Below, in pieces: positions 1 to 64,000 of a DNA stretch of 64,000 nucleotides (positions are counted from its first letter, which is position 1; each line of letters starts with the position of its first letter). Under the pieces are notes generated by a model. That model made no database searches, was not told the DNA's origin, and saw nothing but the letters and a program-made list of their open reading frames with translations. Origin of the DNA: Flavihumibacter solisilvae. GTDB lineage: Bacteria > Bacteroidota > Bacteroidia > Chitinophagales > Chitinophagaceae. Location of the stretch: the NCBI RefSeq assembly GCF_000814475.1, contig NZ_JSVC01000007.1:62001-126000 (forward strand), read 5' to 3'. A program made the position numbers and the translations under genes.

Positions 1-59
1 GACGACCATGGTTTCGTATTTTTCTGCAGTTGCCAATCGTTGTAATTTGCACCGCCTGA

Positions 60-89
60 CAAATCTAGAATTCAGGCTGGTAAATCAAA
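60..89 (-). promoter_or_regulatory. Candidate Bacteroidota-type promoter reading off the left edge
   Basis: On the minus strand TTTG (89 to 86) is followed after 18 bases by TAGATTTG (67 to 60), an exact match to the TAnnTTTG -7 element known for the primary sigma factor of Bacteroidota. It points toward a gene that would begin at or beyond the left edge; an ATG lies on the minus strand at 10 to 8. A 6-bp inverted repeat (GCCTGA at 54-59, TCAGGC at 72-77) overlaps the -7 element and could be an operator. The promoter is inferred from sequence only. Confidence 0.45.
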
Positions 90-101
90 AACATTTTTTC
101 C

Positions 102-1205
102 ATGGTATATAAAGCGATAGGACTAATGAGTGGGAGTTCCCTTGACGGACTCGATATAGCGTATGTTTTTCTACATGAAACAGGGGGGCGCTGGAATATG
201 GAAATCCAGCATACTTACTGTCACCATTATACCGAAGAGTGGGTGGAAAAGCTACGAGGTGCTATTAACCTGTCGGCCCGGGATTATATGCTGCTTCATG
301 CCGATTACGGGCATTATATCGGAAATGCCGTGAATGATTTTATCCAGCGATTCGGCTTGCATCACAAGGTAGATATGATCTCTTCCCACGGTCATACCAC
401 ATTCCATATGCCTCTTCGCGGAATGACCGGCCAGATAGGTGATGGTGCTGCAATTGCGGCCGAAACAGGTTTGCCCGTTATCAGCGATCTGCGGGCCCTG
501 GATATCGCCTTCGGTGGCCAGGGTGCCCCGATTGTACCCATAGGCGAAAAGCTTTTGCTTGGCGATTATGGTTTTCTGCTGAACCTGGGCGGAATTGCCA
601 ACCTGTCGTACCGGAATAACGGTAGTTATTATGCGTTCGATATCTGTCCTGCAAACCGGGTACTGAATATGCTTGTAAAACAGGAAGGCATTGCAATGGA
701 TGAAGGCGGAAAACTCGCAGGTTCCGGCCAGCCTGACACTAAGATGCTTGAGCAACTCGACAAACTGGATTATTACGGCCTTCCCTACCCCAAATCGCTA
801 GCCAATGATTTTGGAACTGATGTGGTATACCCCATCCTGGCAGATTCGGGTCTCGCCACTGCCGACGCACTTGCGACTTATTCCGAACATATTGCCAGGC
901 AACTAAAGCTGAATATTGACAATATCGCCGCCCGTGAACACATGAACCTGGAAGGGCAGAAATTGCTGGTAACCGGCGGGGGGGCATTGAATGATCACCT
1001 TGTTGGTCGCATCCGGGCAGCAGTGGAAGGGTCGGGTTTAACCGTTGATGTGCCGGACCGTCAACTTGTCGAGTATAAAGAAGCAGTGATCATGGCCCTG
1101 ATTGGTGTATTACGGTGGCGCGAAGAAAACAATACACTGGCATCTGTGACCGGCGCACGACGGGACAGCATAGGCGGTGCAATGTGGCTGGGTGTTGAAG
1201 CCTGA
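102..1205 (+). CDS. anmK: Anhydro-N-acetylmuramic acid kinase
   Basis: This cytoplasmic ASKHA-fold sugar kinase cleaves and phosphorylates 1,6-anhydro-MurNAc to MurNAc-6-phosphate, a step in recycling peptidoglycan fragments. The 367-residue length is normal for AnmK. The N-terminal phosphate loop GLMSGSSLDGLD (from residue 7), the GQGAPIVP stretch and the GGIANLS motif near residue 163 are all visible, and the C-terminus has the expected VTGGGALN segment. The ATG at 102 fits because the ATP-binding motif follows directly. No other recycling gene is adjacent. It converges on the LytTR regulator gene with a 10-base gap, and a divergent promoter lies upstream. Confidence 0.95.
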   Translation: MVYKAIGLMSGSSLDGLDIAYVFLHETGGRWNMEIQHTYCHHYTEEWVEKLRGAINLSARDYMLLHADYGHYIGNAVNDFIQRFGLHHKVDMISSHGHTTFHMPLRGMTGQIGDGAAIAAETGLPVISDLRALDIAFGGQGAPIVPIGEKLLLGDYGFLLNLGGIANLSYRNNGSYYAFDICPANRVLNMLVKQEGIAMDEGGKLAGSGQPDTKMLEQLDKLDYYGLPYPKSLANDFGTDVVYPILADSGLATADALATYSEHIARQLKLNIDNIAAREHMNLEGQKLLVTGGGALNDHLVGRIRAAVEGSGLTVDVPDRQLVEYKEAVIMALIGVLRWREENNTLASVTGARRDSIGGAMWLGVEA

Positions 1206-1215
1206 GCCGGATAAA

Positions 1216-1962
1216 TTATTTCAGTGCGACCCGCAGTTTGCTGTAACCGCTTCGGCTCACGGGCAGTTTCTTCCCGGAACGTAACAGTACCAGGTAAGTT
1301 TCCTTTTCCAGTTGATGCAGTTGCGTTATTTCTTTTATGTTGACAATATAAGACCGGTGGATCCTGATAAATCCGGAAGCCGGCAATAGTTGTTCGAATG
1401 ATTGCATTGTCCTGTTCTTGAGGTAGATGCCGTTTGAAGTGGCAATTCTTGCATAGTCATCGGCAGCTTCAATATAATGGATGTCATCAACGAGTACGAT
1501 ACGGATATTGTTATTATCGCGGATCACGATCCTATCGTTTTGCATCGGCGATTGTGCGGCGGTTTCAAGCAGGGCCTTTGTCTTCTCACCCCTTCCGGCA
1601 TTATCAGCTGAATGCTGCTGTGCGAATTTGTGAATGGCTTTATCAAAACGTTCCTGGCTGAACGGTTTGAGAAGGTAATCAACAGCATGATGCTCAAAGG
1701 CGCGGATCGCATATTCATCAAAAGCTGTGGCAAAGATGATCGCCGGCGGATCCTCAACGAGCTCCAGCATTTCAAATCCATTGATCTTGGGCATCTGGAT
1801 ATCAAGGAAAACCAGATCGGGATGGTGTTGCTGGATTGCTTTCAATCCTTCAAACCCGTCGTTGCAGGCCTGGGTCACTTCGAATTGGGGATGTGCTTGC
1901 AGGTATTCCCTGATCACCTGGCTGGCGAGTGGTTCATCATCAATTATTATTACCCTGAACAT
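1216..1962 (-). CDS. LytTR-family response regulator
   Basis: This is a two-component DNA-binding regulator with an N-terminal receiver domain (about residues 1-120) and a C-terminal LytTR domain (about 145-245). The phospho-acceptor is D54 in the VFLDIQMP context, the acidic pair is at D8-D9, and the conserved lysine is K99 in LLKPF. The LytTR part shows the IHRSYIVNI signature. Its start overlaps the end of the upstream sensor kinase by 23 bases, so the two are translationally coupled and almost certainly a cognate pair. It ends a four-gene minus-strand operon that starts with a LiaF-like protein, which suggests an envelope-related signal. Target genes cannot be read from the sequence. Confidence 0.92.
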   Translation of the reverse strand: MFRVIIIDDEPLASQVIREYLQAHPQFEVTQACNDGFEGLKAIQQHHPDLVFLDIQMPKINGFEMLELVEDPPAIIFATAFDEYAIRAFEHHAVDYLLKPFSQERFDKAIHKFAQQHSADNAGRGEKTKALLETAAQSPMQNDRIVIRDNNNIRIVLVDDIHYIEAADDYARIATSNGIYLKNRTMQSFEQLLPASGFIRIHRSYIVNIKEITQLHQLEKETYLVLLRSGKKLPVSRSGYSKLRVALK

Positions 1963-2998
1963 AATGCTGTGGAATATTTATCGTAGTGGTAAAAAGGTTG
2001 TTTAATGCCTCTGACCGCAGGAGATCCTGCCGGCCGAAAATCAGGTAGAGCCTGCGTTGTACTGCTGATAGTCCGAAGCCTGTTCCCCTGCGGGCCGGAC
2101 TCGTTCCCGGATCAAAAGGATTTGTTACTTCGATAGTGAGAAAACCATTCTGGCAGTTAGAATTCAGGCGGATGGTTACCTCACCGATTGTATCATAAAG
2201 TCCGAACTTAATCGCGTTCTCTACGATCGGCTGCAGTAACAATGGTGGCAGTGCAGCTTCTGTACAGTTTTCGTTGATATGGATTTCCGTTTGCAGCCGG
2301 TGACCAAATCTAAGCTTCTCAATTTCAAGATAACGGTTGATCTGTTCCATTTCTTCAGCCAGTGGTACCAGCTCGCCATCTTTCCGGTTAATAGTAGCAC
2401 GAAGGAAGGTTGACAACTGTTCAATCATCTTCCTGGCTTCTTTAGGCTGTGAACCGACAAGTGCATTTATTGAGTTGAGGCTGTTGAACAGGAAATGAGG
2501 CTGAAGCTGCTGCCTCAATTTGAACAATTCAGCCTCGCGGGCCAGGGCCAGTGTCTCCTGGGCGCGTTCAGCAGCTTCGCCCTGGCGGTTAAGAAGGTTC
2601 CAGAGAATATTGAGGACCACCATCATGCCCACCATCAGGATGGCAAATCCTGTGCGGATCCCGAATGTACGGTTCAGCAAAGAGTTGTAAGCAGGATCAC
2701 CACGGATGATTACGGGCAGCAACAGGTGTGCGGCCAGGGCAAGAAGGAAAGCAAATACAGCAGCAAGCACAAGCGTTATCCAGAATTTACCTGCCGGTGG
2801 CTGGTAATAGCGGAATGTATGCATAATGGCAGAGTTTCCGAGAATCAGAAGACCTGCATTGAACAATGAATCCGTAAGGCTGGTAATGAAGGGAAATCCC
2901 ATCTGCAGCAGCGTGAAAAAATTCAATTGCAGCAACAGGTAAATAAATATGCCCGTAATCAGCTTTAGCGTCAGCTGTGAGTAGGGGATGGTTGGCAT
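1940..2998 (-). CDS. LytS-type membrane sensor histidine kinase
   Basis: This is a 352-residue sensor kinase of the His_kinase/HATPase (LytS/YehU-like) class. Four hydrophobic segments (about residues 10-30, 44-60, 73-97, 117-135) give a membrane-embedded sensor with no large extracellular loop. A short coiled coil follows, then the phospho-acceptor H168 in QLQPHFLFNSLN, and an HATPase domain with a VENAIKFGL N-box and a GTGFGLSAV G-box. Its 3' end overlaps the LytTR regulator by 23 bases and its 5' end overlaps the DUF4288 gene by 28 bases. The absence of an extracellular sensor fits intramembrane sensing or control by a membrane partner, for which the LiaF-like protein of the same operon is a candidate (inference). 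Confidence 0.9.
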   Translation of the reverse strand: MPTIPYSQLTLKLITGIFIYLLLQLNFFTLLQMGFPFITSLTDSLFNAGLLILGNSAIMHTFRYYQPPAGKFWITLVLAAVFAFLLALAAHLLLPVIIRGDPAYNSLLNRTFGIRTGFAILMVGMMVVLNILWNLLNRQGEAAERAQETLALAREAELFKLRQQLQPHFLFNSLNSINALVGSQPKEARKMIEQLSTFLRATINRKDGELVPLAEEMEQINRYLEIEKLRFGHRLQTEIHINENCTEAALPPLLLQPIVENAIKFGLYDTIGEVTIRLNSNCQNGFLTIEVTNPFDPGTSPARRGTGFGLSAVQRRLYLIFGRQDLLRSEALNNLFTTTINIPQHYVQGNNN

Positions 2999-3336
2999 TG
3001 CAGTTTATTTTGCAGCAGGTTGCGTGCCCTGGTATGGAGCATATTCCTGTAACTCTGTGGGTTGTCAATTTCGGTTATCCGGCTGTACACTTCCGCACCA
3101 TCAATTATCTGGTGAAGCAGCAGTAATTCCGGAACCTCGACAAACTTCCATTGAACGAGCTGTTGCTGACTGTTGGGAAAGGTAACAGCTTCCTGCTGGC
3201 CAATCCGGTATGCTTTTTCATATGCGCTCTTCAGGTCAGTTGCTGAGACAAGCCTGAGCTGTTCATCGAACTGCGGACAATGATCCCCGTCGCCGCAGAT
3301 GATCTCGTAAACGATCTTTGCAATATACCAGTTCAT
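2971..3336 (-). CDS. DUF4288 domain protein
   Basis: This is a small cytoplasmic protein of 121 residues. It matches the DUF4288 pattern: an N-terminal MNWYIAKIVYEI strand, a central SAYEKAYRIGQQE helix, then WKFVEVPELLLL and a DGAEVYSRI motif. The family has no established function. I chose the ATG at 3336 because the family motif starts there; the frame stays open 15 codons further upstream (ATG at 3381), but that stretch does not resemble the family. The gene sits between the LiaF-like gene and the LytS kinase and overlaps the kinase by 28 bases, so it is co-translated with a signalling system. That is the only clue to its role. Confidence 0.82.
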   Translation of the reverse strand: MNWYIAKIVYEIICGDGDHCPQFDEQLRLVSATDLKSAYEKAYRIGQQEAVTFPNSQQQLVQWKFVEVPELLLLHQIIDGAEVYSRITEIDNPQSYRNMLHTRARNLLQNKLQCQPSPTHS

Positions 3337-3377
3337 AAAGAGATGATTAGTGATGAGTGGATAAATATGGCCGGATG

Positions 3378-4250
3378 TCAATGACTCTCGATTTCAATTC
3401 CCCCAAATACTGCATTGCCTTCAATATGGAGGATCTTGTCGGAGTAAATTGCGTGACGTGGGCGTTTGTCTTCTATTCCGCCGAGCACTGCATTGGTTTC
3501 AAGTTTCAGTTGCCAGTGTGCCGGAACGACGAGCCGGATGCTTCCGAAAACAGAATTAAGCTCAAGTCTTGCCGGTTGCTGGATGTCGGCCTGTAGGAGG
3601 TTGATCTCCGCACTTGCAAAGACGGCTGATACTTCCCCGCCGCGAAACTCCTTTGTGATCACGACCTTGCGGACGTTGCCGAATACGACACTTTCGTCGA
3701 TGGTCTCACGGTCGGTAATGGTCGATCCGTCCATTCCACCTGAAGCAGTGAATCCCGTTTCACCTTCACTTCCGGTGTCCATACCTGTCCGAGAGCTCGT
3801 CCGCCTGTTTTTTGAGCGCGTGGTCCTGATCATGATAAGCAATCCGACTATAATAAGAGCGGCAGGTATCAGGTAAGGTTCAATGGCCTGGTTCGGAAAA
3901 TATTCCCTTACCAGGAAGATCACGCCAACTGCAGTCGGAACCAGCCAGAACATATGCCTGAAGCCATTGCTGATGCCGGAAAAGACTCCTACAGCGATCA
4001 GGAGCATCTGCCATGTAAAGACGTATTCAGGAATGGGAGCACCTGCCTGCCGGGCGATTAGTAAACCACCAACTGTGCAAAGCATAAGGCCGAAGAAGAG
4101 ACCGTTGTGCTTTTCATTGCCACGCGCACAGTGGCGGAACCTCTCCCTGCGCATGCGCCGGTATTGGCGGTAGTCCCGTGGATCCATCGGATCTGCGGCA
4201 CCTTGCGAATTCTGCATGTTCTGTGAATTCTGTGTATCCTGGGCTTCCAT
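3378..4250 (-). CDS. LiaF-like membrane protein
   Basis: This protein of 290 residues has an N-terminal charged Arg-rich segment, four closely spaced hydrophobic segments (about residues 45-150, the DUF5668/LiaI-LiaF-like region), a Ser/Thr/Gly-rich linker, and a C-terminal beta-repeat domain (about 190-290) of the LiaF/DUF2154 class. The repeated SVFGNV, AVFASA, SVFGSI, AVLGGI and AVFGGI units are clear. LiaF in Firmicutes inhibits the LiaSR envelope-stress system. Here the gene heads an operon with a LytS-type kinase and a LytTR regulator, so an analogous role is plausible but inferred. The ATG at 4250 is preferred; an in-frame ATG at 4268 adds six residues. Confidence 0.82.
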   Translation of the reverse strand: MEAQDTQNSQNMQNSQGAADPMDPRDYRQYRRMRRERFRHCARGNEKHNGLFFGLMLCTVGGLLIARQAGAPIPEYVFTWQMLLIAVGVFSGISNGFRHMFWLVPTAVGVIFLVREYFPNQAIEPYLIPAALIIVGLLIMIRTTRSKNRRTSSRTGMDTGSEGETGFTASGGMDGSTITDRETIDESVVFGNVRKVVITKEFRGGEVSAVFASAEINLLQADIQQPARLELNSVFGSIRLVVPAHWQLKLETNAVLGGIEDKRPRHAIYSDKILHIEGNAVFGGIEIESH

Positions 4251-4362
4251 TGTAATAATTTTTACCAAAGCTACAGGCAGACTGATCGCCAGTCAAGTAG
4301 CAATAGGCCGGAAAGGGAGCTTTGTCGGTGAATGGGGGGAGCAGGGCGGTGAATGACGAAGG

Positions 4363-5997
4363 TCATTGTTCAAACCCAAATGTCGCCCCGTTGAACAGCC
4401 CTTTATCGCTGAGCTTAAGTTCCGGAATAACCAGGAGTGCCATAAATGAAAGTGTCATGAACGGTGCCGCCAGCGTTGATCCCAGGTCCTTTGCCATACT
4501 ATCGATCTCCGTATAGGCTTTTGCCACTTCATAGCCATCATCATTGCTCATCAGTCCTGCTACGGGAAGGGAAAGAACGGCTTCTTTATCGGGACAGACA
4601 CAACTGATGCCGCCTTTTTCCCGGATTACCAGGTTAACGGCTGCACAGAGGCTTATGTCGTCGACGCCTACAGCGATTATATTATGGGAGTCGTGAGCAA
4701 CCGAAGAAGCGATTGCGCCCTTTTTCAGTCCGAAATTCTTTACGAATCCAAGTGCAACGGGAGCCTGCCCGTAACGGTTAACCACGCAGATCTTCAACAG
4801 GTCCATTTTGGGATTACTGAGATAGAACCCGTTTTCAACGTTCAGGTCATTGGAAGTGATCGGGATCCTGTTCGTGATAAGCTGCCCGTTCAATGCTTCT
4901 ATGGCGGGCTGCGGTTCCCGGGTGGCGGGCATTCGGAAAGCATCGGCATTCAAAGGTTCCCGGCTGAACCGGTTTACTGTGGACGTATCCTGGTGGGGGA
5001 TGAGTGATTGTCCATTGCGCGCAACCAGCTGGCCATTCACCCAGGTTTCGAGTACGTCAAAATGCTCCAGTTCCTCCATCAGGATGAAGTCGGCAGGATC
5101 ACCCTCACGAAGCAGACCAACATTCATCCGGTAATGCAGAACGGGATTGATACAGGCTGCTCTCAGTATGTTGAACAAATCAATCTCCTTTTCAATGGCC
5201 CGTGCACACAGTTGATCAATATGACCAGCCACAAGGCTGTCGGGATGTTTGTCGTCGGTACAAAACATAATTTGCTCAGGGTACTTTTCCAGCAGCCCGA
5301 TCAGGGCATCAAAGTTCTTTGCGGCACTTCCTTCCCTTATCAGGATCTTCATGCCGTGTTGAAGTTTGTCAAGCGCTTCACCCGGGGTAAAGCATTCGTG
5401 ATCCGTGCTGATACCCGCAGCGATATAGCGATGCGCATCCTCGCCCCTTAACCCTGGCGCATGTCCGTCGACAGGCTTATCCAGGGTTTTTGCCGCAGCT
5501 ATCTTCTCCATCACTTCTGTGTCACCGTTCAGTACACCCGGAAAATTCATCATCTCGCTAAGGTAATAGATGTCGTCACGTTCCAAAAGCCTCCTGACAG
5601 CGGCAGCGTCCAGTTCAGCTCCCGCCGTTTCAAATTTTGTTGCCGGAACACAGCTCGGAGCACCAAAATGAAATTTAAAAGGGACCGTCCTTCCATTCGC
5701 AATCATAAACTCGATTCCTTCTTCGCCGCAGACGTTAGCGATCTCATGCGGATCGCTGACGGTGGCGACGGTGCCATGCACTACAGCCAACCGGGCAAAG
5801 GAAGATGGTACGAGCATCGAACTTTCAATGTGAACATGGGCATCGACAAAACCCGGCGTGATATAAGGAGCCGCTGTATTTATGCCATCAGAAAGCATCC
5901 GGATGCGGGTAATCCGTCCTTCAGCCAGGTGCAATTCTCCGAAATAAATATTCCTTGCCAGGATGTCGACAATATTGCCCTGGATGATTTCAGGCAT
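4363..5997 (-). CDS. ade: Adenine deaminase
   Basis: This enzyme of the amidohydrolase superfamily converts adenine to hypoxanthine and ammonia for purine salvage. The metal-binding [13 protein letters not shown] motif is near residue 50, followed by [16 protein letters not shown], and the C-terminal half has [14 protein letters not shown] and a GGISCV segment typical of bacterial Ade. With the ATG at 5997 it has 544 residues. The frame is open for another 46 codons upstream (to 6135), but that stretch is not Ade-like and would overlap the divergent LolA-like gene region. The gene stands alone, about 110 bases upstream of the LiaF-like operon on the same strand and divergent from the next gene. 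Confidence 0.95.
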
Positions 5998-6107
5998 ATG
6001 GTGCTGTTTATCAATGCAATTTACCCAACTACCCGAAAAAGTGAAAAAAAGCGATGCTATTATGCAATCATTTGGTTGAACGGCTGGCAAACACCCGTAT
6101 TTCATTA

Positions 6108-6115
6108 TAAATTTG
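6108..6115 (+). promoter_or_regulatory. Candidate -7 element for the LolA-like pair
   Basis: TAAATTTG matches the TAnnTTTG -7 consensus exactly and lies 33 bases before the ATG at 6149, so the predicted transcript would have a leader of about 25-30 bases. No convincing TTTG sits at the usual -33 spacing, so the call is moderate. It lies inside the divergent region between ade and the LolA-like genes. Confidence 0.4.
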
Positions 6116-6148
6116 AGCATAACAATCAACCCCACTAAACAATTTTTT

Positions 6149-6898
6149 ATGCCAAAATGGATGACAGCGATAATTGCCTGTTACCTTACACTGAATCTTT
6201 TTGCAGCACAGGCCCAGAGTGTTGATGATGTCGTTTCAAAATATGAGGATGCGCTCGGGGGACGTGAAAAACTCAATAATATCCAGTCTGTTTATATGGA
6301 AGGAGTGTCGGTCGCACAGAACGGCAACGAGATCACTTCGAAAATGACGAAAGTGAACAAAAAGCTGATGCGCACGGAGATAAATTTCGGGATGGGCAGT
6401 TTCGCGATGCTGGTTACCGATAAAGCGGGGTGGATGAAAAATCCGCGGAATGGCGGAAACTTTGAACCAATGGGAGCAGAACGTGTAACTGCACTGCAGC
6501 CGGAGCTCGATTGTGCAGGACCACTGGTGAACTATGCGGCGAAAGGTCATATTGCCGAGCTCCTTGGCAAGGAAAATGTGGATGGGACGGAGTTGTTTAA
6601 GATCCGGCTTACACTGAATACCGGTAGTGTAATCACTTACTATATTGATCCGGCAACCTACTATGTCAGACGTGAAGTCCGAAAGGGGGGAGGCATGGGC
6701 AGAAGAGGCGGACAGGGTGGCCAGGGCGGTAATAATGCCGAAGCGGAGGTTGTGACTGAATTTGCGGACTATCAGAAAACCACAGATGGATTTGTATTCC
6801 CGTTTTCCGTAAAGCGCTCAGGCATGGGCGGTAGTACCACCTATGAAAAGATAGAAGTCAACCATCCTGTTGATCCTTCCTTATTTGAACCCAAATAA
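6149..6898 (+). CDS. LolA-like periplasmic protein, first of a tandem pair
   Basis: This exported protein of 249 residues has a signal peptide (about residues 1-23, ending AAQAQS). The rest resembles the LolA/outer-membrane lipoprotein-sorting-like fold often annotated in Bacteroidota: a [11 protein letters not shown] start, an alternating beta-strand pattern, and VEEFxDY-like and FEPK ends. A Gly/Arg-rich insertion (about residues 180-197, [15 protein letters not shown]) is absent from the next gene. I chose the ATG at 6149 over the upstream 6113 because the signal peptide begins there. It is followed after six bases by a paralogue. Lipoprotein binding is a family-level guess; the substrate is unknown. 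Confidence 0.72.
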
Positions 6899-6904
6899 CA
6901 ACAT

Positions 6905-7627
6905 ATGCTGAGAAAGAAAATAATGCTGGCTATTGCCTCATTCCTGGTTACAATTACCGTAAGCGCCCAATCGGCGGATGAGGTGATAGACAAATACTTT
7001 GCAGCGATCGGCGGAAAGGAGAACTGGAAAAAAGTAACGTCACTCATAAGCGAGGGCACAATGTTGGTGCAGGGGGCCGATGTTACCCTTGTGTCGACGA
7101 CCGTGCATAATGTCGGTGTCCGGCAGGATATTTCCGTAATGGGTATGACAGGCTTCCAGATCATTACACCCACCGCAGGGTGGGCGTACTTACCATTCCA
7201 CGGACAAACATCGGTTCAGCAACTACCTGAAGATGCGGTTAAGCAAAGTGTTGACCAGTGTGACCTTCAGGGTGCGTTGATGGATTATAAATCTAAGGGG
7301 CATAAAGTCGAATATGCGGGTAAGGATGAAGTTGACGGGAAGGCAATGCTTAAGCTGAATATCACCCATAAAAGCGGCAAGCAGGAGACGTACTTTATCG
7401 ATTCGGAAAACTGGTACCTGGTAAAGGTGCTGTCGAAGCAGGTTGTAAATGGCCTCGAATCTGAATCCGTTGTCTTCTTCAGCAACTACCAGAAACTGCC
7501 TGAAGGCATTGTGATTCCGATGGCAATTAACCTTCCGGTTGCTCCGGGCATGAGTGCTGACCTGGTAGTAAAGAAAGTGGAAGTGAACAAGCCGGTTGCA
7601 GATTCTACTTTTAAGCCGTCTTTATAA
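6905..7627 (+). CDS. LolA-like periplasmic protein, second of a tandem pair
   Basis: This 240-residue exported protein has a signal peptide (about residues 1-21, ending VSAQS). It is a paralogue of the preceding gene: the shared landmarks are EVIDKYFAAIGG near the N-terminus, the LxGALMDYKSKGHKVEY region in the middle, a TYFIDxxxWYLVK strand and a final FKPSL. The two genes are six bases apart and presumably co-transcribed, so this looks like a local duplication followed by divergence, with the Gly-rich insertion only in the first copy. A 7-bp stem hairpin lies just after the stop. Its function is inferred only from a LolA-like fold. Confidence 0.72.
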   Translation: MLRKKIMLAIASFLVTITVSAQSADEVIDKYFAAIGGKENWKKVTSLISEGTMLVQGADVTLVSTTVHNVGVRQDISVMGMTGFQIITPTAGWAYLPFHGQTSVQQLPEDAVKQSVDQCDLQGALMDYKSKGHKVEYAGKDEVDGKAMLKLNITHKSGKQETYFIDSENWYLVKVLSKQVVNGLESESVVFFSNYQKLPEGIVIPMAINLPVAPGMSADLVVKKVEVNKPVADSTFKPSL

Positions 7628-7633
7628 AAACAA

Positions 7634-7660
7634 AGTCTCCCTGAAAGGAGACTATTGTTT
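7634..7660 (+). terminator. Probable terminator after the LolA-like pair
   Basis: AGTCTCC (7634-7640), a six-base loop and GGAGACT (7647-7653) form a perfect 7-bp stem seven bases after the stop codon, followed by the weak T-rich stretch ATTGTTT. Its position fits the end of the two-gene transcript. Confidence 0.6.
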
Positions 7661-8035
7661 GAACGTGAAAAACCAAATCTGACTTAAAACTGGTGCCTGT
7701 AAAAAAACTGGGTTTAGGGGTTTCCAGTATTATATTCTGACTCAAAGATGCAGTGGCAGATCATAGAGTTAAAAACTGTTCGATAAGATGACCTGATTTC
7801 CCGATGGATGGGAAATTTTTGCTGACGAACTGAGGAGTGGCACTCCACAAATAGTGGTATAAAATCACCGTTGATCATAGTTGTACCGCTTTGGAGTTAA
7901 ATGGTACAACGTTTGTACCTGTAATTACCTAAAACTGAGGGTATGGATCAAAAACAACACACACAGGCATCGTATTATTGGAAATGCATCATGTTTAGAA
8001 CCAATTAATTTCACCCGGACGGTAAATAAAGGGGG

Positions 8036-8063
8036 CCGGCAGATTATCTGCCGGTCTTTTTTT
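8036..8063 (+). terminator. Strong rho-independent terminator
   Basis: CCGGCAGA (8036-8043), loop TTA, TCTGCCGG (8047-8054) make a perfect 8-bp GC-rich stem followed by TCTTTTTTT. No annotated gene ends nearby: the nearest upstream plus-strand gene stops at 7627 and already has its own hairpin. It therefore probably ends a separate short transcript or acts as an attenuator for the gene at 8194. Confidence 0.8.
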
Positions 8064-8193
8064 GTCCAGATATGGACGGAAGGTGTATCGAAACCGCACA
8101 ACGTATCTTTCGGTTGTAGGTCACTGTTTGCTGATTATCAACGGTTTGAAAAAATAGTATCCTTCTTGCTGGATTCCTTGTTAATCTGGTAGC

Positions 8194-10602
8194 ATGTTAC
8201 GTAATTACTTCAAAATTGCCTGGCGCAACCTGGCGAACCATCGCTTTTATTCACTGGTAAATATTTTTGGCCTCTCTTCAGGTATTGCCTTTACCCTCCT
8301 TATCGCTGCCTTCGTTTGGAGTGAGCTGCAGGTCAATAAGCGGCTTAAAAATGCAGGGGATCAATACATCATTCAAAGCAAGTGGAAAGATCCCAACCAG
8401 GGGCTGGAACTGACAACATTCGGACCGCTTGCGAAAGAGCTGAAGGAACAATATCCGAACCTGGTAGCGGAATATTGCAGGTGGGATGGCATTACTTCCG
8501 TTGTGAGTCATGGTGAAAAAAGCTTTCGGGAAGGGATACAGATCGTGGACAGTACCATGTTAACAATGTATGGTTTTGAATTGCTGCAGGGAAACATTCA
8601 AACGGCGCTAAATGCTCCCTTCACTGCGGTGATTACGGAGGACAGGGCAAAAAGGTATTTCGGGCGGACAGATGTTGCTGGTGAAACATTGACAATTGAA
8701 AGTTTTTCGGGAACTAGGCATGATTTCCTTGTCACCGGCGTAATGAAGAAACCATACCGGAATTCTGTTACGTGGCTTACGGATGAAAATGACAACCAGG
8801 TATATGTAAGTACGAGCAACCTGGATTATTTCAGCAGGAACATGAATTGGGGTAATGCATATATCGTAGGTTACCTTCAATTACAGCCGGGTGTAACAGC
8901 CAGGCAAATGGAAGGACCCATGCTATCCATTATACGGCAACAGGCACCACAGGCAATTGAAATGGGAATGAAACCTTTTGTCGTGCCATTAAAGGAATAT
9001 TATCTTGGCGCCGACAATGGGTTAATCCGGAAAATGCTCCTGGTTCTTTCAGGGATAGCTTTTTTTATCCTGTTAATGGCCATAGTGAATTTTATTAACC
9101 TTGCAGTCAGTCGTTCAGCAGGAAGAATGAAAGAAGTGGGAATGCGAAAGGTGTTGGGAGGGATGAAAAAACAGCTGGTTATCCAGTTCCTGGTTGAGTC
9201 GACATTAATTGTTTGTTTAGCGATGGTGATTGCAATGGTTCTGTACGTTGTTGCCGCCGATTTTTTTGCCCAGGTGCTGGGAAAGCCTTTGCCCCACCTG
9301 CATGACTTTCCGTTATATTTTATTTTATATCCCTTGGTGCTGGCCTTATTACTGGGCATCGCAGCAGGCATTTACCCCGCATTTATATTATCCGCTCTTC
9401 GCTCGGTGGAAACACTGAAAGGGAAGTTGTCGTCAGTAAAAGATAATATCCTGTTGAGAAAGACCCTGGTTGTTTTCCAGTTCAGCATTGCTACGGTGGT
9501 GCTTGTCAGTTCCCTGGTTATAACAAACCAGGTCGCACTTTTCTTCAGGAAGGACCTCGGGTATAACAAGGATTTTATCATTACAGCCCAACTGCCACGC
9601 AGCTGGAATAAATCCGGGATTAATAAGGTGGAAAACATTCGCCGGCAATTTACGCGGTTACCGGAGGTAAGGGAGGCCACTGTTTCATTTGAAATTACGA
9701 ATGGACAAAGTTCCGGTTCTGTTGCTATTTACAGGTCAGGTGCCGATTCCACTTCTGCAGTATCGAGCCAGTTGCTGATGTCAGATGAATATTTTGCCGG
9801 AACATATGGAATTCCGATGCTCGCAGGTGAGTTCTTCAGTCGTCCTGGTTATTTCACTGATTCATCCCGGATTGTGATCAATGAATCACAGGCAAGGGCG
9901 CTGGGCTGGAAACGTGCAGAAGACGCACTGGGCGGCCAGGTTATGTTTGTTGGTGGAGGAGGATTTCCTTCGACCATTGCCGGGGTTACAAAAGACTTCC
10001 ATTTTGGCTCACTGCATAAGGTCATTCCTCCGGTAACTTTTGTCCACGTTGGTGTCACAAATACTTATCGTATGCTTTCTGTGAAGATGAAAGCGGGAAA
10101 TACAGGTGAGGCCATCAGCGCACTGGAGAAAAAATGGTCAGCCTTGTTGCCCGGTGTTCCCTTCGAATACAAATTTCTTGATGAATCCATTCGCATGATG
10201 TACCGGACAGAACTACAGTTGAAAAAGGCTGCCTATACTGCCACGATCCTGGCGATAATAATTGTGTTGCTTGGGGTATTAGGACTGGTATCACTCAACA
10301 TCCAGAAGCGTACCCGTGAAATCGGTATCAGGAAAGTGCTCGGTGCTTCCGTAGAATCCATCATCCTGCTGTTTATAAGGGAGTTTGTACCGGTAATGTT
10401 AATCGCCGCGGCTATTGCCTGCCCGTCAGCTTATATGCTTATGGACAAATGGCTGGATGATTTTGTATATCGCATAAATATAGACGTTACCCCATTTGTT
10501 TTGTCGGTCGCTATGTTGTGTGCCCTGACCGCCATACTTATCCTGTTTCAAACATTCAAAGCTGCAATCACAAGCCCGGCGAGGAGTCTGAAAACTGAAT
10601 AA
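8194..10602 (+). CDS. MacB/FtsX-type ABC transporter permease, without an adjacent ATPase
   Basis: This 802-residue inner-membrane permease has a duplicated MacB_PCD plus FtsX layout. There is an N-terminal membrane helix (about residues 20-42) with the MLRNYFKIAWRNLxxHRFYSLVNIxGL start typical of Bacteroidota paralogues, a periplasmic domain to about 280, an FtsX block of three helices (about 280-395), a helix near 425-447, a second periplasmic domain, and a final FtsX block (about 680-790) with the KRTREIGIRKVLGAS signature. Such proteins usually work with an ATPase supplied elsewhere in these genomes. They move or mechanically transmit to lipids, peptides or drugs, and the substrate is unknown. 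It is preceded by the hairpin-rich region. Confidence 0.9.
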   Translation: MLRNYFKIAWRNLANHRFYSLVNIFGLSSGIAFTLLIAAFVWSELQVNKRLKNAGDQYIIQSKWKDPNQGLELTTFGPLAKELKEQYPNLVAEYCRWDGITSVVSHGEKSFREGIQIVDSTMLTMYGFELLQGNIQTALNAPFTAVITEDRAKRYFGRTDVAGETLTIESFSGTRHDFLVTGVMKKPYRNSVTWLTDENDNQVYVSTSNLDYFSRNMNWGNAYIVGYLQLQPGVTARQMEGPMLSIIRQQAPQAIEMGMKPFVVPLKEYYLGADNGLIRKMLLVLSGIAFFILLMAIVNFINLAVSRSAGRMKEVGMRKVLGGMKKQLVIQFLVESTLIVCLAMVIAMVLYVVAADFFAQVLGKPLPHLHDFPLYFILYPLVLALLLGIAAGIYPAFILSALRSVETLKGKLSSVKDNILLRKTLVVFQFSIATVVLVSSLVITNQVALFFRKDLGYNKDFIITAQLPRSWNKSGINKVENIRRQFTRLPEVREATVSFEITNGQSSGSVAIYRSGADSTSAVSSQLLMSDEYFAGTYGIPMLAGEFFSRPGYFTDSSRIVINESQARALGWKRAEDALGGQVMFVGGGGFPSTIAGVTKDFHFGSLHKVIPPVTFVHVGVTNTYRMLSVKMKAGNTGEAISALEKKWSALLPGVPFEYKFLDESIRMMYRTELQLKKAAYTATILAIIIVLLGVLGLVSLNIQKRTREIGIRKVLGASVESIILLFIREFVPVMLIAAAIACPSAYMLMDKWLDDFVYRINIDVTPFVLSVAMLCALTAILILFQTFKAAITSPARSLKTE

Positions 10603-10607
10603 TTCAG
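10595..10607. repeat. 13-bp palindrome spanning two convergent stop codons
   Basis: CTGAA-TAA-TTCAG: the central TAA is the stop of the permease gene, and the TCA at 10604-10606 is the minus-strand stop of the small gene that follows. Similar palindromes occur at 13034-13046 and 56348-56360. Confidence 0.5.
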
Positions 10608-10861
10608 CAGGCGTTCAGATCCCACCCATGATGTTCGAGGGCGGCTTTAAGTTCAAGGATGAATTGTTCTCTTGAACTGCTTGCCGGATCGGCTGGTGTA
10701 TGAAGGGAGTGTGCCCAGATCGTTCTGCTGCTGAAATAACGGACAAAAAGTTCGGATGGTGACGAAATGATCACGCCACCGGGGATGTCACCTTCAATAA
10801 TGATGTTGACTTCCTGGCCCATGTGATTGAAGCTAATCTCTTCGTGTTTGCGATCGTTCAT
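10604..10861 (-). CDS. Small hypothetical protein (85 aa)
   Basis: I do not recognise this family. The protein is soluble with no signal peptide: a beta-rich N-terminal half (EISFNHMGQEVNIIIEGDIPGGVIIS), a central aromatic FVRYFSSRTIWAHSLH segment and a C-terminal amphipathic helix REQFILELKAALEHHGW. The codon pattern is like its neighbours, the gene fills the space between two plus-strand genes without overlap, and a TACCTTTA sequence (10888 to 10881 on the minus strand) resembles a -7 element before its ATG. It is probably a real, lineage-specific gene; its function is unknown. Confidence 0.6.
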   Translation of the reverse strand: MNDRKHEEISFNHMGQEVNIIIEGDIPGGVIISSPSELFVRYFSSRTIWAHSLHTPADPASSSREQFILELKAALEHHGWDLNAC

Positions 10862-10961
10862 GCGGCTGATTTAATCTCTTTAAAGGTAGTAACGCTCAGC
10901 CATTTTTTATTGGTTAACTTCTTGTCAAATGCATTAAATTTCTAAATACAATTCAGCTGTT

Positions 10962-13034
10962 ATGAAATATTTCCTGTCTGTCATGCTTCTTGTCTGTGGC
11001 GTGCAGCTCTTTGCACAGAAGAATGCTTCCATTTCTTTTGAACAGTGGATAAGCCTTAAAGGAGTAGGTTCCCCGCAGATTTCTCCTGATGGTAAAACGA
11101 TCATATATACTGTAGGTACGACTGACTGGGCAAACAACAGCTATGATTCAGAGATCTGGATGGTCAGGAATGGTGAACCGGCAGTTCAGCTAACGCGGAC
11201 GGCAAAGGGTAGCAGTATGGCCGCACGATTTACCCCTGATAACAGGTTTGTAAGTTTTCTTGCAGACCGGGGAGATAAGACGCAGTTGTATATTATCCCT
11301 GTCAATGGGGGAGAGGCTTTCCAGGTTACCAAAGATGACGAAGGCATCGGCAGTTATGAGTGGAATAATGATGGCACACAGGTAGTCTATACCAGGCAGG
11401 AACTGGAAAGTAAACTTGAAAAAACTACTAAAGAAAGGTTTGGGGCTTTTTCAGTCGATGGAGAAGAGTACAGGCTATCCCATCTTTGGATCCTCAATTT
11501 CAACCTTGACTCTGTGTTGCTTGCGGGGCAACTTCCCTGTTACCCGAAACCTGATTCAGCTGCGAAAGACAGTTCGAAGGCCAGGTTGTATGAATGTTAT
11601 AAACTCCCTGTGGCAAAGAAACTAACCGAAGGAAATTTCACGGTGAATGGATTTGCCTGGAGCCCGGATGGAAAGAAAATTCTTTTCAATAGCCAGCGAA
11701 ACCCTATGATCCTGTCCGGTTCTTCATCTGACATTGTAGTGATTGATGTGAAGACAAAAAAAACCGACACGCTTGTAAAGAACCCGACAGGTGATTTTTT
11801 TGGTCGCTGGAATACGGATGGAACTGCCTTTACGTATAGCAGTGCAGTGAATGATTCAGTGAGCAATTATTATAAAAACAACAGGTTATTTATTTATGAA
11901 CTGTCTACGCGCAGCAGTCGGGAGATCGCAACTGATATTGATGAGAACAAATACGTTGCCGACTGGAACCGTCAGGGCTTGTTTGTGACAGCGCTTGAAA
12001 AAACGAAACAGAAATTATATTCCGTTGACCCGAAGACCGGCAGAGTGAAAATAGTCAACATGCCGTATGATCTTATCGGATCGGTTGCTTTTAGCCGCAA
12101 TACGGACCGGGTAGTTGTTTCGGCCCGCAACTATTCCGGGCTTAATGAGATCTACGAGGGAACGATGAACCAGCCGCTGAAGAAAGTAACAAATAACAGT
12201 GCCCAGATTGCGGGCTGGAATACACCGCTTAATGAAGTGATTGAATGGAAAAGTTCCGATGGCTCATCAATAGAAGGTGTGTTGTCGAAACCAAAAAATT
12301 TCACCGCGGGAAAGAGATACCCCTTGCTGGTTGTGATACATGGTGGTCCGACCGGCATCGATATTCCTGATCCGGCTACCGGTTATGTTTACCCCCTGAT
12401 TCAATGGGTTGAAAAGGGCGCATTGGTGCTCCGCGTAAATTACAGGGGCAGCGCTGGTTACGGGGAAAAGTTCAGGTCACTGAATGTCCGCAATCTTGGT
12501 GTCGGTGATATGTGGGACGTTGTCAGCGGCGTAGAATACCTTGATAAACAAGGCATGATAGATACTGCAAGAATGGGCGTGATGGGTTGGAGCCAGGGCG
12601 GATATATTTCTGCATTCCTTGCGACAAATACCACTATGTTCAAGGCTATTTCGGTAGGAGCAGGCATAAGCAATTGGGTGACTTATTACGTAAACACTGA
12701 CATCACGCCATTTACGCGTCAATACCTGCAGGCCACGCCCTGGAATGATATGGAGATTTACCTGAAGACCTCACCGATGACAAATATCAATAAAGCCTCC
12801 ACACCCACATTGATCCAGCACGGTGAATTTGATAAGCGTGTTCCGATCCCGAATGCATATGAATTGTACAGGGGGCTGCAGGACCGGAACGTTCCGAGTA
12901 AGCTGATTGTTTATAAAGGTTTTGGTCACGGCATCAATAAGCCGAAAGAAAGGCTGGCGGCTATCTGGCACAATTGGCAGTGGTTTAACAAGTATGTATT
13001 TAATGACAAGGATGAGAGCATGCCATTGGAGTAG
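10962..13034 (+). CDS. S9-family prolyl oligopeptidase-type peptidase
   Basis: This exported serine peptidase of 690 residues has a signal peptide (about residues 1-19, ending LFAQ). The N-terminal part is a WD40/TolB-like beta propeller (about 30-430) with repeated SPDGKxIxF units. The C-terminal alpha/beta hydrolase domain has HGGPTG, the nucleophile motif GWSQGGY (Ser near 544), an Asp in GEFDKRVP (near 623) and the catalytic His in GFGHGIN (near 656). The family cleaves short peptides, acting as a dipeptidyl- or acylaminoacyl-peptidase; exact specificity cannot be read. It is monocistronic, with a promoter-like TTG and TAAATTTC upstream (10910-10942), and converges on the next gene. Confidence 0.93.
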   Translation: MKYFLSVMLLVCGVQLFAQKNASISFEQWISLKGVGSPQISPDGKTIIYTVGTTDWANNSYDSEIWMVRNGEPAVQLTRTAKGSSMAARFTPDNRFVSFLADRGDKTQLYIIPVNGGEAFQVTKDDEGIGSYEWNNDGTQVVYTRQELESKLEKTTKERFGAFSVDGEEYRLSHLWILNFNLDSVLLAGQLPCYPKPDSAAKDSSKARLYECYKLPVAKKLTEGNFTVNGFAWSPDGKKILFNSQRNPMILSGSSSDIVVIDVKTKKTDTLVKNPTGDFFGRWNTDGTAFTYSSAVNDSVSNYYKNNRLFIYELSTRSSREIATDIDENKYVADWNRQGLFVTALEKTKQKLYSVDPKTGRVKIVNMPYDLIGSVAFSRNTDRVVVSARNYSGLNEIYEGTMNQPLKKVTNNSAQIAGWNTPLNEVIEWKSSDGSSIEGVLSKPKNFTAGKRYPLLVVIHGGPTGIDIPDPATGYVYPLIQWVEKGALVLRVNYRGSAGYGEKFRSLNVRNLGVGDMWDVVSGVEYLDKQGMIDTARMGVMGWSQGGYISAFLATNTTMFKAISVGAGISNWVTYYVNTDITPFTRQYLQATPWNDMEIYLKTSPMTNINKASTPTLIQHGEFDKRVPIPNAYELYRGLQDRNVPSKLIVYKGFGHGINKPKERLAAIWHNWQWFNKYVFNDKDESMPLE

Positions 13035-13046
13035 GATGACTCATCC
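13034..13046. repeat. 13-bp palindrome at convergent gene ends
   Basis: GGATGA-C-TCATCC lies between the S9 peptidase stop (TAG, 13032-13034) and the minus-strand stop of the next gene (TCA, 13041-13043). It could act as a compact bidirectional hairpin. Confidence 0.5.
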
Positions 13047-13469
13047 CTTATTGAAGAAGATTCCGGCAAGTACGAGGATCAGGCCCTGTACAAAGGGAAG
13101 AGGAAATGAATTCCGGTTCAGGTGATCATGGAACAGGACATCGTTCCGCTCCACAATAGGGAAACTCACGATCAGTGCCAGGATCAGTAACAGGTAGAAA
13201 ACAGATGAGAAAAGGATCAGGCGATAGAAGAACACATCGATCAGTTTAGACTGGAATTTTCTTTGGTGCTGAATGGTGTAAACGAAGGCCGAAGCCATTA
13301 AAGTAAGCACAGGGCTGAGATAGCTGATGAGCCACTGCCATGCTGAAGTGCGATCTACATTGTTCCTGCTGAAAAGCATCAATACAAAGATCAGTAATAC
13401 AATACCCGATGCAACAAACCACAACATACTGATCTTTTTTTGCCCGTCGTATTTGCTGATGGTCTGCAT
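13041..13469 (-). CDS. Uncharacterised four-helix membrane protein (142 aa)
   Basis: I do not recognise a named family. The protein has a short charged N-terminus (MQTISKYDGQKKIS), then four hydrophobic segments at about residues 15-34, 45-65, 82-103 and 122-139. The loops are short, with basic residues between helices 2 and 3 (QHQRKFQSK). It follows the carboxypeptidase-regulatory-domain protein by six bases on the same strand, so the two are very likely co-expressed and may form a membrane pair. Its function is unknown. Confidence 0.7.
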   Translation of the reverse strand: MQTISKYDGQKKISMLWFVASGIVLLIFVLMLFSRNNVDRTSAWQWLISYLSPVLTLMASAFVYTIQHQRKFQSKLIDVFFYRLILFSSVFYLLLILALIVSFPIVERNDVLFHDHLNRNSFPLPFVQGLILVLAGIFFNKG

Positions 13470-13475
13470 ACTATA

Positions 13476-14468
13476 TTATTTGATGACAGTACTGATTTTT
13501 GATCTTTCGAAATGTTCTTTCCCGTTTATTGATCCTGGTTGAAGAAAGGCCGCCTCACTACCGGCTTCTTTCCTGTATTGGTATACCAGCAATGTTATGC
13601 GATGCCCGGCAGTAAACGGAATGTTGCGGATTGCCATTGGTAAGGAAAGGTATCCGCCACTGAACCACTGCCTGGCCTGTTCAGCACTGATACGCTGGCC
13701 GGAAGTCTGCAGGTCAGCAGGCGTTACAAGGAAGACAAGCACCCGGTAATACCCGATTGGTGCAGAAAATAATGCCTTGATATAATTCCATGGGCTGTTC
13801 AATTCGCTGTTGACCTGGGCGCTCCAGCGGTTAGCATTGGAGAGCGAATAGCCCTGGTCGTCAGTTTGTTCCATCCTTGTGACCAACGCGAAACCCTCAT
13901 TTACATGGTAGTAACGCTTTTCATCATACCCGAAAGTGGAGAGCCCCTGGCTCAGCAGCCGGTCAGCCCCGCCAAGGTTTTGGGACCGGGCAAAATATGC
14001 CAATGGCAGGTCATATGAAGCTGATGGTGACGGAAAGGGTATCGGAAAAACATCGATAGCTTTTTCTTTTGTAACAATTTGGTTTTTATCTGTTACCGCC
14101 CATCGGCTGATCACCTGTAATCCTTCATGGGAGATATAGTTTTCTTTAGCCTTTAAACTGACGGATTTGAAGCCGCCTGCTGTAATGATCACTGTTTCGT
14201 TTGAATCGGCCGGAAGGCTGAACCGGCCATTTTCGTCAGTAATCGTTGCGATCTTTTTTTCCTTCAGATACACAGAAATGTTCCGTAACGGAATGCCATT
14301 ATCGTCACTGACTGATCCGTCAATGCGTTTTTTAGAAGCTGGTAAGGTGTCAGTGAAAATAACACGGGAAATCGACGTGGAATCCTGTGAATAGCTCTTA
14401 AGGGTACAGCAAAAAAGGAACGCTACAGTAACTGAAAGAAATGAAACTGCATTGTCGCATTTATGCAT
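13476..14468 (-). CDS. Exported protein with carboxypeptidase-like regulatory domain
   Basis: This 330-residue exported protein has a signal peptide (about residues 1-27, ending KSYSQ). A CarboxypepD_reg-like beta-sandwich covers about residues 48-110 (IDGSVSDDNGIPLRNISVYLKE, then ITDENGRFSLPA), the same fold as the N-terminus of SusC proteins. The C-terminal two-thirds has no family I can name and holds a WSAQVNSELNSPWNYIKALF stretch and predicted beta strands. It sits between the YpfJ-type peptidase (13 bases upstream) and the four-helix membrane protein (six bases downstream) on the same strand, so a three-gene operon is likely. Its role at the envelope is inferred. Confidence 0.7.
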   Translation of the reverse strand: MHKCDNAVSFLSVTVAFLFCCTLKSYSQDSTSISRVIFTDTLPASKKRIDGSVSDDNGIPLRNISVYLKEKKIATITDENGRFSLPADSNETVIITAGGFKSVSLKAKENYISHEGLQVISRWAVTDKNQIVTKEKAIDVFPIPFPSPSASYDLPLAYFARSQNLGGADRLLSQGLSTFGYDEKRYYHVNEGFALVTRMEQTDDQGYSLSNANRWSAQVNSELNSPWNYIKALFSAPIGYYRVLVFLVTPADLQTSGQRISAEQARQWFSGGYLSLPMAIRNIPFTAGHRITLLVYQYRKEAGSEAAFLQPGSINGKEHFERSKISTVIK

Positions 14469-14480
14469 AGTGGCAGGCTT

Positions 14481-15320
14481 TTACCGTAAGCTCGGGTCGT
14501 TAAAGGTATCGCCCTGTTTGAGGTCGCCGGTCTGATATCCTTTAGTGAACCAGTATTTTCTTTGCTCGGATGTACCGTGGGTAAATGATTCAGGGACGGA
14601 ATAGCCCTGTGCTTCTTTCTGCAGACGATCATCTCCTATAGCTTCTGCCGCATTGAGGGCTTCCTCAATATCGTCGGGGTCCAGAAGTTTCTTATTACCC
14701 GTATAGTGGGCCCACATACCCGCCAGGAAATCTGCCTGCAGTTCCAGCATCACAGATAGCCTGTTATAGTCTTCCTGGTTTACGCGCTGGCGCATCTCAG
14801 CCATTTTCTGGGTGGTGCCCATGAGTGTCTGGATATGGTGGCCAACTTCATGAGCCACAACATAAGCCATGGCAAAATCACCAGGTGCTCCGAAGCGGTC
14901 CCTCAACTCATTGTAAAATGAAAGATCTATGTATAATTTCTGATCACCGGGGCAATAGAAAGGGCCGGTTGCAGAGCTCGCAGAACCACAGCCCGACTGT
15001 GTTCCACCACTGAAAAAAACTAGTGTCGGTTCCTGGTAGTCAGCGCCGAGCTTCGAGAAATAGTCATTCCAGACATCTTCCGTTTCCGCAAGCACGACAC
15101 GAACGAACTTTGCAAGAGTATCTTCTGCCGCCTTTTCTTCCTGCGTCATTGGAGTACTTTGTCCCTGGGGTATGGGGAGTTGTGAGGTGTCGCCACCGCC
15201 AAGAAAAAAATTGAGCAACAGAACGATTACGCCAACGATCCCTCCCCCAACAGCGATTGGTCCGCCCATTCCGCGTCTGTCTTCAACATTCCCGCTTTCC
15301 CTTCTTCCTGTCCACCGCAT
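14481..15320 (-). CDS. YpfJ-type neutral zinc metallopeptidase
   Basis: This membrane-anchored protein of 279 residues belongs to the Zn_peptidase (PF04228, YpfJ) family. The N-terminus MRWTGRRESGNVEDRRG and the following Gly-rich transmembrane segment (about residues 22-42) are the family's signature start. The zinc motif HEVGHHIQ is near residue 156, preceded by CGSASSATGPFYCP and a DLSFYNELR segment. The C-terminal region has the SVPESFTHGTSEQR motif. Its physiological substrate is unknown. It is divergent from the CsbD gene and heads a probable three-gene minus-strand operon. Confidence 0.93.
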   Translation of the reverse strand: MRWTGRRESGNVEDRRGMGGPIAVGGGIVGVIVLLLNFFLGGGDTSQLPIPQGQSTPMTQEEKAAEDTLAKFVRVVLAETEDVWNDYFSKLGADYQEPTLVFFSGGTQSGCGSASSATGPFYCPGDQKLYIDLSFYNELRDRFGAPGDFAMAYVVAHEVGHHIQTLMGTTQKMAEMRQRVNQEDYNRLSVMLELQADFLAGMWAHYTGNKKLLDPDDIEEALNAAEAIGDDRLQKEAQGYSVPESFTHGTSEQRKYWFTKGYQTGDLKQGDTFNDPSLR

Positions 15321-15404
15321 ATGATTGTTTTTATTAAAGTTATGGCATGCTTTTTTTACCCCTGCACTGTGCAGAGATATTTTTTTAATTAAAAATTATA
15401 TACC

Positions 15405-15596
15405 ATGGAATCCTGGAAACAAAAACTCGAAGGCAACTGGAATGTGCTTAAAGGGAAAGTAAAGCAGCAATATGCACAGATGACAGATGATGACCTGGTT
15501 TATCAGAAGGGAAAGGAAGATGAACTCGTTGGCCGCATTCAGAAAGCCGCAGGAAAATCAAAGGAAGAGATCATCAAGTGGATTGATAACCTTTAA
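15405..15596 (+). CDS. CsbD-family stress protein
   Basis: This small soluble protein of 63 residues matches the CsbD family: W-x-KLEGNWNVLKGKVKQQYAQMTDDDL near the N-terminus, then KGKEDELVGRIQKAAGKSKEE and a final IIKWIDNL helix. CsbD-like proteins are strongly induced in general stress in many bacteria, but their molecular role is unknown. It is followed after nine bases by a second small gene on the same strand, then by the Ku-LigD module, so this may be a stress-response neighbourhood. Confidence 0.92.
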   Translation: MESWKQKLEGNWNVLKGKVKQQYAQMTDDDLVYQKGKEDELVGRIQKAAGKSKEEIIKWIDNL

Positions 15597-15605
15597 AACT
15601 TTTTT

Positions 15606-15878
15606 ATGGTAAATAAAAAAGATCCTGGTAAAGACAGGAAGAAATCAGAAGAAGAAAAAGATCCGCTGGAACAGATTAACTATCCACCCGAAGAGGATAT
15701 CATGAATCCTGCTTCGGGTGCGACCAGGGTTCCCCCGGAAACTGGTAATCCTGACCGTGTAAATCCCGGGGATTCCCTTGATGTTCCCGGGAGCGAACTG
15801 GATGATAATATGGAAGATATCGGGGAAGAGGATGAGGAAAACAACTACTACAGTCTCGGTGGCGATAAAGATGACTGA
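15606..15878 (+). CDS. Small acidic, probably disordered protein (90 aa)
   Basis: I do not recognise a named family. The sequence is very hydrophilic: a Lys/Glu-rich N-terminus (KKDPGKDRKKSEEEKDP), a Pro/Gly/Asn-rich middle with TRVPPETGNPDRVNPGDS, and an Asp/Glu-rich C-terminus (ELDDNMEDIGEEDEENN). It has no hydrophobic core, signal or membrane segment, so it is probably intrinsically disordered. It starts nine bases after CsbD and would be co-transcribed. A stress-protectant role is a guess from composition and context. Confidence 0.7.
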   Translation: MVNKKDPGKDRKKSEEEKDPLEQINYPPEEDIMNPASGATRVPPETGNPDRVNPGDSLDVPGSELDDNMEDIGEEDEENNYYSLGGDKDD

Positions 15879-15911
15879 ACCCCTTCGCTGCCTGAGGATT
15901 TTATTCTGCGG

Positions 15912-15937
15912 GAAAAAAAATACCCACTTTCGGGTAT
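15912..15937 (-). terminator. Minus-strand terminator-like hairpin upstream of ku
   Basis: ATACCC (15920-15925), loop ACTTTC and GGGTAT (15932-15937) form a perfect 6-bp stem. Read on the minus strand it is followed by eight T, the pattern of a rho-independent terminator. No minus-strand gene ends here, so it may end a short antisense or intergenic RNA that starts near the ku gene; it could also be a bidirectional terminator for the gene ending at 15878. Confidence 0.5.
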
Positions 15938-15969
15938 CCTGGACCGCCGGTAAATTGAAAATTAACATC

Positions 15970-15998
15970 TTGAGGGTGACACTCGTGGTGTAATTTTG
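15970..15998 (+). promoter_or_regulatory. Candidate promoter for ku-ligD
   Basis: TTG (15970-15972), an 18-base spacer and TAATTTTG (15991-15998) fit the Bacteroidota TTTG/TAnnTTTG promoter pattern. The predicted start near 16005 gives a leader of roughly 105 bases before ku. A 35-codon frame (ATG 16000) fills this leader and stops two bases before the ku ATG; I do not call it as a gene. Confidence 0.5.
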
Positions 15999-16109
15999 AA
16001 TGACAATCCCGATGCCTTTATCAAAGCCGTGGCCATGCACCGGTTTTGGGAAACAGAAAGAAGAATCGTACCGGCATAACAATATTGTTTCATTTTTTAA
16101 TGATTAGCA

Positions 16110-16898
16110 ATGAAAGCCATCTGGACAGGTTCCCTCGGATTTGGATTGGTCAATATCCCGGTCAAGTTGTATAGTGCTGTTGAAGACAGCAGTCTCGACC
16201 TCGACATGCTCGACAAGAGCGACCATGCAAACATCAAGTACAAAAGAGTGAATGAAAAGACAGGGAAAGAAGTTCCCTGGGAAAATATCGTGCGCGGATA
16301 CCTGCTCGACGATAAATATGTTGTGCTCGATAAGGCGGATTTTGACAAAGCTGCACCGGAAAAGACCAAGCATATAGAGATAACCCAGTTTGTAGATGTA
16401 TCAGAAATTGACAGCAATCTCTTTGAACTGCCGTATTATCTCGAACCGGACAAATCCGGTGACCGTGCATATGTATTGTTGCGTGAAGCACTGGAGAAAA
16501 CCAACAAGGCCGGCATTGGCCTCTTTGTTATGCATAACAGGGAGCACCTGTGTATCATCAGGGCTACTTCAGAAGTAATTGTATTGAACAGGATCCGCTT
16601 TGCAGAAGAAATCCGTTCAACAAAAGACCTGAAGGTTCCTGCCGAGAAAAGTAAACCGGCTGAAGTCAAGATGGCTGTAAGTCTAATCAATCAACTGACG
16701 AAACCATTCAAGATCGATCAGTTCAAAGATGATTACACAGAGAAGTTAATGAAGGTAATAAAGGCAAAATCGAAGGGCAAGTCTGTCGCAGTTCCCCAGT
16801 TGAAGGTGGTGCATTCGAAGACAAAGGATCTCATGGAACAGCTGAAGGCAAGTTTGTCGCCTTCGAAGTCAGCTTCGGGCAGGCGTAGAGCATCATGA
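16110..16898 (+). CDS. ku: Ku protein, non-homologous end joining
   Basis: Bacterial Ku is a homodimer that encircles broken DNA ends and recruits LigD. This 262-residue protein has the characteristic N-terminus MKAIWTGSLGFGLVNIPVKLYSAVED, the YKRVNEKTGKEVPW segment, KGYxLDDKYVVLDKADF-like region and the EFVDVSEID-like strand. The C-terminus is a basic Lys/Ser/Arg-rich tail, as in many bacterial Ku proteins that use it to contact LigD or DNA. It overlaps ligD by 4 bases (ATGA), so the pair is translationally coupled. Confidence 0.97.
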   Translation: MKAIWTGSLGFGLVNIPVKLYSAVEDSSLDLDMLDKSDHANIKYKRVNEKTGKEVPWENIVRGYLLDDKYVVLDKADFDKAAPEKTKHIEITQFVDVSEIDSNLFELPYYLEPDKSGDRAYVLLREALEKTNKAGIGLFVMHNREHLCIIRATSEVIVLNRIRFAEEIRSTKDLKVPAEKSKPAEVKMAVSLINQLTKPFKIDQFKDDYTEKLMKVIKAKSKGKSVAVPQLKVVHSKTKDLMEQLKASLSPSKSASGRRRAS

Positions 16899-19276
16899 GT
16901 TTATCAGTATACAACAAGAAAAGGGATTTCAGGCAAACCTCGGAGCCCGAGGGCAGGAAAACTGCGCGTACTAAATTCCGGTTTGTAGTGCAGGAGCACC
17001 ACGCTTCAAGGCTGCACTACGATTTCAGGCTGGAGCTTGACGGGGTTTTAAAGAGCTGGGCGGTGCCGAAGGGCCCATCCATGGATCCCCAGGACAAACG
17101 GTTAGCTGTAATGGTCGAAGACCACCCGGTAAGTTATATAGATTTTGCAGGCACTATCCCCAAAGGCAATTATGGCGCGGGTAAGGTAAAGATCTGGGAC
17201 AGTGGCACTTTTGAACCTGTTAATGAGTTACACGAACCTATCACGGAAAAGCAGGCATTGCAGGCTTTGCGGAAGGGCGATCTTAAAGTACTCATCAAAG
17301 GAAAAAAACTCAAAGGTGAATTTGTTCTTGTCCGGATGAAACAGGACGAGAAGAACTGGCTGCTGATCAAACATAAGGACCAGGCTGCAAAAGACTCTAT
17401 AGCTTCCATCAGGTATGGCAAAGGCAAAAAACTGGGAAATTTCATTAAGCCAATGTTGGCTACCGCCATTAAGACTCCGTTCGATGATAAGGAATGGCTT
17501 TATGAGATCAAGTGGGATGGTTATCGTGCGATTGCAGAAGTGGATAATGGTGAAGTGCGTTTCTATTCGCGAAATGGCCTTGACTTCAGTCAGCGGTTTC
17601 CCTCCATTCTCAATGAACTTAAAAAATTGAAAGGCCAGGCTATTATTGATGGGGAAGTAGTATTGCTGAACGACAAAAACCTGCCAGATTTTCAAAAGCT
17701 GCAGAATTACGAAGACAACCTGAATTATCCGATAGTGTTTTATGCTTTTGATATGCTGGAGCTCGGTGGAAAGAATATGGAGGACCTGGAATTGATTGAT
17801 CGCAAAGCTGTACTGAAAAAATATCTTGGTAAAAATAAGGTGATTCGGTACTGCGATCACATTGAGGAAAGAGGTATTGAGTTTCTTGGACTTGCCAGCG
17901 AACAGGGACTGGAAGGAGTTATCGCCAAAAAGACAGACAGCACATACAGCAGGGGCTACAGGAGTAAGCAATGGCTGAAAATCAAAAATGTGCAAAGCAG
18001 TGAGGCGATAATTGTCGGGTATACAGAACCGAAAGGTGGACGATCTCATTTTGGTTCATTGGTACTTGCAGGAAAAGAAGGGCGTAAACTGGTATACCGC
18101 GGACATGTCGGTACCGGGTTTTCAACCGCCCTGCTAGCATCCATGAAAAAGCTGATGAAGCCCATTGAGACAGGGGAGTCGCCATTTAGCACCAAGGTGC
18201 CAGTGAATGGAAAAGTCACCTGGCTGAAACCAAAGCTTGTTGCCGATATCGCTTATACAGAAGTTACTTCCGACGGCATATTCAGACATCCTGCATTCCT
18301 GCGATTACGCGAGGAGAAAAAAGCTGCTGAAATAAATGAGGAACTGGTTGAAGAACTTACTGAAATGGAAAAGGAAGATTTTATAAAGGCAGGAAAGTAT
18401 AGTGTAAAGATCAGCAATCCCAGGAAGGTCTATTGGCCTGATGATGGATATACCAAGCTCGATCTTGTTCGCTATTATGAAAAGGCTGCCGATTATATCC
18501 TGCCACATTTAAAAGACCGGCCGTTGTCATTGAAACGTAATCCGAATGGGATCAATGATAAGGGCTTCTTTCATAAGGATGCAGGTGAGCATGCTCCTGA
18601 ATATGCCAAAGTTTTTCCTGTCGAGAGTGAAAGCAGTAATAAGGTGATCGATTATATAGTCTGTAATAATTCTGCCACTTTATTATACCTGGCGAACCTC
18701 GGTTGTATTGAAATGAATCCATGGAACAGCACCGTCAAAAAACCGGATCACCCGACATGGATGGTTATTGATATTGACCCGTCAGATAAGAATACATTTG
18801 AACAGGTCGTGGATACAGCCCTTGCTACTAAAATGATTTTCGACAAGGCTGGCATGAATTCTTTTTGTAAAACATCCGGCTCATCGGGATTGCATGTATA
18901 TACGCCGTTAAAGAATAAGTATGACTACGATACAGTGCGCGATTTCGCACACATCATTGCATCGCTTGTGCAGGAACAGCTTCCCGGCTTCACTACTTTG
19001 GAGCGATCACTGAGTAAGCGTGGAAACAGGATTTATATCGACTTCCTGCAGAATCGGAGTGGACAGACCTTGTCTTCAGTTTACAGCGTGCGTCCGGTTC
19101 CGGGAGCACAGGTTTCTACGGCGCTTGAATGGAAAGAAGTGAATCATAAATTGCATCCATCCCAATTCAACATCACAAATATCTTTGCCCGGCTGGAAAA
19201 AAAAGGTGATCTTTTTGCAGAAGTACTGACCGCTTCCGGCAGTATTGAAAGGGCTTTGCGCCAGTTAAAGCATTAA
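16895..19276 (+). CDS. ligD: ATP-dependent DNA ligase D (PE-Lig-Pol)
   Basis: This multifunctional end-joining enzyme has 793 residues. The domain order is N-terminal 3'-phosphoesterase (about residues 25-145, HHASRLHYDFRLELDG), central ATP-dependent ligase (about 185-470, motif I KWDGYR with the adenylated Lys near 206, motif IV-like EGVIAKK), and C-terminal primase-polymerase (about 505-785, with DIDPSD metal ligands and the KTSGSSGLHVY motif). This is the Pseudomonas-type order, unlike the Pol-PE-Lig order of mycobacteria. It overlaps ku by 4 bases, and a GNAT gene follows seven bases later. All key motifs are intact, so the pair should be functional. Confidence 0.97.
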   Translation: MSLSVYNKKRDFRQTSEPEGRKTARTKFRFVVQEHHASRLHYDFRLELDGVLKSWAVPKGPSMDPQDKRLAVMVEDHPVSYIDFAGTIPKGNYGAGKVKIWDSGTFEPVNELHEPITEKQALQALRKGDLKVLIKGKKLKGEFVLVRMKQDEKNWLLIKHKDQAAKDSIASIRYGKGKKLGNFIKPMLATAIKTPFDDKEWLYEIKWDGYRAIAEVDNGEVRFYSRNGLDFSQRFPSILNELKKLKGQAIIDGEVVLLNDKNLPDFQKLQNYEDNLNYPIVFYAFDMLELGGKNMEDLELIDRKAVLKKYLGKNKVIRYCDHIEERGIEFLGLASEQGLEGVIAKKTDSTYSRGYRSKQWLKIKNVQSSEAIIVGYTEPKGGRSHFGSLVLAGKEGRKLVYRGHVGTGFSTALLASMKKLMKPIETGESPFSTKVPVNGKVTWLKPKLVADIAYTEVTSDGIFRHPAFLRLREEKKAAEINEELVEELTEMEKEDFIKAGKYSVKISNPRKVYWPDDGYTKLDLVRYYEKAADYILPHLKDRPLSLKRNPNGINDKGFFHKDAGEHAPEYAKVFPVESESSNKVIDYIVCNNSATLLYLANLGCIEMNPWNSTVKKPDHPTWMVIDIDPSDKNTFEQVVDTALATKMIFDKAGMNSFCKTSGSSGLHVYTPLKNKYDYDTVRDFAHIIASLVQEQLPGFTTLERSLSKRGNRIYIDFLQNRSGQTLSSVYSVRPVPGAQVSTALEWKEVNHKLHPSQFNITNIFARLEKKGDLFAEVLTASGSIERALRQLKH

Positions 19277-19282
19277 AGAACC

Positions 19283-19735
19283 ATGCAGCAAAATTCCAGC
19301 GAGAGGATAATCAGGAAGCCGTCACGGGAGGAATACCAAACGATCGTTTCGTTGTGGGAAGCCTCTGTACGGGCCACGCATCACTTTCTTCCTGAGTCAG
19401 ATATTGAGTATTTCCGGCCTCTTATTTTAAACCAGTTCCTGGATGCGGTTGATCTTTGGGGTTTATATGCAAACGGGGCGTTGCTCGGCTTCCTGGGAGT
19501 GCATGATCAAAAGGTAGAGATGTTGTTTGTGCATCCGCGGGAAATGGGTAAGGGCTTTGGTAAATTACTTTTGTTACATGCCATACAAGACCTGGGTGCC
19601 AACAAGGTCGATGTAAACGAACAGAATCCCGATGCCGTAGCATTCTACCGGTATATGGGATTCGAAGTTGTAAACCGTTCCCCGCTCGATGGACTTGGTA
19701 AGCCCTATCCCATTCTTCATATGGAATTGCGTTAA
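19283..19735 (+). CDS. GNAT-family N-acetyltransferase
   Basis: This single-domain GNAT protein has 150 residues. The acetyl-CoA binding segment is VEMLFVHPREMGKGFGKLLLLHAI (a variant of the V-x-x-x-x-R/Q-x-x-G-x-G/A motif), followed by VDVNEQNPDAVAFYRYMGFEV and a final PYPILHMEL strand, which resembles the YjaB/Atse-type subgroup. Its substrate is unknown. It starts seven bases after ligD and is probably co-transcribed with ku-ligD, but a role in end joining should not be assumed. Confidence 0.88.
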   Translation: MQQNSSERIIRKPSREEYQTIVSLWEASVRATHHFLPESDIEYFRPLILNQFLDAVDLWGLYANGALLGFLGVHDQKVEMLFVHPREMGKGFGKLLLLHAIQDLGANKVDVNEQNPDAVAFYRYMGFEVVNRSPLDGLGKPYPILHMELR

Positions 19736-19769
19736 TACATGCTGATAAAACTGATCGGGCGCGTTCAGG

Positions 19770-20447
19770 TTACTCCTGTTGCATATCGGGACGACGCTCG
19801 ATCGTTCTTTTCAGGGCTTCTTCGTAGCGCCACTCATCCACCTTTTTCAGATCGCCACTGAGGAGAATGTCCGGGACTTTCCAGCCCCGGAAATCGGCGG
19901 GCCGCGTATAAACGGGGGGGGCAAGCAGGTCGTCCTGGAAGGAATCAGTGAGCGCGGAAGTTTCATCATTCAGAACGCCGGGCAATAAACGACCTACTGC
20001 GTCGACAACCACGGCGGCGGCCAGCTCACCACCACTTAGCACATAATCTCCTATGGAGATCTCCATAGTTACATAATGATCGCGGATACGCTGATCGATT
20101 CCTTTGTAATGGCCGCAGATGATAAGAAGATTTTCTTTCAGCGAAAGCCTGTTGGCAATCTTCTGTTCAAACCGCTGACCGTCAGGAGTCATATAAATGA
20201 TCTCGTCGTACCTGCGGTCTTTGGAAAGACTGTCAATTGCATTAGCCAGGGGCTCACACATCATTACCATGCCGGCACCTCCTCCATACTGGTAGTCATC
20301 TACCTGGCCATATTCGTTTACAGCCCACTGCCTGAGGTGATGTACATGCACTTCCAGCAGACCTTTGTTTTGGGCACGTTTCATAATTGAGTGACCGAGC
20401 GGACTTTCCAACAGCTCAGGTAAAACGGAAATAATGTCGATTCGCAT
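19770..20447 (-). CDS. trmD: tRNA (guanine-N1-)-methyltransferase TrmD
   Basis: TrmD methylates G37 of tRNAs with a pyrimidine-rich anticodon context, which prevents +1 frameshifting. It is a SPOUT-class knotted dimer using S-adenosylmethionine. The 225-residue protein shows the family start [21 protein letters not shown], the YGGGAGMVM motif near residue 57, [11 protein letters not shown] and the trefoil-knot [15 protein letters not shown] region. The usual rimM-trmD-rplS neighbourhood is absent. Its -7 element lies so close to the ATG that the mRNA may be nearly leaderless. Confidence 0.97.
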
Positions 20448-20452
20448 GGGGC

Positions 20453-20460
20453 AAAGATAG
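20453..20460 (-). promoter_or_regulatory. Candidate -7 element for trmD
   Basis: TATCTTTG on the minus strand matches TAnnTTTG exactly and ends six bases before the trmD ATG, so transcription would begin at or next to the start codon. No clear -33 TTTG is visible. Confidence 0.45.
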
Positions 20461-20498
20461 TGGACCCTCGAATTTTGATTATATTAGAGAAAGGAGTT

Positions 20499-22028
20499 AT
20501 GAATAAGGTCATTATTTTCCTTCTTGGTATCTGTTTCCCGGCATTACTCACCGGGCAACAGGTAGCCGACCCGGTTTCATCGGAGTTCTATCGTCCTGTT
20601 TATCATTTTACACCTAAAGCCAACTGGATGAATGACCCTAACGGGCTCGTTTACCATAAGGGCTTATATCACCTGTTCTTCCAGTATTACCCTGGCGCCA
20701 CAAGATGGGGGCCTATGCACTGGGGTCATGCTACCAGTTCCGATCTGCTGACATGGAAGGAGCAACCTATTGCACTCTATCCTGACAGTCTCGGTTATAT
20801 ATTTTCCGGGAGTGCTGTCGTTGACAAGGGCAATACTTCAGGGTTCGGACGTGAAGGGAAAGCACCGCTTGTCGCAATCTTCACACATCATCACCCTGAC
20901 GGCGAAAAGAACGGCAGGAAAGATTACCAGGTGCAAAGCCTGGCATACAGTATTGACGATGGTAAAACCTGGGCCAAATACGCAGGTAACCCGGTACTTA
21001 ATAACCCTGGCATTGCTGATTTCAGGGATCCAAAGGTGAGTTGGTATGAGCCCGCGGAAAAATGGATCATGACCCTTGCAACAAAAGATCGCATTGCGTT
21101 TTATTCCTCGCCTGATCTTAAGGAATGGACCAAAGAAAGTGAATTCGGCGAAACGTCAGGGGCTCATGGCGGAGTTTGGGAGTGCCCCGACCTGCTTCCT
21201 TTTGATCATAACGGAAAGAAAATGTGGATCTTATTGGTGAGTATTAATCCGGGTGCGCCAAACGGCGGATCGGGTACGCAATACTTTGTTGGTGATTTCG
21301 ATGGGAAAAGATTTACTCCCCTGGAGCCGGAAAGCAAATGGATGGATCCGGGCACCGACAATTATGCCGGTGTAACATTTTTCAATACTGGCGGGAAGGT
21401 CATCCTGATCGGGTGGATGAGCAATTGGCAATATGGCCAGGACGTTCCCACCAAAGCATGGCGCAGCGCAATGACTTTGCCACGCGAATTGAGTATAGCA
21501 GAATCAGGAGGCAGGATTTACCTGGTCAGTAAGCCGATCAAAGAAGTAAAGAAATTATTTGAAAAGGAGATCGTAATTAAGAATCCTGCGATCAATAGAG
21601 ATATATTCGAAGGGAAAGCGATGAAAGGACCTGGAGCGTACCGGATTTTAATCTCCGGAATGCCCGCCAGGGATTTCTCGATTGTGCTTTCGAATGAAGT
21701 AGGAAATGAGTTGATTATTGGCTTTGATTCTTCCTCAGGTAACTATTTCATAGACAGGAGAAAGTCCGGCGATGTAGGGTTTGAACCTGGCTTCGCAAAA
21801 AAGATTCCTTCCCGCCGGGTTTCCGGTACGACGACCATAGACCTTGAGCTTTATATTGATGTGGCTTCAGTTGAAATGTTTGCCGATAATGGTCTCAACG
21901 TCATGACGGCAATTTTCTTTCCGAATAGAAAAATGGATAAACTGTCTATCAGGTCTTCTCCTGGTGTCCGTCCCCGGGAACTAAAAATTGCGGTTGCACG
22001 TCCTCCTGCAAATCAACACACAAAATAA
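20499..22028 (+). CDS. GH32 fructan/sucrose hydrolase
   Basis: This exported glycoside hydrolase family 32 enzyme (levanase, inulinase or invertase class) has 509 residues from the ATG at 20499. It has a signal peptide (about residues 1-20), then the five-bladed propeller with the nucleophile D46 in WMNDPNG, the transition-state Asp in FRDPK (D177) and the acid/base E228 in WECPDL, and a C-terminal beta-sandwich (about 350-509). An AAAGGAG ribosome-binding site precedes this ATG, which is rare in the window and fixes the start over the upstream in-frame ATG at 20460. It heads a plus-strand sugar cluster. The exact fructan cannot be told from sequence. Confidence 0.95.
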   Translation: MNKVIIFLLGICFPALLTGQQVADPVSSEFYRPVYHFTPKANWMNDPNGLVYHKGLYHLFFQYYPGATRWGPMHWGHATSSDLLTWKEQPIALYPDSLGYIFSGSAVVDKGNTSGFGREGKAPLVAIFTHHHPDGEKNGRKDYQVQSLAYSIDDGKTWAKYAGNPVLNNPGIADFRDPKVSWYEPAEKWIMTLATKDRIAFYSSPDLKEWTKESEFGETSGAHGGVWECPDLLPFDHNGKKMWILLVSINPGAPNGGSGTQYFVGDFDGKRFTPLEPESKWMDPGTDNYAGVTFFNTGGKVILIGWMSNWQYGQDVPTKAWRSAMTLPRELSIAESGGRIYLVSKPIKEVKKLFEKEIVIKNPAINRDIFEGKAMKGPGAYRILISGMPARDFSIVLSNEVGNELIIGFDSSSGNYFIDRRKSGDVGFEPGFAKKIPSRRVSGTTTIDLELYIDVASVEMFADNGLNVMTAIFFPNRKMDKLSIRSSPGVRPRELKIAVARPPANQHTK

Positions 22029-22035
22029 TTCTGAC

Positions 22036-22785
22036 ATGGAACATTTAACAAACAAAGTTGCCCTTGTTACCGGAGCAGGATCCGGTATTGGTCGTGAAGT
22101 AGCATTGTTATATGCAAGCTCAGGAGCTAAGGTGGTGGTATCCGATATAAATGATGCAGCAGGAATGGAAACACACCGGATGATCCACCATTCTGGTGGT
22201 GAAGCAGTTTATATCCATTGTGACACGTCATCAGCGACAGACAATGAAAAACTTGTCAGCCAGTCCATGGCGCAATACGGAGCATTGCACATAACCTGTA
22301 ACAACGCGGGCGTAGGTGGTCCGATTGCTGCTACCGGCGAGTATCCTGTTGATGGATGGGATAAAGTGATTAGTATAAATCTTTCGGGAGTTTTCTATGG
22401 AATGCGATACCAGATCCCGGCGATCCTGAAAAGTGGCGGAGGTGCGATCGTTAATATGGCCTCTATTCTTGGCGCAGTAGGAACTGCTTCGTCACCGGCA
22501 TATGTTGCCGCGAAACATGGCGTGCTTGGACTTACAAAATCTGCGGCACTTGAATATGCTCCAAAGAACATCCGGATAAATGCCGTTGGTCCGGGTTATA
22601 TTAAAACGCCATTGCTTGAAGGGTTACCGAAAGAAGCCATTAATGCCCTGGTAAAACTTCATCCGATGGGCCGGCTGGGTTTGCCAGAAGAAGTAGCGCA
22701 ACTGGTGCTGTGGCTAAGCTCATCCGATGCTTCATTCATAACGGGTGCTTATTTTCCTGTCGATGGTGGGTACCTCGCACAATGA
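22036..22785 (+). CDS. Short-chain dehydrogenase/reductase
   Basis: This classical SDR of 249 residues has the cofactor loop TGAGSGIG (residues 12-19), the DxND-type strand with an Asp favouring NAD, NNAG near residue 90, a catalytic Ser region (MASILG) and the YxxxK pair Y156/K160 in YVAAKHG. The ATG at 22036 lies seven bases after the GH32 stop; an upstream in-frame start (21988) lacks the Rossmann context. It is too short and of the wrong type for GalE. In this cluster it may be a sugar dehydrogenase, but the substrate is unknown. Confidence 0.9.
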   Translation: MEHLTNKVALVTGAGSGIGREVALLYASSGAKVVVSDINDAAGMETHRMIHHSGGEAVYIHCDTSSATDNEKLVSQSMAQYGALHITCNNAGVGGPIAATGEYPVDGWDKVISINLSGVFYGMRYQIPAILKSGGGAIVNMASILGAVGTASSPAYVAAKHGVLGLTKSAALEYAPKNIRINAVGPGYIKTPLLEGLPKEAINALVKLHPMGRLGLPEEVAQLVLWLSSSDASFITGAYFPVDGGYLAQ

Positions 22786-22903
22786 AATGTCCTGCTTTAA
22801 AGTGACGGGATTCTGATACATTTTGATGAAGCAATGATACGTTTTGGACAGTGAGTCGGGGATGGAATCGCTTTATTTGTACCTCGAATTATATCATGCG
22901 ATT

Positions 22904-23920
22904 GTGAAGAAGCTCACTGCCATACGGATATTTTTACTTTTACAGATTGTATTGATGCAGCTTGACTGTATCGCACAACCGAAAAATACCAGTAGTGAAT
23001 CACCCATCAGGTTGGCGGATCCCAGCATCTTTTATCACAATGACACATATTACCTGTATGGCACCGGAAAAGATACTCGTTCCGGTTTTGTCGTTTATGA
23101 ATCAAAAGACCTCCTGCAATGGACCGGCCCTTCCGGAAGTTCTTCAGGTTATGCCCTGAAAAAAGGTGATTCTTTCGGGGAGCAAGGCTTTTGGGCACCG
23201 CAGGTATTTCAACACAACGGTAAGTTTTACCTGGCCTATACTGCTGATGAACAAATCGTCATTGCAACAGGCAATGATCCGAAAGGTCCGTTCCGCCAGC
23301 AGAGCATTGCCCCAATTTCCGGAACAGGCAAACAAATTGATCCTTTCCTTTTTAAGGATAAGGACGGTAAGGTCTACCTGTATTTTGTTAAACTCACGGA
23401 AGGGAATCGCTTATTTGTTGCTGAAATGAAGCCAGATCTTTCAGACATCGTGGCCGGATCTGTTACGCCTGTTCTTCACGCTACACTTCCATGGGAAAAT
23501 ACGGCTAATGTAAACTGGCCTGTGACAGAAGGCCCGGCAGTTTACAGGCATGGCGGGTATTATTACCTGCTGTATTCAGCAAATGACTTCAGGAATACAG
23601 ACTACGCTGTGGGATATGCTGTAAGCCGGTCTCCACTGGGTCCATGGACTAAAGCAGGAAACAACCCCATCATTGATAAAAACCAGGTTGGTCATAATGG
23701 TCCCGGTCATGGCGATATACTGCAGTTACCTGACGGGTCACTCAGTTATGTCCTGCACACGCATTTTAATGATACTACAGTTCGCCCGAGATTAACCGGC
23801 ATGGTTACCCTTTCTTTCGTTAAGGGTAAAACATTCGACAGTCTCACAATGAACAAGAACAGTTTCCGGTTTCTGAATGATCCGGACAGCACACAACTTT
23901 TTCAAACCCAAAATCGATGA
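22904..23920 (+). CDS. GH43-family glycoside hydrolase
   Basis: This exported family 43 five-bladed propeller enzyme shows the three catalytic acids: Asp in LADPSIFYHNDTYYLY, the pKa-modulating Asp in QIDPFLFKDKDGKVYLYF and the Glu in VTEGPAVYRHGGYYYLLYS. Family members are arabinofuranosidases, arabinanases, xylosidases or galactosidases, and the specificity here is open. I prefer the GTG at 22904 because a clean signal peptide (KKLTAIRIFLLLQIVLMQLDCIAQ region) starts there. The frame is open to an ATG at 22844, but those extra 20 residues are not signal-like. It overlaps the next gene by 4 bases (ATGA). Confidence 0.88.
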   Translation: MKKLTAIRIFLLLQIVLMQLDCIAQPKNTSSESPIRLADPSIFYHNDTYYLYGTGKDTRSGFVVYESKDLLQWTGPSGSSSGYALKKGDSFGEQGFWAPQVFQHNGKFYLAYTADEQIVIATGNDPKGPFRQQSIAPISGTGKQIDPFLFKDKDGKVYLYFVKLTEGNRLFVAEMKPDLSDIVAGSVTPVLHATLPWENTANVNWPVTEGPAVYRHGGYYYLLYSANDFRNTDYAVGYAVSRSPLGPWTKAGNNPIIDKNQVGHNGPGHGDILQLPDGSLSYVLHTHFNDTTVRPRLTGMVTLSFVKGKTFDSLTMNKNSFRFLNDPDSTQLFQTQNR

Positions 23921-25020
23921 ATAGAAGAAAAATTTTGCTCGCTTTGATGAGCGCAGTTACGTTAAGTTACCAGGCATGTGATACTGGTGCCAGGGAAAAG
24001 CGGCTTGAAGACAACGGAACTAAAGCCACGGTGTGGTCAGCTGAAAAAGCGAAAGACTGGTATGCAAAAAATAGCTGGATCAACGGTGCGAATTTTATTC
24101 CCAGTACTGCTATCAACCAGCTGGAGATGTGGCAAAAGGAAACTTTCGACACTGCAACAATTTCCAAAGAGCTGGGTTGGGCTTCAGGGATTGGATTTAA
24201 TACCATGCGGGTATACCTTCATCACAAGGCATGGGAGAATGACCAAAAAGGATTTCGCGATCGTGTAGATACATACCTGGATATTGCAGGTCGCAACGGT
24301 ATCTCCACGATTTTTGTATTCTTTGATGACTGCTGGAATAAAGACCCGAAAGCCGGGTTGCAGCCACAGCCGAGGCCAGGAGTTCACAACTCCGGCTGGA
24401 TGCAGGATCCCGGTGATCCTTATTACAAAGACACAACCCTTTATGCGGTCCTGGAGAAATATGTAAAAGATGTAATGGGGCACCTGGCTAATGACGAAAG
24501 AGTATTGATGTGGGATCTGTACAATGAGCCTGGTAACAGTGGCAAGAAAGACAGTTCATTGCCATTGCTGAAGAAAGTATTTCAGTGGGGACGTGATGTG
24601 AACCCGACCCAACCACTCACTGCGGGGCTCTGGGACTGGAATTTTCATGTTCTGAATGAATTTCAGTTGCATAACTCAGACGTAATCACGTACCACGATT
24701 ATGAGGATGAAATGTGGCATAAGCGTGTACTCAATCTCTTGAAGATCCATGGTAAGCCGCTTGTATGCACAGAGTATATGGCACGTACACGTAATAGTTA
24801 TTTCACGAATATTCTTCCAATGCTGAAAAAAGAAAATATCGGTGCCATTAACTGGGGTCTTGTGGCAGGTAAGTCAAATACTATTTATGCCTGGGACACG
24901 CCGGTTGCCGATGGCAGTGAACCGAAAATATGGTTTCACGATATTTTCAGGAAAGACGGCTCAGTGTACGATGAAAAAGAAGTTCAGCTGATCAAAGAGC
25001 TTAACAAGGATTCCCGTTAG
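23917..25020 (+). CDS. GH5-like glycoside hydrolase, possible lipoprotein
   Basis: This 367-residue protein is a TIM-barrel glycosidase of the GH5/cellulase type, often annotated as 1,4-beta-xylanase or cellulase in Bacteroidota. The acid/base Glu is E204 in MWDLYNEPGNS and the nucleophile E286 in LVCTEYMART; HDYEDEMW and NWGLVAGKSNTIYAW are further barrel motifs. The N-terminus MNRRKILLALMSAVTLSYQAC may be a lipoprotein signal (Cys21), although the lipobox is non-standard. It starts inside the GH43 stop codon (4-base overlap), so the two hydrolases are probably made together. Confidence 0.87.
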   Translation: MNRRKILLALMSAVTLSYQACDTGAREKRLEDNGTKATVWSAEKAKDWYAKNSWINGANFIPSTAINQLEMWQKETFDTATISKELGWASGIGFNTMRVYLHHKAWENDQKGFRDRVDTYLDIAGRNGISTIFVFFDDCWNKDPKAGLQPQPRPGVHNSGWMQDPGDPYYKDTTLYAVLEKYVKDVMGHLANDERVLMWDLYNEPGNSGKKDSSLPLLKKVFQWGRDVNPTQPLTAGLWDWNFHVLNEFQLHNSDVITYHDYEDEMWHKRVLNLLKIHGKPLVCTEYMARTRNSYFTNILPMLKKENIGAINWGLVAGKSNTIYAWDTPVADGSEPKIWFHDIFRKDGSVYDEKEVQLIKELNKDSR

Positions 25021-25122
25021 TTTTTTCCATAGGCAAGTTAGCAGTCGTTACCACTTCACATGCCCGGCCTATTCCTGGGAGGGGAGAAGTGGTTTTATTT
25101 CAAAGTCATGATCACGGTAAAT

Positions 25123-26295
25123 ATGTCAAAATACAGTGGGCAATTGCACCGATTGTTCCTTAAGCACTTCGGGACTGAACCCGTAATGTTCCGCTCGCCC
25201 GGCCGGGTAAACCTGATTGGTGAGCATACAGATTACAACCAGGGGTTTGTACTACCTGCTGCGATTGATAAAGCAACCTATATCGCCATCGCCCCCCGAA
25301 TGGATGACCAGGTGAATATCGTGTCTGCAGACCTGGAACAGCAATATCATTTCAGTTTGCAGGATGTGGGAAAGTCCGGCCTCCACTGGCCAGACTATAT
25401 CATCGGGGTCGTTCAGCAACTCCTGGCGCTTGGAAGTCCAATCCACGGATTTGACATTGCATTTGGGGGAAATGTACCCATAGGAGCTGGCATGTCCTCA
25501 TCGGCTGCACTTGAATGCGCAACGGCATTTGCACTCAACCGGATTTTTGATTGTGGTCTTAGTAGTCTCGAGATGGTAAAGGCAGCCCAGCGCGCCGAGA
25601 ACCAGTTCGTTGGGGTGAATTGCGGGATAATGGACCAGTTTGCAAGCATGTTTGGTAAAGATGGTCATGTTATCCGGCTCGACTGCCGTTCCCTGGATTA
25701 TACATACATCCCGTTCCGGATGGAGGGCTACCGTGTTGCACTGCTGGACACAGGTATAAGACATAATTTGAGCGATACGGAATACAACACCCGGAGAATG
25801 CAGTGCGAATCAGGAGTAGCCCTGATACAAATGCGCTATCCTGAGGTACAAAGTCTTCGTGACGTCACCATGCAAATGCTCAATGATTGTATTCGGCCCG
25901 GGAACGAAATAATATACAAAAGGTGCAAATATGTAGTTGAAGAAAATATCCGTTTGATGCAGGCCTGTTCTGACCTTGAGGAGAATGATATCAGGTCTTT
26001 TGGCGAACGGATGTACTCAACGCATGAAGGACTTGCAAAACTTTACGAAGTGAGTTGTCCTGAGCTTGATATTCTTGTTGAAGAAACGAGACTCCTTGAT
26101 TATGTGCCTGGTTCGCGGATGATGGGCGGCGGCTTCGGTGGTTGTACAATTAATCTCGTCAGGGAAGACCACGTGGATGAATTGGTTAAAACAGTTGGCG
26201 AACGGTATAAAAAGCAAACCGGGAAAAATATGAGTGCCCACATAGTTACAATTGGTAACGGAACAAGTGCCGTTAATAATCCTTTTTCTGATTAG
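25123..26295 (+). CDS. galK: Galactokinase
   Basis: GalK phosphorylates alpha-D-galactose to galactose-1-phosphate, the first committed step of the Leloir pathway. This GHMP kinase of 390 residues has the galactose signature GRVNLIGEHTDYNQGFVLP near residue 27, the phosphate loop PIGAGMSSSAALECA, and the C-terminal MGGGFGGCTINLV motif. The ATG at 25123 aligns with typical GalK starts; ATGs at 25108 and 25060 are in frame upstream. It is followed three bases later by galT, here frame-broken, and then by an SGLT-type symporter. Confidence 0.96.
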   Translation: MSKYSGQLHRLFLKHFGTEPVMFRSPGRVNLIGEHTDYNQGFVLPAAIDKATYIAIAPRMDDQVNIVSADLEQQYHFSLQDVGKSGLHWPDYIIGVVQQLLALGSPIHGFDIAFGGNVPIGAGMSSSAALECATAFALNRIFDCGLSSLEMVKAAQRAENQFVGVNCGIMDQFASMFGKDGHVIRLDCRSLDYTYIPFRMEGYRVALLDTGIRHNLSDTEYNTRRMQCESGVALIQMRYPEVQSLRDVTMQMLNDCIRPGNEIIYKRCKYVVEENIRLMQACSDLEENDIRSFGERMYSTHEGLAKLYEVSCPELDILVEETRLLDYVPGSRMMGGGFGGCTINLVREDHVDELVKTVGERYKKQTGKNMSAHIVTIGNGTSAVNNPFSD

Positions 26296-26298
26296 TAT

Positions 26299-27353
26299 AT
26301 GCAATCGTTTACATTAGCTGAACATCCACACAAGAGACTGAATATCCTTACAGGAGAATGGATTCTGGTATCGCCTCACCGGACAAGACGGCCCTGGCAG
26401 GGTAAGGTGGAAAAGCCGGAGCAGGACCAACTACCCGCGTTCGATCATAGCTGTTATTTATGTCCCGGCAACAAACGAGCTGATGGATCAATGAATGAGT
26501 CGTATAGAGGGCCTTACGCTTTTACCAACGATTTTGCTGCATTGGTTCCCGGCACTCCGCAGGGCGAAACGAATATCGGCGGCTTATTAAAGGCAACTGC
26601 CGAAAAGGGTATTTGCAGGGTGATCAGTTTCTCTCCCCGCCATGACCTTACATTGCCACAGCTCGGGATACATGATATTCGGAATGTTGTTGACCTGTGG
26701 TGTGATGAGTTCCACTCATTGGCTGCAGACCCGGATATCCGCTATATCCAGATCTTTGAGAATAAGGGAGCGATTATGGGCCACATCCACACGGACAGAT
26801 CTGGGCTTCTGCGTCTATTCCTGTAGAGATCGAAAAGGAATCGACCCGCCAGCAAATGCATTTTGAAGCCACCGGCAGGACATTACTTGGCGATTACCTG
26901 GATATTGAACTACAAATGAATGAACGGATCGTAACTGCCAATGATCATTTTGTTGCACTGGTTCCGTTTTGGGCCACCTGGCCTTATGAAACGATGATCA
27001 TCAGCCGGAGAGCCGTTCAGTGGATCACGGAATTTACAACGGAAGAAAGGCAGGCTCTTGCGGATATACTTAAAAAGCTTACCTGTAAGTACGATAACCT
27101 GTTCGAAGTTTCATTTCCTTATTCGGCAGGCATTCACCAGGCTCCTGTGAATTGCGGTCATTATGAAGCCTGGCACTGGCATATGCATTTTTATCCACCG
27201 CTTCTGCGTTCTGCATCAATAAAGAAATTTATGGTGGGTTATGAACTACTTGCGAATCCTCAACGCGATATCACAGCGGAATCCGCCGCTGAGAAGCTCC
27301 GAAGTCTCCCTGCTATACATTATACGCAGCAATCAACTGTCATTAACCATTAG
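26299..27353 (+). pseudogene. galT: galT interrupted by a 10-base deletion
   Basis: Galactose-1-phosphate uridylyltransferase transfers UMP from UDP-glucose to galactose-1-phosphate. The first frame (26299-26826) encodes the N-terminal half with the zinc-type [12 protein letters not shown] motif and runs to FENKGAIMG, then leaves the family and stops. The second frame resumes exactly at 26781 with [10 protein letters not shown], including the catalytic HPH (26784-26792), and continues to a normal C-terminus at 27353. Family sequences have G-C-S-N-P-H-P-H-G-Q here, so about 10 bases (the CSN codons plus one base) are missing at 26780/26781. Restoring them gives 354 residues, the normal length. 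The rest is intact, so the lesion is recent or is a sequencing error. Confidence 0.88.
26300..26313. promoter_or_regulatory. LacI-type operator-like sequence at the galT start codon
   Basis: Read on the minus strand, TGTAAACGATTGCA matches the candidate operator before susC (38095-38108) at 13 of 14 positions. It overlaps the galT ATG, so coding constraint or chance is quite possible. Confidence 0.2.
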
Positions 27354-27364
27354 ACCTTGTATCC

Positions 27365-29029
27365 ATGCTTGAGCTTAAAGACTATTTAGTTTTTGGTTGT
27401 TATTTCCTTGTAGTTGCTATTTATGGTTGGTGGGTTTACCGTAAAAAGAAATCTGCCATCGCCAGCAGCAAAGATTATTTCCTCGCAGAAGGTTCACTAA
27501 CATGGTGGGCTATTGGTGCATCGCTGATCGCATCAAACATTTCAGCGGAACAGTTTATCGGCATGAGTGGTTCCGGCTTCAAAATGGGACTCGCAATTGC
27601 AACCTATGAGTGGATGGCGGCCATAACCCTGATTATCGTCGCCATTTTTTTCATCCCTGTTTACCTTAAAAACAAGATCTATACAATGCCCCAGTTCCTC
27701 GAACGAAGGTATAACAGCACAGTAGCTATGATCATGGCCGTTTTCTGGCTGTTGTTGTATGTGCTTGTTAACCTGACCTCCATTCTGTACCTGGGCGCAT
27801 TAGCGGTAAGCAGTATCTCGGGATTCAGTTTTACGGCATGCATGTTAGCACTCGCCTTATTCGCTATCATCATTACGCTTGGTGGAATGAAAGTGATCGG
27901 CTATACTGATGTTATCCAGGTATTCTTCCTGGTGCTTGGCGGGCTTGCCACCACCTATCTTGCTATCGACCTCGTAGCCAATCATTTTGGGGCCGGCAGC
28001 ACATTTGATGGACTCGGGTTGCTTCAGCGGAAGGCAGAATCGCATTTCCATATGATCTTTAAACGCAACGATCCGGACTACCTTGACCTGCCCGGGCTTT
28101 CCGTTTTAATAGGAGGAATGTGGATTGTGAACCTTAACTACTGGGGATGTAACCAGTATATTACCCAAAGGGCACTTGGCGCTGATCTGAAAACCGCAAG
28201 AAACGGAATTCTTTTTGCCGCATTCCTGAAACTTCTCATGCCGGTTATTGTTGTGCTGCCGGGTATTGCTGCCTTTGTTCTATATAAGGAAGGAATTTTT
28301 CAATCCGAAATGATGCAGGCTGGTGAACTGAACCCTGACCGCGCTTATCCAGTGTTGTTAAACCTGCTTCCGGCAGGACTAAAAGGACTTGCATTCGCGG
28401 CATTGACTGCTGCAGTGGTAGCATCCCTCGCAGGCAAGGCAAATAGTATCGCGACGATCTTTACATTAGATATTTACAAAAAGAGAATCAGCCCGGACGC
28501 TTCAGAACAGCAACTGGTTAAGATGGGTAAGTTTACTGTGATCGCCGCTGTAATTCTGGCAGTGCTTATTTCTCCATTTATGGGAATTGACAAAAAGGGC
28601 GGTTTTCAATATATCCAGGAGTATACCGGGTTTGTGTCGCCGGGAATTTTCGCCATGTTCACACTCGGTTTTTTTTGGAAAAAGACTTCATCCAATGCTG
28701 CATTGTTTGCGACCATCGGCGGATTTATATTCTCTGTCGTCCTGAAGTTTCTGCCTGCCATTGTTGACCTTTGCTGGCTATTACCCATTGGATTTGCAGT
28801 CCCTAACACGCATGGTATTTATGAAATTCCTTTTATCGACCGGATGGCCATTGTGTTTGTCGCCTGTGTACTAGGAATGTATATCATCAGTATCCGGGAT
28901 GCAAAACGAAGCCTCAGGCCCAAGGGGCTGGAGATCAACCCTGGTATGTTCCGGATGCATCCGGCCTTCATTGCAGGTTCGTTGATCATTGGCGGAATTA
29001 TTGCGGCTCTGTATACAATTTTCTGGTGA
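27365..29029 (+). CDS. SGLT-type sodium:sugar symporter
   Basis: This 554-residue inner-membrane transporter of the sodium:solute symporter family has about 14 hydrophobic segments. The start MLELKDYLVFGCYFLVVAIYGWWVYRKKK and the region KDYFLAEGSLTWWAIGASLIASNISAEQFIGMSGSG near residues 35-75 are the signature of the vSGLT-like sugar group, with the conserved substrate and sodium site segments. GYTDVIQVFFLVLGG and NYWGCNQYITQRAL are also typical. Following galK and galT, it most likely imports galactose or glucose. Its TGA stop is immediately followed by the convergent stop of the next gene (TGATCA). Confidence 0.93.
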   Translation: MLELKDYLVFGCYFLVVAIYGWWVYRKKKSAIASSKDYFLAEGSLTWWAIGASLIASNISAEQFIGMSGSGFKMGLAIATYEWMAAITLIIVAIFFIPVYLKNKIYTMPQFLERRYNSTVAMIMAVFWLLLYVLVNLTSILYLGALAVSSISGFSFTACMLALALFAIIITLGGMKVIGYTDVIQVFFLVLGGLATTYLAIDLVANHFGAGSTFDGLGLLQRKAESHFHMIFKRNDPDYLDLPGLSVLIGGMWIVNLNYWGCNQYITQRALGADLKTARNGILFAAFLKLLMPVIVVLPGIAAFVLYKEGIFQSEMMQAGELNPDRAYPVLLNLLPAGLKGLAFAALTAAVVASLAGKANSIATIFTLDIYKKRISPDASEQQLVKMGKFTVIAAVILAVLISPFMGIDKKGGFQYIQEYTGFVSPGIFAMFTLGFFWKKTSSNAALFATIGGFIFSVVLKFLPAIVDLCWLLPIGFAVPNTHGIYEIPFIDRMAIVFVACVLGMYIISIRDAKRSLRPKGLEINPGMFRMHPAFIAGSLIIGGIIAALYTIFW

Positions 29030-32000
29030 TCAGGGCTGAACTTCCCGTTTGTCTCCTTTATAATTGGTGATGACAATCTTAGTTGCATTTTCAGGCATTT
29101 CGAGAAAACGTGACGACTGAGACAGGAACCCGTTTCCATGATAGAATTCGATTTTCTGTTTCCTGTTGCCGACGAAGTGTATTTCTGCTGAAACATCCAA
29201 ATGATCCACTGCAATGGTTTTTTGCAGCATGGCATTTGTACGCGCAAAAACAAGTACACTGTCCTGGTTCTGTGTGGCAACAAATGCAGGCCCTGCAGGG
29301 GTCTTAACAACTGATAATGCCTTGGCGTCACCGCCGACAAAAAAACCTGCATCTGAAATTGACCATGGGGTGAATATGCCTTTACCGTCACCTTTCATAA
29401 ACAGTCCCATGAATGCGTCATGGCGGCCGCTGTAAGGTTCCATTCCATAATCGTTCCCGGTTAAGAGGAGATCCGGGTTCCCATCATGATCAACATCATG
29501 TGCCTGCATTCCGAATACTGGCGCCTCCTGTGCGGAAAGAGGCAGGGAAGAAAGTTGAAACCGGCCATTACCTTTATTTTCAATATAGCTGCTAGCCATA
29601 TGCGTAGCGCTAAAGGTTGATGCACTTTGCCTTTCTTCTGATGTAAGGAGTTCGTTCAATGAGGCCTTCCCATACGCACTGTAGGTCGGAAATCTCTTCC
29701 GGATCGAGATCATCTGGCTGATCATATCATCTCTCGCTGAAAGGGGGTAAGGTCGACGCTTTTCATCGAAACCCTTCATGTAACAAAATACTAAAGGGTC
29801 TACAAGACCATTGCCGTCAAAGTCGTTGGCGATCAATTGAAGTGGTTCAGTTGCTGAGGCTTTGTAATTTGAATTCAGACCAAGGTTACCCGCCACATAA
29901 TCTATATCTCCATCAAGGTCGAAATCAGCAGCAGCGATGCTGTTCCACCAACCGGTATATTTTTCGATGCCGCTATTTTTCAATGGCGTAAAACGATGTC
30001 CGTCATTTTTAAAGAATGATACCGGCTTCCATTCGCCCGTGATAAGGAGGTCGGGTTTGCCATCGTTGTCATAATCAGACCATAAGCCATCGGTTACCAT
30101 GCCGATATCTTTCAGTTCAGGGCAATACTTTTCAGTTACATCAGAAAAGCTTCCGCCAAGATTCATCAATAAAGAGCAGGGAGGCGCGAGAGGGTATGCG
30201 CCTGAAACAACCCTGCCTGCTACAAACAGATCGAGATCCCCATCTGCATCAAAATCTGAAGCACGAACGCAGGACCCGTTGCTGAACATTTTAGGAAGAG
30301 CTGAATACCTGGGCTCAAAGTATCCATGGCCGTCGTTGAAGTAAAGGACGTCCTGGCTGGAGGGCTGGTCGGGAGCCAGTTCATAGCTTCCGCTAACAAT
30401 ATACAGATCATTGTCGCCATCGTTGTCAGCATCAAATAGCAACGCACCCATATCTTCGCCGGGATGGCCGTCGTTGACCCTTAGGCGCGTGGTATCTGCA
30501 TGGAAATTTCCCTTCTCATCCTGCAGGAAAAAACAACCTTTGAAACCAACGGCGCCCCCAATGTAAAAATCATCCGTCCCATTTTTGTCGATATCACCTA
30601 CTGCTATCCCCGGGCCATACTGACTCAGTTTATGGGGCAATGTGGACTGGCGGTTGTAGTCGATCGCGTCTTTTTCGCGATGCTTATATTGTATGCCTAA
30701 TGACGAATTCACCTGTTTCAGAAGTGAAACCCTGGCTGTTATAGCTGCCGGCGGACTTTGGGAAGCTTTTGATTGTTCAAGCCGCAATGATCTGACAAAA
30801 TTAATGCTGGTAAGTTTTTGCTTGCTTCCATCCGGCCAGGTGATAATGAGAGAGTCAATCAACTTCGATTTGCCTCCAGAAAACAACGGCCGGTCATCAA
30901 CGGTGGAAAGATAGCCACGGCATGGCTGATGTTCATATACCTGCTGTTTCCCATCGTAATAGAGATTTACTTTCGCACCGATTCCCCTGGTGTTTTTCCC
31001 GGTGCCTTTAAACTCCAGCTGCATTACATTAGCTGTCTTGTTTTGCCTGTTCTCATAAAGGAATGCCTCGTCGTTGATGTTATTCATGACAATCTCCAGG
31101 TCCCCGTCATTATCGAGGTCAGCATATGCGGCTCCATTGCTGAACGAAGGATGTTTAATTCCCCAGGCAGCTGTGTTTGAAAAGGAAGCATTGCCGGTAT
31201 TTCTGAAGGCATAATTCGGAAGCTGTACTATTGGAAGTTTTGATGCCATTGCCAGGTTCAGCAGGCCTTTTGTACCACCCTGTCCATTGTTAAACGTGAT
31301 GTAATCGAGATCGGTCACATCGCGGGGCAAACCATTCGTTATTACCAGGTCACGTAACCCGTCGTTATCAAAATCTGCTACCAGCGGGCACCAGCTCCAG
31401 TCTGTCTCGAACATTCCGGACATATATCCCAACTCACTAAAGACAGGGTGGCCGCCTGGTCCGATCCCTTTGTTCAGCTGGAGTACGTTTCGAACATACT
31501 GATGCGAGTATCCAAATTGCCGGCTGTTGAAGTAATTGTAATATTCATTTCCAGAGAGCATCCTTTTTTTACGCAGGTTATCTTCCGGCAACATTTCCAG
31601 GGAAACCAGGTCGATCAGTCCATCATTGTTGATGTCGGCCATATCGGTACCCATCGCATTCCATCCGGTATGTTTAAAGTAATCGGTCAGGCGGTCCGTG
31701 AATGTTCCGTCGCCGTTATTGATGTAAAGCAGGTCATTTGACACAAAGTCGTTGGCAACATAAATGTCAGGCCAGCCATCAAGATTAATATCGCTGATGC
31801 AGGCTGCATGTCCCCAGCCTTCTGTCAGGATTCCTGCCGCCATGGATACATTGGTAAAAGTTTCATTGCCGTTATTCCGGTAAAGCCTGTCTGTATTGTT
31901 TGCCGAACCGTCTTTTAATTTGGGCCTGAAGCGGATAGGCGTTTTCGGGTCATATAGTTCATTGGTCACGAGATACAGGTCGAGATCGCCGTCTCTATCA

Positions 32001-32560
32001 TAGTCGAAGAAAAATCCCTGCGTGCTGAAACCTTTATCAGCGATGTCCCATTTTTCAGCTTCTTCTGCAAAAACAGGAATGCCCTTTGAGTTTAGTCCTT
32101 TATTGATATATAAAAGGTTGGTCCTCTTCTTTTCGTCTTTGCTGAATGAAGCTGCTACGTAAATGTCGTTCCACCCGTCGGCGTTAATGTCAACGACAGA
32201 CACGCCGGTGCACCAGCGTCCCTGGCCGTTTACGCCGGCCACAGTTGTTATATCATTAAAACTTAGTTTTCCTTTGTTCAGGTAGAGTTTATTTTCCACC
32301 ATATTGCCGGCAAAGTAGATGTCCTGCAAGCCGTCGTTGTTGAAGTCCCCGATTCCTACGCCACCACCGTTATAAAGATTTGCCTGTTTTAGGATATTGA
32401 TCGAGTCTGATTCGGTGAGACGGTTATTGAAATGGATGCCGCTATTTGAGGGATTTACCAGTTGGAATAAGGGTGTAACATTAGCCGGTTTTTGTCCACG
32501 GGCCGAAGTGGCACCGAATGAAAATGCCAGTAAACAATAGAGGTAGCTTGTCAGTCGCAT
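29030..32560 (-). CDS. Giant VCBS/FG-GAP repeat protein with ASPIC/UnbV domain
   Basis: This exported protein of 1,176 residues has a signal peptide (about residues 1-22, ending ARGQ). I count 14 calcium-loop-like units of the DxDxDGxxD type (for example DFNNDGLQDIYF, DYDRDGDLDLYL, DADNDGDNDLYI, DVDHDGNPDLLL), which build beta-propellers of the integrin-alpha/VCBS kind. An ASPIC/UnbV domain lies near residues 520-600 (TRGIGAKVNLYYDGK, then YLSTVDDRPLFSGG and ITWPDGSKQKL). Such CRTAC1-like proteins are abundant in Bacteroidota and may bind glycans or proteins at the surface. The gene is divergent from a haloperoxidase-like gene, a pairing worth attention. Confidence 0.9.
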   Translation of the reverse strand: MRLTSYLYCLLAFSFGATSARGQKPANVTPLFQLVNPSNSGIHFNNRLTESDSINILKQANLYNGGGVGIGDFNNDGLQDIYFAGNMVENKLYLNKGKLSFNDITTVAGVNGQGRWCTGVSVVDINADGWNDIYVAASFSKDEKKRTNLLYINKGLNSKGIPVFAEEAEKWDIADKGFSTQGFFFDYDRDGDLDLYLVTNELYDPKTPIRFRPKLKDGSANNTDRLYRNNGNETFTNVSMAAGILTEGWGHAACISDINLDGWPDIYVANDFVSNDLLYINNGDGTFTDRLTDYFKHTGWNAMGTDMADINNDGLIDLVSLEMLPEDNLRKKRMLSGNEYYNYFNSRQFGYSHQYVRNVLQLNKGIGPGGHPVFSELGYMSGMFETDWSWCPLVADFDNDGLRDLVITNGLPRDVTDLDYITFNNGQGGTKGLLNLAMASKLPIVQLPNYAFRNTGNASFSNTAAWGIKHPSFSNGAAYADLDNDGDLEIVMNNINDEAFLYENRQNKTANVMQLEFKGTGKNTRGIGAKVNLYYDGKQQVYEHQPCRGYLSTVDDRPLFSGGKSKLIDSLIITWPDGSKQKLTSINFVRSLRLEQSKASQSPPAAITARVSLLKQVNSSLGIQYKHREKDAIDYNRQSTLPHKLSQYGPGIAVGDIDKNGTDDFYIGGAVGFKGCFFLQDEKGNFHADTTRLRVNDGHPGEDMGALLFDADNDGDNDLYIVSGSYELAPDQPSSQDVLYFNDGHGYFEPRYSALPKMFSNGSCVRASDFDADGDLDLFVAGRVVSGAYPLAPPCSLLMNLGGSFSDVTEKYCPELKDIGMVTDGLWSDYDNDGKPDLLITGEWKPVSFFKNDGHRFTPLKNSGIEKYTGWWNSIAAADFDLDGDIDYVAGNLGLNSNYKASATEPLQLIANDFDGNGLVDPLVFCYMKGFDEKRRPYPLSARDDMISQMISIRKRFPTYSAYGKASLNELLTSEERQSASTFSATHMASSYIENKGNGRFQLSSLPLSAQEAPVFGMQAHDVDHDGNPDLLLTGNDYGMEPYSGRHDAFMGLFMKGDGKGIFTPWSISDAGFFVGGDAKALSVVKTPAGPAFVATQNQDSVLVFARTNAMLQKTIAVDHLDVSAEIHFVGNRKQKIEFYHGNGFLSQSSRFLEMPENATKIVITNYKGDKREVQP

Positions 32561-32707
32561 GAGCAGTCGTTGTATATCGCAATCTAAAATTTCAGTCGCG
32601 GTAAGCCTATATCATGCAGGCATTAAGAAACATAGTGAATACAAAATGATAAAGAATGGACAAATACTGCCCGCTTGATTGCCTAGATTGCTAACCGATC
32701 GAGCCAT

Positions 32708-34036
32708 ATGCGACTTCAATTGATTATTGCAACAGTTTTCCTGCCACTATTTGCCTTTACGATTCCAGGCAAAGATGACTGGCGTGGAAGAGCCGACGAT
32801 CCAACGATCGTTCATCGCACTATAAAACGAATTACCGATGTGATTGTTTACGATGTATATAGTCCACCCGTCGCCAGCCGTACCTATGCATATATCGCCG
32901 TCGCAGGTTATGAGGCAGCAAGGAATGGCAACAATTCATACCTGAGTCTTTCAGGACAACTCAACCAGTTAACAGGCCTACCGCAACCTGGTAGTGACAG
33001 GCCCTATAGTTTTTCGATAGCTGCCGCACATGCTATGCTCAAAGTAGCGCAGACAATGGTCATTTCTGAAGACAGCATCCTTGTCTTCGACAGGCAGTTG
33101 CAGAAAGAATGGCGATCAATGGGTGTTCCGGAAGCCGTCTTAATCAATTCATTGCAGTACGGTGAAGCCGTGGCTCTTCACATCATAAAATGGGCAGGCG
33201 GTGACATGTACAAGCAGACCAGGTCCTATCCGAAATTTGATGTGGATGAAGAGGCGTCAACCTGGAAGCCCACTGCACCTGCTTACATGAAGGCTGTTGA
33301 GCCTCATTGGAATAAGATCAGGCCATTCCTGATTGATTCAGCCCAGCAGTTCAAACCTGAACCCGCCGTTCATTTCTCAACAGATTCTTCAAGCCAATTT
33401 TTCGCCTTCGCGAAGGAGGTTTACCTGGCAGGGAAGAACCTGAGTTCAGAGCAGGTCGCAATTGCAGATTTCTGGGACTGCAACCCTTTCAGGATGAACG
33501 TCAGCGGCCACGTGATGTTCGCAACTAAAAAAATCTCGCCGGGCGGGCATTGGATCAACATCAATGCTACCGCATGTGAGATTGTGAAAGCCGATATAAT
33601 GCGGTCGCTGGAATCATATGCATGTCTCGCTTTAACAATGGCGGATGCGTTCATTATATGTTGGGACGAGAAATACCGGAGTCGCGTTATACGCCCCGAA
33701 ACCTATATCAACCTGTATATTGAAAAGGACTGGATGCCTATTCTGCAAACACCTCCATTTCCGGAATATACCAGTGGGCATAGTGTAGTTTCAGCAGCGG
33801 CCGCAGTTATTCTCACGAAATTGTTTGGTGAAAGTTTTAAGTACACAGATGACACGGAACAGTCATTCGGATTGCCCGCAAGAAATTTCAATTCTTTCCG
33901 GCAAGCGGCTGAAGAGGCAGCCATCAGCAGGTTGTACGGTGGTATTCATTATATGCCGGCAATTAAGTTTGGATTTAACGCAGGAGAGAAGCTGGGCAAT
34001 CATATCACGCGTAAACTCCGCACAAAAGGTTCCTAA
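32708..34036 (+). CDS. Vanadium-dependent haloperoxidase-like / PAP2-superfamily protein
   Basis: This exported protein of 442 residues has a hydrophobic N-terminus (about residues 1-19). The C-terminal all-helical domain has the three vanadate/phosphate-binding motifs of the superfamily: KxxxxxRP as KYRSRVIRPETY, PEYTSGHS near residue 351, and SRLYGGIHY near 407. The N-terminal helical part and the SPPVASRTYAYIAVAGYEA segment match the Bacteroidota haloperoxidase-related group rather than lipid phosphatases. It could be a haloperoxidase or an acid-phosphatase-like enzyme; the sequence does not decide. It overlaps the convergent response regulator gene at the stop (CTAA). Confidence 0.85.
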   Translation: MRLQLIIATVFLPLFAFTIPGKDDWRGRADDPTIVHRTIKRITDVIVYDVYSPPVASRTYAYIAVAGYEAARNGNNSYLSLSGQLNQLTGLPQPGSDRPYSFSIAAAHAMLKVAQTMVISEDSILVFDRQLQKEWRSMGVPEAVLINSLQYGEAVALHIIKWAGGDMYKQTRSYPKFDVDEEASTWKPTAPAYMKAVEPHWNKIRPFLIDSAQQFKPEPAVHFSTDSSSQFFAFAKEVYLAGKNLSSEQVAIADFWDCNPFRMNVSGHVMFATKKISPGGHWININATACEIVKADIMRSLESYACLALTMADAFIICWDEKYRSRVIRPETYINLYIEKDWMPILQTPPFPEYTSGHSVVSAAAAVILTKLFGESFKYTDDTEQSFGLPARNFNSFRQAAEEAAISRLYGGIHYMPAIKFGFNAGEKLGNHITRKLRTKGS

Positions 34037-34806
34037 TCCTTTCGTTCGTTAGCTTTTTTCTGCATGTAGTCGCTGGGCGTCATTTTAAATTGCTTCAGGA
34101 AATTCCTGGCAAAGTTGCTCTGCGAACTGAATCCAACCATGTTGGATATTTCATAGATCCGGTGCTCTCCTTCTGCAAGATACTCGGCAGCTTTTTTCAG
34201 GCGTGTAATGTTAATGAGTTCGAGCGGTGTAAGATCCGAAACTGCCTTGATTTTCCTGTATAACGTGATCCTGCTCATGGTCATTTTTCTGGCAAGCTTT
34301 TCAACGTCGAGGTCGGCATCTTCGATGTTCCTGCAGATAGCATCGTTCAATTGCTCAAGGAATTTTTCATCAGCTTTCGTATGCGCCATGCTCCTGATAT
34401 GAACAAGGGGTGACTGGGCGAAATATTGCCGGATATTATTCCGGTTGTTCAGGAGACTCGCGATCTGGGCCTGCAGGTGTTCTTTCGAGAAAGGTTTTTC
34501 TATGTAAGCATCCGCACCAAGTTCCAGTCCCTCAATCTTTGACTGGATCGTGTTTTTGGCCGTGAGCAGGATAACGGGGATATGCGAGTACTCAACGTTT
34601 GTTTTGATCTTTTTGCATAACTCAAATCCGTCCATCTCCAGCATCATCACATCGGATACAACAAGCTGGATCGCTTCTGCGGCAAGCTTTACTAATGCTT
34701 CGGCACCGTTATGTGCAGTATGTATCCTGTATTTGGGTTTAAGAATGCGTTCGAGAAATTCCAGGATTTCTTCTTCGTCGTCCACAAGCAGTATATCAGG
34801 CAGCAT
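34033..34806 (-). CDS. Response regulator with AraC-type DNA-binding domain
   Basis: This 257-residue protein has a receiver domain (residues 1-122; acidic pocket D9-D10-E11, phospho-acceptor D52, K104 in IEKPFS) and a C-terminal AraC/XylS double helix-turn-helix (about 150-255; MSRITLYRKIKAVSDLTPLELINITRLKKA, then EISNMVGFSSQSNFARNFLKQF). This is exactly the C-terminal half of a classical hybrid two-component system. It starts 12 bases after the kinase stop, in the same frame, and only a TAA and four codons separate them. It presumably activates the adjacent susC operon. Confidence 0.93.
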   Translation of the reverse strand: MLPDILLVDDEEEILEFLERILKPKYRIHTAHNGAEALVKLAAEAIQLVVSDVMMLEMDGFELCKKIKTNVEYSHIPVILLTAKNTIQSKIEGLELGADAYIEKPFSKEHLQAQIASLLNNRNNIRQYFAQSPLVHIRSMAHTKADEKFLEQLNDAICRNIEDADLDVEKLARKMTMSRITLYRKIKAVSDLTPLELINITRLKKAAEYLAEGEHRIYEISNMVGFSSQSNFARNFLKQFKMTPSDYMQKKANERKD

Positions 34807-34818
34807 ATCGTTTGGATT

Positions 34819-37800
34819 TTATCTTGTTTGTGAAGTGCGTTTTGGTTTTTGGGATATTTCCTTTTCAGGTGGATGAACAGGCAACCGCAGAATAAATAGA
34901 TTCATACCATTTTCGGCTTCACGGAACAATAATTCTCCTCCATGCAGGGTGGCGAGAGATTTTGCAAGGGCCAGGCCGATGCCTGTACCCCTCTGCCTTG
35001 TGGCATCTTTAATCCTGACAAACGGTTCAAATATTTTCTCCCGCATTGCGGCGGGAATCAACGGGCCGTCATTTTCAATAGTTAATGACCAGTACATATC
35101 ATCGCTTCCTGGTGGATTAAGTATTACTGAGACATAATGCGACGCATATTTGGTTGCGTTTCCAAGCAGGTTGCTGAATATTTTTGTCAGCGCTTCTTCG
35201 TCTGCCATTGCTGTAAATCGTTGATCCGGAAGATGGAGAGAATAGTTAAGTTTCTTTTTATCCGCTACCGGTCTGAAGGTAATGTAGGACTCTTCCAGAA
35301 TCGGGGCAATATCTTCTTTTGCGAAATCGAGGCTGAAACCCCTGGTCTCTGTCTTGCGAAAGTCAAGTATCTGTGTGATGAGTGTGACCAGCCTGTTGGT
35401 GTTACGGTTCATCATTGTGACGTCTTCACGGATTTCCGGAATCTCGTCTGTTTTTTCCAGCAGGTTTTCAACTGGTCCTTTTATCAATGTAAGCGGTGTC
35501 CTGATCTCATGTGCCACATTTGTGAAGAAATCGATCTTCGCTTCATAGATCTCTTTTTCTTTTTTCTCCTGCGTCCTTCGGTGGTACCTGCGGATCAGCA
35601 GCCACGCAATTACAGCGACCAGGAGGGCATAGACGATATAGGCTGTTGTTGAAGCCCAGAAAGGCGGAAGAATTTCAATGTATAATTTCTTTTCCTTGCT
35701 GTTCCAGTTTCCATTTGTAAATGCCTTTACACGGAAAACATAGTTACCAGAAGACAGGTTGGTGAAATAAACTTTACGGTTCGTTTTCAGGAAGGTCCAT
35801 TCCTTTTCCAGGCCATCCATCTTATAACTGTATGCTGTTACCTCGGGTGATGTAAAACTAAGCGCAGCGAAATCAATACTAAAGGAAGACTGGTCATAAG
35901 GCAATTTAAGGCTCTTTGTATAAAGTATTGACTGTGGCAGAAAGCCGCTGTCGGCGGAAATACTAAGTTCACGGTTGTGTACCTGGAAGCCGGTGATGAA
36001 AATCTGGGGAACGAAATTGCTGGCGTGAAAGGTGCCTGGCCTGAAACTTACCATTCCCTTGATGCTGCCGAAATAAATATTTCCATCAGCATCCTTATAC
36101 CCTGAGTTGTAGTTGAACTGGTCGTTCAGTAAACCGTTTGCCTTGGTGAAAACCACGATGCTTTTTTGTTCAGGGAGGAAACGTACCAGTCCCTTTGATG
36201 TCGACACCCACAAATAGCCATTATCATCTTCAATGATTTTGAAGATGAAATTACTGGGCAGTCCGTCTTTCGTTGTATAGGTGGTGAAATTATTCTGCTT
36301 TTCGTTGTAACTGCAAAGTCCACCTCCTTCAGTTGCAAACCATAGCCGGTTTTTACTGTCTTCATAAATGGCGTTGACAATGTTGTTTGGGAAACCAAGA
36401 CTATCGCCGGTGGTAAAAGTAAAGTTGGTGAATTTTCTTGTTGAAGGTTCATATCCATAAATGCCCCGGCCATGTGTGCCGATCCAGACGAGACCTTTAC
36501 TGTCCTCCAAGAGGCATGAGATGAATCCTCCGGCCGGAAAGTTGTCAGGGCAGTCAAATTTGGAGCCTGCCGATGTAAAGCGGAACAATCCATTACTGGT
36601 GCCTACATATTTATTTCCTGACCTGGTCTCCAGCAGTGAAACGACAAAATTGCTCTTGAGTTCATGTTCTCCTGAACCAGCCTTGTAACGTCTCACTACT
36701 TTCCTCGTACCGAGGTCCATGATGTCAAGGCCATTTTCAAAAGTTCCGATCCACAGCTCATTACCGCTGACAAGCAAGCCATGGATGTTGGAATGGGAGA
36801 TGCTTCCGGGGCTTGTGCCTGGTTCATAGTGTGTAATTGCACCTGTTCGCTTGTCCAGGCTGTTCAGGCCTGCATCTTCGGTACCAATCCAAAGCACCCC
36901 ATTATGGTCTTCGCAGATCTCCCGGACTGCACTTCCACCCACGGTATTTGAGGAATAGTCTGGGTAATATTTTGTGAAGAAAGTATGTTGTTTCGAAAAG
37001 TAGTTTATTCCGCCAAAATATGTACCGGCCCACACACCTCCTTCAGAATCTTTACTCAAAGTATATACAGCATTGTCGGATAAAGAGTACGGGTCAAGAA
37101 ATTTTTTCCGGAGGTTTGTATAGCCGGCTTTATCGCGGTGCAGAATAAAGATTCCGGATTCAGTTGCCAGCCAATATTCATTCCGGTCATACAATAAAAT
37201 ATCGCGGATAAAAATCGGGGTCCTGTTCGGGTTCTCGGTTAACAGATCCGTATACTGCAATTTAGCTGTATCAAATAGTTTCAGTCCCTGGCCTGAGGTT
37301 CCGATAAGTATGCTGCCATCGTCTGTACACCGCACTTTCTGAATCCATCGCGAAGGTGGCGCGGGGGAATGTGAGAAGAGTTCAAATGCGCTGAAATTAT
37401 TCTGCGACTCATTATACCTGTACAGCTTTCCATCAGTGGAACCGAACCATAGTGTATTGTTGCTTGCCCGGCAAATGGATGTCGCCCTTATCAGGTTCTG
37501 GTAAGATACAAGTTCAGAATTTCCGAAGTCATACCTGTATACCGTATTCCAGGAGATAAACCACAATCTTCCTTTCGCATCATGTAAAACAGTGTTCACC
37601 TCTTTGAGGGAATCAATGAAACTTACCAGCTTTTCCCTCTTTTCATCAAACCGGTAAAGACCCATTGCTGATCCGACCCACAATGCGCCATTCATGTCGG
37701 TGGACAGGCAATAAATCATATCGCTATTTCCGGAGCCCTGGTTATTATCCGCAATTGTGAATTGTTTGAACTGGTAGCCATCAAACCGGTTAAGGCCATT

Positions 37801-37995
37801 CTTCGTTCCAAACCACATAAAACCATTTCTGCCCTGGACGCTGCAAAAAACTGTGTTGTTGGAGAGTCCTTCTTCCACCTGGTAGTGCCGGAAATAATAT
37901 GGTTGTGAAAAAGTCGGGGAGGTTGTAAGAATGATCAATAATAACAGCATCCATACATAAGCGTTAGTGAAACGGATGTTGCCGGATTGAAACAT
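34819..37995 (-). CDS. Two-component propeller sensor histidine kinase (N-terminal part of a split HTCS)
   Basis: This 1,058-residue sensor has a signal peptide or anchor (about residues 1-31), fourteen or so Reg_prop blades forming two seven-bladed propellers (about 35-690, repeated xLWxGTxxGLxxxD), a Y_Y_Y domain (about 700-770), one transmembrane helix (about 783-803), HisKA with the phospho-acceptor in NVAHEIRTPLTLIKGP, and an HATPase domain with NLLGNATKYA and RGTGIGLALAKSL. It would sense a glycan fragment in the periplasm. Unlike a classical HTCS it ends after HATPase, and the receiver and AraC parts lie in the next gene in frame. It is divergent from susC, which it presumably controls. 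Confidence 0.93.
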   Translation of the reverse strand: MFQSGNIRFTNAYVWMLLLLIILTTSPTFSQPYYFRHYQVEEGLSNNTVFCSVQGRNGFMWFGTKNGLNRFDGYQFKQFTIADNNQGSGNSDMIYCLSTDMNGALWVGSAMGLYRFDEKREKLVSFIDSLKEVNTVLHDAKGRLWFISWNTVYRYDFGNSELVSYQNLIRATSICRASNNTLWFGSTDGKLYRYNESQNNFSAFELFSHSPAPPSRWIQKVRCTDDGSILIGTSGQGLKLFDTAKLQYTDLLTENPNRTPIFIRDILLYDRNEYWLATESGIFILHRDKAGYTNLRKKFLDPYSLSDNAVYTLSKDSEGGVWAGTYFGGINYFSKQHTFFTKYYPDYSSNTVGGSAVREICEDHNGVLWIGTEDAGLNSLDKRTGAITHYEPGTSPGSISHSNIHGLLVSGNELWIGTFENGLDIMDLGTRKVVRRYKAGSGEHELKSNFVVSLLETRSGNKYVGTSNGLFRFTSAGSKFDCPDNFPAGGFISCLLEDSKGLVWIGTHGRGIYGYEPSTRKFTNFTFTTGDSLGFPNNIVNAIYEDSKNRLWFATEGGGLCSYNEKQNNFTTYTTKDGLPSNFIFKIIEDDNGYLWVSTSKGLVRFLPEQKSIVVFTKANGLLNDQFNYNSGYKDADGNIYFGSIKGMVSFRPGTFHASNFVPQIFITGFQVHNRELSISADSGFLPQSILYTKSLKLPYDQSSFSIDFAALSFTSPEVTAYSYKMDGLEKEWTFLKTNRKVYFTNLSSGNYVFRVKAFTNGNWNSKEKKLYIEILPPFWASTTAYIVYALLVAVIAWLLIRRYHRRTQEKKEKEIYEAKIDFFTNVAHEIRTPLTLIKGPVENLLEKTDEIPEIREDVTMMNRNTNRLVTLITQILDFRKTETRGFSLDFAKEDIAPILEESYITFRPVADKKKLNYSLHLPDQRFTAMADEEALTKIFSNLLGNATKYASHYVSVILNPPGSDDMYWSLTIENDGPLIPAAMREKIFEPFVRIKDATRQRGTGIGLALAKSLATLHGGELLFREAENGMNLFILRLPVHPPEKEISQKPKRTSQTR

Positions 37996-38094
37996 TTTGA
38001 AAAAATTATGATACGTAGCGAATCATCGTTCTTGTGAATATGAATTTTCTTCACATGATGATTTAAAAGTAGCATTTCTAATCGAATTAAATCA

Positions 38095-38108
38095 TGTAAA
38101 CGATTACA
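38095..38108. promoter_or_regulatory. Candidate LacI-family operator before susC
   Basis: TGTAAACGATTACA has symmetric TGTAA/TTACA arms around a central CG, the typical form of LacI-family operators. It ends 30 bases before the susC ATG. The LacI-type gene that closes this locus (51396-52442) is the natural candidate to bind it. I saw no other perfect copy; a 13-of-14 match lies at 26300. Confidence 0.5.
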
Positions 38109-38138
38109 ACCATTACATAACCAACAATTGATTGCTGT

Positions 38139-41100
38139 ATGAAATCCTCCAGGAGTTTTCTGTCCGGAGAGGTGCTTCGTGCGCTTCACTATTTCCGGCA
38201 AAAGAAAATCATTCCCACACTTTCATTACTATTATTATTAAGCGGCGCTGCCTTTTCCCAAGCCACTGAAAAGACCAACATTGCGGGCTTTGTCCGTGAT
38301 AGTGCCGGGGCAGCCCTTCCACAGGTCACAGTTACAGAAAAAGGCACATCTAATGCCACAAAAACTGATGACAACGGTCGCTTTGCTATTACTGTGGCAG
38401 GCGAAAAATCAGTGCTCGTATTTAGTTCCGTAGGTTACACTGCCACCGAGGTACGGGTGGGAAAAAAATCCACACTTGACATAACGCTTGACCTGGCTAA
38501 CAAAGGGTTGGGCGAGGTGATCGTGGTAGGATATGGCACCAAAACCAAACAATCGATTACCGGCGCAGTTTCCTCGGTTACTGCAAAAGATATCGATCGC
38601 GTACACGCGGGAGCTACCGTTAGTTCCGCGCTTGCCGGAAAACTACCGGGCGTTACATTCAGAATGCCTGACGGCCGACCTGGTTCCTCTGCGAACATCC
38701 AGATCAGGAACATGGGTACTCCGCTTTATGTAATCGATGGCATTCAGCAGGATGAGGGTCAGTTCAATAACCTCGCGCCAAATGATATTGAGAGCATAAC
38801 CATTTTAAAAGACGCATCTGCGGCTATTTATGGTGTACGGGCTGCAAACGGTGTTGTAGTGGTGACTACCAAAAAAGGTACAACCGGAAGAAACAACGTA
38901 AATGTTGACGCATATATGGGATGGCAGAACTGGTTCCGCTTTCCCCAGGTGACGAACAACTCCTATGATTATATGCGCTATAAAGCTGAAGCGCAGATCA
39001 ATCGTGACGGGTCAACTCCAATAACTCCTGAAGAACTTGAGAAATTCAGGCAGGGTGAAGCAGCAGGACCTGAATACCGGTCGTTTGACTGGCGCGATTA
39101 TGTGATGCAGAAAAACTCGCTGCAGAACTCCATCAATGTAAACATTAATGGAGGATCAGATAAAGTGAACTATTACGTTTCCGCCACCAACTTCTACCAG
39201 AACTCAGTACTGGGGCGTGAGTATAAATTCAACCGTTCGAATATCCAGTCGAACGTTACCGCTAAAGTAAACAACCGGATGAGAGTTGGTATGCAGGTGA
39301 ACGGTCGCATTGAAACAAGGCAGAATCCTGGTGTGCCGGGACTTGACGATTACTGGCTGTCAAGGTTTGCTATTCTGCGCAACACGCCTGTTGAACGTCC
39401 TTATGCAAATGACAATCCGCAATACCTCAATGACCTCGGTGAGCACCTTGAATCAAATTATGCGTTCCTGAATGAGAAAATCTCAGGTAAGTATAAAGAA
39501 GACTGGAGGGTGCTGCAGACTAATTTCAACCTTGAATACCAGGTTCCGGGCATCGACGGACTGACATTGAAAGGTGTGTATTCCTATTATATCGCAGATA
39601 AACTCCTGAACAACCAGGAATACACTTATGATGCTTATACCTATCATAAAGATACCGATACATATGAGCGTACAGGCGGTGCGACAAACCCATGGCGCGA
39701 AAGAGAGCAGATCAAACAGGAGAACACCAACTTCCAGGGACAGGTAAACTACAGCCGCACGTTTGGTGAACATGCAATAGGTGCAACATTTGTTGCAGAA
39801 AGGATTAAGAACAAGCGGATTCGCAACTGGATTCACTCTTCACCTATTTCCAATAATCTACCGCTTGTGTATTTCCCGACAATGGACCAATACCAGGACA
39901 GCGAGGAAGAACAGGCGAGGACCGGTTATATCGGGCGTGTCACCTACGCTTTTGCAAATAAATATTTCTTCGAAGCATCTGCAAGACGTGATGCATCTTA
40001 CCTCTTCGCCCCGGAGAACCGTGTGGGTTATTTCCCCGGGGTATCAGCAGGATGGCGCATTACCGAGGAAGCTTTCATGAGAAATCTTCTCGGCGCGAGC
40101 GATGTCCTGAATGACCTGAAGATCAGGGCATCTTATGGTGAACTTGGCGATGATCGTTCTGCTACTGATCCTAACCAGCCGATTGTTGCTCCTTATGCTT
40201 ACCTGCCTGGTTACAATTACAACCAGGGTACTGCAATCCTCGGCGGTAACGCTGTAACTGTATCCAGGGACAAAGGAATTCCAATCACCAGGATCACGTG
40301 GATGACGAGCCGCACACTTGACCTCGGTCTTGACTTCGCAATGCTGCGTAACAGGCTGACAGGTACTGTCGATTATTTCAAACGTAAAAGAGAAGGGCTG
40401 CTTGGTACGAAAAACGATGTGATCGTGCCGATCGAAGTTGGCTATAATCTTCCCCCGGAAAACGTAAACAGTGACCAGCAGGAGGGTGTGGAACTTTCAT
40501 TGAACTGGACTGACAAAGTGGGGCAGTTCAGGTACAATGTGGGCGGTAACATTTCGTATTCAAGAGGAAAGACACTGGATTCATACAATCCGCTTTTCTT
40601 CAACTCATGGGACGAATACCGCAACTCAACAGAAAATCGGTTCAGGTATATTGAATGGGGTTACATCACAGACGGACAATTCAAGTCGCAGGAAGAGATC
40701 AATAACTATCCGGTAAATATAGACGGTAAAGGAAATACCACACTATTGCCCGGTGACCTCAAATACAGGGATATCAATGGTGACCAGAAGATCGATGGTT
40801 ATGACCAGCGCCCAATCGGTTTCGGCTATGGCCGCCAGCCGAATGTGAACTTTGGCTTTACGTTGGGTCTCTCATACAGGAACATTGATTTCCACGCCGA
40901 CTTCTCCGGAGCGTCTGGTTATACCTGGTTCCAGAACTGGGAAACAAGATGGGCCTTCCAGAACAACGGGAACCTGAATACTATTTTTGAAGACAGGTGG
41001 CATCGCACAGACATGTATGATCCCAACAGCGAATGGGTTGCAGGGAAGTACCCGGCTAACCGCTACAACATGGGAACAGGTCACAGTAACTACGGCACCA

Positions 41101-41348
41101 ATTCAACATTCTGGCTGCACAACATAACATACCTCCGTGCACGTACTATCGAACTTGGTTATTCACTTCCGGCTTCATTATTGAGTAGGGTGAAAATCCA
41201 GCGCGCACGCTTCTATATCAATACTTATAACCTGTTCTCGATTGATAACATGAAAGAATTTGGCCTGGATCCTGAAGTGATTGATGACAATGGTCTTCAG
41301 TTCCCTCAAAACAAAGTGCTGAATTTCGGAATGAACCTGAGCTTCTAA
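38139..41348 (+). CDS. susC: SusC/RagA-family TonB-dependent outer-membrane transporter
   Basis: This 1,069-residue outer-membrane receptor imports oligosaccharides together with SusD, using energy from TonB. After a signal sequence (to about residue 41, AAFSQ) comes a CarboxypepD_reg-like domain (about 46-120, IAGFVRDSAGAALPQVTV), the GEVIVVGYGTKTKQSITGAV segment that marks SusC proteins, a plug domain with IRNMGTPLYVIDGI and ILKDASAAIYGVRAANGVVVVTT, and a long C-terminal beta barrel ending in LNFGMNLSF with a terminal Phe. It is first in a nine-gene plus-strand operon and is preceded by the candidate LacI operator. The symbol marks the family, not starch specificity. Confidence 0.97.
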   Translation: MKSSRSFLSGEVLRALHYFRQKKIIPTLSLLLLLSGAAFSQATEKTNIAGFVRDSAGAALPQVTVTEKGTSNATKTDDNGRFAITVAGEKSVLVFSSVGYTATEVRVGKKSTLDITLDLANKGLGEVIVVGYGTKTKQSITGAVSSVTAKDIDRVHAGATVSSALAGKLPGVTFRMPDGRPGSSANIQIRNMGTPLYVIDGIQQDEGQFNNLAPNDIESITILKDASAAIYGVRAANGVVVVTTKKGTTGRNNVNVDAYMGWQNWFRFPQVTNNSYDYMRYKAEAQINRDGSTPITPEELEKFRQGEAAGPEYRSFDWRDYVMQKNSLQNSINVNINGGSDKVNYYVSATNFYQNSVLGREYKFNRSNIQSNVTAKVNNRMRVGMQVNGRIETRQNPGVPGLDDYWLSRFAILRNTPVERPYANDNPQYLNDLGEHLESNYAFLNEKISGKYKEDWRVLQTNFNLEYQVPGIDGLTLKGVYSYYIADKLLNNQEYTYDAYTYHKDTDTYERTGGATNPWREREQIKQENTNFQGQVNYSRTFGEHAIGATFVAERIKNKRIRNWIHSSPISNNLPLVYFPTMDQYQDSEEEQARTGYIGRVTYAFANKYFFEASARRDASYLFAPENRVGYFPGVSAGWRITEEAFMRNLLGASDVLNDLKIRASYGELGDDRSATDPNQPIVAPYAYLPGYNYNQGTAILGGNAVTVSRDKGIPITRITWMTSRTLDLGLDFAMLRNRLTGTVDYFKRKREGLLGTKNDVIVPIEVGYNLPPENVNSDQQEGVELSLNWTDKVGQFRYNVGGNISYSRGKTLDSYNPLFFNSWDEYRNSTENRFRYIEWGYITDGQFKSQEEINNYPVNIDGKGNTTLLPGDLKYRDINGDQKIDGYDQRPIGFGYGRQPNVNFGFTLGLSYRNIDFHADFSGASGYTWFQNWETRWAFQNNGNLNTIFEDRWHRTDMYDPNSEWVAGKYPANRYNMGTGHSNYGTNSTFWLHNITYLRARTIELGYSLPASLLSRVKIQRARFYINTYNLFSIDNMKEFGLDPEVIDDNGLQFPQNKVLNFGMNLSF

Positions 41349-41377
41349 ACAATTTCATCAAGTACAATCAAACAGCA

Positions 41378-43219
41378 ATGAAAAAGATTATTTCTTTATC
41401 CATTATATCAGCGGTTATTTCACTGTCCGGTTGTAAAAAAGACAGTGAGTTCCTGGATATTCCTCCGATCCAGGTCATACCAACCGAAACAGCATTTTCC
41501 GATCCCGCGCTCGTATTGAGTATATTAGGCGACCTTTATAACCGGCAGGTAGATTTCTCATCACTTGATAATGGCTGGCGCAGCTTTGCAGACTTCAGCG
41601 AAAGTTTCCCTTCCGAGAACGGGAGCAGCTTCATTGTCGAAAGAACCGGATGGGGATACGGTGAATGGGGCACATGGGATTATGCTTACATCCGCGATCT
41701 GAACCTCTTCCTTCAAAGGATGGGAGCAACCACAAAACTGAAGGATATAGACAAAGTACGTTTTACTGCAGAAGGCCGTTTCCTTCGTGCCAATTACTAT
41801 TTTGAAATGGCGAAGAGAATGGGTGGAGTACCACTTATTCTCGAACCAATGGAGTATGACTACAAAGAAGATGTTACCAACCTGCAGGTGCCGAGGGCTA
41901 AAGAATCAGAAGTATATGACTTTGTGATCAGTGAAGCAGAAGCAATTAAAGACCAATTGCCTGCAGATCTCAATGACAGGTCAAGGGCTACAAAAGCTGC
42001 AGCGCTTGCCATGCAGGCCAGGGCGGCTCTTTATGCCGGGTCAATCGCGAAATACGGGGCAACAACTCCATCGGTTTCCTTACCGGGTGGCGAGGTAGGT
42101 ATTCCTGCTGCAAATGCTGAAGGTTATTACAACAAGGCACTTGCCGCTGCACAACAGATCATCAATGGTACGGCTGGCCCGGTATCCCTGTATAAGGTGT
42201 TACCCAACCTGTCAGAGAACTTCGCTGCCATTTTTCTTGATAAAAGTTCGGTAAACCAGGAGGCGATTTTCATTGAGGATTTCAGGGCATTCGCCGGCAA
42301 GGTTCACGGGTTCACTACTAACGATCAGCCATATTCGATTTCAGACGAAGGTGGTGACGCAGGAAGGCTTAATCCCTCACTCAACCTGGTAGAGTCTTTC
42401 GAAATGCTCGATGGTACATTTGCGCCACTTCCAACAACCGATGGTGCAGGTAATCCCATCTACTACGACAACCAGGAAGACATATTCGCAGGTCGGGATG
42501 CAAGGCTTGCCGGAAGCGTACTGATTCCTAATGGCGTATTTAAGGGTAAGCGTGTCGATATCAAAGCGGGTACTATCACTCCGGCAGGAGTGACCGGAGG
42601 AACAGCAGGACTTGATGGTCCGGTGAATGGTCTTGAATTCCGGACACAAACAGGTTTCTACATTCGCAAATGGCTTGATCCGACAATCGGTTCCGGTCGT
42701 CGTGGTCGCGGAAGTGATGTGGCGTTTATTCGCTACCGCTTCGCAGAAGTGCTGCTCAATGCAGCAGAAGCTGCATTTGAACTGGGACAAACTGCACTTG
42801 CCGCTGACTACCTTAACCTGGTTCGTTCCAGGGCAGGATTTACGACAGCTTTGGCTGCAGGTGATGTTACATTCGACCGTATAGTTCACGAGCGCAGGGT
42901 AGAACTCGCGTTTGAAGGTCATATCCTGTTCGACTACAAACGCTGGCGGATTGCGCACCAGGTATGGACTGGCGACCCCACCACACTTGCAGACCTGAAA
43001 AGTAATATAGGTCTTGCTACAAAGAAAAGCACGCAGCCCTGGGGACTCTGGCCTTACCAGGTAACCGGTGGCCTGAACGATGGCAAGTGGATCTTTAAAG
43101 AAGTCCTGCCCAGCAGGGTTTCGGGGTCAAACAGGTTCCAGCTTGGTAACTACTATTCGGAGATAGGCGCCAATATTCGTGCCGCCAACCCGAAAATTGT
43201 AAGACAGCCAAACCAGTAA
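41378..43219 (+). CDS. susD: SusD/RagB-family nutrient-binding lipoprotein
   Basis: This 613-residue surface lipoprotein caps the SusC barrel and binds the glycan. The lipobox LSGC gives Cys19 followed by KKDSE. The TPR-like helical scaffold is clear: RFLRANYYFEMAKRMGGVPLI near residue 145, TKAAALAMQARAALYAGS, and the C-terminal RYRFAEVLLNAAEAAFELG and DRIVHERRVELAFEGHILFDYKRWR motif shared by the family. It starts 29 bases after susC. It is slightly longer than average for SusD proteins, and the ligand is not predictable from sequence. Confidence 0.96.
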   Translation: MKKIISLSIISAVISLSGCKKDSEFLDIPPIQVIPTETAFSDPALVLSILGDLYNRQVDFSSLDNGWRSFADFSESFPSENGSSFIVERTGWGYGEWGTWDYAYIRDLNLFLQRMGATTKLKDIDKVRFTAEGRFLRANYYFEMAKRMGGVPLILEPMEYDYKEDVTNLQVPRAKESEVYDFVISEAEAIKDQLPADLNDRSRATKAAALAMQARAALYAGSIAKYGATTPSVSLPGGEVGIPAANAEGYYNKALAAAQQIINGTAGPVSLYKVLPNLSENFAAIFLDKSSVNQEAIFIEDFRAFAGKVHGFTTNDQPYSISDEGGDAGRLNPSLNLVESFEMLDGTFAPLPTTDGAGNPIYYDNQEDIFAGRDARLAGSVLIPNGVFKGKRVDIKAGTITPAGVTGGTAGLDGPVNGLEFRTQTGFYIRKWLDPTIGSGRRGRGSDVAFIRYRFAEVLLNAAEAAFELGQTALAADYLNLVRSRAGFTTALAAGDVTFDRIVHERRVELAFEGHILFDYKRWRIAHQVWTGDPTTLADLKSNIGLATKKSTQPWGLWPYQVTGGLNDGKWIFKEVLPSRVSGSNRFQLGNYYSEIGANIRAANPKIVRQPNQ

Positions 43220-43243
43220 GTGATCACAATCAAAACGACTATC

Positions 43244-43954
43244 ATGAAATTCAAACTGCTTTATATTTTACCGATTACCTTAATTGCATTGATGACTTCT
43301 TGCAAAAAGGACAACTATGATGAACCTACGTCAAAGCTATCCGGACGTATTGTGTACCAGGGCCAGTCATTAGGTTTTGAGAATTCACAGGTGCCCTACG
43401 AACTGTACCAATTCGGATTTGGTAAAGTGGGGCCAATAGGAGCGTCATTTGCACAGGACGGATCTTATTCCACTTTGCTTTTCGATGGGCAATACAAACT
43501 CATCATCCCAAATGGACAGGGACCTTTCCTGTGGCCGAAAACAGCATCAGGTGCGCCTGATACCTTGTTGATCAATTTGAAAGGCAATACCCAGCTTGAC
43601 ATTGAAGTAACTCCATATTACATGATCAGGAATGCAACTTACAGCGCCTCGGGAAATGCAGTTACAGCGAACTTTGGTGTTGAAAAAATTGTAACTGATC
43701 CGGCGATGGCCCGGGATATTGAACGCGTTGCACTCTTTATTAATAAAACACAATTCGTATCTTCTGCCGGGGTAAACCGTATTGCCGATGCGGGAATCAA
43801 TGGCAGTGCAATTGCCGATCCAAGCCAGATCAGCCTGTCAGTAAATATCCCGTCGATTACCCCGACGCAGAACTACGTATTTGCGCGTGTTGGCGTGAAA
43901 GTGGCGGGCGTTGAAGACTGGCTTTACGGTCCTCTTGAAAAACTTACCTACTAA
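43244..43954 (+). CDS. DUF3823-domain lipoprotein
   Basis: This 236-residue protein has a lipoprotein signal (MKFKLLYILPITLIALMTSC, Cys20, then KKD). It has an N-terminal DUF3823 domain with a carboxypeptidase-regulatory-like sandwich (LSGRIVYQGQSLGFENS, then FAQDGSYSTLLFDGQYKLIIPNGQGPFLWP) and a C-terminal beta-rich domain. DUF3823 proteins commonly follow SusC/SusD and are thought to be surface glycan-binding proteins (SGBP-like), which fits the position here. The ATG at 43244 gives a proper signal peptide; a GTG at 43220 is in frame right after the susD stop. Confidence 0.88.
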   Translation: MKFKLLYILPITLIALMTSCKKDNYDEPTSKLSGRIVYQGQSLGFENSQVPYELYQFGFGKVGPIGASFAQDGSYSTLLFDGQYKLIIPNGQGPFLWPKTASGAPDTLLINLKGNTQLDIEVTPYYMIRNATYSASGNAVTANFGVEKIVTDPAMARDIERVALFINKTQFVSSAGVNRIADAGINGSAIADPSQISLSVNIPSITPTQNYVFARVGVKVAGVEDWLYGPLEKLTY

Positions 43955-43956
43955 TA

Positions 43957-45819
43957 ATGAAGATGAAGATGAAGAAGATTATTTGCGCTTCGTTTGCCTT
44001 AATGATGGGCACGATGACCTTTGCACAAAATGAATGGAAGATCGCAGGAAATAAGATCCAGTCGCCGTGGGCGGAAAAAGTCGATCCTTCCAAGCCGCTG
44101 CCTGAATATCCACGGCCGCAGATGGTCAGGGATAACTGGATGAACCTGAATGGCAGCTGGAAGTATAGCATCCTGCCGAAGAGTGTGACCACAGCGCCTT
44201 CAGCTTATGAAGGCAATATCCTGGTTCCATTCGCCGTGGAATCAGCACTCTCCGGTGTGGGTAGAACAGTTGGGAAGGACAGTCTTCTCTGGTATGAAAG
44301 GAAGTTTACCCTTCCCAAGGGTTTTTCCGGTAAAACTGTACTACTGCATTTTGGTGCTGTGGACTGGCAGTGTGAAGTGTACCTGAATGGAAAGAATGTA
44401 GGTTCACACCAGGGAGGTTACGATCCGTTCTCCCTGGATATATCTTCTGCCCTGAATAAAAAAGGTGAACAGACCATCACTGTAAGTGTCTGGGATCCCT
44501 CAGACGACGGTCCGCAACCACGCGGCAAGCAGGTAAAGAAACCGGAAGGCATCTGGTACACACCAGTAACCGGTATCTGGCAGACGGTTTGGGTGGAAGC
44601 CGTACCCAAAACCTATGTTAATGGATTCAGGCAAACCCCGGATCTCGACAATTCAACGCTCCAGGTTAACGCCGAAATTCAGCAGCTTCAACCTGGTGAC
44701 CAGGTAGTAGTGACTGCATATAAAGGCGCAAGCAAAGTCGCAGAACAGGTAACAGACGCTTCAGGTGCTGCTACACTCATTATCCCGGATGTACAGAAAT
44801 GGTCTCCGCAACACCCGTTCCTGTATGACCTCAAACTTTCGGTTATGCGTAAGGGAAAGGTTGTTGATGAAGTGAAGAGTTACTTTGCCATGCGCAAGAT
44901 TTCGATGGCGCCGGATAAAAATGGAATCCAGCGCATGTTGTTGAACAATGAGTTTGTATTCCAGTATGGACCACTTGACCAGGGATGGTGGCCTGATGGT
45001 TTATACACTGCGCCTACCGACGAAGCGCTGCTTTTTGATATTGAGAAAACCCGTGACATGGGATTTAATATGATCCGCAAGCATGTTAAGGTTGAGCCGG
45101 CAAGATGGTATTACCATTGCGACAAACTTGGTCTGCTTGTTTGGCAGGATATGCCAAGCGGTGACCTCGGCAACCGTTGGGAGTCCAGGCCTGGAATATA
45201 TGGCAGGGCAACAGATAAAAACCGCGACGCTGCCTCTGAAGAAATCTTCCGCACAGAATGGAAAGAGATCATGCAGGACCTGCATAATTTTCCCAGCATA
45301 GTTGTTTGGGTGCCGTTTAATGAAGCATGGGGACAATTTAAAACCAGGGAAATAGTAGAGTGGACTATGAAAATGGATCCTTCCCGACTGGTAAACACTG
45401 CGAGTGGGGGCAACTTCGAAAGCGTGGGCCACATCATCGACCTCCACAATTATCCCGAACCGCTGATGCCGGATCCACAATTGTTCGGTAAAGACAGGGT
45501 CCTTGTTCTTGGTGAATTTGGCGGCCTGGGCCTTCCGCTGGAAAACCATACCTGGCAACAAACGAAAAACTGGGGGTACCAGAGCTTCAAAAATAGAACT
45601 GAACTCTATGACCGTTATAAAGAGTTTATTTCGCGGTTCCCTCGCCTGATCGAAAAAGGACTGTCTGCAGCGGTGTATACACAAACAACCGATGTCGAAG
45701 TGGAAACGAATGGACTCATGACCTACGATCGTAAGGAAATCAAAATCCCGGTTGCGGATCTTAAAGTTTTACACGATGGAATTTACAACAGTCCTTCCGC
45801 TAAAGTGGCTTTAAAATGA
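43957..45819 (+). CDS. GH2-family glycoside hydrolase
   Basis: This exported 620-residue enzyme has a short signal peptide (about residues 1-22, MTFAQ). It has the GH2 layout: a sugar-binding jelly roll (about 40-210, WMNLNGSWKY and LLHFGAVDWQCEVYLNG), an Ig-like domain (about 215-310) and a TIM barrel with the acid/base E456 in WVPFNEAWGQ and the nucleophile E520 in LGEFGGLG. GH2 includes beta-galactosidases, beta-glucuronidases and beta-mannosidases; this compact type is found in many plant-glycan loci, and its specificity is open. It starts two bases after the DUF3823 gene and overlaps the GH127 gene by 4 bases. Confidence 0.93.
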   Translation: MKMKMKKIICASFALMMGTMTFAQNEWKIAGNKIQSPWAEKVDPSKPLPEYPRPQMVRDNWMNLNGSWKYSILPKSVTTAPSAYEGNILVPFAVESALSGVGRTVGKDSLLWYERKFTLPKGFSGKTVLLHFGAVDWQCEVYLNGKNVGSHQGGYDPFSLDISSALNKKGEQTITVSVWDPSDDGPQPRGKQVKKPEGIWYTPVTGIWQTVWVEAVPKTYVNGFRQTPDLDNSTLQVNAEIQQLQPGDQVVVTAYKGASKVAEQVTDASGAATLIIPDVQKWSPQHPFLYDLKLSVMRKGKVVDEVKSYFAMRKISMAPDKNGIQRMLLNNEFVFQYGPLDQGWWPDGLYTAPTDEALLFDIEKTRDMGFNMIRKHVKVEPARWYYHCDKLGLLVWQDMPSGDLGNRWESRPGIYGRATDKNRDAASEEIFRTEWKEIMQDLHNFPSIVVWVPFNEAWGQFKTREIVEWTMKMDPSRLVNTASGGNFESVGHIIDLHNYPEPLMPDPQLFGKDRVLVLGEFGGLGLPLENHTWQQTKNWGYQSFKNRTELYDRYKEFISRFPRLIEKGLSAAVYTQTTDVEVETNGLMTYDRKEIKIPVADLKVLHDGIYNSPSAKVALK

Positions 45820-47870
45820 TCCGAATGGAAACAAGGACATTATTAGTGATGGCAGGCATTATTGCCTGCCTTCATTCTGCACATGGTCAGAAGATAGAGG
45901 CAACTATTGTAGAAACAACAGTTAATAACAAAGCGAACAGTTATTATACCGGTAATCGCGCACCACTTTCCAGGGAATATTTCACGAGGCTTCCGGTAAC
46001 TACTTTTGAGCCTGGCGGGTGGTTGAGGAAGCAACTTGAACTTCAGCGCGAAGGGCTGACCGGGCACCTCGGTGAAATCAGTATCTGGCTTTCGAAAAAT
46101 GACAACGCCTGGTTGAATAAGGAAGGACAGGGTAAATGGGGCTGGGAAGAATTGCCATACTGGTTAAAAGGGTATGCAGAGATCGGTTACCTGCTTAACG
46201 ATAAGAAAATGATCGGCGAGGCAAAATTCTGGATCAGCAATGTTATCCGTAACCAGCGCCAGGATGGCGATTTCGGCCCTAAAGTACTGCGAAATGGCAA
46301 GCGCGATCTATGGACGAACATGCCTATGCTCTGGTGCCTGCAGTCATATTACGAATTCAGCGGCGACAAGAAAGTATTGTCTTTTATGTCACGCTATTTC
46401 AAATGGCAGTTGGGTGTCCCCGATGACCAGTTCCTCGAAGATTACTGGGAGAACAGCAGGGGAGGAGACAACATGCTCAGTGTATATTGGTTGTATAGCC
46501 GGACAGGCGAAAATTTCCTTCTTGACCTGGCCACAAAGATCGACAGGAACACGGCCAACTGGCGGCAACAGAACACTCTTCCCAACTGGCATAACGTGAA
46601 CATTGCGCAGTGCTTCCGCGAGCCCGCCACCTATTACCTGCAAAGCCATAAAAAGGCTGACCTTGAAGCCACTTATAACAATCACCGCCTGATAAGGGAA
46701 ATCTATGGCCAGGTACCGGGAGGCATGTGGGGAGGTGATGAAAACTCGAGAAAAGGGCATGACGACCCGCGGCAGGCTGTGGAAACATGCGGTATGGTAG
46801 AGCAGATGACTTCTGACCAGTTCCTTATAAGGTTCACAGGCGATGCCGGGTGGGCCGACAACTGTGAAGATGTTGCTTTCAATACATTCCCTGCCGCATT
46901 TATGCCTGACTATCGGTCTCTTCGTTACCTGACTGCACCCAATATGGTGGTAAGTGATGCAAAGAATCATGCTCCTGGTATCCAGAATGAAGGTCCATTC
47001 CTTATGATGAATCCATTCAGTAGTCGTTGCTGCCAGCATAACCATTCGGCAGGCTGGGCATATTATGCAGGAAATGCATGGATGGCCACACCAGACAACG
47101 GACTCGCATTCCAGTTGTATACAAAGGGAAAACTGAAAGCAACAGTTGGCAATGGAGAAACAGTTCAGGTGATAACAGAAACCAATTACCCGTTTGAAGA
47201 AAGCATAGAAATGAAAATTGTTACTTCTTCGCAGGTGCAGTTTCCCCTTTACCTCCGCATTCCGGAATGGTGCGATCAGCCTTCTGTTTCACTGAATGGA
47301 AGGAAGATCCCTTTGTCAAAATCGGAAGGAAAATATATCGCACTTAACGGTAGTTGGAAGAATGGCGACAAACTGAGACTCGACCTTCCAATGAAGATAA
47401 AGGTCAGGCAATGGGTGAAGAATAAAAACAGTGTAAGTGTTAACTATGGCCCGTTGACCTTTTCTTTAAAAATAGACGAGCAGTATGTGCAGAAGGATAG
47501 CAGGGAAACTGCTATTGGCGACTCGAAATGGCAGGCAAATGCAAATGCAGAAAAGTGGCCATCCTATGAGATTTATGCCGCATCTCCATGGAATTATGGA
47601 TTATTTCTTGAAAAGTATGACGCCATTCACTCATTTACGATCAAAAGAAAAGAATGGCCAAAAGATGATAACCCCTTTGTAAATAGCGCAGCACCCATCG
47701 AAATTTCTGTTAAAGGAAAAGTTATTCCGTCGTGGAAGATTGACCAGTATGGTTTGTGCGCCGAACTGCCGAAGAGTCCGGTTACCACGGAAGCGCCTGA
47801 AACGACCCTTACACTGGTACCCATGGGAGGCGCTCGCCTGAGAATTTCAGCATTCCCGGTAGTTGAATAA
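45816..47870 (+). CDS. GH127-family beta-L-arabinofuranosidase-like protein
   Basis: This 684-residue exported protein of the GH127/DUF1680 family has a signal peptide (about residues 1-24, AHGQ) and an (alpha/alpha)6 barrel followed by beta-sandwich domains. The zinc-thiolate catalytic set known from HypBA1 is present: E323 and C325 in AVETCGMVEQ, and C405-C406 in SRCCQHNHSAGW, one of which is the nucleophilic Cys. GH127 enzymes remove beta-L-arabinofuranose, for example from extensin-type or arabinan side chains. This is the best substrate clue in the locus. An alternative ATG lies three codons in. Confidence 0.93.
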   Translation: MIRMETRTLLVMAGIIACLHSAHGQKIEATIVETTVNNKANSYYTGNRAPLSREYFTRLPVTTFEPGGWLRKQLELQREGLTGHLGEISIWLSKNDNAWLNKEGQGKWGWEELPYWLKGYAEIGYLLNDKKMIGEAKFWISNVIRNQRQDGDFGPKVLRNGKRDLWTNMPMLWCLQSYYEFSGDKKVLSFMSRYFKWQLGVPDDQFLEDYWENSRGGDNMLSVYWLYSRTGENFLLDLATKIDRNTANWRQQNTLPNWHNVNIAQCFREPATYYLQSHKKADLEATYNNHRLIREIYGQVPGGMWGGDENSRKGHDDPRQAVETCGMVEQMTSDQFLIRFTGDAGWADNCEDVAFNTFPAAFMPDYRSLRYLTAPNMVVSDAKNHAPGIQNEGPFLMMNPFSSRCCQHNHSAGWAYYAGNAWMATPDNGLAFQLYTKGKLKATVGNGETVQVITETNYPFEESIEMKIVTSSQVQFPLYLRIPEWCDQPSVSLNGRKIPLSKSEGKYIALNGSWKNGDKLRLDLPMKIKVRQWVKNKNSVSVNYGPLTFSLKIDEQYVQKDSRETAIGDSKWQANANAEKWPSYEIYAASPWNYGLFLEKYDAIHSFTIKRKEWPKDDNPFVNSAAPIEISVKGKVIPSWKIDQYGLCAELPKSPVTTEAPETTLTLVPMGGARLRISAFPVVE

Positions 47871-47906
47871 TCGGCTAAAAAAGAATAAGGAAGTTAAAAG
47901 GAACAT

Positions 47907-48944
47907 ATGAGAAGATGGTTCTTACCGATAATCGTATGCCTCTTACTGGCAGGTACAGCTGAAGCGCAGCATTCAAAAACATTCACCAATCCACTGTTGC
48001 CAGCTGGTGCTGATCCGTTCAGCTTTTATAAGGATGGGTACTATTATTACACCCATACTATGGGGAACAGGATTGTGTTGTGGAAAACGAAGAATCTTGC
48101 GGATTTGAAAACAGCCGAACAGAAAACAATATATACGCCACCTCCGGACACTTACTATTCAAAAGAGCTGTGGGCGCCTGAAATCCATTTCCTGCAAGGA
48201 AAATGGTATGCCTATTTTGCTGCTGACAATGGCCGGAACCAGAATCACCGGATGTATGTACTGGAGAACGCTTCTCCTGACCCAATGAGCGGTGAATGGA
48301 TCTTTAAGGGAAAAGTTGCAGATCCTTCAGACAAATGGGCAATCGATGGCGATGTGTTCGAATACAACAACCAGCTTTACATGATCTGGTCAGGCTGGGA
48401 AGCTGACGTAAATGGCCAGCAGGATATTTATATCGCCAGGATGAAAAACCCATGGACCATCGAAGGCAAACGGGTTCGGATCAGCGTACCCACTTTCGAT
48501 TGGGAGACTCATGGAGATTTGAACAGCAAGGATGATCCGCCGCATGTAAATGTAAATGAGGGTCCCCAGATATTGCAACACGGCAAGGATCTATTCATAA
48601 TCTTTTCTGCAAGTGGTTGCTGGACTGATTTTTACGCGCTGGGCCTTTTGCGGTTCGCCGGAGGTAAAAATCTTCTCGATCCGTCAGCATGGAAAAAACA
48701 TCCGCAGCCTGTGTTTAGCGGGTCAAAGGAAAACAAAGTATTTGCGACAGGACATAATTCATTCTTTAAATCACCCGATGGTAAGCAGGATTGGATCCTT
48801 TACCATGCCAATTCGAACCCGGCTGAAGGTTGTGGAAGAAAACGTTCGCCCCGCGCACAACCTTTCAACTGGAACAATGACGGCACTCCGAATTTTGGTA
48901 AACCCGTCAAAGAAGGTGTTGAAATTGCTATTCCCTCAGAATAA
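47907..48944 (+). CDS. GH43-family arabinosidase/xylosidase-type hydrolase
   Basis: This exported five-bladed propeller enzyme has 345 residues and a signal peptide (about residues 1-20, AEAQ). The three catalytic acids are D36 in AGADPFSFYKDGYYYY, D147 in AIDGDVFEYNNQLYMIW and E218 in VNEGPQILQHGKDLFII. Together with the GH127 gene upstream it points to arabinofuranose removal, but GH43 also includes xylosidases and galactosidases. It lies 36 bases after the GH127 gene and 16 bases before the DUF4965 gene, within one operon. The WDWETHGDLNSKDDPP-like insertion before the Glu is seen in the arabinofuranosidase-like subgroup (inference). Confidence 0.93.
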   Translation: MRRWFLPIIVCLLLAGTAEAQHSKTFTNPLLPAGADPFSFYKDGYYYYTHTMGNRIVLWKTKNLADLKTAEQKTIYTPPPDTYYSKELWAPEIHFLQGKWYAYFAADNGRNQNHRMYVLENASPDPMSGEWIFKGKVADPSDKWAIDGDVFEYNNQLYMIWSGWEADVNGQQDIYIARMKNPWTIEGKRVRISVPTFDWETHGDLNSKDDPPHVNVNEGPQILQHGKDLFIIFSASGCWTDFYALGLLRFAGGKNLLDPSAWKKHPQPVFSGSKENKVFATGHNSFFKSPDGKQDWILYHANSNPAEGCGRKRSPRAQPFNWNNDGTPNFGKPVKEGVEIAIPSE

Positions 48945-48960
48945 ACTTAAAAGAAAATTT

Positions 48961-51399
48961 ATGAGATCAATATTTTCGCTATTGATGGCTTCTGCGTTCC
49001 AACTGTCTGCAGTTGCGCAGGAACTGCGGGCGCCCGCGTATCCCTTAATTACACATGATCCTTATTTCAGTATCTGGTCCAATACCGATGAATTGACTTC
49101 GTCGGCAACTACGCATTGGACCGGTACCGCACATTCATTGACTGGTTACGTAAAAGTGGATGATAAGGTTTATCGCTTCCTCGGTAATGCGGAAAAACAA
49201 TATAAGGCTCTCGCACCTGCTTCGGATGATGTAGCATACGAAGCGGTGTATACCGAAACTGCACCGGGCAGTGAGTGGATGAAGCCGGATTTCAATACGG
49301 CGAACTGGAAAAAAGGTAGCGCACCATTTGGCGACAACAAGAGCCTGGTGGGCACAGAGTGGCGCAGCAAGGATATTTGGGTAAGAAGGACTTTTAATGT
49401 GTCTGATAAAATAAACCATCCGCTTTACCTGAAATTGCAACACGATGATAATGTTGAAGTATTCCTGAATGGCGAAATTATTTATTCAACCAAGGGCTGG
49501 ACGGGTAAGTTCATTTATATCCCCCTGAATGAAAAGTCTTCGCAGGTAAAAAAAGGTGAAAATATTCTTGCTATCCATGTTGCGAATACTGCTGGTGGCG
49601 CATGGCTTGATGCAGGTATTCTTGAAGAGAAAGTAGATAAATCAGATGCGTCAATTGAAACCGCAAGGCAAACAGCAGTAACCGTAAAGGCGACCCAGAC
49701 AAAATATACGTTTTCTTGCGGACCGGCAGAACTGGAGCTTGACTTTTGTTCGCCCCTGCTCATGGATGATCTTGACCTGGTGTCAAGACCTGTAAGTTAT
49801 ATTACAATGAAGGTCAGGTCAGCTGATAATCGTTCGCATAAAGTTCAGTTATACCTGGGTGCATCAAGCAACATTGCTGTCAATGCGTCCAGTCAGAAAG
49901 TTTCTGCCAGCCAATACAAGTCCGGCGGCCTGTCCATTTTAAAGGCAGGAACTGTTGAACAGCCTGTGATGAAAAAGAAAGGTGATGATCTTAGGATTGA
50001 CTGGGGATATGTGTATGTCGCTGCCAAAAGCGATAACCATGTGAAACAGTTCGTTTCTGAAGCAATTGTGCCAGGAAAAATATTCACGGCTTCTGCATCG
50101 TCTGTAAAAGAGGGCAAGCAATTGGTGCTTAACAGTATTTTTGATCTTGGAAATGTTACGGCATCAGGAAAAGAGCAGGTGCTGATGCTGGGTTATGATG
50201 ACATCTACTCCGTTCAATATTTCTCAACCAATCTTCGGCCATGGTGGAACAACGATGGTAAGCAAACTTTCGAGGGACAATTGGCGAAAGCATCAAATGA
50301 TTATAAGGCAATTGTCCAGAAGTGTAACGCTTTTGATGATAAGCTTTTTGCCGACGCTTCCAAAGCCGGAGGTGATCAATATGCTCATCTCTGCGAACTG
50401 GTGTATCGTCAGAGTATAGCTGCTCATAAGCTTGTGAAAAGTCCACAAGGCGAGATCCTGTTCCTGAGTAAGGAAAATTATAGTAACGGATCAATCAACA
50501 CCGTTGACATTACCTATCCTTCTGCTCCACTGTACCTTTTATACAACCCTGATCTGCTGAAGGGAATGCTTAACGGGATATTCTATTATAGTGAAAGCGG
50601 TAAGTGGGCCAAACCTTATGCTGCGCATGACCTGGGGACATATCCACTCGCAAACGGACAGACCTATGGTGAGGATATGCCTGTGGAAGAGTCCGGTAAC
50701 ATGATCATTCTAACCGCGGCCATTGCCAGGCAGGAAGGTAACGCGGATTATGCCCGCAAGCACTGGTCAACCCTGAGCACCTGGGTGGAATACCTGGCGA
50801 AAGATGGGTTCGATCCTGCTAACCAGCTATGCACTGATGACTTTGCAGGCCACCTTGCCCGGAATGCTAACCTATCGGTTAAGGCAATTGCTGCTATCGG
50901 TTCCTATGCACAACTGGCAGATAGACTTGGCAAGAAGGAGATAGCTGAAAAGTATTTTAGCATGGCAAAGGAGATGGCGGGTAAATGGATGCAAATGGCA
51001 GAGGATGGAGACCACTATTCGCTGACATTCGATGGAAAGGGAACCTGGAGCCAGAAGTATAATCTAGTGTGGGACAAATTACTGGGTCTTGATCTTTTTC
51101 CTAAACAGGTATATGAAAAAGAAGTGAACTACTATCTTACAAAACAGAATCAATATGGATTACCGCTCGATAGTCGTAAAACATATACGAAATCTGACTG
51201 GATCATGTGGACGGCTGTACTGACGGATGACCAGAAAAAATTCAACGCCATTATTCAACCGGTGTTCCGCTATGCAAACGAAAGCTCTTCGCGGGTTCCA
51301 CTTAGCGACTGGCATGAAACAACAACCGGTAAAATGGTTGGGTTCCAGGCGCGTAGTGTAGTAGGCGGATATTTCATCAAAATGCTGGAAAACAAATGA
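48961..51399 (+). CDS. DUF4965/DUF1793 (glutaminase A-like) protein with an inserted jelly roll
   Basis: This 812-residue exported protein has a signal peptide (about residues 1-20, SAVAQ). It matches the layout DUF4964 (APAYPLITHDPYFSIWSNTDELT), DUF5127, DUF4965 and DUF1793 (helical barrel with PYAAHDLGTYPLANGQTYGEDMPVEESGNM near the C-terminal half). Between DUF4964 and DUF5127 there is a galactose-binding-like insertion (about residues 95-215: WKKGSAPFGD, WVRRTF, LKLQHDDNVEVFLNG). Fungal relatives are called glutaminase A, but in glycan loci a glycosidase role is likely; the helical domain resembles glycoside hydrolase barrels. The open frame upstream to 48613 overlaps the GH43 gene and is not coding. 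Confidence 0.88.
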   Translation: MRSIFSLLMASAFQLSAVAQELRAPAYPLITHDPYFSIWSNTDELTSSATTHWTGTAHSLTGYVKVDDKVYRFLGNAEKQYKALAPASDDVAYEAVYTETAPGSEWMKPDFNTANWKKGSAPFGDNKSLVGTEWRSKDIWVRRTFNVSDKINHPLYLKLQHDDNVEVFLNGEIIYSTKGWTGKFIYIPLNEKSSQVKKGENILAIHVANTAGGAWLDAGILEEKVDKSDASIETARQTAVTVKATQTKYTFSCGPAELELDFCSPLLMDDLDLVSRPVSYITMKVRSADNRSHKVQLYLGASSNIAVNASSQKVSASQYKSGGLSILKAGTVEQPVMKKKGDDLRIDWGYVYVAAKSDNHVKQFVSEAIVPGKIFTASASSVKEGKQLVLNSIFDLGNVTASGKEQVLMLGYDDIYSVQYFSTNLRPWWNNDGKQTFEGQLAKASNDYKAIVQKCNAFDDKLFADASKAGGDQYAHLCELVYRQSIAAHKLVKSPQGEILFLSKENYSNGSINTVDITYPSAPLYLLYNPDLLKGMLNGIFYYSESGKWAKPYAAHDLGTYPLANGQTYGEDMPVEESGNMIILTAAIARQEGNADYARKHWSTLSTWVEYLAKDGFDPANQLCTDDFAGHLARNANLSVKAIAAIGSYAQLADRLGKKEIAEKYFSMAKEMAGKWMQMAEDGDHYSLTFDGKGTWSQKYNLVWDKLLGLDLFPKQVYEKEVNYYLTKQNQYGLPLDSRKTYTKSDWIMWTAVLTDDQKKFNAIIQPVFRYANESSSRVPLSDWHETTTGKMVGFQARSVVGGYFIKMLENK

Positions 51400-52442
51400 G
51401 GAACGAGATCGAAAAGATCACCATCTCTGATATTGCGCGGGAACTGAATATTACAGCCGCAACAGTTTCCCGTGCACTGAATGATCACCCCGGAATCAGG
51501 GATTCCACGAAACGGGCCGTGAAGGAAACGGCACGGAAGCTCAACTATCAGCCGAACAAGATCGCGTCTTCGCTCCGGCTGGGACGGTCGAAGATCATCG
51601 GGGTGATCATTCCCAGTGCAGAGATCAATTTCTTTGGCTCGGTAGTTCATGGCATCGAAAAGGTTGCCAACGAGAATAATTACAGCGTACTGATCTACCA
51701 GTCAAACGAACATATTGAATTTGAGAAGAAGGGGGTCAAGACATTCCTTCAGTCGAGGGTGGATGGCGTCCTTGCTTCCATTTCGAAGGAGACGATCAAT
51801 CTTGATCACTATCGTGAAATAATTAACCGTGGGGTACCGCTTGTATTGTTCGATCGGGGAAATGACCAGCTGGGCGTCAGCTCAGTGCTGGTGGATGATT
51901 ATGCAGGTGCATTTGAAGCGACCCGGCATCTCATTATGCAGGGGTGCAAACGCATTGCACATATTGGCGGCCAGCAGCACGTTGGTATTTTTAACCAGCG
52001 GCTAAAAGGCTATGTTGATGCCTTGAATGTACATGGCATCGGCGTGGATGATGACCTTATACTTTACGGAAAAGTAAGTATTGACTCCGGTCGCGATTGC
52101 ATGCAGCATTTGCTTTCCATATCATCGAGGCCCGATGCTGTTTTTGCGGTTGAAGATTTTACAGCTGTAGGCGCCATCCAGGCCATGAAGGCTGCGAATA
52201 TCCGGATCCCGGAGGATATAGCGATCGTGGGATTTGCAAATGAAACGTTCGGGGAATTTATCACGCCTTCCCTTTCTACGGTTAACCAGCAAACTACAGT
52301 AATGGGAGAATCTGCTGCCCGGATTTTTTTCGAAGCCATGAAGACAAATGCTTATTATAAAGATGGTCCGCGGAAACTTATTCTCGAACCGAAACTCATC
52401 GTGCGGCAGTCGAGTATGAAAATAAAAAAGGGCATTCTCTGA
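51396..52442 (+). CDS. LacI-family transcriptional regulator
   Basis: This 348-residue regulator has an N-terminal LacI helix-turn-helix (about residues 7-60: TISDIARELNITAATVSRALNDHPGI, then hinge helix NKIASSLRLGRS) and a periplasmic-binding-protein-like sensor domain (about 64-335: IGVIIPSAEINFFGSVVHGIE, VDGVLASIS, VLVDDYAGAFEATRHLIMQGC). It overlaps the DUF4965 gene by 4 bases, so it belongs to the utilisation operon and probably responds to a released monosaccharide or its metabolite. The candidate operator before susC fits this class. Its 3' end lies inside the hairpin that terminates the opposite gene. Confidence 0.95.
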   Translation: MRNEIEKITISDIARELNITAATVSRALNDHPGIRDSTKRAVKETARKLNYQPNKIASSLRLGRSKIIGVIIPSAEINFFGSVVHGIEKVANENNYSVLIYQSNEHIEFEKKGVKTFLQSRVDGVLASISKETINLDHYREIINRGVPLVLFDRGNDQLGVSSVLVDDYAGAFEATRHLIMQGCKRIAHIGGQQHVGIFNQRLKGYVDALNVHGIGVDDDLILYGKVSIDSGRDCMQHLLSISSRPDAVFAVEDFTAVGAIQAMKAANIRIPEDIAIVGFANETFGEFITPSLSTVNQQTTVMGESAARIFFEAMKTNAYYKDGPRKLILEPKLIVRQSSMKIKKGIL

Positions 52443-52461
52443 AACCACCTGGAGAATGCCC
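52421..52461 (-). terminator. Terminator of the secreted-protein gene, overlapping the lacI-type gene end
   Basis: GGGCATTCTC (52430-52439) and GAGAATGCCC (52452-52461) form a perfect 10-bp stem with a 12-base loop. On the minus strand it is followed by CTTTTTTATT, a classic rho-independent terminator for the gene at 52506-53822. The left arm is inside the coding sequence of the opposite LacI regulator, and the stop codon of that gene lies in the loop. Confidence 0.85.
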
Positions 52462-52505
52462 TGACCTGTATGTAACTGATGAATCGTGCTGTTTGAAAAG
52501 GCTTT

Positions 52506-53822
52506 TTACAAGCTTGCAGAATGAATTATGTACTGAGTTGAATACTGCTTTCCGCAAGAGAACCGTACCACGTAAGCACCTGCCGCAAGGCCTTTAAGAT
52601 CGAGGAGCATCTGCGGACCAGCCTTTCTTTCTGAAATCTTCTTCATCAATAAGCCATCGGCATTGAAAACTTCCGCAAAGATCTCTTTCTGCTGCCAGGA
52701 GATCGGCGTCAGCAGTACAGTAGCCCCTGTCTCAGCATCCATGCTAACATCTGTCTTCACAAAATCATCCTTCTTTTTCACTGCAATCATCTTAACTGAA
52801 GAGTAATTGATGTTGCCCTGCATATCTCTCGTACGGAGGCGGTAGAAGAAGGCACCCATCGTAGAAGCTGATTTTGTTTCGTCGGTGAACTGGTAAAGAC
52901 CATTCCTGTTCATGTCTGTCTTCCTGAAACGACCTGCTTCACGGAAGATCTCGCCATCAACACTCTTCTCTACAATAATGTCCTGGAGGTTATCCTGGTT
53001 AGGGCTTGACCAGGCCAGTTGAACCTGGTCCTGTTGCATTCTTACCTGGAAGCCTACTACGTCCGGCATATACATTTTAGTCATATCAGGCGTCACATCC
53101 TTCAGTTCGATCTTGTATGTGCTTGAACCTGCCCAGTTATTGTTATTACGGTTAATTCCGATTTTAATACGTACAGTAGAAACGTTCTTGTTAATAATGC
53201 TCAGCTTCTCTTCATTCTTCAACTGGTTCTTAGCACCTGATTGCTGTCCCCATTTGTTTTCCGCACGAAAGCCGTTGCCGGTTGCAGAGATCATAAGGTT
53301 AGTAATCTCGTTGTCATAAACAACCTTGCTATCCGGACCAAGATTACATTCAGCAAATTCCTGTGCATCACCGTAGTTATTCAAGCCGGAAACAGAAGTA
53401 GTAACCTCTGGCATCTGGTAGAAACTCATATCACCGGTTTTGCTGTTGTTATGGGGAACAAAAGTGAAGCTGAATTCAATCCATGAAGGACCGTTCATGT
53501 CCATATATTCAACCTCTGGTTGAAAGCTGGAAAGATTACCTGCTGAATTATGATTGATTTTCTTAAGACTAACACCAGGTGACATTGACTCGATCTTAAC
53601 GATACAATCCGCTACGGGTTTACCGGCAAGATCCTGGGTTACTGAAGTGAAACGATACATGGCGCCTTTCTGGCCGGCAGCACCACCAATAAGACTGTAG
53701 TTGGTGAAGCTGATGTTTTGCGCTGATGCCATGCTGCAGGAGAGCAGGCCAGCTGCGATGATAAGGTTTTTAAAGGTGCTCCTCAATTTGTTGATTGAAG
53801 AAGCGGGGTACGACGTTTTCAT
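52506..53822 (-). CDS. Secreted protein with T9SS-like C-terminal domain
   Basis: This 438-residue exported protein has a long N-terminal signal region (about residues 1-35, ending SMASAQ). The N-terminal part (about 35-260) is a beta-rich domain with no name I recognise. A fibronectin-like segment follows (about 262-350: FQVRMQQDQVQLAWSSP, IIVEKSVDGEIFREAG, FFYRLRTRD). The C-terminus (about 370-438, AEVFNADGLLMKKIS, then AGAYVVRFSCGKQYSTQYIIH) resembles type A sorting domains of the type IX secretion system. It probably reaches the cell surface or medium. It is monocistronic with its own terminator and a 342-bp upstream gap. Confidence 0.75.
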   Translation of the reverse strand: MKTSYPASSINKLRSTFKNLIIAAGLLSCSMASAQNISFTNYSLIGGAAGQKGAMYRFTSVTQDLAGKPVADCIVKIESMSPGVSLKKINHNSAGNLSSFQPEVEYMDMNGPSWIEFSFTFVPHNNSKTGDMSFYQMPEVTTSVSGLNNYGDAQEFAECNLGPDSKVVYDNEITNLMISATGNGFRAENKWGQQSGAKNQLKNEEKLSIINKNVSTVRIKIGINRNNNNWAGSSTYKIELKDVTPDMTKMYMPDVVGFQVRMQQDQVQLAWSSPNQDNLQDIIVEKSVDGEIFREAGRFRKTDMNRNGLYQFTDETKSASTMGAFFYRLRTRDMQGNINYSSVKMIAVKKKDDFVKTDVSMDAETGATVLLTPISWQQKEIFAEVFNADGLLMKKISERKAGPQMLLDLKGLAAGAYVVRFSCGKQYSTQYIIHSASL

Positions 53823-54165
53823 AAAAAACTACAATGTGGGTAAGGAATTAATTTATTCCTCATAGGTATTGTAACAAGATCAACGACGGATTTTCAAGGA
53901 TTTTGATATTTTTAAAACAGATCAACGATACAAAGATTGTATACGCATTCGGAAAATACAAGCACCTATGGGAAAATTTCGATGAATGGATTGCTAAAGT
54001 CGAGTATTAGTACCCGAAACGCGCGAAATCCAGTCCCACACTGGTATATTTACCAAGTCAAGCCTCGTAAAATCCCCATAAATATTCCATTTAGGAGGCC
54101 TTTAGGGTAACCACTTAGGCATTGACAACTTTAAAAATTAACTGTAGAAAAAACAACACAGCATT
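53823..54165. other. 343-bp divergent intergenic region
   Basis: No convincing reading frame is present. It should hold the promoters of the secreted-protein gene (minus) and nudK (plus), but I see no exact TAnnTTTG element; a TTGACA lies at 54122-54127. Two overlapping hairpins share one arm: CCAGT/ACTGG (54030-54044) and TGGTA/TACCA (54042-54055), so only one can form at a time. Their role is unknown. Confidence 0.4.
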
Positions 54166-54744
54166 ATGAACGACCGGATCAGGAACATGCAGACAGAGGT
54201 GCTTTCCGATAACTGGTACACTCTTAAAAAAGTCAGTTTTGAATACCTGAATAAGAAGGGAGAATGGATTAAGCAAAGCAGGGAAGCGTATGACAGGGGG
54301 AATGGGGCGGTGATATTATTATATAACAATAGACAGGGAACAGTTATTCTCACCAGGCAATTCAGGATGCCGACTTATATAAATGGGAATAGTTCCGGTA
54401 TGCTGATTGAAGCATGTGCAGGTCTGCTCGATGAAGACCATCCGGAAGATTGTATCCGTCGTGAAACCGAAGAGGAGACTGGTTATGTTATAAAGGAAGT
54501 AAAGAAGGTCTTCGAAGCGTATATGTCTCCAGGTTCAGTAACCGAAACCCTGCATTTTTTTGTGGCCGCCTATGAGAAGGAGATGAAGGCGGGCGAGGGC
54601 GGTGGTGTTGAACACGATCATGAAGAGATCGAGGTACTTGAACTGCCCCTTCAGGAAGCTTTGAACATGATTGACACCGGTGAAATTAAAGACGCTAAAA
54701 CGATCATATTACTTCAGTACGCGCAGTTGAAACTAAAAATTTAA
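54166..54744 (+). CDS. nudK: NudK-type GDP-mannose pyrophosphatase (Nudix)
   Basis: This 192-residue Nudix hydrolase has the length of E. coli NudK (191). Family landmarks are [51 protein letters not shown] and the Nudix box [22 protein letters not shown], followed by the [17 protein letters not shown] motif and [31 protein letters not shown]. NudK splits GDP-mannose and other nucleotide sugars, possibly for nucleotide-sugar housekeeping. The match to the E. coli protein as I remember it extends over the whole length. It lies upstream of a PAS kinase but with a 62-base gap. Confidence 0.92.
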
Positions 54745-54806
54745 AAGTCAAAAGATTGGGACTGCGATTGCCATAAATTTCTAATTTTTACTTTTTACTT
54801 TGCAAA

Positions 54807-56357
54807 GTGTTTAAAGAAAGACCATTACCGCTCATCCTGTTCAGCTGCGCTGTTATCGTGGCTACTGCATTTATGCAATACCAGCAGCCGGATTATAGTT
54901 TTTTCGACGGCGGGTACATCATCGCAATCCTGCTGACCATCTTTCTGCGTGACGACCAGTATACGCGGATATTCGGGCTGGCAGGACTGTTTTTTACCAT
55001 TATATCATTCTGGTATCCAAACAGCAACCTTTCATTCAGCCAGGTATTGATGCAACACCTGTTTTCCGCAGTTGTGATCATTATGACCATGATGCTGGTG
55101 ATTTACCTGAAGAGATTGTATGGCAGCCTGGAAAAAGAAGAACGCCAGGTTAATGCGCTTTTTGAATTTGCCACCGAAGGAATTGTATTGACTAATGGCC
55201 GTGGAGAAATCATACTTGTAAACCCGGAGGCAGAAAGGTTATTCGGCTATGAAAAATCCGAATTGCTGGGGCAGAAGATTGAATTACTCATTCCGCAACG
55301 TTTTAAAGAAAGGCATACTGACTACCGGAATGACTTTTATCAGAATCCGGGCAACCGTAAGATGGGACACGGTCGTGACCTATATGCCCGCAAGAAGGAT
55401 GGCTCAGAATTCGCTGTCGAAGTGAGCCTGAGTACGTTCCGTGACAAAAGGGATCAATATGTCATTTCTTTCATTATCGATATTACGCAGCGAAAGGAAT
55501 CGGAGCGTAAGCTTCTCCAGCAAAAAGAACAACTTGAAGCAGTAACGAACGATATCCGCAAGTTGAACTCGGAACTGGAATCCAAAGTTGAAGAAAGGAC
55601 GCTGATTCTTAAGGATGCGCTTACTGAACTCGAGAGATCACAGACAGAACTCGAAGAGGCTCTCAACAAGGAAAAGGAGCTGAATGAAATAAAATCGCGG
55701 TTTGTTTCAATGGCTTCTCATGAGTTCAGGACGCCGCTGAGCACTATTCTGTCGTCAGCGACTCTCATCAGTCGTTACCAGCAATCCGAGGAACAACAGC
55801 AACGCCAGAAACATGTTACACGGATAAAAAACGCTGTTAAACACCTCAATGACCTGCTGGAAGATTTCCTGTCACTGGGTAAACTTGAGGAGGGGAAAGT
55901 GGAGATCAATCTAAGTAAAGTTAACCTTGCTGAACTGATGGATGAAGTGGAAGAAGAACTCCGTCCATCTATAAAGGAAGGCCAGAAGCTCGAAACCCGT
56001 ATCAATGCAGATCCTCACTGCGTTACGGACAAACGAATGGTTAAACACATCTTTCATAACCTGCTGAGCAATGCCTTTAAGTTTTCCGGTGAAGGCAAGT
56101 CCGTACATGTGGATGTGTCTACCCTTGATGGTGAAGTATCTATCCGGGTAAGAGATGAAGGAATAGGCATTGCGGCTGATGAGCAGCAGTTCCTGTTCGA
56201 TAGTTTTTTCAGGGCAAAGAATGCTTTCAATATCCAGGGGACAGGCCTTGGACTTCATATTGTAAACAGGTATATTAACCTGCTTGGTGGCAACATCACT
56301 TTTGAAAGTGAATTGGACAAAGGGACTTCAGTTACCGTTTCTCTACCCTGTCAGTGA
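54807..56357 (+). CDS. PAS-domain membrane sensor histidine kinase
   Basis: This 516-residue kinase has an N-terminal membrane region with four hydrophobic segments (about residues 5-110), a PAS domain (about 115-230, FATEGIVLTNGRGEIILVNPEAERLFGYEKSELLG), a long coiled coil (about 230-290), HisKA with the phospho-acceptor in SMASHEFRTPLSTILS, and an HATPase domain with NLLSNAFKFSG, DEGIGI and GTGLGLHIV. The start is a GTG at 54807; no in-frame ATG lies near it. No response regulator is adjacent. It overlaps the SafE-like gene at the 3' end by 7 bases on opposite strands. The PAS-domain ligand is unknown; its proximity to the cbb3 operon suggests a possible redox link (inference). Confidence 0.9.
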   Translation: MFKERPLPLILFSCAVIVATAFMQYQQPDYSFFDGGYIIAILLTIFLRDDQYTRIFGLAGLFFTIISFWYPNSNLSFSQVLMQHLFSAVVIIMTMMLVIYLKRLYGSLEKEERQVNALFEFATEGIVLTNGRGEIILVNPEAERLFGYEKSELLGQKIELLIPQRFKERHTDYRNDFYQNPGNRKMGHGRDLYARKKDGSEFAVEVSLSTFRDKRDQYVISFIIDITQRKESERKLLQQKEQLEAVTNDIRKLNSELESKVEERTLILKDALTELERSQTELEEALNKEKELNEIKSRFVSMASHEFRTPLSTILSSATLISRYQQSEEQQQRQKHVTRIKNAVKHLNDLLEDFLSLGKLEEGKVEINLSKVNLAELMDEVEEELRPSIKEGQKLETRINADPHCVTDKRMVKHIFHNLLSNAFKFSGEGKSVHVDVSTLDGEVSIRVRDEGIGIAADEQQFLFDSFFRAKNAFNIQGTGLGLHIVNRYINLLGGNITFESELDKGTSVTVSLPCQ

Positions 56358-56360
56358 CAG
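56348..56360. repeat. 13-bp palindrome at overlapping convergent stops
   Basis: CTGTCA-G-TGACAG contains the minus-strand stop of the SafE-like gene (TCA, 56351-56353) and the plus-strand stop of the PAS kinase (TGA, 56355-56357). It is the third such palindrome in the window. Confidence 0.5.
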
Positions 56361-57058
56361 ATTATACCAGCTTCCCTGGCACTTTCAAGTACAGGGCTCA
56401 CAAACGGTATTCCCAGGTTGAGACCGCGAAGAATAAGTAGAACTCCCATCGCCAGCGTAATATAGGGGCTTATTTTTTTGAATGCATTACGCATGCCTAT
56501 TCCCGCCAGAGATCCGAATATGCTTAATAAAAGCATTGCCGGTAAAGTTCCGGCGCCAAAAAATCCCATGAAGAGAATACTGTCAGCAATATTTGCAGTA
56601 CTTAATGCTCCGGCTACAGCAATGTAAACCATTCCACAGGGCAGTAACCCGTTAAGCATTCCAAGTATAAGCGGCGATACCAGTGACTGATGTTTCAGGA
56701 CGTACGACATTGCCAATTGTATCTTCCCTGACGTTCTTAGTGCAAATGCGGTATTGGGTCGTTTATAAAAGAACAGTCTATAGAAGAAATAGCCAACCAT
56801 CAATACACCCAGTGTTATTGAAAACCCCTGTTGCATCCCAGCGAGATAAAATTGCCTGCCAAAAAAACCAAAGATGGCACCAATGACCATATAGGTGATA
56901 ATTCTGCCCGAGTGGTACATCAATACAGCAATTTTGCGATATGACCCTGCAGAATACTGTCCAGGTATTGCCATTGCCAGTGGACCGCACATACCGATAC
57001 AATGCAGGCTGCTGACGCCGCCAAGACTAAGTGCCGCTATAAAAAGTGGCCAGCTCAT
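56351..57058 (-). CDS. SafE/TauE-like membrane protein of cbb3 maturation
   Basis: This 235-residue membrane protein has six or so hydrophobic segments. The N-terminus GGVSSLHCIGMCGPLAMAIPG holds the HCxxMCG metal-binding motif typical of the UreH/SafE-like (DsbD-type) proteins found beside cbb3 oxidase genes, where they are thought to help copper or cofactor delivery. The GLLPCGMVYIA motif near residue 140 is the second family signature. It is the last gene of the cco operon and overlaps ccoH by 4 bases. The name SafE is a family label; the exact cargo is unknown. Confidence 0.88.
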   Translation of the reverse strand: MSWPLFIAALSLGGVSSLHCIGMCGPLAMAIPGQYSAGSYRKIAVLMYHSGRIITYMVIGAIFGFFGRQFYLAGMQQGFSITLGVLMVGYFFYRLFFYKRPNTAFALRTSGKIQLAMSYVLKHQSLVSPLILGMLNGLLPCGMVYIAVAGALSTANIADSILFMGFFGAGTLPAMLLLSIFGSLAGIGMRNAFKKISPYITLAMGVLLILRGLNLGIPFVSPVLESAREAGIICH

Positions 57059-57501
57059 GGCACCAGTAAAGAGGACTCGTGGAGAAAATTCTTTCCGTTG
57101 GATTTCCAGCTGAGTTTTATCGTATATCGGCCGGCAGCAATGTCTTTCCCTGCGAGAAACGCCTGGTTCCCTGACGCGTCAATTTCGAGGTGAAAAGTTT
57201 TGTCCTTGGCCGCTTCTGAAGGACAATAAAAAGATACCTTACCCTCTTCAATGTTTCCCGCAAGTGAAGCTGGAAAATGAACAATTACTGAGTCGCCCTT
57301 CAGCGTAACTCCGGGGGTTATTTCCAAAGTTTTTGCATTGGCCCGTGCATCTATTACCTGCTGAAATGCAAGTTCATCTTTATAATAATCTTTTGATACG
57401 AGCTCAAATGTTGTACTCATACTGCCATACACCAGGCTGAACATGATACCACCGAACACCAGGAATGTGATCAGCAGTTTATGACCAAAATTCAGTTTCA
57501 T
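57055..57501 (-). CDS. ccoH: FixH/CcoH-like cbb3 oxidase assembly protein
   Basis: This 148-residue protein has one N-terminal transmembrane helix (about residues 6-26, LLITFLVFGGIMFSLVYGS) followed by a periplasmic beta-rich domain. The FELVSKDYYKDELAFQQVIDARANAK segment and C-terminal AGRYTIKLSWKSNGKNFLHES match FixH-family proteins, which act in assembly of the cbb3 terminal oxidase. It overlaps ccoG by 4 bases and the SafE-like gene by 4 bases. In the window it follows ccoG, the standard order. Confidence 0.92.
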   Translation of the reverse strand: MKLNFGHKLLITFLVFGGIMFSLVYGSMSTTFELVSKDYYKDELAFQQVIDARANAKTLEITPGVTLKGDSVIVHFPASLAGNIEEGKVSFYCPSEAAKDKTFHLEIDASGNQAFLAGKDIAAGRYTIKLSWKSNGKNFLHESSLLVP

Positions 57502-58907
57502 TGTGTGAAAATTATGGGTCCGAGAAATGTTGTTTTGATCCGGTCAATCTTTTTATTCCCCTGCATAAGGTCAAGATAGAAGACTGATTTTCTTTCCGCC
57601 AGCGCCTTCCGCGGCATTACAATGAAGAATGAACCTGCACCTTGCCCTTCTTTCTTTACATTCACCACTGCTTTTCCAACCATCTCAATTTTTCCATCAC
57701 CTCTTTCCAGCCTCACTGTAAGTGGAATATCCTTCATGGTCTTATTAGTGATCCGGATATTGTATAGGTTACTGATACTGTCGGTGCCGCGTTCCTGGAA
57801 CAACATTCCTGGTGTACGGATAACGGTTGCATCCACATCCTTTCTCGTAATGAGCAACGTACTCAAAATCACCAGCAACACCGCCAGCAGGGCAGTGTAC
57901 AGTTTCATGCGCGTCGTGTACTTAAGAGGCTCGCGGTGTTCTATGCCGTTTTCAGAGGCATAGGTAACCAGTCCGTGCGGGCGTCCGATCTTGTCCATTA
58001 TGCTGTCGCAGGCATCGATGCATGCAGTACAGTTGACACATTCCATCTGGGTTCCGTTGCGGATATCTATACCTGTTGGACAAACCTTTACGCATGCCAG
58101 GCAATCGATACAATCGCCCAGCTGCATTGCTTCCTTGTCTTTTACCTTTCCACGGGGCTCACCTCTCTTGTAGTCATATGCAACGATCATGGAATTTCGA
58201 TCAAGCAATACTCCCTGCAGCCTCCCATAGGGACACACCACAGTGCATGCCTGCTCGCGAAAGAATGCGTACACACTATAGAAAACGCCGGAAAATAAAA
58301 TAAGGGCACCAAATCCCGGCAGGTGTTGGGTTACAGGTTCCGTAATGATCGTTCCGAGTGCTTTGATGCCGATTATGTAACTAAGGAAAATATTTGCAAT
58401 CAGGAAGGAAAGAAAAAAGAACACTACATGCTTCAGTGATTTTTTGAAGATTTTATTCATGGTCCACGGCGCCTTGGCCAACAGCTTCTGGCTGCTGGCA
58501 TCACCTTCAATAGCGTATTCAATTTTCCGGAAAACCATTTCCATGAAAATGGTTTGCGGACAAACCCATCCGCAGAACAACCTGCCGAATGCTGCTGTGA
58601 ACAAAACGACAAAGATGACGAATGAGACCATGGCAAGCCCGAAGATGAAAAAGTCCTGCGGCCAGAACACTTTACCAAACACTATGAATTTGGCTTCCGG
58701 AATATTGAACAGGAATAAAGGCCTGCCATCAACGTGAATAAAAGGAACAGCGATGAATAGTACAAAGAAGAACCAGCTCACATACTTGCGCATATTGGTA
58801 AACCTTCCCCTGGGTTTCTGGGCAAAGATCCATTTGCGCTTACCTGATGCATCCATTGTGGCAATGCGGTCACGGAAATTGTTTTCGCTGGTAACTTCTG
58901 GTATCAT
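57498..58907 (-). CDS. ccoG: CcoG, cbb3 oxidase accessory 4Fe-4S protein
   Basis: CcoG is a membrane-bound iron-sulphur protein that reduces copper for cbb3 assembly. This 469-residue protein has the CGWVCPQTIFMEMVFR motif near residue 115, CTVVCPYGRLQG, and the paired 4Fe-4S motifs CIDCLACVKVCPTGIDIRNG and CVNCTACIDACDSIMDKIG near residues 265-305. Several membrane helices surround them (about residues 38-55, 85-110, 155-185, 195-215, 330-350), and a periplasmic Ig-like C-terminal domain follows. It starts directly after the ccoP stop codon. Confidence 0.95.
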   Translation of the reverse strand: MIPEVTSENNFRDRIATMDASGKRKWIFAQKPRGRFTNMRKYVSWFFFVLFIAVPFIHVDGRPLFLFNIPEAKFIVFGKVFWPQDFFIFGLAMVSFVIFVVLFTAAFGRLFCGWVCPQTIFMEMVFRKIEYAIEGDASSQKLLAKAPWTMNKIFKKSLKHVVFFFLSFLIANIFLSYIIGIKALGTIITEPVTQHLPGFGALILFSGVFYSVYAFFREQACTVVCPYGRLQGVLLDRNSMIVAYDYKRGEPRGKVKDKEAMQLGDCIDCLACVKVCPTGIDIRNGTQMECVNCTACIDACDSIMDKIGRPHGLVTYASENGIEHREPLKYTTRMKLYTALLAVLLVILSTLLITRKDVDATVIRTPGMLFQERGTDSISNLYNIRITNKTMKDIPLTVRLERGDGKIEMVGKAVVNVKKEGQGAGSFFIVMPRKALAERKSVFYLDLMQGNKKIDRIKTTFLGPIIFTQ

Positions 58908-60026
58908 TTATTGTGGATCGGGTTCTTTATATAATTCACCCTGCTGCTCCTTGGCATTGGGTGGTTTCGTACCTGCGAGCGACTTGATATAGCTGGATAA
59001 TTGCGCAAGCTGTACCGGGCTCATATCTTCATTCCATGCCCGCATTCCTTTTTCCGGAACGCCATATTTGATCGTTTTGAAAACATCATTGATCTTTCCT
59101 CCGTGCAGCCAGTATTCATCCGTGAGGTTCGGTCCCACGCCACCTTCTCCCTGTCTCCCATGGCAGGCCGCGCAGTTTGTCAGGAAAGCTGCCTGACCCG
59201 CTGCAATTCCACCTGCATCCAACATTACCACTGAGTTTTCATCAACCTTGCTGGCAGTTTTCGCGAGATAGGCTTCTTTATCAGCAGCCGCTTTCGTAAC
59301 TGCGATCTCATATTCTTCTTTAGAAGAAGGGGCGCTGTGCGATACATGGTAACGCCAGAGGTAGATAGCTGCAAATACAATGCATAAATAAAATCCATAC
59401 AGCCACCAGGGCGGAAGCCTGTTATCAAGTTCCCGGATACCGTCATACTCATGGTGAAGAGTAATGTCGGCTTCCTGTTCAGCAGGTTTAAAGTTATTCA
59501 GTTTCGACCACAGGCTTACCCTGGGTATCTTAGTGGTTTCAGGGGAAGCATCAGCTGCTGTCGAAACTTTTTCTTTCTGGATAAGCAGTCGAAGGTTGTA
59601 TATGAAGTAGAATATAGTGACCAGCTCTACTGCAATCACACCAACAAGCGAAAAGAAAACCATTTTTTCTAATCCGCCATAATTGGTAGCGGCGCTCGCT
59701 ACTTCTGTTACTGGCGAAGCATTGGCGGTTTCCTGTGCCATAGCAGGTGAGCTGATAGCTGTCAATACAAGCAGTACCGGAATGATCCGTGTAGACAATG
59801 ACTTCTCTCCACGCCATTTGTTGATGAAAACATCCGCGGCGCCACTAACCACCCACGAAAGCAGGATGATAATAAGGGCCAGCGCTGCGATGATCACCAT
59901 CAGGATAATTGCAAGTGGATTTTCCAGGCTGCTTTCGGGCGGCGGGCCGGCGGCGCCTTTTGCCCAAAGCTGCAGCGATGTAAACATCAGGATAAGAAAT
60001 GTCACAAAGACCTTTGAAAGTTTCAT
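58908..60026 (-). CDS. ccoP: cbb3 oxidase subunit CcoP (mono-heme)
   Basis: CcoP is the c-type cytochrome subunit of cbb3 oxidase. From the ATG at 60026 the protein has 372 residues: a signal or first helix, two or three hydrophobic segments in the N-terminal half, the FixP-type region with YDGIRELDNRLPPWWLYGFY near residue 190, and a C-terminal cytochrome c domain with CAACHGRQGEGGVGPNL near residue 285. Only one CxxCH is visible, whereas proteobacterial CcoP has two; mono-heme forms are common in Bacteroidota. The frame extends upstream to 60065, but the signal-like sequence begins at 60026. Confidence 0.92.
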   Translation of the reverse strand: MKLSKVFVTFLILMFTSLQLWAKGAAGPPPESSLENPLAIILMVIIAALALIIILLSWVVSGAADVFINKWRGEKSLSTRIIPVLLVLTAISSPAMAQETANASPVTEVASAATNYGGLEKMVFFSLVGVIAVELVTIFYFIYNLRLLIQKEKVSTAADASPETTKIPRVSLWSKLNNFKPAEQEADITLHHEYDGIRELDNRLPPWWLYGFYLCIVFAAIYLWRYHVSHSAPSSKEEYEIAVTKAAADKEAYLAKTASKVDENSVVMLDAGGIAAGQAAFLTNCAACHGRQGEGGVGPNLTDEYWLHGGKINDVFKTIKYGVPEKGMRAWNEDMSPVQLAQLSSYIKSLAGTKPPNAKEQQGELYKEPDPQ

Positions 60027-60036
60027 GTAGCCACAA

Positions 60037-60216
60037 TTATTGGTTAGGGTAGTTGTTCTCATCAAGTGGGATCTGGCTGATCTCTTCGATCATTTTTTTG
60101 TCGGCCAGTACACTCCATGCCAGTGCCAGTGTGAAAAACAGCACAAATATTACGAGCGACGTCAGCGCATAGATGCTGATGCCGGATATCGATTCGAGAT
60201 AGTTGATAAATTTCAT
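60037..60216 (-). CDS. ccoQ: CcoQ-like small subunit of cbb3 oxidase (59 aa)
   Basis: This small frame starts with ATG at 60216 and stops at 60037. It encodes MKFINYLESISGISIYALTS, then a single hydrophobic helix (residues 14-36, YALTSLVIFVLFFTLALAW), and a charged C-terminus with ADKKMIEEISQIPLDENN. Size, single helix and place between ccoNO and ccoP match CcoQ/FixQ, which stabilises the oxidase. It lies 11 bases after the ccoNO stop and 10 bases before the ccoP ATG. It is easy to miss because of its length. The similarity is structural rather than a long motif, so the name is moderately sure. Confidence 0.8.
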   Translation of the reverse strand: MKFINYLESISGISIYALTSLVIFVLFFTLALAWSVLADKKMIEEISQIPLDENNYPNQ

Positions 60217-60227
60217 TTGATTCAGAA

Positions 60228-62363
60228 TTATTTGTTCTCACTTTTTTCTGCCGTCTGCGAATTTTTGATGTCTTTTCCAAGCCGCTGCAGGTAAGCTATC
60301 AAAGCAACGATCTCTTTGTTTACTGGTGTCTCGATTTTGTCCATCTTCAGGTTTATCCTGATTCCGTTGGCTTGCAGGGCCAGGTCTTTATTTGCTTTAT
60401 CTGCATAGCCCTTTTCATATGGAACACCCAGTCTCTGCATGGCTGTGATCTTGGCAGGAGTTACGCAGGTGTCGATCTCGTCTTCAAATAACCAGGGATA
60501 GGAGGGCATGATGGAACCCGGACTCATACTCTGCGGATCGAGCATGTGATTATAGTGCCAGCTGTCGGGATATTTGCCACCTTCACGTGCGAGATCCGGA
60601 CCGGTACGCTTGCTTCCCCATTGGAACGGGTGATCGTAAATGAATTCGCCGGCTTTGGAATATTCACCATATCGTGCGACTTCATCACGGAAAGGCCGGA
60701 CCATCTGAGAGTGGCAGGTGTAGCAACCTTCCCGCACATAGATGTCTCTGCCATGGAGTTCGAGCGGCGTATAGGGTTTCACACTGCTGATTGTGGGTAC
60801 ATTTGATTTTACCAGGAAGGCAGGTACAAATTCCAAAACACCACCAATTGCCACTGCTACGAAACTCAGGATCAGCAGCTGGGTTGGGCGCTTTTCAATC
60901 CACCTGTGCCAGTGTTCCTTGCCGTGAGTAGGAATGACTTTCGGAATAGGTGCAGCCTGTGTCGCTTCATCTGCCATAAAGCTGCCTGCTTTCATGGTCT
61001 TATATAAGTTATACACCATTACAACCGCACCGGCGAGGTATAATGCTCCACCAATGCTTCTGGTCACATACATTGGAATGATATGGGTAACGGTTTCCAG
61101 GAACTGGAACTGCAACTGTCCCTCTGCAGTGAATTGTTTCCACATCATGCTTTGTGTAAAGCCGGCCCAGTATAATGGAATTGCATATAGAATAATGCCG
61201 ATCGTGCCAATCCAGAAATGCGTTCCGGCCAGCTTCTTTGAATAAAGTGGTGTATTATACATTTTCGGGATGATCCAGTAGAGCACACCAAATGTCAGGA
61301 AGCCGTTCCACCCCAGTGCTCCCACGTGCACGTGCGCAATAATCCAGTCGCTGAAGTGTGCGATAGCATTTACATTTTTAAGACTTAACAGCGGACCTTC
61401 AAAGGTTGCCATACCATAACAGGTTATAGCCACTACCATGAATTTCAGCACGGGTTCTTCGCGCACTTTGTCCCATGCTCCTCTCAATGTGAACAAACCG
61501 TTCAGCATGCCACCCCATGATGGTGCAATGAGCATTACAGAAAACACAACGCCTAATGATTGTGCCCAGTCAGGCAGGGCAGTATACAACAGGTGGTGAG
61601 GACCAGCCCAGATATAAATGAAAATCAGCGCCCAGAAGTGTATGATGGAGAGGCGGTATGAATACACCGGGCGGTTTGCGGCTTTAGGGAGGAAATAATA
61701 CATCAGTCCCAGGTACGGTGTTGTCAGGAAGAAGGCTACAGCATTGTGGCCATACCACCACTGTACCAGTGCGTCCTGTACCCCGGCATACCAGCTGTAA
61801 CTTTTCATCCAGCTGAAGGGCATTTCAAAACTGTTTACGATATGCAGCATCGCAACTGTAACCCAGGTAGCGAGATAAAACCAAATGGCAACATACAGGT
61901 GACTTTCGCGCCGTTTGAGAATGGTCATGAACATATTCACTCCAAATACCACCCAGATGAGCGTTATCGCAATATCCAACGGCCATTCGAGTTCTGCATA
62001 TTCCTTCCCCGTGGTATATCCCATCCACAACGTGAGGGCGCCTGCAAGAATGATTAACTGCCAGCCCCAGAAATGGATCTTACCCAGCAGGTCGCTATAC
62101 ATGCGCGCTTTACACAGTCTTTGCAGCGAATAATAAACACCCATGAAAATACCGTTACCTACAAATGCGAAAATCACCGCGTTTGTATGAACGGGGCGCA
62201 TCCGGCCGAATGATGTCGGCGCCATATTGAGGTTGATCTGCGGGTAGTAAAGTGCAATGGCTGCCCAGAGCCCGGCCAGCATACCGACAATACTCCAGAA
62301 CATCGTGGCAAAGGCAAACCATTTTACCAGTCTGTTGTCATAACTGAATCTTTCCATCTCCAT
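60228..62363 (-). CDS. ccoNO: Fused CcoN-CcoO subunits of cbb3 cytochrome c oxidase
   Basis: This 711-residue protein joins the heme-copper catalytic subunit (CcoN, about residues 1-480) and the mono-heme cytochrome subunit (CcoO, about 520-705). The CcoN part has a dozen helices, with MRPVHTNAVIF (low-spin heme ligand), WWYGHNAVAFFLTTPYLGLMYYF (CuB His and cbb3-specific Tyr region), GPHHLLYTALPDW (two CuB His) and DWIIAHVHVGALGWNG (heme ligands). The CcoO part has CYTCHSQMVRPF and later TGPDLAREGG and MPSYPWL. Fused CcoNO is the usual form in Bacteroidota. It supports respiration at low oxygen. Confidence 0.97.
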   Translation of the reverse strand: MEMERFSYDNRLVKWFAFATMFWSIVGMLAGLWAAIALYYPQINLNMAPTSFGRMRPVHTNAVIFAFVGNGIFMGVYYSLQRLCKARMYSDLLGKIHFWGWQLIILAGALTLWMGYTTGKEYAELEWPLDIAITLIWVVFGVNMFMTILKRRESHLYVAIWFYLATWVTVAMLHIVNSFEMPFSWMKSYSWYAGVQDALVQWWYGHNAVAFFLTTPYLGLMYYFLPKAANRPVYSYRLSIIHFWALIFIYIWAGPHHLLYTALPDWAQSLGVVFSVMLIAPSWGGMLNGLFTLRGAWDKVREEPVLKFMVVAITCYGMATFEGPLLSLKNVNAIAHFSDWIIAHVHVGALGWNGFLTFGVLYWIIPKMYNTPLYSKKLAGTHFWIGTIGIILYAIPLYWAGFTQSMMWKQFTAEGQLQFQFLETVTHIIPMYVTRSIGGALYLAGAVVMVYNLYKTMKAGSFMADEATQAAPIPKVIPTHGKEHWHRWIEKRPTQLLILSFVAVAIGGVLEFVPAFLVKSNVPTISSVKPYTPLELHGRDIYVREGCYTCHSQMVRPFRDEVARYGEYSKAGEFIYDHPFQWGSKRTGPDLAREGGKYPDSWHYNHMLDPQSMSPGSIMPSYPWLFEDEIDTCVTPAKITAMQRLGVPYEKGYADKANKDLALQANGIRINLKMDKIETPVNKEIVALIAYLQRLGKDIKNSQTAEKSENK

Positions 62364-62370
62364 AGGGAAC

Positions 62371-62547
62371 TTATTTATGCGTTTGGGTTGTTGTAGGTTC
62401 TTTAGCAGGCTTGTCGTCGAAGAGTATTCTTACCGGTGGTGAGAATTCATCCTCATACTGGCCGTCCTTTACGCTCCAGATAAAGGCTCCTAGAAATGCT
62501 GCTGCCACGGATAGACTCAATACCAGCAACACGATTATTACACCCAT
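62371..62547 (-). CDS. ccoS: CcoS, cbb3 oxidase assembly protein (58 aa)
   Basis: The frame runs from the ATG at 62547 to a TAA at 62371. It encodes a helix from residue 2 (MGVIIVLLVLSLSVAAAFLG), the family motif FIWSVKDGQYEDEFSPPVRIL, and a short hydrophilic tail. This motif and length are the CcoS family. CcoS is needed to load heme and copper into the oxidase. The gene lies seven bases upstream of the ccoNO ATG on the same strand. It is short enough to be overlooked. Confidence 0.92.
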   Translation of the reverse strand: MGVIIVLLVLSLSVAAAFLGAFIWSVKDGQYEDEFSPPVRILFDDKPAKEPTTTQTHK

Positions 62548-62625
62548 GTCTAAATGTTTGCTGTAAAATTATTTTCGTCCCGGCAGCAAAGAGATGATGA
62601 TGGTCAGGCCCGGCCATGATTGTCA

Positions 62626-64000
62626 TCAATTGGTCAGCCCGAGCTTCCGTGCAGTAATGTGAACGGTACATGCACTGAGGAGAATAATGCTGATGGAACT
62701 CGCGGGCATGAGTATGGCCGCAATCATAGGTGATAACAATCCTTGTACGGCGAAGAATAGGCCGGTGATATTATAGAGGATGCTCATAATGAAGCTGGCC
62801 ATCACAATTTTCCGGTTGCTTTTGCAGAACCGGATAAAACTGTGCAGTTTTCCAAGCTGCTTTCCTTCCAGTATTGCTTCGCTGGCCGGTGTAAATGCGT
62901 TGGAACTTTCTGACACGGCAATGCCAATATTGCTTTCCAGAAGGGCGACACCGTCATTCAGTCCATCCCCCACCATCATTACACGGTGGCCTTCACGACG
63001 AAGTTGTCTGATGTAATTAAGTTTATCCTGGGGCTGCTGGTCAAATAATAATTCGGTTCCGGGTGCCGTCATTATACGAAGTGATGCCCGTTCGCCGGCA
63101 TTGTCGCCGGACAGGATGGTCACATTATATTTTCCTTTCAATTCATCCAGGAGGGTAGGCACAGTTTCACGATATTGGTTCCGGAAACGAAAGCGGCCAA
63201 CCAACTGGTTTTCTTTAGAAATAAATACATTGGTATCAGTGCCGGCATATTTCCTGCCCGTAATATATTTCGCAGAACCGATCGCATACAGGTCGTCGTT
63301 CACAATTCCTTCTATGCCATGACCCGCCTTTTCTTCGAATGCCTTCACGCTTATCCTTTCTTTCCCCAGGTGAGCAGCAATGGCTTTACTCAGGGGATGC
63401 AGGCTTTGCGCCGCCAGCGATGCTATTGCCTGTTGCTCCTGTGCAGATAATGACCGGCCTTTATAGTCGATCCGGTGTTGATCTGTTGTAGTCAGTGTCC
63501 CAGTCTTATCGAATACTATATGATCCACGGTTGCTACTTCTTCAATCACTTCTGCATTACGCAGGTACAGGTTGTTCCGGCCGAGAATACGCAGGATAAA
63601 ACCGTTGGTGAAGGTATTGCTCAGTAATAGTGCGCAGGGGCAGGCCACAATCAGGATGGCTGTTACCGAGGTCCAGATTTTAGCCGGGTCAGCATAAGCC
63701 CAGAAACCGGCCGTAACTATGGCAATGGCAAAAACGATGTATGTAAACCAGGTGCTTATCCGGTGGACGAAAGACGACGATCTTCTTTCCCGGGTTACAT
63801 TTCCATTCCTGTTCCAAAGGCCTGTCAGGTAACTTTGCGACACCTCCCTGATTACCAGCAATTCGATATTACTACCAACCTGCTTGCCTCCCGCATAAAT
63901 AATCTCACCAACTTCTTTCAGCACAGGAACTGATTCACCCGTTACAAAACTGTAATCTATAAATGCCTTGCCGCGGGTCAGGATACTGTCTGCAGGCACT
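62626..64000 (-). CDS. ccoI: CcoI-type copper-translocating P-type ATPase, 5' end outside the window
   Basis: This is the C-terminal part (at least 457 residues) of a P1B-type ATPase. The VTGESVPV actuator loop, a helix with CPCALLLSNTF (transport motif ACPCAL), the phosphorylation site DKTGTLT, the SLHPLSKAIAAHL HP loop and the MVGDGLNDGVALLES hinge motif are present. With ccoS next to it, this is the CcoI/FixI group that exports copper for cbb3 assembly. The N-terminal metal-binding domain and first helices lie beyond the right edge. It is separated from ccoS by 78 bases. Confidence 0.94.
   Translation of the reverse strand, partial: VPADSILTRGKAFIDYSFVTGESVPVLKEVGEIIYAGGKQVGSNIELLVIREVSQSYLTGLWNRNGNVTRERRSSSFVHRISTWFTYIVFAIAIVTAGFWAYADPAKIWTSVTAILIVACPCALLLSNTFTNGFILRILGRNNLYLRNAEVIEEVATVDHIVFDKTGTLTTTDQHRIDYKGRSLSAQEQQAIASLAAQSLHPLSKAIAAHLGKERISVKAFEEKAGHGIEGIVNDDLYAIGSAKYITGRKYAGTDTNVFISKENQLVGRFRFRNQYRETVPTLLDELKGKYNVTILSGDNAGERASLRIMTAPGTELLFDQQPQDKLNYIRQLRREGHRVMMVGDGLNDGVALLESNIGIAVSESSNAFTPASEAILEGKQLGKLHSFIRFCKSNRKIVMASFIMSILYNITGLFFAVQGLLSPMIAAILMPASSISIILLSACTVHITARKLGLTN

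Follow-up and report, generated by a model that had tools for sequence, protein, structure and literature searches.

In the 64,000-nucleotide stretch of Flavihumibacter solisilvae DNA analysed here (the window), the genes for a sensor histidine kinase and an AraC-type response regulator lie on the same strand and in the same frame, separated by one stop codon and a few further codons. The earlier note on this DNA took the pair for a hybrid two-component system (HTCS) that had been split by that stop. The locus thus raises the question of whether the stop codon interrupts a formerly fused protein or is the normal boundary between two genes.

The kinase, the regulator and their junction

The pair consists of the following features:

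34819..37995, minus strand: sensor histidine kinase, 1058 aa (ORF list, Pfam)
34807..34821, minus strand: junction, made up of TAA (34821-34819) and a 12-nt spacer (sequence, relatives)
34033..34806, minus strand: response regulator, receiver plus AraC-type, 257 aa (ORF list, Pfam)

The coordinates, the 12-nt spacer and the shared frame described in the earlier note were confirmed from the ORFs and the junction sequence, which reads ...CAA ACA AGA TAA AAT CCA AAC GAT ATG. It holds a single in-frame stop, and the regulator's ATG at 34806 lies 12 nt further on in the frame of the kinase. The kinase carries the Pfam domains Reg_prop (6.9e-50), Y_Y_Y, HisKA and HATPase_c, and besides these a hydrophobic stretch presumed to be a membrane helix; its phospho-acceptor His, N-box Asn and G-box Gly are all in place. 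In the regulator, Pfam recognizes Response_reg and HTH_18, and the SHIP-DK contact residues are present. At its other end, the regulator gene (34033-34806, minus strand) meets a PAP2-family gene (32708-34036, plus strand) tail to tail, the two stop codons overlapping by 4 nt (34033-34036).

Layout of the pair in relatives

Searches with the regulator covered the genome it comes from, 59 relatives and 394 genomes of its family. A relative at an E-value up to 1e-65 was found in 106 of the 394 same-family genomes and 36 of the 101 genera. Within its own genome, the sole other near-full-length match (residues 4-248) shows 40% identity and lies inside a 1357-codon frame. We fetched 100 loci, deliberately including long-frame rows together with a choice of short-frame rows; their shares, 69 split, 25 fused and 6 without a same-strand upstream kinase within 1.5 kb, are not frequencies.

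The 20 loci with the best E-values fetched (L074-L093; a row in G320 that tied with the last was left out) have 69-80% regulator identity, and all 20 are split. Their kinase genes end in TAA, TAG or TGA, the spacer to the regulator's first residue measures 1-35 nt, and frames 0, 1 and 2 occur 5, 7 and 8 times. The comparison with close HTCS relatives, proposed in the earlier note to see whether they are fused, thus returned two-gene layouts throughout. Relatives with uniformly separate genes and longer spacers were named there as the pattern that would speak against a split HTCS; the close relatives are indeed uniformly unfused, but their spacers are equally short.

Frames are distributed 17/26/27 over the 70 split pairs that include the window (chi-square p=0.27). 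In-frame pairs (17/70) are near the chance expectation for a short-spaced pair, 1 in 3, and the other 53 are out of frame. A second set, the 80 best named loci, which partially overlaps the first, contains 57 split loci (frames 16/26/15), 17 fused ones and 6 without an upstream kinase. Neither the 70 pairs (17 in frame) nor the named set (16/57), which share some genomes, showed a bias in frame that would point to selection for keeping fusion possible. The fused rows of the named set stand at 62-64% identity, with none closer, and fused relatives in the same clade at 57-65% regulator identity. By family, the named set comprises 41 split loci, 1 fused locus and 3 without an adjacent kinase in Chitinophagaceae, 6 split and 14 fused loci in Sphingobacteriaceae, and 15 rows from other or unassigned families. 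One contig labelled Williamsia (Nocardiaceae; L187) bears a divergent SusC with this kinase/regulator pair and is probably mislabelled or a mixed bin. By comparison with these relatives, the two-gene layout is old in the lineage, the stop in the window a plain gene boundary, and the shared frame of kinase and regulator a coincidence.

Of the members from the same genus, L074 and L075 have the highest identity; they too have TAA and the same frame, with 9-nt spacers as compared with 12 nt in the window. Because the same stop and frame recur in both, the window's TAA is unlikely to be a sequencing error. Gln-Thr-X precedes the stop in all three, the spacer codons are not alike, and the anchors in kinase and regulator are 27 codons apart in each, as compared with 12 to 56 across all split rows. 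L074 carries a further in-frame TGA within its spacer, and therefore readthrough of one stop would not join the two proteins there. The arrangement of this trio, in frame at 27 codons, counts against an accidental frame, as a frame-keeping constraint would also produce it. This point is answered by the extra TGA in L074 and by the wider clade, which does not keep the frame.

In some relatives the regulator stands apart from the kinase. L152 and L162 have the two genes tail to tail, about 2.35 kb separates an upstream kinase from the regulator in L154 and L156, and no kinase match was found within the stretch fetched for L131 and L169. In Paraflavisolibacter caeni (L175, 78% regulator identity) the regulator (5001-5771) adjoins a divergent SusC of 58% identity, with a kinase match of 53% starting about 2.3 kb downstream of the regulator. 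Further regulator orthologs without a kinase just upstream (71-73% identity) are located as follows:

5001 in L184: Sediminibacterium magnilacihabitans (73%), with PAP2 and FG-GAP relatives downstream of the regulator
5001 in L192 and L195, 4939 in L196: Arcicella bins (71-72%), with a partial SusC match (41-44%) adjoining the regulator

A kinase match is absent from the fetched loci of all four. In several relatives, then, the regulator survives as a gene of its own. Relatives in which the two genes do not stay paired are as close to the window as split ones. An FG-GAP/UnbV-type protein, sometimes with PAP2, recurs near the regulator (29030-34036 in the window; L184, L192, L195, L196, L074 and L075).

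Relation to hybrid systems and history of the clade

The sensor of an HTCS is of the propeller/Y_Y_Y kind. Counted across both genes, the window pair has the HTCS domain order (Reg_prop/Y_Y_Y, HisKA, HATPase, receiver, AraC HTH) and lacks the single polypeptide. The pair would work like an HTCS, but because this defining feature is missing it is not classed as one. It has the properties of a classical two-component pair, namely separate adjacent genes with intact phospho-acceptor residues: the HisKA His, N-box Asn and receiver Asp are present in 70/70 split pairs, and at the position of the receiver Lys 61 pairs have K and 9 have R. We regard the pair, with a probability of roughly 0.9, as a two-component system of the ordinary two-gene kind that corresponds, in split form, to the Bacteroidota HTCS. 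This reading draws on the anatomy, the conserved phospho-acceptor residues, the two-gene layout of the relatives and the synteny observed here. The earlier note was right to see two separate proteins here, with homology to fused hybrid systems. Its 'two-protein phosphorelay' holds for the two proteins and not for the phosphorelay, the parts fitting a kinase that hands over to its regulator in one step.

The clade's fused members (L094-L117 and L165; Mucilaginibacter rows such as L225 and L232) have the window's domain order in one frame, and 15 of the 17 named fused loci have a divergent SusC, as does the window. Unlike the window, they consist of a single frame of 1,321-1,372 codons (L165, at 922, is cut by the contig end), and the 25 in-clade fused rows have an acidic linker of 25-36 codons (median 34; net charge -11 to -4, and -7 to -3 over the first 18 residues). 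Outgroup fused linkers span 25-57 codons (median 41) with a charge of -11 to +4, 5/17 being at 0 or above. The kinase tails of split pairs have a median of 10 residues and a charge of -5 to +7; that of the window, with 18 aa and +3, is unlike the linkers of its fused clade relatives.

A possible effect of tethering on kinase-regulator specificity was looked for at six positions of receiver alpha-1, which we take to be the equivalents of those in OmpR. Split pairs diverge more there than fused ones at matched background divergence (0.486 vs 0.296 in the 0.30-0.35 bin), but no weight was given to the difference, as the fused outgroup has the ratio of the split rows (1.39 vs 1.38, with 0.89 in the fused clade) and the fused rows are essentially one clade. 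Fusions and fissions are reportedly the subject of work by Cock and Whitworth from 2007. A description of this split family was not found in the literature searched by title and start of abstract, which is no proof of absence.

The Bacteroides HTCSs BT4124, BT1754, BT3334 and BT4663 share with the window the order of kinase, receiver and AraC-type domains, the SHIP-DK residues and the adjacency to SusC/SusD that is common for such regulators (PMC11253607). They are one polypeptide, whereas the window has two, with a regulator untethered from the membrane kinase. The same work proposes that the S/CHIP-DK residues of Bacteroides HTCSs hold the DNA-binding domain inhibited despite tethering (PMC11253607). 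With D and K chosen by inference from the 39-residue spacing given there, the full motif is found in 58/70 split rows, 21/25 in-clade fused rows, 5/6 rows without an adjacent kinase and 3/17 outgroup rows. The motif is thus kept without tethering and is rarer in the fused outgroup used. Classical kinase/response-regulator operon pairs are likewise adjacent same-strand genes, and 22.6% of same-strand intervals are reported to be <0 bp (PMC3018481); 8/70 split pairs overlap by our spacer measure. The window regulator differs from the classical pairs, which are of OmpR or NarL type, in combining a receiver with AraC in the manner of an HTCS.

Fused and split members could go back to a single ancient fission, in which a fused HTCS gave rise once to the split clade and left the in-clade fused members as its unsplit sisters. 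This history is compatible with the two-gene reading, not a rival to it for function, and we hold it to be nearly an even bet. All 17 outgroup rows used are fused, and split monophyly is not rejected with 66 rows (p-AU 0.58, lnL 3.5 better than the free tree) or with 76 (p-AU 0.40, lnL 6.8 worse). However, the free trees want 2 (66 rows) and 4 (76 rows) changes, the starred branches with 76 rows force at least 2, and a single change is obtained in 0% of 200 bootstrap trees (2% with 66 rows). Moreover, the outgroup consists of loci returned by the search and may not be uniformly fused, since short-frame matches at 35-39% identity (e.g. G022, G035 and G002) were left out, which leaves the ancestral state and the direction of change insecure. 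Relative to the 66-row tree, 17 named rows were brought into the 76-row tree and others left out; neither run reached a stable bootstrap, and long branches lead to the outgroup. A quick 118-row tree places 24 of the 25 in-clade fused rows in one group (SH-aLRT 99) among split rows, with L110 apart. On these trees a fission in the distant past is plausible, and there may have been more than one event, in either direction.

Re-fusion as a firm claim was dropped, as split monophyly is not rejected. As a tentative proposal, at odds somewhat below even, the clade may have switched repeatedly between the fused and the split state, with fissions and re-fusions in Chitinophagaceae, Sphingobacteriaceae and others, often keeping its SusC neighbour and mostly the SHIP-DK motif. 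The fused ancestor supposed in the earlier note is plausible at depth, given the in-clade fused members and the fused outgroup rows, but the window's TAA is not supported as the place of the cut.

A recent split, in which a point mutation creating this TAA cut the lineage's fused HTCS, would fit the same frame, the short spacer and the fused relatives within the clade. We nevertheless consider it highly improbable, as the 20 top fetched relatives are all split with differing stops, spacers and frames, the same-genus L074 and L075 are already split, and the 9-row group that holds the window consists entirely of split rows (100/100 support, 76-row tree). The linkers provide indirect evidence: a one-stop cut of an acidic in-clade linker of 25-36 codons would be expected to stay acidic, as compared with the 18-aa, +3 tail of the window. 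Tails can change after a split, however, and charge alone is a weak argument because the outgroup linkers are less uniform (-11 to +4). Similarly improbable is readthrough of the TAA into a mixture of free and kinase-fused regulator, despite the single in-frame stop of the window, as L074 has two such stops, the spacer codons vary among the window, L074 and L075, 53 of the 70 split pairs could not be fused in this way, and TAA followed by A is not known to be a leaky context. Both proposals of the earlier note were rejected on the layouts, frames and linkers of the relatives.

The glycan locus and the meaning of the pair

The following genes lie divergent from the kinase:

38139..41348, plus strand: SusC-like TonB-dependent receptor, divergent from the kinase (Pfam)
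41378..43219, plus strand: SusD-like lipoprotein (Pfam)
43220..52442, plus strand: DUF3823, GH2, GH127, GH43, glutaminase A-like and LacI regulator genes, presumed to be the rest of the glycan locus (domain search)

The pair adjoins SusC/SusD, as HTCSs often do, and probably controls the locus, the SusC/SusD operon being the presumed target of the regulator. A divergent SusC of 59-75% identity is found in 16 of the 20 top fetched relatives. As the match is weak in 2 of them and was not found in 2, the link of the pair to this locus is not universal. The family names GH127 and GH43 suggest a glycan that contains arabinose. Sugar genes stand on both sides of the pair (25060-29029 and 43220-52442), with a galactokinase-like gene (25060-26295) and an SSF transporter (27365-29029) on one side and GH2, GH127 and GH43 on the other, which suggests an extensive region for glycans of the arabinose/galactose type. 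With its listed GTG start, the glutaminase A-like ORF (48613-51399) overlaps GH43 (47907-48944) by 332 nt, while Pfam finds no match before residue 130; translation probably starts further downstream.

Most likely, the pair is a normal two-protein system controlling an arabinose-type glycan locus. Both genes would probably be carried on one mRNA, with the regulator translated by re-initiation or ordinary initiation 12 nt past the kinase stop. The membrane kinase would sense a periplasmic glycan fragment via its propeller and Y_Y_Y domains and autophosphorylate on the HisKA histidine. The phosphate would then pass to the aspartate of the separate, soluble receiver-AraC regulator, and the phosphorylated regulator would activate the divergent SusC/SusD operon.

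The junction is real but ordinary, belonging to an old two-gene arrangement of a known type of regulator in which the shared frame is accidental. This removes the supposed oddity and gives the window a normal reading as the regulator of a glycan locus. The wider clade may prove more useful, as it contains one sensor-regulator in both states, often with the same SusC neighbour, and the contact residues proposed to keep the DNA-binding domain inactive in tethered HTCSs remain in 58/70 untethered ones, which bears on the purpose of the contact. If the clade did move between the two forms more than once, it would be a natural experiment on the effect of tethering a regulator to its kinase, and could show whether the inhibitory REC-DBD contact, kept without a tether, exists due to tethering.
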